64,000 nt of DNA from Eunapius fragilis (taxonomy: Eukaryota > Porifera > Demospongiae > Spongillida > Spongillidae): positions 3,313,922-3,377,921 of the forward strand of contig OY811986.1 of the NCBI GenBank assembly GCA_963681505.1. The letters are read 5' to 3'. The position numbers and the translations under genes are program-made. Shown one piece after another: positions 1 to 64,000 of this stretch (position 1 is its first letter; each line of letters starts with the position of its first letter). A model generated the notes under the pieces. It saw nothing but the letters and a program-made list of their open reading frames with translations, ran no database searches and had not been told where the DNA came from.

Positions 1-706
1 CGCTCCGGCTGAAGATCACTCCGGGTCCCCCCATACAGTAACGGTCTCCCTGGCCCCCGAGCCTGATCCTGCCCTGATCGCTCTCCCGCCCGAACCCGGG
101 AGATCCCATGTAGACGTCCTGCGCAGGGTTGACGCCCTCCAGGAGGTCGCGAAGGCGGTCCACTTTTACGTATACGTCATCGTCCGCCCTCATGAAGAAG
201 TCGTACGCGTCAATGTGGTGATCGAACATATGCCGCAGCATGCCAAACACCTTGCGCTGGGGTGGGTATTGGTTATCGTCCACGTCCGCAAGGGACACCA
301 CCGGTAAATCGGTGGTGGTGGCGGTGATGGTGGACGCGTCGTCCGGACTTCTTCCAGTGTAGAAGTATACGTCTGGAATGGCGTCCTTTGCCCATGTCTG
401 GAATACACCGCGAGCCCTGGTGTCAAGGTATCGCTGTGCCGTGACGACGCCAATGAGAAGCAGCTTGCGAGGGGCGAGCTCTCTGGATAGGTAGCGGTAA
501 CGGAGGCTCGCGTTAAGCGGGGCACGCAGCTGTTGGGAGTGCCACAGGCGGTACTCGGAATCACCGGGTCCGCCTAAATGCGCGCCCTGGGCCTGAAGTA
601 GCACGTGTTCATCGAGTCGCGTCGTCAGATACAACTGGGTCACGAATACACCCAGCGCAAAACCGAGCACCAAGGTAAATGTTTTCTTGCAGGCTCTCGG
701 CCACAT
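1..706 (-). CDS. Chondroitin sulfate synthase-like glycosyltransferase, N-terminal part (incomplete)
   Basis: The frame is open from an ATG at 706 to the window edge (235 codons, no intron). Seen: a short basic N-terminus, a hydrophobic stretch at about residues 10-27 that fits a type II Golgi signal anchor, then a GT31-type fold with LLLIGVVTAQRYLDTRARG (about 83-100), FFMRADDDVYVK (170-181, the DxD-type metal/UDP-sugar motif) and RYCMGGPGVIFSR (222-234). These blocks match the N-terminal GT31 half of CHSY1/CHSY3-type synthases, which polymerise the GlcA-GalNAc backbone of chondroitin in the Golgi lumen. The C-terminal GalNAc-transferase half should lie beyond the window, so CHSY1-like versus CHPF-like cannot be settled. 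The region is much GC-richer than its surroundings. Confidence 0.85.
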   Translation of the reverse strand, partial: MWPRACKKTFTLVLGFALGVFVTQLYLTTRLDEHVLLQAQGAHLGGPGDSEYRLWHSQQLRAPLNASLRYRYLSRELAPRKLLLIGVVTAQRYLDTRARGVFQTWAKDAIPDVYFYTGRSPDDASTITATTTDLPVVSLADVDDNQYPPQRKVFGMLRHMFDHHIDAYDFFMRADDDVYVKVDRLRDLLEGVNPAQDVYMGSPGFGRESDQGRIRLGGQGDRYCMGGPGVIFSRS

Positions 707-894
707 GTATTAATGGACTAGTTTCGTTATATAACCATGCATGGCTGCAGGTGCGATTATTCAATAACTACTATCTCGGGGGCGGCTCCCGGGGGTACTG
801 GGTTAAAATTATTTCGTTTGTCCCCTGGAGCGTGGTAGCGATTTTTAATTACATGTAGTATTGAATACCAGCCATGGTCATATAATGGACACAC

Positions 895-895
<1 letters not shown>

Positions 896-943
<48 letters not shown>

Positions 944-958
944 GCGCGCACGCACACA
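896..958. repeat. (AC)n microsatellite
   Basis: About 60 bp of nearly pure AC dinucleotides, grading into a short CG/CA run. It lies just upstream of the chondroitin synthase-like gene. Apparent Cys-Val reading frames here are repeat artefacts. Confidence 0.95.
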
Positions 959-988
959 CCAATCTCAATATCCATTACAAATAGTGTA

Positions 989-3078
989 GGGTAGCGTCAG
1001 GTATGGTCGCCAGTGCAGGAGTGCTCGCCACTCTTCCTTTCAAACGCGGCGCTAGGGCTTACCTAACGTTTGTATGTCTTGGCACAATATGGAAGTAATA
1101 CTCCTGGGACTCAGTGTTTACGGCACTTTGTTCAAGTTTTATTTACTATTAACGTTTTTGCAAAATAATTAAACAAAGTTAGCTACCTCATTTATAGGTA
1201 AAATGGCGCGGTAAACACCGCACAATTGCTGGCGGGTTCTATTGGTGCAAGTGAGTGTTAGCGAAGTATGTAGCACAGATTGGCCTAAAATCGTGCTATT
1301 ATAGAAGAGCAGTTATTTCTGTACAATGTACTTAGCTTTGTTTTAAAAGAAACCTTATGACTCAAGAATTAGTGAGGGTGGCGAACACTCCAACTGAATT
1401 TACGCTCGTAAGTAGTAGTCGCCATGGGTGGCGACTACTCCTACCTCCACAAATTATGTCTTTAGGCTTAAATTGGCAACCATTCGGCTCCCAAATGTGT
1501 CCTATATCTTGAGTGCTAAGCGTTTGATGTTTGTATGTTGTGGAGGAGTGTTCGCCATAGGGGTACATAACGGGTTGTATCTCATTCCGCATGCGGTCCT
1601 TTCAGCTAAAAGCCTATTAAATGTAGGCCTATATCATATCAAGCTGAGCTGGAGAGAGTACAGCTACTTCTGCAAATACAGAGAAAGTTATCTTGAACTT
1701 AGACCTAGCTTACATATGCTGTACATGCAAAAAATGAAGTAATATCATATTGTAGTGTTCTGTAATGGAGTGAGAATTCAGCTGAGAGCATGGATGCAGC
1801 TCTGAAGGAAGTGAGGGAGGGTAATATGCATCCCTGGGCCTTCGCATGGATGATAACACTATATCTGCATAGCCATTGGCCTTCGTCTGGGGGCCCCACT
1901 TTGCATCGCTCACATTTGCCACCACTGTAGATCAAATATGGACACGCTCAGCACACACATGCCAGTTGTCGTTTTAGTGCTGACCGCCACTTCTACCATG
2001 ACATGCTGAATGAAGGATATTCTACACAGGGCTTTGTCCTCTGCCAATGTTCCTTCTCAGCTAGAGCCCACTGGTCTTGATCAGATGGTAAGCGTCCCGA
2101 TGGAATCACCATGGTACCATGGTCGAATCGAATTGTTGGTTTGGGATGCAATCTGCGTAGACACTTTTGCCACTTCCCATCTATCCATGACAGCCTCTGA
2201 ATTATGTGCAACAACAAACCAAGCAGAGCAGACCAAGATCAAGAAGTACAATTACCTCACCTCCTATGCATACCATTCCTTCACACCTGTTGCCTTTGAA
2301 ACAACTGGAGTGTCGCTCCATTTCTTTCCTATCAGACTTGGGTCACCGCATAGCAAACACCACTGGTGGCAAAAGCTCTCTAGCATACCTCCTGCAAAGG
2401 TTTTCTGTTGCCATTCAGAGGGGGAATGCTGCATCTCTCAATTAAAAAACAAAAATAAAAACTTGTTATGTGACATCTAAAACATGGAGCCTGATAAGGC
2501 ACTATGCCATTGTTGATCACATATCATTTGTAACCTGATCCATCTTCTCAGCAACCATAACATTACAGTAGCTAATTAATATTGGCATGACACTATCTTA
2601 TAACGATACATATACTTCAATCCTTAGCTGTATGTACAATTTCGGTAGTAAAAGAAGTGTTTATTAGTATGAATAAATGGTCGCCTCCTATACTAGTAAC
2701 AAATACAAAGTGAAGCTTTCCTGGGGTGGTTAAAGGCTGCTCCATACTTGATAACTTGGTTGAGCAATGTTGTGTTACAATCCACCTTCCATGCGCTACG
2801 TAACAACCAAATACAGGGGGGTGGCGAGCACTCCAACCGTACGTGGCGACAGACCAACCGCACTGGCGACTATACCAGAAATCCGCTTAATTGGATAAAA
2901 CAGTTGTTTTCTTTCGTACGGAGCACGTTTTTTGATAAACGAAGCGCTAGTAGTATAGAGTGATAGCTGACGATCTCTTGGGGTCAGGTATGTTTGTATA
3001 ATTACCCTTCCTGTTTGCTGTATATTCAAGACAACCGATATCGGCACTCGCGGGTGGCGACCACTACCTACGCTACCC
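989..3078. mobile_element. TA-flanked inverted-repeat element, about 2.1 kb
   Basis: The left end starts GGGTAGCGTCAGG after a TA. The right end is its reverse complement, ...CCTACGCTACCC, followed by TA. The same ends bound the 237-bp element at 26079-26315. Inside, the motif GTGGCGA(A/G)CACTCC recurs in both orientations (near 1380, 1420, 1545 and 2820), and a local palindrome sits at about 1405-1447. No intact transposase was recognised; short open frames at 2010-2480 resemble nothing I know. It could be one long non-autonomous element or smaller copies nested together. Confidence 0.6.
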
Positions 3079-3329
3079 TATAGGTCGCGCACGTACAAGT
3101 GCATGTGCATATGCATGCGATTAATAAGTGATGTATGAATGCTCATTTATACTGTAAGATACTTTAACAATATGATAACATATGAACTTCACGGTACACA
3201 ACATTGGTTACTAAGTGATGATTAGGGCATATATATGTACTGCATCTATTTTTGACACAACAAAGGCCACACTTATGACGACACAACAGATTGGACAGAT
3301 TCATTCGCTTTGTGTTGAGGAAGCATGCT

Positions 3330-5684
3330 TCATCGTGGAATACCATGATCATCAGGCTTTAGCAAAGCAGAGGTGTCTGCTACATTCCCTTGTGCATCCT
3401 CACTGAGATCAAGGTTTGACAGCTGTGCAAAAATACCTGAGCCCAAATCCAAATCAAGAGAGAGTAGTGCACTAATGTCTGCATTGCTTTGAGTCATTGT
3501 GCTCGGCACATAATTTGAAGTAGATTGTCCTCTATCACCCAATGACTCCAATGGCTCGAATAGGAAAGGCTGAATGGAAACTACAGAAGCTTTGAATTAA
3601 CATAAACCATGATATAAGTTCACTCACTTTGCTCAGCAACACCAGCACAATTCCTTGGTATGTCATACACACTGTTGCTGCCTGTACAAGAGATATCATT
3701 ACAATAGAGATGTCACAGTACTGCAATGCTAATATCTATATGAGATATTCAACAGCATCAAAATATATGCTGCTAAATCATAACCAATTTTTTTAATACA
3801 ACTAATTCAAGTTTGTAATTAGGGATCTATATTTTCATCATGTGACCCAGAAGATACAGATCACATTATTATGTTCACTGAACAAATATTAAACTGTGAA
3901 AAGACAATGTTACTTAGGATGTGTCTTTTTATTACTATAAATGTATTTTTTATGCCAATATCTGTGACTTTTCTGCCTGACATATCTAAAACGGTTAAAT
4001 TAGAATTGCGGTTGGTTAGTTAGTTCTGTCAAACGTTATTACTTCTCCATCATTCTTTTGTACCCTGATACAGCCAGTCAAATTAAGCATACACATATAG
4101 AGATAAGTATAATTACATAGAAATGTCAGTGTACATAATCCTTGCATGCATATATTTACGTCACTTAGAATACTTACTGCGTTTCATAGACACTTTATAA
4201 ACATGTAAATAATGTAAACTAGCGACAATTGAATAAAATCAATACATTGTAAATAAAATATTTAGCAATTGTCAAGTCTACACTACCAGCATTCGTGTGC
4301 AGATGGCATACTTTGAGGTTCAAACTTTTCTTCCATAGATATAAGCAGAGGAGTCGTGTCCTGCTCTATTTTGTTGACTGTACTATATACTGCAAGTGAT
4401 TTGATTACTAACAATAAGCATTTATACTAAACAACTCACAAGTGCCAATGCCCTGCTGTACTTTTTGAATACCTATTGAAGTGCAGTAGAGAAGAAAAGG
4501 TGTTAAGAGTAAATAAAAGTCCATATATTAAGCATTCAAACACTGAACACAACAGACTATATGTACCTTTGTATTACACACATGCATATGGGTCGATTCC
4601 CATGAATATAATATTCTCCTGTTTGGAACTCATGGCTTCCAAAAGATAATGAAGGGTTCAGCAATTCTTTACAAGAAACAAGTCAAAAGGTTACTTTATA
4701 AGATATGCCGCCATCATTACAATACCACCATGTCTATATTTTTCATTTGATGCGCTTTAAAATAAGAAACAGATGTGTGAACCTAGAAAAGAATGCTTTT
4801 TTTTTCAGAAAAGAAAAGATGAAATAGGCCTATCTTAATACACCTAGTTAAAATCTTATGGCGATATGCTAACTAATATAGGTCTATTTCATTTCCTATT
4901 CAGTCTGGAGCCTAGTTTCCTTGATTTTTACATAACCATTGCCTATGTAATACCAATGTCCTCATTGTATAGCTTGTGCTATGCATTACAGAGATATGGC
5001 AACTATGGAAAGTTTTAGAAATCAATATACATAATTTCCCTCTCTGGAAACACAGACATACTTCACAGCAGCAAGGTGTTAAAATGATGACTGTGTCACT
5101 TGCTTCAGTTCATACACAGACTTGTGGATGGGTGTGACTTGGTTGTACCAATTAACCACAGAGCTTTGTTTAGTTCTCTGTTTATTGTACAATTGAGCTT
5201 ATCTACATGTATGTGCTTGCTTAAGTGGAGCATGGTGAAGTGCTACCGAAGGCAACAACAGTCACTACACCTCACCCTATCCTATACGTATATTCTCTGC
5301 AACTGCACCCATTTTTGAACTGCACAAGCAAGACATAATGATGTTTGCCGGACAGATGCTATTAAACCTCTAGCCCCCCCCCCCCCCCCCCCCCCATATT
5401 GCCTCGTAATGCATACAATGCATGCACACACACACAATGTACATGCATATCAATACATTATATAGGTTGTCATATCATCTTGTACATAAACATGCCATGT
5501 TCCTTTTAAGTTCATTAATTCAACATACTTGTACTCTTTGCTTCATCCATGGCTTGCGTTGTTTCATGCACAGTACTGTGTGCTGTGAAATATGTGGATT
5601 CATATTGTATAGGTATCCAATAATAACACTTACTTGATCCAGTGCCTAACTGTTCATTAGTCTCAATTGACCTTGCTTGTGAGC
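3330..5684 (-). other. Gene A C-terminal tail exons with tyrosine motifs
   Basis: Six small phase-1 exons (5634-5684, 5529-5582, 4440-4472, 4312-4389, 3628-3681) and the last exon 3330-3580. Tyrosine motifs seen are LYSTVNK, SVYDIPRN (YxxP type, as bound by Crk/Abl-class SH2 domains) and SNYVPS. The final exon is Asp/Leu/Ser-rich with DISALLSLDLDLGSG and ends in TGA. The 33-bp exon at 4440-4472 is the weakest call; it is supported by AG and GT borders and preserved frame. Confidence 0.65.
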
Positions 5685-8600
5685 CTTTAATCAGGCAGCA
5701 ATGCAATGTAATGGGTAAGAATAAAATATGCTCCACGCATCCTATGCCACTTACCAAAGTGTACTACTTTGCCGTAGGGGTCAGTTTTGGAATCAATTTC
5801 TTTCCAGAAGTCATCCATTGTGGGGGTACTATCAACCCTATCACCAATTATCAAAGAATCTTCCAAATGATGATAATTTCCTGATTGGTCAGCAGTTATC
5901 TGACCAGTGATGCTAGCACCCTCTTGTGGGGTAGGAAGGTCAATTCTGTGATATCTTCCCGAGGTACCTGCATGAATTTCATCAGTTTTATCATTGCTTA
6001 TATCCAGCAAAGGTTCAGTTTGAGGAACAGGCTGTGTCCTTAAATGGTTCCTCACATCCTGGCCAATGGTTTCATCACGGAGCTGCCTCTCTACATGATA
6101 CTCTATAAGTTTGTACACCTCATCAGCATGCTGCGTGTTGAAAAAAAATTCTCCAGCACCGGTCTGTGCTCTTCTTCCAACCTCTAAGTTGAATACACTC
6201 CTGTCTCTAGTAAAACTTCTTATCTCCTGGTAGGTCCAGACTACAAGTGGCACTGTTTGGTTGATTTCTATCAGCCTAAGTTCCGTTGGTGTTATCATAA
6301 GGCTGTATGTTCCAACAAGACCTGCTGATGTGGCTGACTTATTTTGCTTGAGAGTCACAATAAATGTATCTATAAGACCACACCGACAGATACAGGTAAT
6401 AATTAACAGTGATCAACATAGTAGTATTATTTCTATCTCTAGTCATTGCCTATACGGATGTGTGGCGAAAAGAAGCTGTGCATTGCCCATAATTATATTG
6501 TAATGAAAGGTAATCGTACTAACTGACCCTAACAATATAATATCCTTTGCACATGCAACTACTCACCAAAGGAATTGATTTGTACCCTTTCTTCATTATC
6601 TGGTTTGCCTTTGTTTGGCAGTGTACCATCAACTGGATGGTATTTTCCTGAAGCAATTGTTTCATCCGACATTGGAGGTTGATGAATGGGCCGAGTCCTT
6701 AAATGGTTCCTCACATCTTGGCCAATAGTTTCATCACGTAGCTGACTTGCAATGTGATGCTCTATAACTTTGTACACCTCATCAGCACACTTCGTATTGA
6801 AAACAAATTCTCCCGCACCAGTCTGTGCTCTTCTTCCAACCTCTAAGTTAAATGTGTTTTTCCCTACATTAAAACTTCTTATCTCCTGGTAGGTCCAGAC
6901 TACAACAGGCACTGTTTGGTTGATTTCTGTGAGCCTAATTTGAGTTGGCGTTATCTCAAGGTTATAGGTCCCAACAAGACCTGCCGATATTGCTGACTTG
7001 TTGTGCTTGAGAGTCACAGTGCATATCTCTGCAAATACGAGAAACAACGAAGTGACACTATACAGCAGGTAGTATCTTCTATGTTTGCTAATAACCCATC
7101 ATTTATGTCAGGGAAGACAATATAAACACCAGAGTAATGGAAATCATTACACCCTGCATTCTCAAACCCAGAAGCAACAAACATTCAAATCAGTTGTCTC
7201 TGACCTGGGTTGATACATGTAGGTATTTGATACTGCAAAAAAAAATGACTGCTATTCATTCATTATCTCAAAGAACAGTGGCTCCACTGTTAAGCCATTG
7301 ATAGTAACGAAGCACAGTGTGCAAATAACAGCTACATGTATAACATACACTGTAGAGTTAGCCAAATGTTGCCACACCAGTACCATGCCTTTCCACAAAC
7401 AAGCATTGCACTGTTCCACCCAAATGGTCTCAGTACCTATGCTTAGGTCCTGTGCAGGTTTGGTGTCTGATGGTGTGTGGGCAGTGTTTCCTTCTGTAAG
7501 CTGCAGGCCTGTAATAAGAGGGAGCAGGTGTGTGCATGTGCACACATGCTTAAGTGCACGAAGTACTAAATAATGTGCACAGACAGCTCTCTCTTAGCTA
7601 AAACCTTCTCTTACATTGCTCATCAGCTTGCATGTGCTGCTTCAGCATATGTATGTCTTCGGTTGAAGCCAATGTCTGTACTTCGAACCCATCTTTACAC
7701 AGAGATTTATCCTGTGAGCCAAGACCTCCACCTGCCTGCTTTGCCTTCACTACATCTGTTGGGTAAATATAATTTCAAGGCACGATATGTAATCATATCA
7801 TAGCTCTAATTGAATGTATGCCAATTCTAAATTTACTACAGTAACATGACGCATCAGAATGAAATTTATTATGAAATGCTGAGGTATATACATATGACGC
7901 ACACACTCCAGACTTCTGATCTTTGCCCCTGCAGCGATATCAGTGCAGACATTACACTCAAGCCTACCAGAGCCCTCATCATCGACAGGTCCACACTGCT
8001 GCTGCTGCTGCTGCTGGAAAGGCGAGGCTTCGTACACATTTTCAGTGGCAGTTGGTTTTCTTCCCACGTCCTTACTCACACCACTGGACTTGACATCACC
8101 ACAGGCGTCCTTCGCAGGGGGTGCAAACAACTGCTGAGCAGCAGCAGGAGGAGGAGGCTGCTTCTCCCTAGGCCTTAATGGGGGCAGTGGTGGGGGAGGA
8201 GGGTTGTTCCTTTGCTCGTGGAGTTGCCTGTGAATGCTCTGCTCAATAGCTCTGAACAGCTCCTTATTGCTCTTTGTCTTGAACACGTAAATACCCGCAC
8301 CAATCCCTGAAGCCTTTCCAATGTCGACCTCGATGCTCTCTTTGCCAAGGCTGAAGCTGCGCAGCTCTGCTAGCGTCCAGGTCATGATGGGCGTGGGAGA
8401 GGTCAGGCTGCACAGATGAACACCAGTTGGAGTAACTTCAAGGTTGTACGTTTCACTAAGTCCGAATAACTTAGCTACCTTGTTCTGCTTCAGAGTCACA
8501 GGGAATATTTCTGATAAAATAGTGGCATCAAGAAACAATGTAAGTAAATTGCGAAAACTACAATTACAATTTTAACAAAACAAGATATAAAAATTTAATT

Positions 8601-11600
8601 AAAATAAAATGTAGGTCCGTAAAATTGATTATTCCATAATTTCCATCATCCCTTATTTAATCAAAATGTGCATAAGAAGATCCTACATCTAGTCCATTTA
8701 ATATCTTGTTTCACTCATTTTTATTTACAGCTGTATAATGGAATCGTTGCCACATAAAGCTACCTAATGCAAATTCCCAGTACATTGAACAGAAACATAT
8801 TGCTTTGCTTGTGTTAAAATGGCAAATGAAAGTTCGTATTGTAATTCATTTAGTTGCTAATGCAGGAGATTGCATATTGTGAGGTCATCTACTGTAGATT
8901 ATACCAACGCGACAAATGCATTGCACGCTGGTACCCCAGTCACAACAAATCCACATCACAAATTTTGACACCACCCCAGTCATACATCTTGACACCATCA
9001 CACAACTTGACACCACATCTTGAACCTAGCCACACACCTCAACACCATATCATGACACCTCCCTTACTTGTAGGCTCGCTGTTCTGTGTGCTGAGTTCCT
9101 CCGATGTTCCCACCCCCTTAGTGATCCCCTTGGCGGTAGTGATGTTGCTTGCAGAGGCCTTCATAGTGGCCAGAGCCACAGAGACCTGGTCAGCCACAGT
9201 GCCCCTGGTATCAGCCACGGCTCCAGCTACCTGAGCTGATGTGGCACCAACCACCTTTGCCACAGCAGTCTGCGTCATAAAGCTGGTATCTAAGGTCTGC
9301 GGTGGCTCTGTGATGACATCTGCAATGCTGTCCGTTAGGCTTCTGCTGTCCTCAGTGGAACCACTGGCTCCGCCTACTGATGAATCTTTGTAGGAAGGAA
9401 TATACATGTATTTTGATCCGATAAATTCGCACTGAGAAGAGTCATACCTCTGTAAATGCCATTGGCATCCATTCTGGTACCATCACTTGGCATGGATAGG
9501 GCCATTTCGCTGAAATCTGCATTTGAATTCAGCAGGCGTTCAGCATCTATAAAAGTGTGTAAATATCTAAATGCAGATCTCAAAAAAATTCTGTACAAGG
9601 AAAATTGGGATACATGAAAAAGAAAAGGAATTGATCATTTATAAAGCCCTGGTTTAGTTATCGTGTGATACTGATTGATCTCTTTCATCAAATAACTGCA
9701 CGTCCCAACTTGAAAACTGGCATATGGGTCAGCAGTTATGATTTTATATCGGGTGACCGCTAACACACTGATGTGCTGAAGCCAACATGCCTCAAACTAA
9801 TCACATTCATGGATAGACGCTAACTTGTACATTCCTCAACGCAAATACCATGTATCTCCACATCAACTACAAATGGATAATAAGTGTATAAGGATCTCCA
9901 GATGGGTTGCAACTGCTCAAATTAAAAACAAGAACAATTCCTCCTTATCTAAAACTAATCACAGAAAGTCCAGTACCCCCCTTACTCCATCCTCCTTCCT
10001 ATCCCCTCCCCATCATGCTCCCCACCTTCCTGTGGAGAGGGCAAAGGTCGGGAAAGAAGTTGCCTGCTTTTCTCCAGCGTAGCGCGACGCTGTTCCCTGT
10101 GTCCACGCAGCTGGTTCTGAATGCTCTGCTGTATAGCTCTGAACAACTCCTTGGAACTTTTGGTGTTGAAAACATACTTCCCAGCGGCAACCCCTGGGGA
10201 TTCACCCACTTCAATTACAATGCAGTCCTTGCCCAGAGTGAAGCTCTTCATCTCATGCAACATCCATCCCATAATGGGTATTGGGGACATTGGTTCAAGC
10301 AGTCGGAAATGTGTCGCTGTGACCTCCACGTTGTATGATGTACCAGTAAGACCACACACCCTGGCAGCTTTGTTCTGCTTCACTGTAACTGCGTATGTTT
10401 CTGAATGGGGGAAGGTTGGCATGAGAATCAATCTTTTTTCACCAAACAACCATGCCATGCAGTTAAACTTTGGAGACCCTTTTTTGAATGTTCAAAGTAC
10501 TTGTTTGCATGAACTTATCACAGTCACCAACTTGGCACCAGTCATACTTTCAATGCAGTGCCATGCTAACATCAATGTTACTTCTACAAAAAACACAATG
10601 GTCATCTTATATTTTTGTATGATGTAGTAACCTTTTCCCTACAAGGTGGGAAAAATTGCACCTATCCTAAATTAGGTGCATGGAATGATTGAAGCAATGC
10701 ATAGAAATGATTCTATATCGATACTCCTGTACACGTCACAAGACTCACCAGTCCGGCTGACAGATGCAGTGACCATTGGCCGTGTGGTGGTGCTTCCCTC
10801 TGCATCCATGCCATACTTGGTCCTTCCATTAGGCATATCATCATTGCTCTGGGCTGTGAAGGGTTGGGGGCAGCCATTGCAGTAAGGAGTGTGGTGTGCG
10901 GCCTTCCAAGGTTGCACCCATGGTAATAAGGCCTAAGGGTGGGGGAGGGGGGGGGGGGGGAACATTACTTACAAGGGTTCCCTGACTGTGAGAGCAAAGC
11001 TTGAGAATCTGAATATGGATTTTCGTTTCTACGCTCAGAACCCTCTGATGAGTCACTCCAAACATTGGTATGGGCATCGCCATCCCTTGGGAATGCCACG
11101 CCATCATTTTCTTTCACATCCGTACAAAAAGTAACTGATGTGCGTGTTTGTGTGTGTGCATGTGTATGTGTGTGTGAGTGTGTCAAACAGCAGGGAATAA
11201 GTATCAATCAGTAATCATTGCATGAGGTGGAGGAGAGACAGAAATGCTAGATTTAAATATTGATTGCAACAGCCTGACACGCATAGTTCAGGAGTGTCTA
11301 CATGCAGTCAGCACATTGGTTCATATGCTACATTAATGAAGGGAGTTTGAAATCTACGGACATGTGGCTTCGAACAAAATAGTTGACATTGGTCCACTGA
11401 GGGTTGGCTCTTTGTATCACGTAATCAACATGGCAAAGAAGTAATATGCCAATGGTACCATCTGGCGTGTAATGAAGGTTACATGCAAGGCTTTTGTACA
11501 GTTACTGTGGCTGTCACTCAGGTTACACACTTGACTTCAGTTGCAAGTGCTACCAGTTCATTGTCATGCCGCCATATTAGAGCGTGAGGCAGTACAAAGT

Positions 11601-14600
11601 GATGGCACAGGGCTTAAGGGAGGAGGGTAGGAAGAGGTTGAAGGGGAGGAGAATAGAGGGGTGGTAAGGGAGGAGTAGTGAGAGGAGGAAGGGAGGGAGG
11701 GGAAAGAGGGAGGAAAAAGGTGAGGGAGGGGAGGAGGAAGGGGTGAAAGAGGGAGGGGAGGAGGAAGGGGTGGGTGAGGGAGGGAAGGAGACAGAGGGAG
11801 AGAGTAAGTTGATTCAAACCATATTATCCATACACTTCTACCAAATATTAATATATGGCCAGCCACTAGACCCACCCCAGGTTTGTACCTAAAGATTGTC
11901 TTACAAAGGGCAATTAAAAGCACCTTAAAAGAAACTGATTCTAGTGAACATTCTTGTACTCACTTCCTCTATCCTCAGTCTTCGCAACAGGTGTAGCAGG
12001 TGTATAGCCAGCGGCTCCAATTGGAGTAGCATGTGTGTGGCCCACAGTCCCTGCTGGAGTAGCGGGTGTATAGCCAGTGGCTCCAATTGGGGTAGCAAGC
12101 ACATTGCCCGTAATTCCTGCAGAGGTAGTGGGTGCAGCTCCAATTGGAGTAGCATGTGTGTGGCCCACAGTCCCTGCTGGAGTAGCGGGTGTATAGCCAG
12201 TGGCTCCAATTAGAGTAGCATGCGTGTGGCCCACAGTCCCTGCTGGAGTAGCAGGTGTATAGCCAGTGGCTCCAATTGGAGTAGCATGCGTGTGGCCCAC
12301 AGTCCCTGCTGGAGTAGCAGGTGTATAGCCAGTGGCTCCAATTGGGGTAGCAAGCACATTGCCCGTAATTCCTGCAGAGGTAGTGGGTGCAGCTCCAATT
12401 GGAGTAGTATATGCAAGATCCATGGGGGTGACGGGTGTATAGCCTATGATTCCAATTGGAGTAGCATGTACATAGCTCGTATTTCCTGCTGGAGTAGCAG
12501 GTGTATAGCCGATGTGTCCTACTGAAGTAGCTACATGGCTACTGAATTTCACTTCTCCGTGGTCCATTTGAATATTTGAAACCAGGTTTGCATGCATCAC
12601 TGCAATTCCTGCTGAGTTCCCTTGTGTCTCCACTGTTCCAGCAGCTGGCATGTCAGCCTCAGGTGTCTCAGCAATGTCCACATCCACAAGCAAAGCGTCC
12701 TTGCTGCTGCTGTTCCTGGTGAGGTGAGCATCTCCTTGGCTGGCCCCTGCCAGTGTTGAGCACGCTGCAGAAGACTTCATGAGACCTGCAGCACAGTAGG
12801 AGTTACCAGTAACACATAGCAGGCTTGCATACTTATATAGGGACAGCGGGCCTGCATATTATCATATGGAGGCACCAATACTGTGTCTGTGTGTGCGTGT
12901 GTGTGCACAGATCAAAACACTGCAATGTTTCCTATATTCTCTTCTGCTATTCAGTGTTATGTTCCATGGACTGTGGTTATTAAATGAAAAAAACACTCGA
13001 ATCATGAACCAAGCAATGAAACTGACTATAAAGGGGTGTGGGGTGTGAGCTGAATATTTGCACTACTTTTACACCTTGCAGAGGTTTGGAGCAATATTGT
13101 ACTATGCATACATGTATATACGCAGCATCAATCGACTGCACATTCAATGCGACACAAGGGTTGGGACATGAGTCATGCAAGTTGCATAGAGCGGGGAATG
13201 AAGGGTTTAAGTGATAGAAGTAGGGGTGGGGTTAAAGTGGGAGATCGGGGAAATGGATGAGGTGGGGTTGGGGGGCAGGGTTGGAGGGAGGCGTCTGGGT
13301 ACATACTTTGAACGTCTTGGCCAGTGGCGTAGTCATTCTCCACCACTGGTTTGACGTGTAGGAGGTGTGGCTTCTTAAAAGGAGGTGGAGAATCGCTCAA
13401 GCACTTGGGTTTGAGGGGAGCACAGTCATCACTGGGCTGAGGTATGGTCTGGGCACCCCCATCCGAGCCCCTCCCCCTGCCCATGAGCTGCTTCTCGATG
13501 TGGTGCTGCAATACTCTCAGCACCTCCCTCGCCTCCTTGGTGAGAAACACAAAAGTCCCAGCACCAGTGCCCGACGAGCGCCCACACTCCACCTCCATGC
13601 TGCTCTTGTCTGCGCTGAAGCTCTTGAGCTCGTGGTATGCCCATCCCATGGCCGGCACAGACCCGCCCATGCCAATGAGACGAATGTGGGTGGGAGTGAG
13701 CTCAAGGGTGTAGGTGCCAGTGAGACCCAGCCTTTTGGCATCCTTGTTGGCCTTGAGGGTTACAGTAAACTGAGCTGCAGTGGGGGGAGTGGGAGAAATG
13801 ACTTTTTGTACTCACACTATACAACACTGATATTACCGTACATATCAAAACATATTCTCCATACTTGCTATGGAAATAACCTTGCATTTGTCACTCTTTA
13901 CTTCACAATTTAACGTTTTATCATCTTGATTTAGTAGAATTCCGTAGTGGCTATTACGGCTACAATTGATCTATTTACAAGACACTTCTGTTTTGCTCAA
14001 ATGACACCAATAAAGGATTGGGCAATACTAAAGTGAAGGTTGATAACTCAACAGTAACTCTTTAAAGTATTGCTTAATGTTAAACTGCCGTCTACGCGTA
14101 GATGATTGTATATAGTATGCTACCTACCCACGTGTGTTTAGATGGTTCAGTAAGAAAATGGAGGATATTAATGACCGAAAATTATAAAAGTACGAGTAGA
14201 TGGTTTTGACCGATTTCGTCTACGTGTACATGTAGATGGTCCATCGATTTTAACATTAACTATGCATAATAATTTAGTAGGTACCAATAAAAATTGCTAA
14301 TCTAAGTGATACAAAAATGAAAATGGTAAACACATTGTGACTAACATGTAGGAATAATTATTGCAATGATGCAGACATTGGATTTGCGGTAGAAGCCTCT
14401 TTTATTGGCTCAATTCAACATACAGTGTATGATTGTGTGCATGATGACATAAAACCTTAAGTTAATGAATATGGTGTGATTGATTTTAATACATAAAAGT
14501 GAACAGAATCTGCTAATTGAGTAACAATGTTGTCCCGCTTATTCTTTCTTTGAAACTGCAGTTTGAGTATGATCTATAGGCTGGTTCAAGCATTAAGCCC

Positions 14601-15696
14601 ACCTTCAGTCTCAAAACCCTACATGTATAGCACCTACCAGAAGAAATTGTAGTTGTGGCAGTTGGCTGATCCTGTTTGAGGTTGGATTGTGGCTTTTTTC
14701 TATCTGACTCGGACATGGGCTGGGGCAGACCTGGTGCTACAGTAGCACCTTTCAGCTTGGGTGGGTCTGCTTTACTAGTACTTGGTGCCACGGAAGCACC
14801 ACCCTTCAGTAGGGGTGGGTGCGGTGTAGAAGCATCCTGCACCACATTTAGTGCTGCAGTAGCACCCTTTTGTTGGGGTTGATCCATCAAACCTGGCGCC
14901 AGTGAGGACGCCTTTGGATTAAATGGGTCCATCACAGCTCCCACAGTCTTGTTGGCATTTTTGGCTAGGTCACCTGCAACAGCTGCCCTGATCCCCTCCA
15001 TCCAACACTCCATTTCATCCCAAGATTCACAACAGAATACATGGGTACCTTTAAGGGAGGGAGAAGTTAATAAAAATAAATGCCCAAGGTGACCAAGTAA
15101 AGAACAGAAGTTGGGAAAGGAGGGACGGGGGGGGGGGGGGAACCATTAGTAGAAATGCCATTCGCATGGTTAAAACGCTAGCTGTTATATGGTTAATATA
15201 TTGCTTAGTGAATTGAAGCCAGAGAAATAAAATATAATCCTGTAAAACCCTCTGCTGGCATGGCTGCAAGCCTGCAATACGTCCGTTATGGCGCTGATAA
15301 AGTACAGGATCAAAACTGCGGGCGCGAGATGCAAATCTTAAGCTTCCCTTTCCTTACCAATCTGGCTGGTGAGTTCGAACACGTACGGATGCGACTTGTC
15401 TCCAGTAGTCTGGCGGCATTCTCCGAATCCCCTAAGCAGTATCGTCCTTCTGCTCCCGCCAACCATCTCTCCAGCCTCGTCATCGTAGTACTCTATGCGC
15501 ACCACTCCATCCGCAGCGGTGTCTTGCAGTACAAACCACCGCCTCTGCCACTTCTGGAGGGGGGGGGGGGGGGGGGGAGCCCACGCCAGAATAGGAATAG
15601 TAAACAGAAAAGTCATTGTCAAATACCGATCACCTTCGTGATGTGTGAAGTAGACAGCTTCAGCAAGTATCCCCTTAGCTTGGTCGACAGAGCCAT
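3330..15696 (-). CDS. Gene A: PH domain + five IRS-type PTB domains adaptor/scaffold
   Basis: Modelled as 21 exons, about 1,782 aa, ATG at 15696 and TGA at 3330. Exons in order: 15634-15696, 15358-15553, 14638-15048 (PH and linker), 13307-13774 (PTB-1), 11964-12785 (T/P/G repeats), 10973-11110, 10749-10853, 10026-10400 (PTB-2), 9448-9546, 9068-9385, 7968-8510 (PTB-3), 7615-7755, 7437-7508, 6567-7028 (PTB-4), 5755-6369 (PTB-5), 5634-5684, 5529-5582, 4440-4472, 4312-4389, 3628-3681, 3330-3580. Every junction keeps the frame, and all introns after exon 2 are phase 1. PH plus IRS-type PTB is the DOK/IRS adaptor plan: membrane recruitment plus binding of phosphotyrosine receptors. Usual DOKs have one PTB. 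The PTB-2 donor is ambiguous (10026 keeps phase; 9986 would not). One gene rather than several is inferred from the single PH domain and the phases; transcripts could split it. Confidence 0.75.
5374..5395. repeat. Homopolymer C tract
   Basis: A run of 22 C in an intron of gene A. Similar C or G homopolymers recur at about 10940-10960, 15122-15140, 15559-15577, 17370-17394, 33482-33499, 42690-42702, 43070-43093 and 44941-44960, a marked feature of this genome. Confidence 0.9.
5755..6369 (-). other. Gene A PTB-5 exon
   Basis: Encodes DTFIVTLKQNKSATSAGL, TYSLMITPTELRLIE, VVWTYQEIRSF, LEVGRRAQTGAGEFFFNT and DEVYKLIEYHVERQL, with both pTyr-contact arginines. The exon continues about 100 residues past the domain with acidic linker and ends at a GTAAGT donor (after 5755). 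Linker tyrosines such as SGRYHRID and SGNYHHLE look like internally repeated motifs. Confidence 0.88.
6567..7028 (-). other. Gene A PTB-4 exon
   Basis: Encodes EICTVTLKHNKSAISAGL, TYNLEITPTQIRLTE, VVWTYQEIRSF, LEVGRRAQTGAGEFVFNT and the helix DEVYKVIEHHIASQL. Both pTyr-contact arginines are present 15 residues apart, as in IRS-1 and DOK1. It is strikingly similar to PTB-5 just downstream, including the post-domain stretch DETIGQDVRNHLRT, so the two arose by recent tandem exon duplication. Confidence 0.88.
7968..8510 (-). other. Gene A PTB-3 exon
   Basis: Encodes KIFPVTLKQNKVAKLFGL, TYNLEVTPTGVHLC, TWTLAELRSF, DIGKASGIGAGIYVFKT and ELFRAIEQSIHRQL: an IRS-type PTB with Arg and Lys at the two pTyr-contact positions. 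It is followed by proline runs (a possible SH3 or EVH1 ligand) and a polyglutamine stretch of about seven codons, mostly CAG, at about 7999-8020 (CTG on the plus strand). The donor is after 7968. Confidence 0.85.
10026..10400 (-). other. Gene A PTB-2 exon (atypical pTyr pocket)
   Basis: Starts ETYAVTVKQNKAARVCGL and continues SYNVEVTATHFRLLE, GWMLHEMKSF, EVGESPGVAAGKYVFNT and ELFRAIQQSIQNQL. The fold signature is intact, but the second pTyr-contact arginine is Glu (GES instead of GRR) and the first is Lys, so classical phosphotyrosine binding is doubtful. Downstream residues are basic, then Pro-rich. It resembles PTB-3 most (shared FRAI-QSI-QL helix). Confidence 0.8.
11596..11812. repeat. Polypurine/polypyrimidine tract in gene A intron
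   Basis: More than 200 bp of almost uninterrupted G/A on the plus strand (C/T on the sense strand of gene A), made of GGAGG, GAGGAAGG and GGGAGG blocks with a partial duplication. It lies in the intron after the minisatellite exon. Reading frames in it give only Ser/Leu/Pro low complexity and are not genes. Confidence 0.8.
11964..12785 (-). repeat. Gene A coding minisatellite exon (11-residue T/P/G-rich units)
   Basis: Exon 5 encodes about 274 residues. From about 12530 down to 11980 it is built of 33-bp units coding alternating 11-mers of the type ATPIGATGYTP and ATPAGTVGHTH, with a variant block APTTSAGITGNVL used at least twice. Units are nearly identical at DNA level, so copy number is probably variable. 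It has symmetric phase-1 borders (acceptor before 12785, donor after 11964), so skipping it would keep the frame. It is a Thr/Pro-rich flexible spacer between PTB-1 and PTB-2; its function is unknown. Confidence 0.85.
13307..13774 (-). other. Gene A PTB-1 exon
   Basis: An IRS-type PTB domain occupies the first two thirds (about residues 224-325 of the protein): QFTVTLKANKDAKRLGL, then TYTLELTPTHIRLIG, GWAYHELKSF, GRSSGTGAGTFVFLT and a closing helix EVLRVLQHHIEKQL. At the two pTyr-contact positions (15 residues apart in IRS-1 and DOK1) it has Lys and Arg. The exon ends in a Pro-rich linker. The next exon upstream is the PH linker, so PH and PTB-1 form the DOK-like head of the protein. Confidence 0.85.
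14940..15696 (-). other. Gene A PH domain (exons 1-3)
   Basis: Exon 1 (15634-15696) gives MALSTKLRGYLLKLST, the first PH strand with the KxGYL-type start. Exon 2 (15358-15553) gives KWQRRWFVLQDTAADG and continues to HPYVFELTSQI. Exon 3 opens with THVFCCESWDEMECWMEGI, the C-terminal PH helix with its invariant Trp. PH domains bind phosphoinositides or membranes. Exon 2 is 196 bp, the same length as the matching exon of gene D, which supports common descent. The rest of exon 3 (to 14638) is a low-complexity linker with repeated GAT(V/A)AP-like and PPLLKGGA-like pieces. Confidence 0.85.
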
Positions 15697-15888
15697 GGCT
15701 GGTTGTGAAGGGGCGTGGTCCTTTCCTTTGATTTTAACCCTTCAGTTGGAGTCGATCGCTTCGTACAGATTCTCTGCTGTTTCCGTCGAGTGCTGATGCT
15801 TAATGGTAATTCCAGTGACATTCACGTTGGTCATATATGTCCATGGGCAATGAATTAATTAATCAAGTTGACCCCACCCACAAAGACG
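15697..15888. promoter_or_regulatory. Head-to-head promoter region of genes A and B
   Basis: Only 192 bp separate the ATG of gene A (minus) from the ATG of gene B (plus), so both transcription starts must lie here or within upstream exons. No TATA box is convincing. Shared, possibly bidirectional control of the two paralogues is inferred from spacing alone. Confidence 0.6.
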
Positions 15889-17494
15889 ATGGAGAGGAAG
15901 GGTTATTTGGACGTGACAGCTGTTGTGTCGGGGAACGACAAGGACAAGGTGGGGTGGGGTGGGAGGGATCGATGGTTGCTACCTGCTCACATGTCTGCAC
16001 CATTCGTCCTTGGTTTCCGCAGAGGGCGTCAAAGCTGTGGGGCGTGCTGAACCCTGCGGGCCAAGGAGGCGCGTCCCTGGACCTGTACGACAGCGAGTAC
16101 TTCGCAACAACGGGGAGCATGCGCAGTTCCATTCCACTTAAAAGCTGTCGACGTATCGAAGTCAGCAAATCGATCCAACACACGTTCGAACTGACATGTA
16201 GCACTGGTAATAACTACAATATAATGCGCCCTGCCAATATTAATTTTAGTGTAATTGCAACTCTTGTCCTCTCCCGCCCCCATCCCGCCAAGGTGCTTAT
16301 AGGTTTGGATGCAGCTCCCGGGAAGAGATGGACGGATGGATCGAGGACGTAAGACGAGCAACGGGGCAAGCCAAGCCCAGTGGAAGCTCTGATTCGCCCT
16401 CCAACGTTCGGGCTGATGTGGGAGGCTCCTCCGGTACGTTGCGCGTCCTCCGCACATGACAGACCCACCACTCACCGCGCTACGCTTAAAAATATAGGAA
16501 CCTTCAGCGTCACCTTGAAACAGAATCAGGTCGCCAAACGTTTAAAGTTCACTGGTGTGTACAACCTCCGCATCACCATCAAGAACATTAGCCTGTACGA
16601 GGAGGAGTCTGACGTCAGGGTAGCCACGTGGACTTACGACCAATTGCGAAAGTTCACGTCGTACAAAAGCCGTATAGAGATCGAGACGGGAAGAAGATCG
16701 GAAACGGGACCTGGTGTGTACATCTTCATGACCCCGCGATCCGATGAGATCAGTCAGCTGATCACGTCCAACATCCGAAGGATTGATGAAAAGATAAAAC
16801 GGATGAACGCCGCCGCCTCCGGAAAGGACAATGGCAGGGTCCTTCCCGACCCTTTTGAAAACCCCTGTTACGACAATCATATAATCGGCTCTTCGGCGGC
16901 ATTAAGTGGTACGTTAAGGATTTAAAACGTTTTTTTTTTTTTTAATAATTTTGCTTTGCACTGCTTCAGAAAAGGCTAAAGACAAAGTGCCTCGCGATCC
17001 TTTTGAAAATCCTTGTTACAGCGATAATCCATATCTGATTAATACTCCAACTGCACACCCCGCTTTAGACGGTAGGCCTAACGAAACACATCACTAGGAT
17101 AACATGTACTGATGGACGGGTACGGTTGGTATTGCATTGCTGCCTACGAGTGTACTATGGAAGGCCTGCATCGTATTAAAATTATTGTGTCCAGGGAAAG
17201 GGATGTGTAACTGAGGTAGGGGGAGGATCCTTAGAGGAGGTGGGTACTGTGGAGAGTATATATAGCCTGCTGGCCTATGACCTGGGGGCAGGGGTGTTAT
17301 TTTTAATTCATGGTTACCCTCTTAATTGGATGAGCAAATTACATTGCCTAACCACCACCCCCACTCCAACCCCCCCCCCCCCCCCCCCCCCCCCTTTCAC
17401 TTTGATGGTGTGGATCTTTTATAAGCCATATGTCTTACATATATGCTGGGAATGGCCATCGTTCACCTTAAATTATGTTCGCACTCTGCCATGA

Positions 17495-17539
<45 letters not shown>

Positions 17540-20500
17540 TGTTGGAAAGCTCAAATTATTGTGTTATATGGCTATCAAAATCACCCTCCTGGGTAGTTTA
17601 TTTTCCATCAACTGCAAAGCACCTCTATCAAATGGTCCCTAAATGTATGCATCCAAAATAGGATCGTCCATCATAAATTTGTTTTAACTCAATGCTAGTG
17701 TTGCCTTTCTTTTGCTTGTCCTCGAGATTTCATGTGATATTGCTGGACGCTGTCCCATATATCTTTATGTAAGCTGCATTTGGTCTTCCATAAATTATCT
17801 TAATATGTTCAGCGGCTAGTCATTCTCTGATCTCCACAGGCACTGCAGCTGTGAACCTTCCAGACAGAGGCAAAAATCATGATTATGAAGAGGTGGAATT
17901 TCTGCAACCTCCAGGTACGGTGTTTTTTAATTTTTAACAGTCCATATGAATTTGTAGTGGCTAACATCTTTTGCCTACCTCATCACTTTTTGGCTCTCTC
18001 TCTCAATGGCCAGTGCTTTCCATATAAGTACATATATTACAGTGGAATGTGTTGCTTTAAAGTTCCAACAAAATGATATGAATACTTCTGGCAAAGTACT
18101 GACTTCACATGAAAAACTATACACAATGCCTCTGCATGTGCACGTGGCTGGAACATGTACATGTAGGTGATGTGTGGGCAAAAGTATAACTTCCAGCTGC
18201 ACTTGAATTGTGTGAGCATTGTACATGTGATGGGCGTAGATGTGATGGTCCATGGGTGTAGATGTGACGGTCTATGGGCGTAGATGTGATGATCCACGGG
18301 CATAGATGTGATGGTCCACGGGTGTAGATGTGATGGTCCACGGGTGTAGATGTGATGGTCCACGGGTGTAGATGTGATGGTCCACGGGTGTAGATGTGAT
18401 GGTCCACGGGTGTAGATGTGATGGTCCACGGGTGTAGATGTGATGGTCCACGGGTGTAGATGTGATGGTCCACGGGTGTAGATGTGATGGTCCACGGGTG
18501 TAGATGTGATGGTCCACGGGTGTAGATGTGATGGTCCATTGGTGTAATGTGATTGTCCGCAGGTATAGATGTGATGTATCATTAGAGTGTATTATAGTAT
18601 GCACAGCATGCCTATAAGCACCATCCCAACTGGTACATCACTCTCCTACTGGTACTGATGTGCCATTCCCCCACTTGTACCGATATGCCACTCTTGGCAC
18701 ACCACCACCTAAGGTGACTGAGGTGTTATTGTTGTTAACCATGCATGTGTAATTTACACATAGCACCTCGGCAAATCAAAGCTGACCGACTGTATGCTAC
18801 TGTTGGGGAACTAGTAGTCCCCACAGCCAGTACTGAAGGTACGTGATGTGTATGCAAGGCCTTCTAAAAATGCAGACTTTGAAACAGTAATGTGATGAAT
18901 TACAAAGTGCAATACCTCAGTATTAAAATTATTCAGCAACTGGTATAAACCTTAGTGACTAGCAATACTAGTGGTACAAAGAAATGTTAAGTAATTATAT
19001 CAGCTTCCTGAAATTAAATTCAATCATGACAAAATGTTCCAGATGAACGATTGGTTATTAAGCGATTATTGATTTTTATTACGTTAACTCGGTTTGAAGT
19101 TTGGTTAGTAGGTTTAAATTTCATTACAAGATAAAATTATCATTATTTAGTATGCATAATTTACTATCTTATTGGAAATGTCAAATGATGCCTATAAAAT
19201 GCAGTGTTTTGATTGCTTGATCTTTGTGGCAACTTCTATTATTTGACTAATGAGTATGATTGATATGCCAAAAGTGATATCACTTAATGTTTAATATCCA
19301 GTGTTTGTTCCTTATTTTAAAAGGACGTTAATGATAGCATTCTATATTTCCTTGAAGAAATGAAATGAACAGAAGCTCATTTCATTTTCTAGATCACTTC
19401 ATTAATTTCACCTTTAGATATAAAGGCACAGTTAGACAAGTTTTGTTATACAAATTTAAAGAATATGCAACTTGGGGCTGTGTTTATAACATTTGTGACC
19501 TCAGTGGTATCAATGACTTTTGACATTACTAGTGTCAGCTTACAAAGCAAGAATTGTTGCTACTGCTGTGATAGTCATAGCACCTACTTGTTTGCCTTCA
19601 GTTTCCCTAGAATCATTACAAGGTCTTGACTGCAGATCTCTGAGATAGTAATTAATTTATCTTGTCTACTTCCTATCAATGATCATTTAGCCACAGTTCA
19701 TCTCATTGTTCTGAAGCAACAAATATTGAGTGGAAGAATACTGAATATTGATGCTGCAGTTTCAATCAGCTTTTAGAAATGGCAAATACTGTGCTGCCTA
19801 CGTTATAATCACGTACATGCCACTGGTAGCCTAGCAACCTCATTACCGTGCATTAGTTGATGGTAAGGGCATCTGCAGTCCCTAAATGAAAGTGCCAAAA
19901 GAATATTCTCCTTTGTTATCATGCGGTAGGGATCCAAATCAACTGTTGTTTCTGTTTTGTATAGTTCTACACTTAGTTTATTAACGTTAATATCTAAACG
20001 TCTTTATATAAGGAAGCTGGTCCTTAAATTAGGAAACCTAAGATTAAGATTTCACCTTAATAAGCAAGGACTTTTTGGTTTGGATCGAAGTTACCATCTT
20101 TTGTAATAGCAGATCTATTTATTTATTTATGATAAGTTTCTTGTAGCCTCCATTTACATGATGCAGGATTTCTTTTAACCTATTCTCTAAATTACATTCT
20201 TCCATACCTTGGGAAGTGTGCAGGCATTGCATGCCACATTCCCCACCTCCCCACACTACTCCAAATGCATCACATTTTGGTCCTAATTTGTTGCATCACA
20301 CACAGAACATGATGGGGCAGTAGTTGACTACATCCCAATGCAAGAAGCAAGCACGAATGGTAATGTATTCAGATGTGCCTGATGCGCTGTGATATTACAT
20401 ATGCTTTCCCCAACCTGTGGTGTAAAAAGCACTGGCTCTTACTGGGTCCAGGGGCAGCACTAGCAATGCGTCCCCCAGACTTCTGAATGAAAAGATCTAT

Positions 20501-21779
20501 GCCAAAGTGACCAAGCCACCAAAGACCTCAGCTGGTACCCAGCTAGTAGCGCAGGGAAGCCCCAGCGGAAAAGCTGCACCTGAGAAAAGTAAACAGTCGT
20601 GTGTCACACCGTTGCCTAATTATTCTAACAGGTGTGCACCTTCCAGGGGTGGCAAATTTGGTGGGCTCCCTGATTGGTTGGGACGATTTTGATGACGACC
20701 AAGAGTATGTGGCGATGAAACCAAACATAAGTTATGGTATTGGCTGAGGAACGTATTGCTATGACGTCTCTTTACACTGCTTTTTAATCCTTAATGCACA
20801 TGACTCGCACATCAATTGTTCAGTGAAAGCTTCACACACTGTTGGTAGGTGTTGCAACTTTTCCCTTACAAAGATACCTTGTAACTTTGTTATCCCATCA
20901 GTGCCGGCACAACTGCACAAAGAGCTCTCCCATTTGGAGGTCTCCACTGGGGGTGTGGACAGCCATGTGGATGAGAAGTTAGCAGCAACTGCTCCTGCGC
21001 CTGCATTGCATGCACCTGATAACCCATCTGGTGAGTCATATGACCTACGCTTAGCGTACATGTATACATAGCATGCTAGCCACCAACAGCATGAAATCAT
21101 CGGTGTGGTGCCTTTTCTTTTGTCATGAAGTCATTGTTTCAAGCACCAACGTGTATGCTTTTTATGGGTTTTTTAATTTCGAACGAACTGGTAGACTTCT
21201 ATGCAGAAAAGGTCTTCTATATAAAAGTATCACTATATGTTACCGAAGTGAACACACTATAGTTTCATTCTTATCACTACCCCATCTTGAATTTCTTTTC
21301 CAAGTGAATTATACATTTTGCCTGATGAGGCCATGTCACCTAATGTTGATACATTTAAATCTTGTCTCCATGAGCTGGACTTATGCACAACCTGTAAATG
21401 TTACTGATTGCTGCAACCTGCTTTTGATGCCATTTTCTGCATGCCTATCTATTCAATTTAAATGTGCACAAATCAAATCAGAGCTGCACGCAATAATTTT
21501 TGCATGGTGAAATTTTAATACTGATAATTTTTGCATTAGTAAAATAAAACACTGATATACTTTTCTAGTTTCCAATGACTTTTCAAGTATTGTGACATTG
21601 AATTAAAGTTCATAGCTTAAAAGTGAATTGAATATTAGTTAGGCAATGTAATGCCACATGTGGTGTGGTGATACTATATGGTGATGCAATACCTTTCAGC
21701 AGCCCTGGGATTGGATGGTGAGTATGCAGGACACCTTCAGGAGATTGATAGGATGTGGAATGAAACCTGGAACATGTGA
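15889..21779 (+). CDS. Gene B: PH-PTB adaptor (DOK/IRS-like) with YxxM and FxNPxY motifs
   Basis: Twelve exons, about 519 aa: 15889-15948, 16023-16206, 16293-16433 (PH), 16498-16908 (PTB), 16970-17071, 17840-17914, 18764-18838, 20306-20359, 20430-20588, 20647-20736, 20902-21030, 21700-21779. PH pieces are ERKGYLDVT, SKLWGVLN and RFGCSSREEMDGWIEDV. The PTB has TFSVTLKQNQVAKRLKF, TWTYDQLRKF and ETGRRSETGPGVYIF, with both pTyr-contact arginines. The tail holds two copies of DPFENPCY, HDYEEVEF, RLYATV, DYIPM, KIYAKV and EYVAM, a dense set of candidate SH2 and PTB docking sites. This is the layout of DOK/IRS adaptors, which are phosphorylated by receptor kinases. All introns after exon 2 are phase 1. 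The 20430 acceptor (after AAAAAG) is chosen because it alone keeps the frame. A possible AATAAA lies near 22010. Confidence 0.82.
18235..18560. repeat. 22-bp minisatellite in gene B intron
   Basis: About 15 tandem units of TGTAGATGTGATGGTCCACG plus GG, with degenerate units at both ends. Long frames across it (His/Pro/Thr-rich on the minus strand) are artefacts. It sits between the DYEEV and LYATV exons of gene B. Confidence 0.95.
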
Positions 21780-22534
21780 CACAGTTTGGTGCATTTTTGG
21801 CTGTTTGTTATGTGTGTTATTTATTCCTTGATTGTCATTTTATCACGGTTTTGGGATGTGTACAATTTATTAATACATTTCAGGTACAAGCATTCACTGC
21901 ATCTGGAAAATGTATTAAATTCTATTGCAATCATTGAAATCCAAGCTTACAATTCATTTCCATATAGGTCACTTTGCCATCTTTTCGTTCACTTTAGTCT
22001 GAAACAGTAAATAAAATGTGATCAATATTATATCACATACAACTGCATGAATCATGCATGCATATCATTTATTCCTTGCTCGCATTAGAGAATAGAGGAG
22101 GGGAGCTTATCATAAGCAATGCAAGTAGCATATTGAGTGTCAGTGTGTGAATGTTTTACATTTTCAAATGTTTCACATTCATAATTGTGCTAAAGGAGCT
22201 TTAACACTGTTAGAATGAGGTATATTGCAACATGGACGTCAGGAATGGATTGTCATTTGCAAATGCTACCCATTTTTAGTAATACGTAGTATGTTAGTGC
22301 ATATCGATATGCCATTACTACTTGCCTTTGTGTAATGCATGTGCACGTAAAATAATCAAATCAAGTCATATAGAAACGCATGCAATATCTAAATGGCTTA
22401 ATGATTGTGCTATGTTTACTTCACCTTGTGTTTCGGCTTAATGACAATGGCATAGTCATCATCACCTCTAAGTACTTTAGGCATCTCTTCGATAACTTGT
22501 GGACAAGCTATGGAAAACAGCACATATACATGAC
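21780..22534. other. Convergent 3' region between genes B and C
   Basis: Genes B (+) and C (-) converge here. The stretch is AT-rich, holds a candidate polyadenylation signal for B near 22010, and shows no gene, RNA or repeat that I recognise. Confidence 0.5.
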
Positions 22535-25507
22535 CTATGCAGCGCATTGTACAGAGGGCGAGATAGGAGTACCGCCATCTGTAACATCACCTTGCATTAA
22601 GATGTATTCATCCTCTTCCACTGGAGGGCTTGTCGAGGGAATGCATGAACCTGCTGGAGCGGCACCATACAACTACACTCACTACATCTCTAAGTGTTGT
22701 TCTAGTAACAGTCTGCCCTGAACAACTCACTACACATGAATACACATGCCAATACCTTTCATTTGATCTGGTTCCTTTGATGCAATCCCTGTAGATATAA
22801 AATTTTAATGACCTGGCTGGCCCAGATGTGCTCTTTAATAATTTCTGGATACTGTACCTCCTTCCTTTGTGTTCCACAGCTCTGCATACCCATCAGTAGA
22901 AATCGGCACAGTTGGAAGAACTGTTTTTGGGAAGTCCACAGGGTCATATGCAGATGCATGCAAGTACAAAGGTTATATGCATTCAGACAGAAACACTACT
23001 GCTCACAATAGAATGTTTTTATTAATGCATTTTTAGGAATCAATCACTACCTGTAATGTGTATTCCACAGTTCAACTTTTCCTATCTCACAATGTTTGGG
23101 TTCTAACTATCCTGCTTTGATTTGTATACTGATCTGCCATGGGGAGTTTAGAAAATATATTCCGATACATCAGTTTTGTAGATATCGATTTTTAAATATA
23201 ATGTACGCAAAGGCTTGGTAACCAGTATGCATGGCTCTACGACCTCTACCTGCTCTATATGCATGCACAGTTCATTCTACTATTGCTACCCTTCACCTGG
23301 AGGTCCCCTGAAGTTAATATCTTCGTAGCTGCCACTTGCATCGAGCATACGTTCAGCTATATAAGGAGAGAAGTTACAATGTCATGGTCATACAGGGAAT
23401 GCATTCATGTGTGGATATTCGTTTCTATTTTACCATGAATAATTATAAATTACCCACAATGTACTTACGTTGTGGTTGTTGTAGGGGTGTTCTGATAGCA
23501 CCCCGTCCTTTAGCGTCATGGTGAAGATGCAATCCTTTGTTTCGAAATGAGGCAAGGGAGAGAGCTGGAATTTCATATGGTAACGGACCAGTAGGAGTAT
23601 GGTTCACAGACTCTGCATCTGTAACTTGCGGTGTCTGGTCAGGGTGTTTGATAGCAAGAGTTTGTTCAGAAATCGGTCCAGTTGTAAGAACTGTATTTGG
23701 GAAGTGCATGGAGGCAAGTACGAAGGATAGTTGTATAGACAGGTCGCATATGCAGATGCATGCAAGTACAAAGGTTATAAGCATTCACTACTGTTCAATA
23801 TAAAATCCATCACTACCTCGATCTAATGTGCATTTCAAGCTTGGTCCAACTTTCCAATCTCACAATGTTCTCCTGCATGCTTTGATTTGCATGTATGCTG
23901 GTATGACTAAGGCCACAGGGAGTGTGGAAAATATATTTTGAAACATCAGTGTTGTTTGTTCAGATATCCATTTGTTTGAAACTAATGCAGGCAAAGGAGT
24001 GCATGCTCTTGGCATTATGCATGGTTCTACCACTCTACCTGCTATTTAGGCATGCTTATACCATGTTGCGTGGATGAAGTTGTAACTTCTCTCCTTATAT
24101 AGCTGAATGCATTGCTCGATGCAAGTGGCAACTACGATGATATTAACTTCAGGGGACCGCCAGGTGAAGGGTAGCAATAGTAAAATTAACTGGTATATTA
24201 CTTATACTTGGCGTGGGGTATTCTTTTTTTTATTTTTTATTTGCACCATGAATCCTATATTAAATAGGCGGACTAACGTTGTGGTTGTGGTGGGGGTGTT
24301 ATGATAGCATCACGTCCTTTAGCATCATGGTGCAGATGCAATCCCTTATTTCGAAGTGAGGCAAGGGAGAGAGCTGGAATTTCGTATGGAGACGGATCAG
24401 TAGGAATATGGTTCACAGAATCTGCAGCTTTAGCTTGCGGCGTCTGATCAGACGCGAGAGTTTGTTTTGCAAGAGCTCGGACATTATTCTTAATCAATGT
24501 GTACACTTCTTCCGCACATGGAGTGATGAAAATGAATGTCCCTGGGCCAGTTTGAGCTCTTCTTCCTGCTTCAATTTCTACACACTCGGCATTGGAACGG
24601 AAGTTCCTTATCTGATCGTATGCCCATGTTGCTATTGTTAGATTGTCCTCTAGCAGCGAAATATCTTGAGGAGTAACACGAAGTTTGTATGCTGCAGTGA
24701 GATTCATTCCCAATGCTGTAGTGTTCAGCCTCAGAATCACGTCAAAAATCCCTGAAATATTTTGGGTGGTAAAGACAATGTGCATATGCTTTAAACGCTC
24801 CATACAATAGCTTGTTAATGCTGACTTGGTTAGAGATTATATTACATCATCATGCAATGGCTCGTTAATTGGATAAATTATGCACATGTGAGTACTGTAT
24901 GCATATATACCGGCGTACCAGTGCGGCGTATCTGACTTGAAGATTTAAAGTCTTCTGAATGTTCTGCTTGACCTGTTTCGGCCACTCTTTTTATGTTAAT
25001 GGCCGCCGATTTTCGCTCTCCATTTGAGCCTCGCGACGATTTGAGTCGCTCGTCAATTAAAGCACGTTTAATATCGTCCACCCACTCGTTCGCTTCTTTG
25101 TGAGTGCTACATCCAAACCTGAGGTGGCCTAAAATAAGGCCAATTATACGTATATTGTAACGGTCTCATGTAATATTAAATGTAGACCTTTATAACGCCA
25201 CTAACTTACCGCAATCGCACCACAACTCGAACATATAGAGGTCAGACTTGCTTCTTTCGATTCTGTGACAATTCATCAGATGAATTACGCCATGGCCCTC
25301 TCCCGACTCGTTGTTGTAATGATCAAGGTACACACCCCTACCGCTCCCATGATTTAATAGTACCCACCGCTTTGACGGTTTCTGTTAGTAAGAGCATCAA
25401 ATGAAACCGCGAGTGATCGATTGATCATGTGGAAACCTCACCTCGATACCTTCTTGGAGGTATACATCCAAGTAGCCCTGCCGTGGAACCGCTTGTCTTT
25501 CAGCCAT
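22535..25507 (-). CDS. Gene C: PH-PTB adaptor with duplicated and chimeric tail exon
   Basis: Eight exons, about 461 aa: 25442-25507, 25210-25381, 24919-25128 (PH and linker), 24278-24751 (PTB), 23469-23690, 23297-23356, 22858-22920, 22535-22653. PH pieces are RQGYLDVYL, KPSKRWVLLN and RFGCSTHKEANEWVDDI. The PTB has IFDVILRLNTTALGM, TWAYDQIRNF and EAGRRAQTGPGTFIF, with both pTyr-contact arginines. Tail motifs are PYEIPAL (twice), SYEDINF, GYAELW and DEYILM (a YxxM motif, the class bound by PI3K p85 SH2). Exon 5 repeats most of the exon 4 tail and begins like exon 7, so it looks chimeric (see findings). Introns after exon 2 are all phase 1. It starts 380 bp from a divergent small gene. Confidence 0.8.
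22858..24470. repeat. Tandem segmental duplication inside gene C
   Basis: Two copies of a roughly 0.8-kb unit. About 23660-24470 runs from the exon 4 tail into the start of exon 5; about 22880-23660 runs from the rest of exon 5 to exon 7. Coding pieces (QTPQ, SVNHxPT, PYEIPALSLAS, RNKGLHLHHDAKGR) and intron pieces (GCAGATGCATGCAAGTACAA, TCTACCTGCT) are shared in the same orientation, apart from one inverted exon. Confidence 0.8.
24103..24163 (+). pseudogene. Inverted, frameshifted copy of gene C exon 6
   Basis: On the plus strand, CTGAATGCATTGCTCGATGC up to GGGACCGCCAG, with AG before and GT after, copies gene C exon 6 (minus, 23297-23356), but in the opposite orientation and with one extra base (61 versus 60 bp). 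The extra base brings a TGA into frame. Flanking intron bases (TTCTCTCCTTATATAG and GTGAAGGGTAGCAATAGTA) are inverted with it, so a segment of roughly 100 bp was flipped. Confidence 0.8.
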
Positions 25508-25887
25508 TCACCACGCCTTAAGCAAAGAATCTGCAATGTATAATGGTATTCATGCAGCTATGTCCACTAATGGAAACTTTATCAGTATATGAATGTAATG
25601 CAGCATGTATGTGCAATTCATTCGGGGTGTAGCTAAAGTAGGAGTAGGAATAGGAGTTGGTTCCTAAAAGTAGGGACAGGCTGGCCCGCAAAATACTGTG
25701 CTTAAGCTTCCCAGTACATGTACAACATCGCTACGTTAATTAAAAATGCACATGCGGAATTTAGTAGGTTTATGGTCAGCTTTTTCTGGAGAAGTATTAT
25801 AGGGGGGCAGTGCCACGATGATGGATTCGTCTCGTCGTGTAAAGATGAATTAGATCTACTGGAGCCACAAACAATCGCTGTGACAGC
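25508..25887. promoter_or_regulatory. Divergent intergenic region, gene C / small gene
   Basis: 380 bp between two divergent ATGs. No clear TATA box or repeat. Promoter activity is inferred from position only. Confidence 0.4.
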
Positions 25888-26422
25888 ATGGAAGTGAGCA
25901 GTCTTGATGCAGAGCGTGCATTGGATTATTTTCTAAAAGCTTCCACAGGCGCCGACGTGTATGGCTGCAAAATCTCCACTGTTATCCCAACGATTCCAAC
26001 AGATTTTAGATCTGCTCCATTTGTTAAGGAAAAGGTATGAATACATATGCATGCTTTGATTTATATTCATATTTACTAGGGTAGCGTCAGGTATATTCGC
26101 CAGGGGGGAGTAGTCGCCACCCGCACTTTTAATAGCGTATAAAGACTAAAATAATAAGTTTGGATCTTTCTATATGAGTTTAAAACAACCCTAACAGGCT
26201 CCTTTGTTAGCAGCATACACAGTTTTACCCAAGTAACGTTGCTCTGTAGAATACACAGGGGGGTGGCGAACACTCCTGACGTTATCGCAGGTGGCGATCA
26301 CTACCTACGCTACCCTAGTGAAGAGCCTTGTAATACTTCACAATCAGTCAGTCAAACAGGTTGATGAAGAGATCATCAACTCCGCTTACAGAGGATTCAG
26401 TGATGCGCAACTACAAAATTAG
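25888..26422 (+). CDS. Small two-exon gene, unknown (about 81 aa)
   Basis: Exon 1 (25888-26034) encodes MEVSSLDAERALDYFLKAS, then KISTVIPTIPTDFRSAPF, ending KEK at a GTATGA donor. A phase-0 acceptor (GTGAAG) at 26323 continues SLVILHNQSVKQVDEEII to a TAG at 26420-26422. A candidate AATAAA follows near 26483. I do not recognise the family: no signal peptide, no membrane segment, no zinc motif. The intron carries a 237-bp TA-flanked element whose right end abuts the acceptor. Alternatives are a remnant, or a longer gene with further exons. Confidence 0.4.
26079..26315. mobile_element. 237-bp MITE (TA target site, GGGTAGCG ends)
   Basis: Inverted ends GGGTAGCGT...TCGCCA and the reverse complement TGGCGA...ACGCTACCC, flanked by TA on both sides. 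It shares termini with the element at 989-3078. It is inserted in the intron of the small gene at 25888-26422. Confidence 0.85.
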
Positions 26423-27004
26423 TTCCATATATATTCATATATAACTAACTGTACATGTTGGTCAGAAATCAGTATCAAAGATAATAAAAATCATGATCAG
26501 GAATTGTGGTGCACTGTAGATCATTTATGAATCATGCCCACAACTGTAAACCATAAACCTAAAAGAAAATTTTATTACATGCATTCCTATACATCAAATT
26601 TTAAGGATTATAGTGCATATTCATTATTGGATTCTCAAGCACCGACCCTATCGTGCTTAACTATGACACAAGTTTCAACATGGAAGACGATTACATGTCA
26701 ACCCTGACCATGTTTATTGGCATTCTACTCAAAGCAGTATCATATAGATTGTACATATGCTGCTACATCTACTTCATTAATAAAGGGGGTCCATTAATAT
26801 TCCACAAAATATTCCATGGAATACTAACACATCTCCTGATAACTTCTTCACTTCTCATAATTCTACATTCTTTCTGTGTGAGGCATAACAAGCTTTTGAA
26901 GTCCGGATTGTCAACTATGGCAAACTACTATTCGATTGTTTCCGGTCAGAAAATTCCATGTTCTTGGAGTTTTTTTCATCAAGTATAGAAACTGTGCATC
27001 ACTA
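26423..27004. other. Intergenic, no gene seen
   Basis: AT-rich sequence after the small gene. A short frame (26653-26988) has a hydrophobic, low-information translation and no splice or family support, so it is left out. Confidence 0.4.
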
Positions 27005-27649
27005 AAGTGGGGGACAGCATCGAGGAAGTATATAGAAATACGGTAGTCCGGTGAAGCAGCAATATCAAGGTCCATGCATCAATGGATAGTATTTTTTATC
27101 TTCGATATTGGGATTAAGTATTTAGATGATTTTATTGCTATGTAGAACTTGAATTTTTCAAGATAAAAAACAGTTAATTCTTTCAATTCCATATTTTGGA
27201 CTCATTTCGGTACCGCGTTGATTTTTTCCCGCTATAGCCGGTTTCTTTGGGGCTTGAGGTACTATCAGCAATTTTTCGCACCTTTTTACTGTGTTCCGTT
27301 CGTTAACTACACATTTCTGAAGTTTTTACCCTACTTTCACCTTTCTTACGTGGCTTGTGTCAATCTGCGGTTTGCTAAAGCAACCATGAAACTCAACACT
27401 TTAGGCCCGGATGTTTTGCTACATGCACGTAATCAATTAAATATGGCGGTGCCTAGTGAGAACGCGAGCGCTTTACAGTTGAGATCCCTGGAGGCTACGA
27501 TCGCACTATTGAAGAGCAAAAGGCCTCGCGCCCTTGCAGAGGAACAAAAACAAGATATTCTCGTCGCATACCACTCGCTGCAAGCCGAAGATGCCAAGGA
27601 ACTGTTGGAAAATCCAGAACAGAAGCCTAAGGGACACTATCAACAGCGG
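27005..27649. repeat. Left terminal inverted repeat, 645 bp
   Basis: Reverse complement of 29128-29772. Identity stops abruptly after CACTATCAACAGCGG, within the transposase coding frame. Confidence 0.92.
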
Positions 27650-27691
27650 ACATCACGCAGTGTTCGAAAATCTAGATTGAAATTCACATGA
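27386..27691 (+). CDS. Truncated transposase N-terminus encoded by the left inverted repeat
   Basis: Because the terminal repeats contain the start of the transposase gene, the left repeat encodes the same N-terminus on the plus strand from an ATG at 27386 (MKLNTLGPDVLLHARNQL). It follows the transposase to HYQQR, then leaves the repeat and ends after about 15 unrelated residues (TSRSVRKSRLKFT). The catalytic core is absent. If expressed, it could bind DNA or the full protein; it may equally be a silent by-product of long repeats. Confidence 0.55.
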   Translation: MKLNTLGPDVLLHARNQLNMAVPSENASALQLRSLEATIALLKSKRPRALAEEQKQDILVAYHSLQAEDAKELLENPEQKPKGHYQQRTSRSVRKSRLKFT

Positions 27692-27840
27692 CAATTCAAA
27701 TTCAATCTTGAATGCACTGAGAACACGAAAGGGAATTAAACTAAAGAGATTATATTTAAGTAGTATGCACTATGGCATAAAGCAATTCACAATTCTGGTT
27801 CTGCATCATCAGAATTGCATTATGAACTCGATATATCACA

Positions 27841-29391
27841 CTACAAATCAGACTCATTTTCAGACTCTTCTGATGCTTCATCACTATCATCCTCAGACTC
27901 TTCTGATGCTTCATCACTATCATCCTCATCCATTCTCATATATTCTAGCTCTATTTGATGCACATGCTCATATAGTCTTTCCACTCTACCTGTTGTATCA
28001 CTACCTAACTTTTCAAATGCTTTAGCAAGGCGCTGATGTACCAGTTGCATGGTAGTGGAAACATCATACTGTCTTCCTACTTCCCCTTTAACTTGTGACC
28101 ACACCATTTCAATGGGTTGCAGATCACAATGATATGGAGGTGTATACAAAACTTCATGACCCTGCTCCTTTGCTAACTGCACTATCTCAGCGTCAACTGA
28201 GGCAACATAGGCTTTCAGTTTTTGTCTAAGAGTTGATAGCGTATCCTTTGCATTAAAAGATATGCCTAGTGTAGTTAGCACATGTTGAATCTCAGCCTTT
28301 TTTGCCTTACCAACTTTAGGTACACTTTCAGGTTTAGTACAATGGTATCGTGCATTGTCCAAACGAATAAGACAGGGTTCTGTAAGGTTTGGCAAGAGTT
28401 GCGTTTTGAACCAATGAACAAAGTTTGCTCCATTAAAATTTTGATGATAATCACCTGAAGATTTTTGGGATTGGAAAATCCACACAGAGTTAGGCACCAA
28501 ACCAGCATTGTCAGATGAATTCTTTATCCTTTTACTAGGACTGCTGTTTTGAATAGCAGCAATAAAACAAAAACGTTTGCCTTTTTTCTGTGTGCGCTCA
28601 CAAACAGATTGTGTATCGTGAGGATCAAAAAGTGAGTCATGATCCCGACGATAGTGGTGGTGAATGTACGATTCATCCAGATCTACAATGCGCAGTTGTT
28701 CACTGACTGGTGCGCTATCATTGTCAACTAGACGCTGCAAGTATCGAATGCGCGCGACAACGACAGATTCTTTTTCGCGTACCTGCAATGCAGTTGAGTC
28801 ACCGCGACGGTAGCCATGCTGCGAGAGATAGCGTCGAACACAGCGCAATGACGAGGCATAAGCTTTGGGGTCCTGCTCGTCCACAACTATCCACATCCGC
28901 TGCCTCATCAGATCTAACACGTGTCGAGCAACGACCCGTTCGTTCCTTGAGCGTTTCTCTCGCACAAGGGTGCGAACAGCAAGGAGAACGTCATTCGACT
29001 TGGGTATGCGCTGCTGTTTAGGACGACGATTGGCGGGTGGCATGGCGACTTGAATCTCCTGCTGATGATGCCAATCACGATACACCAGCCCGACTGTTTT
29101 TGTCGAATAACCCAGCAGTGCAGCTACCCGCTGTTGATAGTGTCCCTTAGGCTTCTGTTCTGGATTTTCCAACAGTTCCTTGGCATCTTCGGCTTGCAGC
29201 GAGTGGTATGCGACGAGAATATCTTGTTTTTGTTCCTCTGCAAGGGCGCGAGGCCTTTTGCTCTTCAATAGTGCGATCGTAGCCTCCAGGGATCTCAACT
29301 GTAAAGCGCTCGCGTTCTCACTAGGCACCGCCATATTTAATTGATTACGTGCATGTAGCAAAACATCCGGGCCTAAAGTGTTGAGTTTCAT
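27841..29391 (-). CDS. Transposase, DDE_3 / IS630-Tc1-mariner superfamily
   Basis: About 516 aa from the ATG at 29391. N-terminal helix-turn-helix region (HYQQRVAALLGYSTKTVGLV), then the catalytic core: IVDLDESYIHHHY (first Asp), LIRLDNARYH (second Asp) and LQPIEMVWSQVKG (Glu). I count 82 residues between the second Asp and the Glu, which matches the DD82E spacing I recall for the Sailor group of this superfamily. The C-terminus is an acidic Ser/Asp/Glu repeat coded by a duplicated block of roughly 40 bp. The first 86 codons or so lie inside the right terminal repeat. An upstream in-frame stretch open to 29559 lacks an ATG. The gene looks intact and could be active. Confidence 0.9.
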   Translation of the reverse strand: MKLNTLGPDVLLHARNQLNMAVPSENASALQLRSLEATIALLKSKRPRALAEEQKQDILVAYHSLQAEDAKELLENPEQKPKGHYQQRVAALLGYSTKTVGLVYRDWHHQQEIQVAMPPANRRPKQQRIPKSNDVLLAVRTLVREKRSRNERVVARHVLDLMRQRMWIVVDEQDPKAYASSLRCVRRYLSQHGYRRGDSTALQVREKESVVVARIRYLQRLVDNDSAPVSEQLRIVDLDESYIHHHYRRDHDSLFDPHDTQSVCERTQKKGKRFCFIAAIQNSSPSKRIKNSSDNAGLVPNSVWIFQSQKSSGDYHQNFNGANFVHWFKTQLLPNLTEPCLIRLDNARYHCTKPESVPKVGKAKKAEIQHVLTTLGISFNAKDTLSTLRQKLKAYVASVDAEIVQLAKEQGHEVLYTPPYHCDLQPIEMVWSQVKGEVGRQYDVSTTMQLVHQRLAKAFEKLGSDTTGRVERLYEHVHQIELEYMRMDEDDSDEASEESEDDSDEASEESENESDL

Positions 29392-29772
29392 GGTTGCTTT
29401 AGCAAACCGCAGATTGACACAAGCCACGTAAGAAAGGTGAAAGTAGGGTAAAAACTTCAGAAATGTGTAGTTAACGAACGGAACACAGTAAAAAGGTGCG
29501 AAAAATTGCTGATAGTACCTCAAGCCCCAAAGAAACCGGCTATAGCGGGAAAAAATCAACGCGGTACCGAAATGAGTCCAAAATATGGAATTGAAAGAAT
29601 TAACTGTTTTTTATCTTGAAAAATTCAAGTTCTACATAGCAATAAAATCATCTAAATACTTAATCCCAATATCGAAGATAAAAAATACTATCCATTGATG
29701 CATGGACCTTGATATAGCTGCTTCACCGGACTACCGTATTTCTATATACTTCCTCGATGCTGTCCCCCACTT
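29128..29772. repeat. Right terminal inverted repeat, 645 bp
   Basis: Reverse complement of 27005-27649. Contains the transposase start codon and presumably its promoter. Confidence 0.92.
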
Positions 29773-30820
29773 TAATAAATGCAATTCATCTCACTGAGTA
29801 CAATCTCAGAACATTGTAGAATACATGTTGATTCTTACATCTGGAATAGCAATTGTTGATCAAATTAAACATATGCGGTTCTCAATTCCTGGACATTCCT
29901 ATGGCTGTTGTGGTGCTGCATTTCTCCATAACCCATCAAGTAATGCCCCACACACAGAGTGAACAAGAAGACATTATTACATAGGATAGCAATTTCTATG
30001 AATGCAGATCTCACCAATTGTCCAAACCACAGCCTTTCTAAGCAGTACGTCATGCATGGATCGTACCATTCTACATGGCAGCATTTGAAGGTGTGCAGAT
30101 GGTTGATAAGATTGAAGAACTACCAAAGGAAATGGTGCTATGCGGTTACTCTGAAGTTATGAACTTGCTAGGTATTCAATAGCATATAACTACAGACATT
30201 GTGTAGAGTGGAGAATCCTTATGATGGTTTAGGGCCAACAGATCAAGTACTACTGAACCTCTTGACAAAAAGAGTTTAATGAACAAAGGACTTACTGGAT
30301 CTCATGTCTATTATCTTTAGTCTACAGGGATGTATTGAGTCCATGTGCATGCACGAAATTCACTACACTGATATTCAGTATTCAGTTGGTTCAATTCAAG
30401 AATTTTCACTCATTCAAGTGTCACATCACCAGCTTCCCATGCACACTCACATCTCATTTTCAAGATTTCTTTCCCCTATACTCCTCAGTAACTTAAAGCT
30501 TAACTCAACTCCTACTATAATGCATCAGCAGTTACTTTGCCAAGTAAGGTATGAACTCCACACATATGTGCACACATTTCAGGCATCAACTCCTATTTAT
30601 TACTCCTCAGTACTATTATATTTAGTTACACCCATTCATGATCATTTGGTCGGTTACAATTTAGGCAAAGATTTTCAATTATTATATAAATAGGGAAAAT
30701 GGTATATTGTTTGCATGGCGTTCTCATGCATGCAGTATATGAATGTTACAATGAAGTGACCAGTTGCACGCATACGTTCCTATGCTAAATGTGTCTACGT
30801 GCAGTTTATATATATCTTCT
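29773..30820. other. Intergenic, no gene seen
   Basis: AT-rich, downstream of gene D on its 3' side. Frames present (for example 30304-30693) are short, without splice or family support. I see no RNA gene or repeat. Confidence 0.4.
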
Positions 30821-32719
30821 TCAGATCTCATGAGGGTTGGGTAGAGATGAGGTGATTCCTTCCCATTCCTTCTCCAAATCTTTCTGGGACAGTTGGCCCA
30901 TCATGTGAGCTGCCTGTAGCTCTGTGCACGCTGCCAGGTCTTCCTCCATGTTTGCAAGAATCTCAATAAATGACTCATCTATATCATCAATTCCAATGGG
31001 TTCATCCATCTGATCCAGAGGATTGTGAGCTCCTTCAGTGAGTGGTTGAATAGCTGTGCAATCAAAGAATGCATGCATTTATAAATGCCTTATAATAGAC
31101 ACTGTGCATGCAGACTTTGCATGTACTTACTATTTGTATAGAGTGTTGCAGGGTTTAATTTGACTCCCTCAGAAGAAACAGAGTGTGACATATTTCTGGA
31201 TTTTTGGCCATCTACTGCATGTGTTCCTGTAGCAACATTTGTGCGACACGTGTGCATGTATACATTTTAATTTATGTATGTGATACGAGCAGAACAGATA
31301 TCATGTCTTATAGAGGCTGTGTATTTGACTACTTGCCTTTCTGATGTGCTGTGCTGGTACCTTGAGGGTTAGGCTCAAGTGAGTCATACACAGAAGCCAT
31401 CTCAAAAGGGTCGCCCTGTTTTGCATGGTATGCTCCTTGTATTCCCTCAACCTGCTCCATCTTCGTGTTATAGGAACTGATGCTGTGCGTAAGGCCTTGT
31501 ACTTTCCCCCTCTGCTTCTTGATGCGCTCCACTGATGCTATGGCCTCCCGCTTATCCATCGCATTCTTCTCACTGCACAACTTCCTGATATTGGCATCAA
31601 GCACTCTGAACAGCTCCCTGGAGCAGGTTGACTTAAAAATGAATTTTCCTTCGCCAGTTTGAGCTTTCTTCCCTGCCTCAAAGGAAACGAGTCCCGTCTT
31701 TTTACCGTAGTTCTTTAGTTCCTTGTAGTACCATCGCGCGACCTGTACTTTGGAATCGGCCGAGACGAGCGTAATGTGATCCGGGGTGACCTCAAGGTTA
31801 TACGGTCCTGAAAGCTGCAACCTTTGGGCGGTCTCGTTCTCATCCATAAACACACGATATGTTCCTAAGAAGGTGTATACGCGCATGCAAATCAAATGAC
31901 TTGTTCCATTTGCGAAGTACGCCTATGTATGCAGTACCTGACAGTACTGTCGTATCATGATCGTCTTCATCGCGGTATACGCTCTTTGACTTTCCCTTCC
32001 TCATCTTCACACGATCGCGACTCACAGCATCTCTGATACCTTCAACCCATTGGTTTAGGTACGCTTGAGAATCGCATGCAAATACGTGGCGTCCTATATA
32101 GTCGGCGTACAAATAACAGTCAGTGCTTTAACAACTACTACTGAATTGGATTAGTTTGTAGGTATAGGGTCCACTTACCAATTTGAGTAGTAAACTCAAA
32201 CACAAATGAATGCGTTTCATCCCCCGAGATTTGCTGCAGCTGCTCATAGCCTCTTAGAGGGATCGTTTTTCTATCCAAATCAGTGAATTGTTTCGACTCA
32301 TTTTCAAAGTAATCAAGGCGCACTATTCCATCTATCGTCGTGTCGTAGAGAACAAACCATCGCTTTGACCATCTCTGATCAAGAAGGAGGGGCAGATAAA
32401 TAAGGGGTGGTGGAGTGGAGCGAGGAAATGGGATGATAGGAGTGCAGAAGGAGGTAGGAGTGAAGGAGGGAGGGGTGATAGCATGAGGAGAGTGATGGAG
32501 AAGGAGTGAAGGACTGAATAAGGGGTTGGAAGGAGGTGGTGGAAGGTGGGGGCCTCAAAATGAACATTTCAAACGCTAGGGAGCTAGAGCTCGCGAGAGA
32601 GCGAGAGAGAGCGTGTACGGTGGAAGGAAACTAACACAATTACAGTCATCTGTGGTGATTACCTTGAACTTGCTTCTTACAGGCAATTTGTGCATGTAGC
32701 CCTTCAGCCTTACTGCCAT
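30821..32719 (-). CDS. Gene D: PH-PTB adaptor (DOK-like), compact
   Basis: Six exons, about 413 aa: 32663-32719, 32179-32374, 31938-32093 (PH and linker), 31361-31864 (PTB and tail), 31131-31226, 30821-31053. PH pieces are VRLKGYMHKL, RWSKRWFVLYDT, SFVFEFTTQI and FACDSQAYLNQWVEGI. The PTB has TYRVFMDENETAQRL, RWYYKELKNYG and EAGKKAQTGEGKFIF, with Lys at both pTyr-contact positions. Tail tyrosines are SVYDSLEPN and TLYTN; the last exon is acidic (EPIGIDDIDESFIEIL). The PTB exon could instead end at 31337 with a GC donor (AAAG|GCAAGT), adding eight residues. Exon 2 has the same length (196 bp) as that of gene A, so A and D are probably the closest pair. It starts 103 bp from the divergent DDX41 gene. 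Confidence 0.82.
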
Positions 32720-32822
32720 TCTACAGCCCCACCCCTCAAATGCAAAACCACCCCCGCGCTTTGAGCCGGTCATCACGTGCATCCTACTCTTAATTAGTGC
32801 CTCTCATCATCAGTTGTTTACT
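32720..32822. promoter_or_regulatory. 103-bp divergent promoter, gene D / DDX41
   Basis: Very short head-to-head spacer with a CACGTG E-box, C-rich GC-box-like stretches (CCCCACCCC, CCACCCCCGCG) and no TATA. A housekeeping-type bidirectional promoter is inferred. Confidence 0.6.
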
Positions 32823-41827
<9,005 letters not shown>

Positions 41828-43435
41828 TGCCACAGTGTATCTCCAAACCTGGTCTCGTTGGCCAAGCACAAAAATCTCACCTGCTTCTGTGCTTTGGTTG
41901 ACGTTGGTGTTCTGTTTCATTTATATTCAGTGGTCACACTATTACTTCACTGCTGTGAAGACAAGTGTAACAATTACATGTCTGTATATAAATGCACAGG
42001 ACCGGTGTAATAACGGGATCATTGTTTTAACTTCAGCGTATCATTTTAACATGAGACCCCCCGGGTGGGGACTTGACGCGTGAATATACCATTACCGCAC
42101 ACGCCATTATTGTTAGGGCATTATTTGACCTCTACCACGTCCGCGCGGAAGCTTGTGGCCAGGCTATTTTATTGAAAGGTCAAATCCCTGGCCTATAACG
42201 CTCCGGAACAAGGTGCATAAACGTCCAAGTTCTGTTGGTTACCGTCTCGAGGTGGATTCTGGGGGAGGACATTGTATTTCAATTAACTACGCTCCCTCAA
42301 ATAATTATACGTAGTCTATATAATATACGACAAGGGGGTTTTGCCACCCCCACCCCATCAAGTTATATATATTTGGTAAATTAAAGTTAGGGGCGGCGAC
42401 TTGAAAGGCACAAGTTAATTGGATGTGCCAGCCGTCTACCACATCCGGCAGGCGCCAGGCATATGATGTAATTATGTCTCTACATGTAAATTAAAATTTG
42501 CGCTACAGTTGGAACCCGCTGCGCTAGCTGTCGCGCTAAAAGTTTCCGCCGCTTTGTGGCCATTTATTACATCCATGGGGGGTACGGGGCTGAGGTATAA
42601 CTTTCTCCTCCGGTCAACCAGCAAATAATTTACTGGTACGCACAAAAATGAATTCTTCCTGAAGGTACCATAATATTTTAGCGCCTTGCCCCCCCCCCCC
42701 CTCGCAAATAAGTTCTGAATCCGCCCCTGGGCTGCATGCCACCCATAGATTATAGAATATGCTCCTTCGGGCTGGGTACGAGGGACCACGCAATCGTACG
42801 GCTCTCGTTCCCAACCCTGTCGAAGTTCGATGCTTGCTTGCGCTTACACACCTGTTGACCTAATCACAAAGGTCACACAGCTGTACAGCCCTATAATATA
42901 TTATTATTTTATACTGGTTCGTACCCAGACCCTGATTCCCACAGCTGTACGTGAAAACTACGTGAAAGAGGTATGTAATCCACCCGCAGCGGTGGGAATC
43001 AGGGTCTGGGTCACTAGATGCCAAGTGCCTCTGCACTTCTGCAGCATTTCAGTAGCGGTTCTGGGAAGGGGGGGGGGGGGGGGGGGGGGGGGGTTGGGGG
43101 TTCAGGAAATTAGGCAATCTGCATTGATAGTTGTGAATAAATCATTGAACGGTGCATTCCCTTATTGCTGTAGTCAGTGATGTCTAATATTAGATAGTGT
43201 AATAGGTAGGTCTAGTAAGTTAATGCGTGTATTAGTTGCAGTTGTACCTTTGAATGCATTATAATGATCTATAAAAAAAAAGATTTAAAATTATTTCATT
43301 CAATTAGAATAATAATTGGTCTGCGCAGGCGTATCGCAAAAGTGGTATTAGTATCCATCCATCGGCGGACTTGTTTTTAATCCGGATCCCGATTCCGTAT
43401 TGATTCTGGTAGTGACATACTGACTATTTCAAAGA
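41828..43435. other. Intergenic between DDX41 and acid phosphatase
   Basis: No gene seen. It contains a hairpin-forming pair at about 42926-43011 (ACCCAGACCCTGATTCCCAC and its exact inverse), C and G homopolymers near 42695 and 43080, and the presumed phosphatase promoter at its right end. Confidence 0.5.
42926..43011. repeat. Inverted repeat, 20-bp arms
   Basis: ACCCAGACCCTGATTCCCAC and GTGGGAATCAGGGTCTGGGT are perfect inverse copies about 45 bp apart. It may be the core of a small foldback element. Confidence 0.8.
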
Positions 43436-44137
43436 ATGATGAGCTTCTGCCTTGCGCTTGGGGCTCTCATAAGCGTCTTGGCACTGACATCAGCCGTGGG
43501 TCTAGATCAGTGTGGGGTATACGGATGGGATATCCCTACCCCACCTCAAGACGCCAAGCTACTCCAAGTGCACGTGATCGCCAGGTGAGACCTGATCCCA
43601 TAGTGAATATATGCACGCATACTGGTAGACCGGTGGATTAGGTACATTTCAAAGGATATACCATAGATATCTATGGATATACATATAATTGGCGTTCATG
43701 TATGTGCGTGTGTACAGTTGGTGTGTGATGTAGATCGCGGGGTAACGGATTGTCACGTGTACTAAAATGTATAGAGCTCTTTCATCGCGTGACTTAATAG
43801 CATTCATCTTCTAATTAGTCCTTCATATTGGTGCTCGTTTACAATGGGCTTATGCTTAGTTTTGGTACGTAACATTACTTCAGAGTGTCGTTTAAAAATA
43901 TATTATTGTGGTCCAACACATGACTAACATTTTTAAAAATATGATTTTTACTTGTGCCCTCGGAGCGCGAGTTATGCATATCAAAAGTACCAAAACCGAG
44001 CATACGCCCATATATTTCCATAGTAAACCGAGCACCAATATGGCGGACAATAAAGCAATTAACTCAATTAAAGCCCACGCGTCATGTGACCATGAAAGAG
44101 CTCTTATACATCCATCTGGGGTGTGTACTATGCGCAT

Positions 44138-44191
<54 letters not shown>

Positions 44192-47100
44192 ATGTGCATG
44201 TGTGTGTGTGCATGATGTGTATGTGTGAATATGTATGTGTATATATGTGTGTCTGTGTAAAAGATGTATACCCATTCTTAAGCATCAGAATACTATTCTG
44301 ATTCGTTCCGTGTTCTGTTACACTTAGTTCAGCTATGCATGAGGTCGGGGATAGGAGCAGGCCATGGAGAGAGGGGGGTAGGAAGGAGGGGTGGGGCCTG
44401 TTTTATCAGTCCACTGCCAGGCCTCACCAAAATAATCCAGACTATTTGGGCAAAATGCTGTTCATTGCATGTAACATCCATGCAAGTCTTTTATGATGTG
44501 TCATCACAACCAGCCAGGTGTTGTCAGGTCATCGATGACCATGGCAATATCAGAATTGAGTCTGCCCATTCATCATCTGTAACTCCAGCCATCTTGTTTG
44601 GCTGTGCTGTATGTATGTGTGTGCCTATGTCTCTATGTGTACTTATGTCATTAACTGTTTTAATATTCATTTATTGACAGTAGTCATTGACAACTCATTT
44701 GCTTCATTATCATTTTTCAGGCATGGGGACCGAGTTCCTTGGGAAGGTCAGCCATGTTGGCCAGATGACCCCAGTGTGTGGGAGTGTACGCTGAACAGTG
44801 CGGAGGTCCCCATGTACTCTGACACCCAATATGGCACCATCCTGCCAAGAGTGTACAGGAAAGGTATGTATTAATTAGTTATATATCTCAGCAACCTTTG
44901 AGCAGACTTAAAATAAACTGGAAAGGGGCTGCAATAAGCTCCCCCCCCCCCCCCCCCCCCATATCAAGTGCAATCTGCAGATCCTAAAAATCAACATGTA
45001 ATCAATTGTTGCGCAGATGCTTGTATAATGCATGTAAGTATACATAAGTTCTATCCTCCAAGGGTTCAAGATTGATTGCAGTTGTGTATTTAAATACACA
45101 ACCTATGAGGGGTGCTTAGTGATGTAATAGCTGCATAATTGTGAAGCTACTTACCACTCCTATCTGGTCCTTAACCTCTATCACCCCGATTTTGGTCCTC
45201 AATTGAGGACCAGCCACGTCCTCAATTGAGGACCACACCTGCAACATGCACTTCTCCCGCAATTTCTGTTATTTTGTAACTGCACTATGCACATCAAGTT
45301 TATTGCATAAGTTTATTCCCTGCTGGCAGTCGTAAGCTGCAAAGCAATCAAGATCTTTCATCCCACTGCAAAGCGGCAGTATTTCATTTGTAGGTTTTGA
45401 GCATTGAAATGTTTTTCTGTTACCATTCCCGATGATGCTGCTAACGATTCCCTTTGCACCAAAGTTCACTTTGAACTTACTCTGAACTTTGTCGCCGATC
45501 TTGAGTTGTGCGCTTTTGCTCATTGCGGTTCGCGCGCACGGGAGACGCTAATTAATTGCCTTTCACTTGACGAGTGTGACCATAGGCTTCAGAGGCAAGA
45601 ATGTATAACACGAGCAAACTTTATACACTAGTCACTACTATGGGTTAAAAGGCACATGATACGCGAACGTATTTGCTACATGACCTTTTATTGGATTTGG
45701 TCCTCAATTGAGGACCGCTGTCCTCAATTGAGTACCAAAGGGTGATAGAGGTTAACAGCTATGGTTAGAAAATAGGCACTTGTATTCTGGCTGAAAATGA
45801 GCAACATTGGCTTTAAAAAGCATATACAAATGTAGTGGAAGCGTAGATCCCGACCTACAATAACAACAGATATTCTGATCTCTTCAGCAATGCACACACA
45901 TTATATACTTACATGTCACACACCATAAGGATTTGCTGCATGCATGGGTCACACTCACACTGTGAGTGATCTAGTCAGCATGCAGCTGCCTATAGGTGTT
46001 GATGACATGTTAGATCCAATGATTACATATTCGTAAAGGTTAGACAATGAAATCAAGGGAAGGGGCACCGCGAAAGACCATTCCGTATGCGGTCCCCGAT
46101 ATTAAACGAATATTAGTTGTCACGCGTCAGCATTTGTTGCGTATGCAATTATTTATACGATACGTGTGCAGATTCTGCATAACTCTTGAAATGGACACTT
46201 TGGCAATACGAATAGTATGCAGATACTCTGCATACTATTTTTTTACTAATCTGTATCCGCTACACGCAAGTCTGCATATCACATGCTATACTACTCAGCA
46301 TATACCTTTCGCCACACCCTCCTTCCGCCACGCCTTCCTCCTTCCCGGCCCCACCCCATCCATTCCTCCCCCTCCCTCCCTCCCCCTCCCCCCCCCACGC
46401 CTGCAAATATGCCTGTCTCTTCAGTTAAAACATGTTTAAAAAACAAAACAAGCTGGATTTACATGCACTACACTGAAAAATCGTTCGGATTGAAATCAGA
46501 GTCTTCCTGCTCAATTTCTTCTTCCGCCTCCGCTTCAGGAACTTCCGACATGGAAACAGGTCTAAAGAAGGTAGGGGGGAAACCTTCTGGTTGAGGCCGT
46601 TTCGACGGGGATCCGGCCTTCCTTTTTTTCCCTTCCACCCAGCATGACCCACGATTCTTCTCGTGGCGTTCGTCAAGCTTGTTCATGAACGCATTTAACA
46701 CTGCATGAAGAACTATGAGTATGTATGTGTGCAATACATTATGGTCAACTTACTTTCTGACCTCCAGGATAGATGATGCCTCACAATTGTGTCATCCTCA
46801 CTTACATCGCTTTCATCGGTCATGAAGTTAATGGTCAGTTTTTCCCACAGCTGACGCTCGTTGGGCCTGACCATTGCCTTTCGTCTTTCAAAAAGCTACA
46901 TATATACGTACACAACTCAGTCAGTCACTCAAAAAACACATTCTTTAGCCGTACTCTGTGAGTTCGTGCTGCTTTTTTTCTCTTCAATTTATCCCTTTTG
47001 ACTTTTTCCAAGGCATCCCCCTCGGCATTTTCTTCAGTATAGGCACGCTTCATACTTTCAAAATGTCGATGGACAGCTCCTTGGACAATGGAATAGACAC

Positions 47101-50100
47101 AATAGTTATGCAATCCAGCCATGCACATTAACTTATAAACTCACGGTGCGCAATACGGAGCGATATGGTTCCATCAAGAGCCATTTCTTTTTTTATCTCA
47201 CCAAAAATTCTGCGATTGTGAGAACTGTCGGCCCTGTCATGATCAGTGTGTGTATACAGTTTTTCAACACATAAAAATAATTCTAAACAAACCTTTCAGT
47301 GAATTCGAAATTGTTTCCCGCTTCACTCATTGCGCTATAGAGCAGCTTCACCTTGTCCTGTGCATGATGATGATTTGATGTATTCATGATCAAGCGGCTA
47401 TAAATACAAGTCTCTTACCAGCGCATCCTTCGGAACTGCTTTGCTCCTGTTTTCTGGTGATTTTGCAGCGGACTGCACAGATTCGAGGGTATTTGAAAAC
47501 ATAGCAATTTTCTCGTTTTGTTCTTCTGATAGCTTTTTAAGCTTTTCAATTTCTTTCTGTTGAGCCTCCATGACCTTCAATAACTCTATTACGGAAGGCT
47601 GCAGCTGCGGGTTGCTCGCGTCGTCGTCAGCCCCAGAGAATGAGACTACAGGCACAAGGACTGGCGGTGTTAGCTGGATTGTTCTGCCTTTAGGCCTGGC
47701 GACAATTCTGCTAGGAGTACTAACGGAACCATAAAACGATCCAGCCATATCGCGTATCGCCTTCAGCTAAATCATGCAGCTGCGAAATCAGTGCAATGCA
47801 TAATGCAGCTGCATGATTTAGCTGCGCGCGCATGGGTTTCCGCACAAGCGCAAGTTATACATCAGATCACGTTTGTTTTGTGTTTTAAAAAATTCAAAAA
47901 TGTTTCAAATGCATGGACCTACCAAAAGAAAGCTTTGCCCCCATTGCGGTGTTCGTCTTAGTCGTTCTGCATACTACTTGCATAGGCGACAGTTCTACTC
48001 TTTTGAGACAGGACAGTGGCAGAGAAAGTCAGCAGCTCCTGATCAGCAGCAGCAGGCCAATGATCGACAGGCAAATGAATGTGAAATTGCAGATAATGTC
48101 ATAATGGATTCAAGAAACGAATATTCATCGTCATCTGATCTGTCTTCGTCAGAGTCAGATACATTTGGTTCAGATATTGTACAGGTAAGAGATCATAATG
48201 TAATACATACTGCCATAGATTCCATGCCCACACTGACAACGGGCGTGACATGACACGCCCCTTCCGCCCCCACAGACAAGAATCGAACGTTTTTTTTTTA
48301 AATGTGCGTATCTCCGTAACCATGCATAAGCGCTAGCGCTAGGACTAGAGTCACTAGACTGATAACGTTATTCGAAAAAACAAAGGTTTTTCAATATTGT
48401 TTTAGTATATGAGATACGCTTTTTTTTTCCATGGGGGCGGAGGTGGGGTGGGACTTTAATAGATGCGTCGTAATAATTGTTTACATGTACATGTATGATT
48501 ATGAGTGTTACACTTCAAAAACCACACAAACCTCAATGTAGGATTTAGTGGAAGTGGAAGAATCAAACGACATTCAGAGTGACATGGAAACCATGGAAAC
48601 AGAGGATAGCAGTTCTGAGGAGAGCACAAATCCCACACAAAATTCTGCAGCAACTGGTAACCCCAAATCATTGCATGTTCTACGGTACATATTGCTATTT
48701 GTTCTGATATGGAAGAGCATATGTAAGGTTGCAGACAATGCAGTGAAAGATTTATTGAAGTTTTTGAATGTTCTGATTAATCTTCTGGTGAAAGATAGCC
48801 CGTTCAGTGTTCCTTTAACCCTAGCTTCTGCATTGAAGACATTGGGAATATATGATAACTTTACACAGTTTTGTGTATGCAGCAAATGTCATTCCCTCTA
48901 CAACATAGCTGATTGCATAGAAAATGTTGGAGGATCTTCGAGTTCCAAGAAATGCAGATTTGTTCAGTTTCCAAACCATTGCCAAAAAAGATTTCGCACT
49001 CCGTGTGGCCAACTTTTAATGAAAGAAGTTAAGCAGAGTTCTGGGAAAACAACATTAGTGCCAAACAAAGTATTCTGCTATAGAAGTGTTATACAGTCAT
49101 TGGCTGATAGGTTAAGAATGTCAAAGTTTTTAGATCTATTAAACTACGGACATGAGCATAGAAGCGCTGATGGTGTTTTAACAGACATATTTGATGGAAA
49201 ACTATGGAAAGAATTTCAGTCAACATTTGGTGGTAACAAAAACAACCCTTCATTAGGCTTTATGCTCAATGTTGATTGGTTTAACCCGTTTAAGCATGGT
49301 AATTATTCGTTAGGAGCAATGTATTTTTCAATATTAAATTTACCAAGAGAGCTGAGATACAAGGAACAAAACACCATACTAGTAGGATTAATACCTGGTC
49401 CCAAAGAGCCAAAACTAACTTTAAATTCATATCTAACACCTCTTATTCAAGAGCTTTCACAATTAGAAACAGGCGTCCAATTTTATTCACCAGATGCACT
49501 AGGGGGAAAGGTGATTGTTAAAGCTAGGTTGTTGGCAACTTCATGTGACATACCAGCATCTCGTAAAGTGTGTGGATTTGTGGGTCATTGCGCTATAAAA
49601 GCTTGCAATAAATGTCTAAAAGACTTTAATAGAAAAGATGATAGAACAGATTACAGTGGTTTTGATGCAGATTCGTGGCCTAAACGCACTAATCAAGAGC
49701 ACAGATTGCGTGCACAAGAATACCTTAAATGCACAAACAAAGTAGAAAGACAACGGATTGAGAGCTTGCATGGTCTTAGATACTCTGTTCTGCTAGATCT
49801 ACCTTACTTGGACATTATCAAGCATTGTGCAATCAACCCCATGCATAACTTATTTTTGGGAACGAGTAAACACGTAATGGAAGTGTGGCAAAAAGAAAAT
49901 CTTATAACAGCAAGTGATCTAGTCATCATTCAAGAAAGAGTAAATTCCATGAACCCACCACCAGATATAGGCAGAATACCCTCAAAAATATCTTCTAATT
50001 TTAACGATTTCACTGCTGATGAGTGGAAAAATTGGACAATAATATACTCCATATATGCTTTACACGATACATTGCCAGCATCAGAATTAAAAATGTGGGA

Positions 50101-53100
50101 ACTTTTTGTAAAAGCATGTTCAATAGTTTGTTGCAGAGTTATTACTGAAGAGGATGTCAAACTAGTACACAGGCTATTGTTGGAATTTAACAACTGCTTT
50201 GAACGTCTTCATGGACCGGACTATTGTACAATAAATATGCATTTGCATTGCCACCTTGCTGAAACAATACTAAATTTTGGTCCTATCTACTCATTTTGGT
50301 GCTTTCCCTATGAGCGATACAACGGCATACTAGGGTCATATTCAACAAACAATCATGTGATTAACGTGCAAGTGATGAGAAAATTTTTACTCCAGCAATC
50401 CCTTGAAAAATGTCTATTTGATCATGATTCATCATTAGAAGACATGCCAAAGGAATGGATCCTATCTGTTATTGGTTCTAAACTGATGAAAAGCACAGGA
50501 TCACTGAAATTACAGATTTTCGATGCAACTTCATACGAAACCATACTAGCACAGAGACACGGACATGGAGATATAAGAGTATCATACTCAGCACATCAAA
50601 AGGACAAACTATGTGGAAAAATATATGAAGGTGCATTCACAGATTCACAATTTGAAGAAATGAAACAAATGTATAAATTGCTGTACCCAAATGCAACTAC
50701 AATGCAAGTGTCTCGGTTATACATAAGATGTTCAGATGTAGAAACATACAGTACAAATGAACACTACAGCTCTTCATCATCAATGAGCAAGAGATCCCAT
50801 TGTGCATATGGATTGAATACTTCCGTTTTTCCTAACAAAAAACAATTATGTTCCATCGAATGCTACATAAAAAACTCAGTTATTAACTTACATTCCAGTA
50901 AATCAGAACACATTCTGGCATGTGTTAAGTGGTTTCAGATTCTTCCTGGAGAACAACAAAAGAGCCTTGGTGATACTGTTGATCTATGGAGCACATTCCA
51001 AACCAATCAACCAACCTACATCTCTCTCTACCAGATCCAATGCAAAGCAGCTACAGTGAAAACAGTTGCCATAGTAGATGGCATAGAACAAAATGTAATC
51101 TTATCTGCTCCAGTACACAGAATGGTGAACCATTAACAACTGTATAGCCTTGTACATGTAGTTTGTATGCCTAATGATTCAATGTGTCTCTTTTCTGTAT
51201 ATGTATATACAATGCACACACACACATTCAGATTAAATTTATATCCATACAGAAAATCAATAGAGTGTGTTCTTTTGCTCTTAATGGTTCCTTCTATATG
51301 ATGCATATCCTGAACAGTTCAATTCCAAGTCGATGTAAACACCTTCTTATGTGAAGTTAGGGGTGGCTTAGAAACACAAGTACAATATTTCCTAGTACCA
51401 ACTGATGGTCCCCACGTACATTGCCATGCACACTTTAACTATGCTGGGGGTATGGGCTTAATTTCTTACACAGTGTCACCCAGTGCTTAGTGTCCTATGG
51501 TAGCACACAATGAACATGACATCGCCCCGACCTAAAACTCTTTCAGTACGTGGGGACCATCAGTTGGTACTAGGAAATATTGTACTTGTGTTTCTAAGCC
51601 ACCCCTAACTTCACATAAGAAGGTGTTTACATGGACTTGGGTTCCCAGTCCTTACATTTTTAAAAAGATTCTGAACAGTTCAATTCTATCACCACTATTT
51701 GTTCATTGTAACTTGCACAAACACATGTAAACAACATTTCTACATGTAATTCCAGCTGGTTTCCCATTTGGGATATGACAAGTAAATCAGCAATGAATTC
51801 CTCATGCCAGTCACAACAACACATACCTCCCCCTCTCCATACACAACTGCTCCATTTCAGGTCTTGGAAATCATCTGACTCTTCAACTCTCCATACAAGA
51901 AGGTGTTTGTTTATACATGGACTTGGGGTTCCCAGTCCTTACACTTTTAAAAAGATTCTGTCTTTATTGACAAAGCCGTCATGGTAACCAGAGTTTTACC
52001 AACACACAAAGCTTCAGGGACATGGGAAGAACGGTCCTAACCCTTTTCCTGACATTGCCATGCACACTTTAACTATGCTGGGGGTATGGGCTAAGTTCTT
52101 ACACAGTGTCACCCAGTGCTTAGTGTCCTATGGTAGCACACAATGAACATGACATCGCCCCGACCTAAAACACAAACCATGGAAGACACGACAACCGCAC
52201 AAGCTCAACTCACCCCAACCTACACACACTATCAGCTCATCACAGAGAACACCTCACCCAATGGACAATGCCAGCCGTCCAATGGCCAGCTTCATATTCT
52301 AATTAGAAAGTGTCCAGACCTGAATGGGAGCACACAAACCATGGAACAGACACGACAACCGCACAAGCTCAACTCACCCCAACCTACACACACTATCAGC
52401 TCATCACAGGGAACACCTCACCCAATGGACAATGCCAGCCGTCCAATGGCCAGCTTCATATTCTAATTAGAAAGTGTCCAGACCTTAATGGGAGCACACA
52501 AACCATGGAACAGACACGACAACCGCACAAGCTCAACTCACCCCAACCTACACACACTATCAGCTCATCACAGAGAACACCTCACTTAATGGACAATGCC
52601 AGCCGTCCAAAGGCCAGCTTCATATTCTAATTAGAAAGTGTCCAGACCTTAATGGGAGCACACAAACCTTGGAACAGACACGACAACCGCACAAGCTCAA
52701 CTCACCCCAACCTACACACACTATCAGCTCATCACAGAGAACACCTCACCCAATGGACAATGCCAGCCGTCCAATGGCCAGCTTCATATTCTAATTAGAA
52801 AGTGTCCAGACCTTAATGGGAGCACACAAACCATGGAACAGACACGACAACTGCACAAGCTCAACTCACCCCAACCTACACACACTATCAGCTCATTACA
52901 GAGAACACCTCACCCAATGGACAATGCCAGCAGTCCAAAGGCCAGCTTCATATTCTAATTAGAAAGTGTCCAGACCTTAATGGGAGCACACAAGCCATGG
53001 AACAGACACGACAACCGCACAAGCTCAACTCACCCCAACCTACACACACTATCAGCTCATCACAGAGAACACCTCACCCAATGGACAATACCAGCCGTCC

Positions 53101-56100
53101 AATGGCCAGCTTCATATTCTAATTAGAAAGTGTCCAGACCTGAATGGGAGCACACAAACCATGGAACAGACACGACAACCGCACAAGCTCAACTCACCCC
53201 AACCTACACACACTATCAGCTCATCACAGAGAACACCTCACTTAATGGACAATGCCAGCCGTCCAAAGGCCAGCTTCATATTCTAATTAGAAAGTGTCCA
53301 GACCTTAATGGGAGCACACAAACCATGGAACAGACACGACAACCGCACAAGCTCAACTCACCCCAACCTACACACACTATCAGCTCATCACAGAGAACAC
53401 CTCACCCAATGGACAATGCCAGCCGTCCAATGGCCAGCTTCATATTCTAATTAGAAAGTGTCCAGACCTTAATGGGAGCACACAAACCATGGAACAGACA
53501 CGACAACCGCACAAGCTCAACTCACCCCAACCTACACACACTATCAGCTCATCACAGAGAACACCTCACCCAATGGACAATGCCAGCCGTCCAATGGCCA
53601 GCTTCATATTCTAATTAGAAAGTGTCCAGACCTGAATGGGAGCACACAAACCATGAAAGACACGACAACCGCACAAGCTCAACTCACCCCAACCTACACA
53701 CACTATCAGCTCATCACAGAGAACACCTCACCCAATGGACAATGCCAGCCGTCCAATGGCCAGCTTCATATTCTAATTAGAAAGTGTCCAGACCTTAATG
53801 GTAGCACACAAACCATGGAACAGACACGACAACCGCACAAGCTCAACTCACCCCAACCTACACACACTATCAGCTCATCACAGAGAACACCTCACCCAAT
53901 GGACAATGCCAGCCGTCCAATGGCCAGCTTCATATTCTAATTAGAAAGTGTCCAGACCTGAATGGGAGCACACAAACCATGAAAGACACGACAACCGCAC
54001 AAGCTCAACTCACCCCAACCTACACACACTATCAGCTCATCACAGAGAACACCTCACCCAATGGACAATGCCAGCCGTCCAATGGCCAGCTTCATATTCT
54101 AATTAGAAAGTGTCCAGACCTGAATGGGAGCACACAAACCATGGAACAGACACGACAACCGCACAAGCTCAACTCACCCCAACCTACACACACTATCAGC
54201 TCATCACAGAGAACACCTCACCCAATGGACAATACCAGCCGTCGAATGGCCAGCTTCATATTCTAATTAGAAAGTGTCCAGACCTGAATGGGAGCACACA
54301 AACCATGGAACAGACACGACAACCACACAAGCTCAACTCACCCCAACCTACACACACTATCAGCTCATCACAGAGAACACCTCACCCAATGGACAATGCC
54401 AGCCGTCCAATGGCCATCTAGATATTAAACTAATAGCTCACGTCATTCGTTATAGCACCTATTAATAACTCTGAACATATCACTGGTTTAGCATTAAGGT
54501 AACGCATTGGGGATGCAGGTTGGCGGAACTAGGGGCCACAAGAGACCAGTGCGCCCCCCCCCCCTCCCCCACACCACACACACACACACACACACTTACT
54601 TTCTTACTGCTTGCGATGATTATGGCGCACATCCATACGGTAATACCCCCCGACTGGAAAGGAAGGGGATTTTTCTTCCATCTCCGGCGCTTCTCTGCTT
54701 GATATTTACTAATTAGAGTGCCGCTTAATTGCATTTATTTACCTCGGCCCAACTTAACGTAGGTACTTGTATATTCCTATTACTGCGCACTATTGTGGGT
54801 TTATACTGCACACGCGCGTTTCCGAGGGGGGGTTGATACGCGCCGAATACTTGTGTAATACTAAACCCCCCTTCATATCCATCTGCATACTGCTCATGGT
54901 ATGTGTATATCTCGATACGAGTCAGGATATTGGTCTGCATACGCGCATGTCTGCATACCTATCTGCATACGTTAACGTGGGCAGACCTCTGCAATCTCTG
55001 CATACGGTACTATGTCACGCAGTGGGGGATGGGGGCGCTGTGGAGACACTTAGAACCCTCTTGAGTTTCTCCTGTATTTAGATACCTGCCATTAATCAAT
55101 CAGGTGTACCTACATATTGTAATGCTCTTACCAAAGCATGTGTAGCATGGTAGCTCTAACATGCAATTATAACACCCAGTGTTTTAGCAACCTTTCAAGG
55201 ACTTGCAAGTGCAAGTACATGTGTACATTGTATGTTGTGCATCTGCAAGGCCACTCTATTCTAGTTGAGGGGTTCCCCCCTATTAGAGGTGTACACTGAA
55301 ACTGAGGGATCAATGGGCTTTAGCATTCCGCATGTAGTGAGGACACTACTAAGGTTCCCAGGGGTATGTAGCAAAGAATAAATTATCTTAAAAAAGAAAA
55401 AAACAGTGGGAGAGTTCTAAGTGTCAGAAGGTGAAATTTTTGTCTATGATCCAGTGCACTTAAAATCCCTCCTGCCATTTTCTAATCTCTTCTAGCCTGA
55501 TTGTATTATGCAATACCTGCAATTAACCAATCCGATTTCACAAATCTTATCAGCAACATGTTTCTAAATGTGCCACTCCATACATTATCTTCAGTGTACC
55601 AATTTGGAGAAATGTTACCAGGAAATTGTTCTGTTGGCCAACTGACGACGATTGGGTTCAACCAGCACATACAGAATGGAGCATCATTGCGCAAGGCATA
55701 TGTTGACTCTGGCTTCCTTCAGACCACCTTCAACAGCACAGAAGTGTACCTGCGGAGTGATGGTGAGTGTCTGTTGTAATACGACTGTGTGTACTGATGA
55801 AGGCACATTCTATTTAGATGAACCGAGGACATTGATGGTAAGTATGTAGCTTGGAAGCTCAAGTGTGATGCCATTTATCAGTATAGTGACAACCAGGGTC
55901 ACTGTAATAATTGTTATTATTCCATACCACTTCTCTCATGTGATTCTCTTTCCTCTTCATATTCTCACCACACCCCTTTCCCAATCCTTTTACATGTAAT
56001 TTTTCTCCCTCCCCCTCTCCTATTCACAATTCTCCATCCCCACTCCTCTCCCCTGCCAACCAATGGTACCCTTACATCCTGTGTTACATGTCCATGTAGT

Positions 56101-59100
56101 CTGCAGAGGCTGTCATTCTGGGAATGTTCCCACCAAGTGGCTCCAGGACAGAAGTTCTCCATATGAACACAATGGATGAGTCGATTGATTACATTACTCC
56201 AAATAATGTGTATGTGGTTGTGTTCCCTAAATATGATTAACTGGATGTACACGTGTTTAAATTCACACTCGAGCTGAGTTAGAAATCCTGTCATGTCCGT
56301 AAAAAAAGAATAAACTTGTTTGGCGTGATTAATCAATGGAATAGTCCATTTTAGTATGCTAACCATATTCACTAGATAGCAGCTGTTTTGTATCATTAAT
56401 GAAGTTTATTGCACTCTAAACATTTGTAGTTCTGTATGTATGTTTTGGTGGTTATTTTCTTTGCACATCACTTCACTACAAGTATTGCCTCATAAATATA
56501 CAGGCATGTATTTGAGCTCCGAATTATATGTGCTGCACAATATATTTAGCTATATAGTAACTAACACTGTGTTATGCCATTGTATTCAATCCTGTTTCTG
56601 CTATGCAAAAGTTTTCTATCATGTTTTGTAGTGTCTGTTTCTTGAATTGTTTTATTTTGCACCTTTCATTCATGTACATCTTTGCAGCTATCTCCCTGTG
56701 AATGATATCATTTTATCTTCACCTGCTCTCATATAACCTGGCATTATCTTTTCCTTTCTTTCCTATAACAGTCTTTAAAATCCTTGGCAATAGAAGCAAT
56801 TTGCGATATTTGATATACATGTAAATGTACTTTAGATATGAGTTAAATCAGCATTGAAACCAATTGTTAATGACTTGAAATAGCAGTTTGGAATAAATTA
56901 TAATGTACTGTTACTATTCTAGTGAAAATTGATTGGAGGGCCTTTGAACAATTATGTGTGTGGCCTTTGAACAATCATGTATTGTGGGTGAGGTGACCTT
57001 ATTTAATCAAAAAGATCCTAATGCCTACATTAATATGTCATCTTTATTAACTGGATTGTCCATGATTAATTTGCTTATCTTTTCCTAATTCATTAACATA
57101 TACAGCGTATTTTAAAATGCTATTCATAATTATAACCTGCACGCTTTCAAATGTTTGGCCAGCACTTCCTATCTTGTTTGCTTCCCTATGTATACTGCCT
57201 ACCTGTGGGTAGTGTATGAACGTTGAATTAAAAAATGTTTTCCTCTATTCTACCTTTTTCGCTTCTCCATTTCCATTGGAAGTGACATGGCTTTAGCTGT
57301 CCCACATTTTGCTAAGGTACTAAATATTATACTGACAGGCTCAATCTTTTTAATGCTGCCAACGACTGTGTAGCTGAGAATGAGCGTAGGAAAGTAGTAC
57401 TTGGCACTGAGTTTAAGAACATTTAACAGTACAATGTTGCATGTGTGAATTCTAATGATAATTTGAAACCTTATGAAATTAATTTGCAATCCTCTTACAG
57501 CAGGCCTGGCCTTCCTTACATTATGTCTTCCTTACATCTATCGTGTTATTGATTCTTTTTTTCTCTCCCTCACCCACACTGCACCACACCCCACCACCCA
57601 ATCTAGGCTGTGTCCCAAGTTTGGAGATTATCAGAAGGAATTCTTTAATAGCTCTGTTTGGCTCAACCATTACAAGACGGTGACCTACCCTTTGTTAACT
57701 GCTGTTAGTAAGGCTGTCAACTTTACCATAGGTATGTCTATATGTATAGTTACGTTGCACTACAGTACTGTTACACATTTTGGCTTCATTGCACATTTGA
57801 AGAGAGCACACAGCATGTTCACATGTATGGGGTCATGCCTGTGACAGTATATACCCATATGAAATCATTCCTTTTATCTTTAAATTTGACTATTTTCATC
57901 AAAGCTGATGAATAGAAGGACCTTAAAGTGAGCTTAAAAAGAATTATGCACCCACGGCCCCCATAACATACATGTACATGTACATGTACATGTACATGTA
58001 CGTGCACTGAACACTGTGTTCTATTTGATGTCATACTGTAACTGTAGCACAGGCCTGGACATGCATGAAAGTTTATTACATATGCAGGTTCATGTAAATG
58101 CACAGACATGTGCTGTCTAGTGTAGTTGTTTAGGAAGTTAGAACGTGTTCAAGTGAGCAATCATTCTGGAAGCCCTGTTAACTCAGATGCATTGTAGGTA
58201 TCTGATATGATATGGGTAGCTAGGCGGTGTACGGATTTCTTAAGGTCACTATAATTTAACCTTCTACATACACAGACGAGGATGGCTTGGACCATTTTTC
58301 AGACTGCCTTGTAACTCACCAGTGTCACCAGTTACCATGGCCACCTGGCATGACAGAACAACTTGCTGATGAATTAAGGTCTGAGCTTGCCTGGCAGTAC
58401 TACAACCTATACCAGTACCCTTCACCCGTGGAGAATTCTATTGTGGGTATTGGATTTCTTCTAAAGGAATTCTGGCAGGTAACACCAAATTAAAAGCAGA
58501 ATTGCATCTTTATTGCTAATAAACGCTTGCCCACACAAATGTACATAGCAACCACAAAACACGTACAAGAGTCATGTGCATCAAATGCAATATTCATTCT
58601 CATTATAAAGTCCTCATGGAGCACATGTAGTTCCATATGACAACAATAAATCAATTTTACAACATGTAGTGTTTGTATTACACGGGCATGTTATATGGAT
58701 TGCATAGTAACCGTATGTTAGAATAGGTGTATATTATTGTAATACAAAACTGTATACTGTTAATAAGGTACCTTATTTCACTCTCAGTTTAGAATCAGCC
58801 TTATTTAATCAGTTCGTTGACTTTTTATAATAGATCAGCTTGTGATTTTTCACAGGTGCAGGCTAGTGTAATAAATAAATACTCTAGAACACTCCCCTAT
58901 TTTATGAAAGCTGATTTATAAACAATGCTTAGTAGGCCTTGTTTACATCACTTACATAACGTTAATTAAAGTGTTCCAACACCTGCAATACTCTGTACCT
59001 AATCACAGGGTTTATGATAAGGTTGAAAATGTAGCCTGACACAATGTCCTGACAATGTCCAAATTGGTCAGACATGCACCCAGTTTGAACGGACATAACT

Positions 59101-62100
59101 ATTTCATTACAGCGATACACCATGTACTGTTTTGTTAATGCATGTGTGTGTGTCACAGTCAATGTCAGCCCTACAATATATATGAGTCCCAATCATCTAG
59201 AGTGAGCTTGAAGTAGGTCTTTAGACAAACGCTCTTACTGACCACAAATACTACATATTCACATTTGTGGTAATTTATCACATATCATGTATTCATCCCC
59301 TCTTATGAACGTGGCCACAAGTTTCTGTGTTTGTGGTACGATAATTCTGTATAGCATGCGCAACGCATTTGTCGGACATTATATCCGGTCATGTAACGAT
59401 TAAACGGACAAATGGCAGCTTTGAGTCATTGGCAACCCATACATATCTATTGCCCTCATTGGCATACAAAATCGCCTCATCATGATTGCCATGAAGCAGT
59501 AGTCTTTCATCAGCCTATAGATTGGGCTTGTAAACATCATTTATGCGAGTTTAAATGTGTTGAATAGTTAAATATCCATCCTCCATGCATATGGATCTCA
59601 GTGTGTCTGACAGGACTCGAGCAAACGAGGGTCTAGCTTTTTGAGGGAGTGACAAATTGTGGTACACTGCAAACAATATACTGCCCCAAAGGATGGGAGT
59701 GGGGCATGTGGATCTGGCACATCACTGTTCCCTGGCCAAGGACAGAGCTCTGGAATGAAGGCAACTGAAACCTGGGGTGGCCCTGAACCTGTAACTGATC
59801 CACTGCGGGGAATTGGCAACTACCTGGAGGCAAAAAATGAATCCTGCTGCTGCAGCCACTCCAGGAAGGCTATTCTGTGCATGGATTATCATGTGAGCTT
59901 CCATATTGATGGGGCAATTAACTCAAAACATCCCTCAACCTGGCAAGGCTTTCTCGATTGTAGTCTGATGGTTACTGATACCTGTAAAACTGACTGTGGC
60001 TGATTGAAGATGATGGTGCTCCCTGACAGCAGCACCTGAAGAGGCTCTAGATGAAGGACCTGGAACCTGCTGTAGGAAAGTAGGAGGCAAAAGAGGCTGA
60101 CGAGGCAATAATTTGAGTTGTGATGATAGTTGCTGATCTATATGAGCTGGGGTTCGGTCAAGGACACCTAGGTAGAGGGGAAGAGGAAGGGGGCCGACGT
60201 CATAATGGAGCCCAATTGGAAAAGGTTGGAAGTGACAAGGGGGTATGTCAGGAGGCTGTGGTGGGGAGTTAAATACCTGCGGAGAGGAACCAGATTGCTG
60301 TGATGGATGGATATATCAATAATGCTCGAGAGGTGGAGGAGGCATAGGATTGTGACCCTTGATCAGACGAGCACAAAGGCGATAGGATAGGGAGAAGTAA
60401 CTGCAACAATGTCTGAGGTGATGTGTCGAAGAGTTCACACACTTACCTTTCCTTTCTGGATAACAGTTGATGCAACCTTTCTTGTGTTTAGCACAAGAGC
60501 AATTCCTACGGCACATGCCACTGTCATTGAATCTACAGCATGGGATTCATGTTTTATTGAGATATTTGCAATCATGAAACATAATGTTTAACATTTTCCC
60601 CCCCCAAAAATCACATTATTCACTATATTTGTTTTCTCATTATGCACGGAGTGCATTCGCTCAACTATTTAAGACTGCATAGATGGTGTGGTAATTGGGT
60701 GAGTTTGTTCATTGGGTGAGTTTGTTCATTGGGTGAGTTAAACCGGTTAAGGAATGTCTATACTATTCACAGATTCTGTGTATAGTAGTTCGCATTGAGC
60801 CACTCACAGTTGACTTGAAATGGAGATGGAAAATCAGGCCTCTTCTTGTCTACAGTAGCTATTACAGGCGGTTATTATGCAGTAACCGCCATGAGCAGAC
60901 ACATCTGCCATCGGTGCTGCTGTCGCTATACACGCATAAATAACAAAATTGGTATTTAATTAGTCTTAAAAACTTTTGACAGCAATATTGCCCCAAAGGA
61001 ACTTAATACAATTGGAATTGACACTACGCTATTTGGAATAAGGATTAAGATTAGTTATTGAAGCCTATGTAGATGGCTACTTCTTTTTTTGTTTACTTCC
61101 TGTGGTGATCATCTGTTTCCTTAGAAGTTTTTACCATAATAACTTTAAGTTGCCTGAGGTATGTTCTTTTGTTTATTGATTTAGGATGCCAGCTTCTATG
61201 ACTATTTCTGTCAACCCTTCACTTGATTAGTTCTGTTCATTGCTTCCAATGTACGCTGCCATCAACATGTACATCTTTAATTTATGGGCTTTTCGCACCC
61301 TTCTTGTTCTCGCTTCTTTCTCCTCCCCCTCCCCTAACCATCCCCCATTCGTACAAATACAGATGCTAAGACAATCACCTTAGATGGGTGCAAAACTAAA
61401 GTGGCTGCTGGAGTTAGGACCTACAGTGGATAACGTGATAAGTGTCGTTAAAATTTTTTTCCATCACCTTTGTGTTAACTTGAAATTTTCTAATCAACAA
61501 AAGGAGAAAGAGGATATGAAAATCTAATTGCACAATGATGTTTTAAAACTATTTTTCAATATCACATGAAAATTAAAATAGTTAACTAACTAAAATTGCT
61601 AATATACACTCATTTTCATTAATCAATATCGAAAAAACACGTTTTGAAGGTTTTCTCCATGCCTAGTGGATGGATTGGGATGAAATTTGCTTCATAACTA
61701 TGGCTCGTTGGTACAAAGCGTTTGGCCGAGTCAGTTTTTAAACGCGGGAAAAAGGTAAGGCGTTGCGGTGCTTGATGCGTCATTTTAGTTCCTCTAAGGT
61801 TAGCATCAGCATTTTATACTACGCTAATGATACTGTTCAGGAGTTTGTAAAATGATTTCAATATGCCTGGCCTACCGGAAAAGTGCTCTTGTCGGGCAAT
61901 ATCGCGCACTTTGCTGTACAGAATATCAAACTGTGTGTGACAGAGCAAAACACGGAGCCATTTTTGTGATTTTACAATGAATTTCATTTAAAATGTGACT
62001 CAATGATAGTATTCATTCATTGTTGATGGCGGAGCTCTAAGGTGTTGTTGGTGAGTTACACGGTTCTTTTCAGAACCAAACCGGCGATGATCAAGATGCA

Positions 62101-63300
62101 GCAAGTGCGAGTCGTTTGGCAAGGTCCGCTGGCAGAAAGGCGGCATCTGTTTGGAAGGAGCTATGGAAAGGGAAGCCCAGAGGTACCCGCGCACTGCATA
62201 CCAGCAGCGTGTGATCAACAAATCTGCCGACTTGGACACGAAGCTGAGACGAAAAAAATCGAATATTGTCGAAGATGCAGTTAAGGAACTTGAAAGTTTG
62301 GCTGATTATACGCCCGACCTTCCCGATTCAGATGCAAGAGTTCTGGCATTGCGGCTGTATTACATTGAGTTACATGTAGCCGATGGCGTGCCACCTAGTG
62401 TTGCCCAGGATAAAGTGAGCAAGATGTTTTTGGTTAGTTCACGCACAGTTCAACGATGGGCTCAAGCATGGGAAGAGACTGGGGAAGAAGCATGCTTGAG
62501 CCCATCGTTGAACTGTGAACTAGGAGAGTGATTTTATTATCTCAGGGCACTTGTGTTCTCGTCAATAAGAATGTGTTTAACAGCATACGAAGGAACAACC
62601 CCTATTAGCCACGAGAGAAAATTTTCTAACGTACTGCTGAAGACCAGTACAATAACCTTGCCTTGAGTAGTTATATCATTATTGGCAGATAAGCTGTGAT
62701 CATTGCCACGTGTAGACAATAATAGCATTTAAAAGTAACTTACTTGCTTGCATCATTTATTATCATCTGTCAAAATATTAGTCATTCTGAGGTAATCAGC
62801 TAGCTGTATACATTTGGAATAGTGTAAGATGTGGAATCTATGTTATTCTAATCCTAAATTGATGATTTAAATTATCTCTCCTCTTTTGCAGCAAGTGAAC
62901 ATGTCTGTTCAAGGAGTGCCAGTGGAAAAGTTTCTACTTTATCTTGGACATGATCTCACGTGTAAGTGATGGCATGTAATAATATTTCACTACATTTAGG
63001 CAGATATTACAGATCATATGACCCTCCTATCCAGTGATAGCGCTCACAGATGCTCTGCAGGTGGATGATGGACTCTGGCCTCCATATGCCTCTATGATAT
63101 TGCTGGAGCTCTATGAAGTGCCTTCATCTGGCAGTGGGTTTGCCATCCGGGTCATCTACAATGGCAATGTGCTTATGCTTCCATACTGTTCCAACCAAGC
63201 TCTTTGTGATTATGATGAGTTCAGCAGCTATATTGCCTACGTTGTGCCTACAAATGTTGCTAAGCAGTGTGCTTCTACAAAACGGTGGAGGAGAAAATGA
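43436..63300 (+). CDS. Histidine acid phosphatase (prostatic/lysosomal type), secreted or lysosomal
   Basis: Nine exons, about 417 aa: 43436-43584, 44721-44863, 55595-55762, 55818-55837, 56100-56209, 57607-57731, 58276-58478, 62892-62961, 63035-63300. An N-terminal signal peptide (hydrophobic residues 3-22) is followed by VHVIARHGDRVPW, the RHGxRxP catalytic motif with the nucleophilic His split across exons 1 and 2. Then come NCSVGQLTTIGFNQH, EVYLRSDDEPRTLMSAEA (conserved Arg and substrate side) and LLYLGHDLT (the catalytic HD pair). The C-terminal domain has WPPYASMILLELYEV and paired Cys typical of ACP2/ACPP-class enzymes (386-423 aa). Several NxS/T sites suggest glycosylation. All phases agree. 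Exon 4 is only 20 bp. Intron 2 (10.7 kb) holds a CACTA-like transposon and intron 7 (4.4 kb) holds other element fragments. PXYLP1-like is a less likely alternative. Confidence 0.88.
44133..44222. repeat. (GT)n microsatellite
   Basis: GT-rich run with GCGTGT variants in phosphatase intron 1. Confidence 0.95.
45175..45751. mobile_element. TTAA-flanked inverted-repeat element (577 bp)
   Basis: Flanked by TTAA on both sides (45171-45174 and 45752-45755). The ends CCTCTATCACCC and GGGTGATAGAGG are inverse. Each end also has two copies of the palindrome-like GTCCTCAATTGAGGAC. TTAA duplication is typical of piggyBac-class transposons, so this is probably a non-autonomous relative. Inside, the minus strand (45523 down to 45269) encodes a short peptide with IGDKVQSKF and GAKGIVSSIIGNGNRKTF that may be a transposase remnant; I could not place it. 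Confidence 0.75.
46468..47748 (-). CDS. Transposon-associated helper-like protein, coiled coil (unknown function)
   Basis: Six exons, about 332 aa: 47419-47748, 47293-47357, 47145-47233, 46940-47079, 46754-46895, 46468-46700, all in frame. The N-terminus is followed by a coiled coil (about residues 65-95: LKVMEAQQKEIEKLKKLSEE), a conserved-looking block HNRRIFGEIKKEMALDG, a basic Lys/Arg cluster (EKVKRDKLKRKKAARTH) that could bind DNA or act as a nuclear signal, then MTDESDVSEDD and LSWRSEKLNAFMNKLDERH, and an acidic C-terminus. I do not recognise the family. Its head-to-head position 151 bp from the transposase start and its place inside the element suggest a second element-encoded protein, like the accessory proteins of plant CACTA elements. 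The exon 4 donor (AAT|GTGTTT) is weak but keeps the frame. Confidence 0.6.
47749..47899. promoter_or_regulatory. Divergent promoter with perfect 20-bp inverted repeat
   Basis: Between the two element genes, CAGCTAAATCATGCAGCTGC (47764-47783) recurs exactly inverted at 47805-47824, 21 bp apart. Each arm holds a CAGCTG palindrome. A symmetric protein-binding site or hairpin controlling both genes is inferred. Confidence 0.65.
47900..51136 (+). CDS. CACTA/EnSpm TNP2-type transposase
   Basis: Two exons, 47900-48184 and 48542-51136, about 959 aa, phase-0 junction. The N-terminus has a zinc-finger-like CPHCGVRLSRSAYYLH and an acidic Ser-rich region. The core has the TNP2 (Transposase_21 family) hallmarks: a CxxC pair in CVCSKCHSLYNIADC, GFMLNVDWFNPFKHGNYS, the block around LPRELRYKEQNTILVGLIPG, then CDIPASRKVCGFVGH followed by CNKCLKDF, and downstream ERYNGILGSY. 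The Asp in NVDWF, the Asp in CDIPASRK and the late Glu in ERYNG are candidate catalytic acids. It is uninterrupted across 865 codons, so it is probably recently active. Family use: cut-and-paste transposition of CACTA elements. Confidence 0.88.
51328..51639. repeat. Foldback pair, arms of about 92 bp
   Basis: 51328-51420 and 51547-51639 are near-perfect inverse copies (for example TAGTACCAACTGATGGTCCC and its complement), separated by about 125 bp. It lies just after the transposase. The segment from the spacer (51423-51538) recurs directly at about 52056-52172. Confidence 0.88.
51423..52172 (+). repeat. Direct duplication flanking the satellite array
   Basis: Two blocks recur in the same orientation: TTGCCATGCACACTTTAACT through ATGACATCGCCCCGACCTAA (51421-51535 and about 52056-52167), and GGGTTCCCAGTCCTTAC plus TTTTAAAAAGATTCTG (about 51640 and 51926). 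The second copy leads straight into the 164-bp array. Confidence 0.8.
52173..54417. repeat. 164-bp satellite array, about 14 copies
   Basis: Units contain CACGACAACCGCACAAGCTC, CAACCTACACACACTATCAG, TGGACAATGCCAGCCGTCCA and CTAATTAGAAAGTGTCCAGA. Copies differ by only a few bases (for example CATGGAACAGACAC versus CATGAAAGACAC). 164 is not a multiple of three, so the 95-107-codon frames spanning two units shift register and are not independent genes. Confidence 0.95.
57965..58002. repeat. (ACATGT)n hexamer repeat
   Basis: About six copies of a self-complementary ACATGT unit in phosphatase intron 6. Shorter TACATGTA pieces are scattered through the whole window. Confidence 0.9.
59935..60516 (-). 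pseudogene. Unrecognised Cys-rich / Pro-rich coding remnant
   Basis: On the minus strand, 60516-60447 encodes MCRRNCSCAKHKKGCINC ending at a good GTAAGTG donor: a compact cluster of Cys that may bind zinc. After a candidate acceptor, 60276-59935 is open for 113 codons and Pro/Leu-rich (PPQPPDIPPCHFQPFPIG). The phases of these two pieces do not match as drawn, so this is a broken gene or is missing an exon. A transposon origin is plausible; the family is unknown. Confidence 0.3.
62163..62531 (+). pseudogene. Truncated transposase-like helix-turn-helix ORF ending in a fold-back
   Basis: 122 codons from an ATG at 62163. A basic N-terminus is followed by a region ending VSKMFLVSSRTVQRWAQAW, which reads as a helix-turn-helix of a transposase N-terminus. 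The frame then runs into its own inverted copy: 62437-62471 and 62489-62519 are inverse arms of about 30 bp (TTCAACGATGGGCTCAAGCATG and complement), so the last residues are encoded by the complement of the helix-turn-helix. No catalytic domain follows. It is a dead fragment made by an inverted duplication. Confidence 0.5.
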
Positions 63301-64000
63301 CAAATCATATACTGTTTAATATAAAATATGTCATTTAAGTGTAAAGCTCTGATTACTGGAGCAAGTGTCAGTTTTTCACTAGCAATTCTGACGGTTCAGG
63401 TAAATTTCAAATATGTTGTTTCATAAATATTATACACTCATGCAGCTTTTTTTGAATTGGGCAAGAGAGTGTGGATGTATCAAAATATGGGTCTTTATCA
63501 TCATCTAATGCCTGTGGTGCTGGTTATGTAAGCTATATTTCTGTACTGTCACTTTTGATGTTAACAACTGCCCATAGCGTTATTTTCGTTGGCATGGGGA
63601 ATCATTGGTGTGTGTGTGCCCCACTCATTTCTATGTGCGTAGAAATTGATGTAAATGTTTGAATTGTATAAATGGAGCACACCCTCAATCTTTGCGTGCA
63701 TACGGCTATGTGATCCTATAAAGTGGAACAGATCTTGTTCTTCTAGCTTCAGCGCCAAGGTTGAAAACCAATCTCTACCCAAGAGCGAATGCCCCCCTCC
63801 ACACACTATTAACAGAGAAGTGTGTGATGCTTGCCACTGTATGATGTGTTCATGACAACTTGGCAGTGTAATGTCGGTGTCGGTGGCCAGTAGCATGCTA
63901 CAATGTTTTAAAGGTTAGCGCCATTAACACATAACACAGGGCACAATCAGCAATGGATACATGTGCACAAAGACTGACAAAGGAACGTACTACCTAGAAT
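63301..64000. other. 3' flank of the acid phosphatase
   Basis: AT-rich sequence past the stop codon. I see no further gene, RNA or clear repeat. Confidence 0.4.

What the first reader, a model, noticed from the sequence alone, without database searches (positions are those of the whole stretch)
3330..15696. A PH protein with five tandem IRS-type PTB domains
Seen: five separate exons on one strand each encode an IRS-type PTB signature, preceded by a single PH domain and followed by tyrosine-motif exons and one stop codon. All 21 exons keep frame. Known: DOK and IRS adaptors have one PH and one PTB. Inference: a multivalent phosphotyrosine scaffold able to bridge several receptors or to cluster them. 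I know of no described five-PTB DOK relative.
Basis: partly seen in the sequence, partly recalled or inferred. Interest (0 to 1): 0.88.

Follow-up and report, generated by a model that had tools for sequence, protein, structure and literature searches.

The report
Sponge DOK-like adaptor, five PTB domains
A freshwater sponge gene appears to encode an adaptor protein related to the animal DOK family, but with five copies of the phosphotyrosine-binding domain where known relatives have one; only two of the five keep the full standard phosphotyrosine pocket.

Summary
Five minus-strand exons each encode an IRS-type PTB domain over Pfam's cut-off, behind one PH domain. A joined protein (some linkers left out) gives 5 PF02174 stretches and 1 PF00169 stretch; a 22-exon model reads 1808 aa to one final stop. 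The genome is Eunapius fragilis, chromosome 16. Three neighbouring genes share the PH/PTB exon template with one PTB each; the window has 4 PH domains for 8 PTBs and no detectable PH between the five. Other assemblies hold relatives of exons E, C, B and A, apparently on one contig; conservation in these exons stops at the predicted splice sites, so they are internal exons.

Corrections: the Arg triad that reads phosphotyrosine in DOK1 is complete only in A and B; D has lost it, C has lost it in relatives too, E is partial. In the 22-exon model 20 of 21 introns are phase 1, so 'keeps frame' is weak evidence, and exon skipping would keep frame too. One full-length product versus alternative PTB cassettes needs transcripts. 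Verdict: real, conserved, DOK-derived new variant; receptor bridging is unproven.

The parts
15634..15696 (-). first coding exon, ATG at 15696, start of PH domain (MALSTKLRGYLLKLSTSHITK)
   Evidence: the three neighbouring genes have an equivalent M..GY(L/M) first exon ending in phase 0; part of the PH match
15358..15553 (-). PH domain, first half exon (phase 0 in, phase 1 out)
14638..15048 (-). PH domain, second half plus Pro-rich linker (phase 1-1)
13307..13774 (-). PTB exon E, first of five, linker Tyr motif VVENDYATGQDVQ; phase 1-1
   Evidence: Pfam IRS 39.1 bits; relative P0011, 63% identical over the query, keeps VVENDYATNQDVQ
11964..12785 (-). linker exon with 22-aa tandem repeats (GYTPATPAG...); no Pfam family over cut-off
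   Evidence: open frame with acceptor and donor; phase-1 symmetric exon coverage of the E-D interval exceeds 100 of 100 shuffles
10973..11134 (-). linker exon (NENPYSDSQ), acceptor weak
   Evidence: model only
10749..10853 (-). linker exon
   Evidence: splice signals and frame
10026..10400 (-). PTB exon D; all three pTyr-contact arginines replaced (K/E/S); phase 1-1
   Evidence: Pfam IRS 30.7 bits; AlphaFold2 PTB fold, mean pLDDT 83.7, best PDB match DOK1 PTB
9448..9546 (-). linker exon (ANGIYR)
   Evidence: splice signals and frame; D-C interval exceeds 100 of 100 shuffles
9068..9385 (-). linker exon
   Evidence: splice signals and frame; D-C interval exceeds 100 of 100 shuffles
7968..8510 (-). 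PTB exon C, Pro-rich linker, Tyr motif ATENVYEASP; phase 1-1
   Evidence: Pfam IRS 42.8 bits; relatives P0012 and P0014 keep EN(V/L)Y(D/E)xSP
7615..7755 (-). linker exon
   Evidence: splice signals and frame; C-B interval reached by 6 of 100 shuffles, so weak
7437..7508 (-). tentative linker exon, donor uncertain
6567..7028 (-). PTB exon B, full Arg triad, Tyr motif SGKYHPVD; phase 1-1
   Evidence: Pfam IRS 64.1 bits; relatives P0008, P0010
5755..6369 (-). PTB exon A, full Arg triad, tail with GRYHRID, GNYHHLEDS and FWKEIDSKTDPYGKV; phase 1-1
   Evidence: Pfam IRS 64.9 bits; relatives P0002-P0005 keep the tail up to the donor; PTB part pLDDT above 90
5634..5684 (-). tail exon
   Evidence: splice signals and frame
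5529..5582 (-). tail exon
   Evidence: splice signals and frame
4582..4635 (-). tentative tail exon
   Evidence: model only
4440..4472 (-). tentative tail exon
   Evidence: model only
4312..4389 (-). tentative tail exon
   Evidence: model only
3628..3681 (-). tail exon with NSVYDIPRN (YxxP motif)
   Evidence: splice signals and frame
3330..3580 (-). last coding exon, stop at 3330
   Evidence: open frame after an acceptor
15889..16922 (+). neighbour g2, PH + one PTB, head to head with the focal gene (ATGs 193 bp apart); 3' end not determined
24276..25507 (-). neighbour g3, PH + one PTB; 3' end not determined
31332..32719 (-). neighbour g4, PH + one PTB; 3' end not determined

Best explanation
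It is one gene of the freshwater sponge Eunapius fragilis that arose from a DOK-like PH+PTB gene by repeated tandem duplication of its symmetric (phase 1-1) PTB exon. The product, about 1.8 kDa-thousand residues scale (1808 aa in my model), would have one N-terminal PH domain, then five PTB modules separated by disordered linkers that carry conserved tyrosines. Most likely mechanism: the PH domain brings the protein to the membrane; the C-terminal pair A/B binds phosphotyrosine motifs of receptors or of other docking proteins; linker tyrosines, once phosphorylated, recruit SH2 proteins; E, C and D have diverged and probably bind peptides in another way or act as spacers. Shown here: gene anatomy in the DNA, domain identity, exon phases, internal-exon nature, conservation in other assemblies, pocket residues. 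Inferred: one full-length transcript, membrane recruitment, phosphotyrosine binding, SH2 recruitment.
For: Five IRS and one PH domain in the joined protein (9 for single exons). Four PH first halves, four PH second halves and eight PTBs in the window; no PH half with E below 1 between the five PTB exons (profiles built from the window's own copies). Each of the four genes has its own M..GY(L/M) start exon. Open frames of A, B, C and E hold no ATG upstream of the PTB, so they need an upstream coding exon; D holds two. B to A intron is 197 nt, too short for another gene start with a PH. Relatives of E, C, B, A in other assemblies match up to the predicted splice sites and diverge beyond them. 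B versus A: dN 0.14, dS 0.44. DOK1 is the best PDB match of the PTB profile and of both predicted folds. Tree: E, C, B/A groups hold other-species members.
Against: No transcript was seen. AATAAA occurs inside the gene on the coding strand at 14406, 8725, 7870, 5186 and 3933 (no shuffle control), so shorter transcripts are possible. Three of five pockets lack the full Arg triad. No relative of D other than the 99% one was found. The same contig for E, C, B and A in another species is read from equal 'longest contig' lengths only. Phase-0 chains also exceed shuffles in the E-D and D-C intervals, so linker exons are not individually proven. The PH domain's best PDB match is PLEKHA5, not a DOK.
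Confidence: 0.7

Rival explanations
1. One gene, but PTB exons are alternative cassettes: transcripts join the PH exons to one or a few of the five, giving DOK-like proteins with different PTB specificities.
For: All five PTB exons are phase 1-1 and interchangeable in frame. A and B are adjacent, 75% identical duplicates separated by a 197-nt intron. Divergent pockets fit different specificities.
Against: Each PTB exon has its own linker and its own tyrosine motif, so they are not simple substitutes. Linker exons lie between E, D and C.
Confidence: 0.2
2. Several genes: PTB units have their own promoters and make separate PH-less PTB proteins.
For: The D open frame has two in-frame ATGs upstream of the PTB. 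AATAAA signals lie in several introns. In Monosiga HMTK1 three PTBs were predicted but only the third was amplified from cDNA (passages of PMC3082566).
Against: A, B, C and E have no upstream in-frame ATG in their open frames and end in splice donors rather than stops, also in relatives. No PH or start-type exon precedes them.
Confidence: 0.08
3. A decaying array: some PTB exons are relics without a function.
For: D has lost all three pTyr-contact arginines and C has lost them in two relatives. D has no relative outside the 99% one among the 15 proteins found.
Against: All five are open and over the Pfam cut-off. D folds confidently as a PTB. C and E are kept in other assemblies with their tyrosine motifs. 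Pairs of PTBs with unsaturated dS have dN below dS.
Confidence: 0.05

Closest known systems
DOK family (DOK1-7)
   Same: N-terminal PH followed by IRS-type PTB and a tyrosine-bearing tail; DOK1 PTB is the nearest solved relative by sequence and fold; PH/PTB combination stated as characteristic of Dok and IRS (passage of PMC7260276)
   Different: Five PTBs in place of one; long linkers between PTBs; only two complete Arg triads
IRS family
   Same: PH plus IRS-type PTB
   Different: PTB profile scores IRS1 lower than DOK1/2 (44 versus 71 and 60 bits); no YxxM outside a folded domain in the model
FRS2/FRS3
   Same: IRS-type PTB
   Different: PH domain at the N-terminus in place of the myristoylation site
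Choanoflagellate HMTK kinases (Monosiga HMTK1)
   Same: Up to three PTB domains in one predicted protein (passages of PMC3082566)
   Different: PTBs are related to Gulp/Numb, with a tyrosine kinase domain and no reported PH; no kinase domain here
Fe65
   Same: Two PTB domains in one adaptor (abstract of PMC5425604 in listing)
   Different: WW domain, APP-binding PTBs of another class; no PH domain mentioned in the abstract

Membership tests
DOK family | N-terminal PH domain | tested here: met
   PF00169 49.3 bits, residues 7-110
DOK family | IRS-type PTB domain | tested here: met
   PF02174 over the cut-off in 5 of 5 exons
DOK family | exactly one PTB domain (recalled; PH/PTB pair) | tested here: not met
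   five stretches
DOK family | PTB closer to DOK than to IRS or FRS2 | tested here: met
   DOK1 70.6 bits, DOK2 59.9, FRS2 49.9, IRS1 44.1; Foldseek best DOK1 for D and A
DOK family | PH closest to a DOK PH | tested here: not met
   11 PDB sequences at E<=0.01, best PLEKHA5, none named DOK; PH domains are poor markers of family
DOK family | three pTyr-contact arginines | tested here: inconclusive
   complete in 2 of 5 (A, B), not in C, D, E
DOK family | tail tyrosines in YxxP context (recalled) | tested here: inconclusive
   two YxxP among 40 Tyr of the model: YTTP in the repeat exon, YDIP in a tail exon; exons not confirmed by transcripts
IRS family | many YxxM motifs in the tail (recalled) | tested here: not met
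   the one YxxM in the model lies inside PTB A
FRS2/FRS3 | N-terminal myristoylation site, no PH | tested here: not met
   starts MALSTK and has a PH; FRS2 criterion in passage of PMC7260276
HMTK-type PTB kinases | tyrosine kinase domain | tested here: not met
   no kinase family in the joined protein

The most novel reading that the evidence does not exclude
A PTB array in which every unit except possibly D pairs a PTB domain with a conserved tyrosine motif just before its splice donor (ENDY in E, ENxY in C, GKYH in B, NPYG in A). Canonical units (A, B) of one molecule could bind phosphorylated linker motifs of another, so that kinase activity turns the protein into a membrane-tethered polymer or condensate; the phase 1-1 exons would let splicing set the valency. 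This would be a sponge-specific, exon-tunable multivalent phosphotyrosine scaffold.
Probability: 0.15. Interest if true: 0.8.

Novelty: new variant of a known kind. Interest (0 to 1): 0.55.

Why it matters
Known PH/PTB docking proteins carry one PTB, and their output depends on one receptor contact. A conserved five-PTB version in sponges would show that the docking protein family was built up in valency by exon duplication outside bilaterians, and gives a natural system to ask what several PTBs in series do: avidity, receptor clustering, or division of labour between phosphotyrosine-reading and non-reading PTBs. RNA-seq and an Ensembl annotation of this species exist, so the main question can be answered quickly.

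Tried and rejected
Led nowhere: protein search 1 with residues 1-860 of a joined query, 0 hits among 7981 scored candidates; the later hits suggest the collection holds single open frames of such contigs, so this does not speak against the architecture. Genome contigs and viral contigs, 0 confirmed loci each. The first unforced gene prediction inserted implausible micro-exons and split PTB exons C and A; replaced by a model with eight forced exons and a hand-chosen exon list. In the first tree P0005 was cut wrongly; redone.

Considered and rejected: other PF02174 hits in the genome as more multi-PTB genes. Those on C1, C4, C10 and C15:3.83 Mb read as talin-like FERM F3 by eye. Two on C15 at 5.34 Mb are in two separate long open frames. 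Assembly artefact: rejected because near-identical E, D, B and A also occur in a second assembly, all with contig length 267591, perhaps the deposited alternate haplotype (inferred).

Full report
Where it is. The window lies at C16:3313922-3377921 of a 218,937,333-base, 24-contig genome. A genome note for the freshwater sponge Eunapius fragilis gives 218.91 Mb in 23 chromosomes plus a 28.5-kb mitochondrial genome (passages of PMC12616128). I saw 15 of the 24 contig lengths; 14 agree with the paper's printed values, and C5 is 11.68 against 11.69 Mb. I take the organism as E. fragilis odEunFrag1.1, chromosome 16.

The observation. Five minus-strand exons match PF02174 at 39.1, 30.7, 42.8, 64.1 and 64.9 bits (E, D, C, B, A; cut-off 22). 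A joined protein gives five IRS stretches and one PH stretch. My 22-exon model runs from ATG 15696 to a stop at 3330, with 1808 residues and no internal stop. A gene finder with eight forced exons and free phase gave 26 exons, so the number of small linker and tail exons is uncertain.

How strong 'in frame' is. 20 of the 21 introns in the model are phase 1, the first is phase 0. The PTB exons are symmetric, so joining any of them keeps frame. In 100 dinucleotide shuffles per interval, coverage by phase-1 symmetric candidate exons was never reached in E-D (993 nt against a mean of 80) and D-C (417 against 22), was reached 2 times in the A-to-end interval (240 against 46) and 6 times in C-B (141 against 23); PH2-E and B-A hold none. 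Phase-0 candidates also exceeded shuffles in E-D and D-C (0 of 100 each) and were rarely reached in C-B (2) and A-end (5), while phase-2 did not. So the intervals look partly coding, but single linker exons are not proven.

One gene or several. The window holds four first halves and four second halves of PH domains and eight PTBs; the next-best PH candidates anywhere in the window have E of 0.23 or more, and between the five PTB exons the best is E 2.5 (the profiles were built from the window's own copies). The three neighbours g2 (+), g3 (-) and g4 (-) have the same order: a start exon M..GY(L/M) ending in phase 0, PH, PTB. g2 is head to head with the focal gene, ATGs at 15889 and 15696. Open frames of A, B, C and E contain no ATG upstream of the PTB; D contains two. 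The B-A intron is 197 nt. These facts favour one gene with one start. Against: AATAAA on the coding strand at 14406, 8725, 7870, 5186 and 3933, and the Monosiga HMTK1 precedent, where three PTBs were predicted but only the third was recovered in cDNA (passages of PMC3082566).

Relatives elsewhere. Two protein searches returned 15 distinct proteins (5 of 6641 candidates; 15 of 1435, including those 5). One, P0009, is the window's own C. Four (P0001 A, P0006 B, P0007 D, P0015 E) are about 99% identical and share a longest-contig length of 267591. Ten are more distant. Of these, P0011 (E), P0012 (C), P0008 (B) and P0002 (A) share a longest-contig length of 1172134; P0014 (C) and P0004 (A) share 8729; P0003 and P0013 (both A-like) share 461237; P0005 (A-like) and P0010 (B-like) stand alone. 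Equal contig lengths suggest, but do not prove, that these lie together. No distant relative of D was found. Organisms are not named in the results.

Exon ends. In relatives, similarity to E, C, B and A begins at the predicted acceptor and ends at the predicted donor; what follows is unrelated. Tyrosine motifs in the linkers are kept: VVENDYATxQDVQ (E; P0011), EN(V/L)Y(D/E)xSP (C; P0012, P0014), GKYHP(V/I)D (B; P0008), and WxxIDxxxNPYGxV (A; 4 of the 5 distant A-like proteins, DPYG in the window). AlphaFold2 gives A a PTB with pLDDT above 90, a disordered stretch 112-179, and a short helix before the NPYG motif.

Pockets. In DOK1 three arginines contact pTyr (Arg54, 69, 70 in that paper's numbering; passage of PMC4479986). 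At these columns the window has A RRR, B RRR, C RKA, D KES, E KRS; g2 RRR, g3 RRR, g4 KKK. Relatives: P0011 (E) RRA, P0012 (C) QKA, P0014 (C) QQA, P0008 (B) RRR, P0010 (B-like) KRR, P0002, P0004, P0005 RRR, P0003 and P0013 RRK. So two of five are canonical, E is partial, C and D are not. D still folds as a PTB (mean pLDDT 83.7) with DOK1 as best PDB match.

History. In the tree E, C+D and A+B form groups: E with P0011 96.2/97, C+D 98.3/99, E+C+D 87.3/94, A+B 91.5/86 (SH-aLRT/bootstrap). E, C and A+B include proteins from other assemblies, so these duplications are older than the split from them. P0008 and P0002 group together (69.8/60) although their tails match B and A: conversion or independent duplication. 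Whether the array is older than the split from g2-g4 is not resolved (44/41). B-A is the youngest pair: 75% amino acid identity, dN 0.14, dS 0.44; the other pairs have dS of 1.3 or more or saturated.

Kinship. The PTB profile hits DOK1 at 70.6 bits, DOK2 59.9, FRS2 49.9 and IRS1 44.1 among PDB chains. The PH domain's best PDB match is PLEKHA5, with no DOK among 11 hits; this is against a simple DOK label but PH domains carry little family signal (my judgement). I call it a DOK-derived variant, not a DOK, because the single-PTB feature fails.

Mechanism. Most likely a membrane-tethered docking protein: PH to lipid, A/B to phosphotyrosine, linker tyrosines to SH2 proteins, E/C/D with other or weaker ligands. 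Only anatomy, conservation and pocket residues are shown; the rest is inference from DOK and IRS biology (recalled). PTB-mediated self-association of DOK proteins is recalled and was not found in one search.

Literature. Searches in the held open-access library listed no paper naming a PH protein with several IRS-type PTBs; exact phrases such as 'five PTB domains' were found in none, 'three PTB domains' in one (HMTK1) and 'several PTB domains' in one. Subscription papers and preprints are not covered, and genome annotation may already contain the gene.

Noticed in passing
window 15634-15948: The focal gene and g2 are head to head with start codons 193 bp apart, so they may share a two-way promoter.
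   Followed up: partly
window 23446-23784 (-) and 24276-24836 (-): The linker behind the g3 PTB (SPYEIPALSLASLRNKGLHLHHDAKGR) seems to be present a second time downstream without a PTB: a duplicated tyrosine-motif exon.
   Followed up: no
window 27167-29610: A DDE_3 transposase frame whose end is repeated in inverted orientation at 27167-27688, sitting between g3 and g4.
   Followed up: partly
window 48542-51133 (+): An 864-codon frame matching Transposase_21 (tnp2).
   Followed up: partly
window 52100-54420: A tandem array with a repeat of about 164 bases, seen in the frames.
   Followed up: no
G000 C1, C4, C10 (loci L021-L027): Pfam IRS hits that read as talin-like FERM F3 domains; six near-identical ones lie on C1 between 14.9 and 15.3 Mb.
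   Followed up: partly
window 2-709 (-): Fringe-like glycosyltransferase frame running off the window edge.
   Followed up: no
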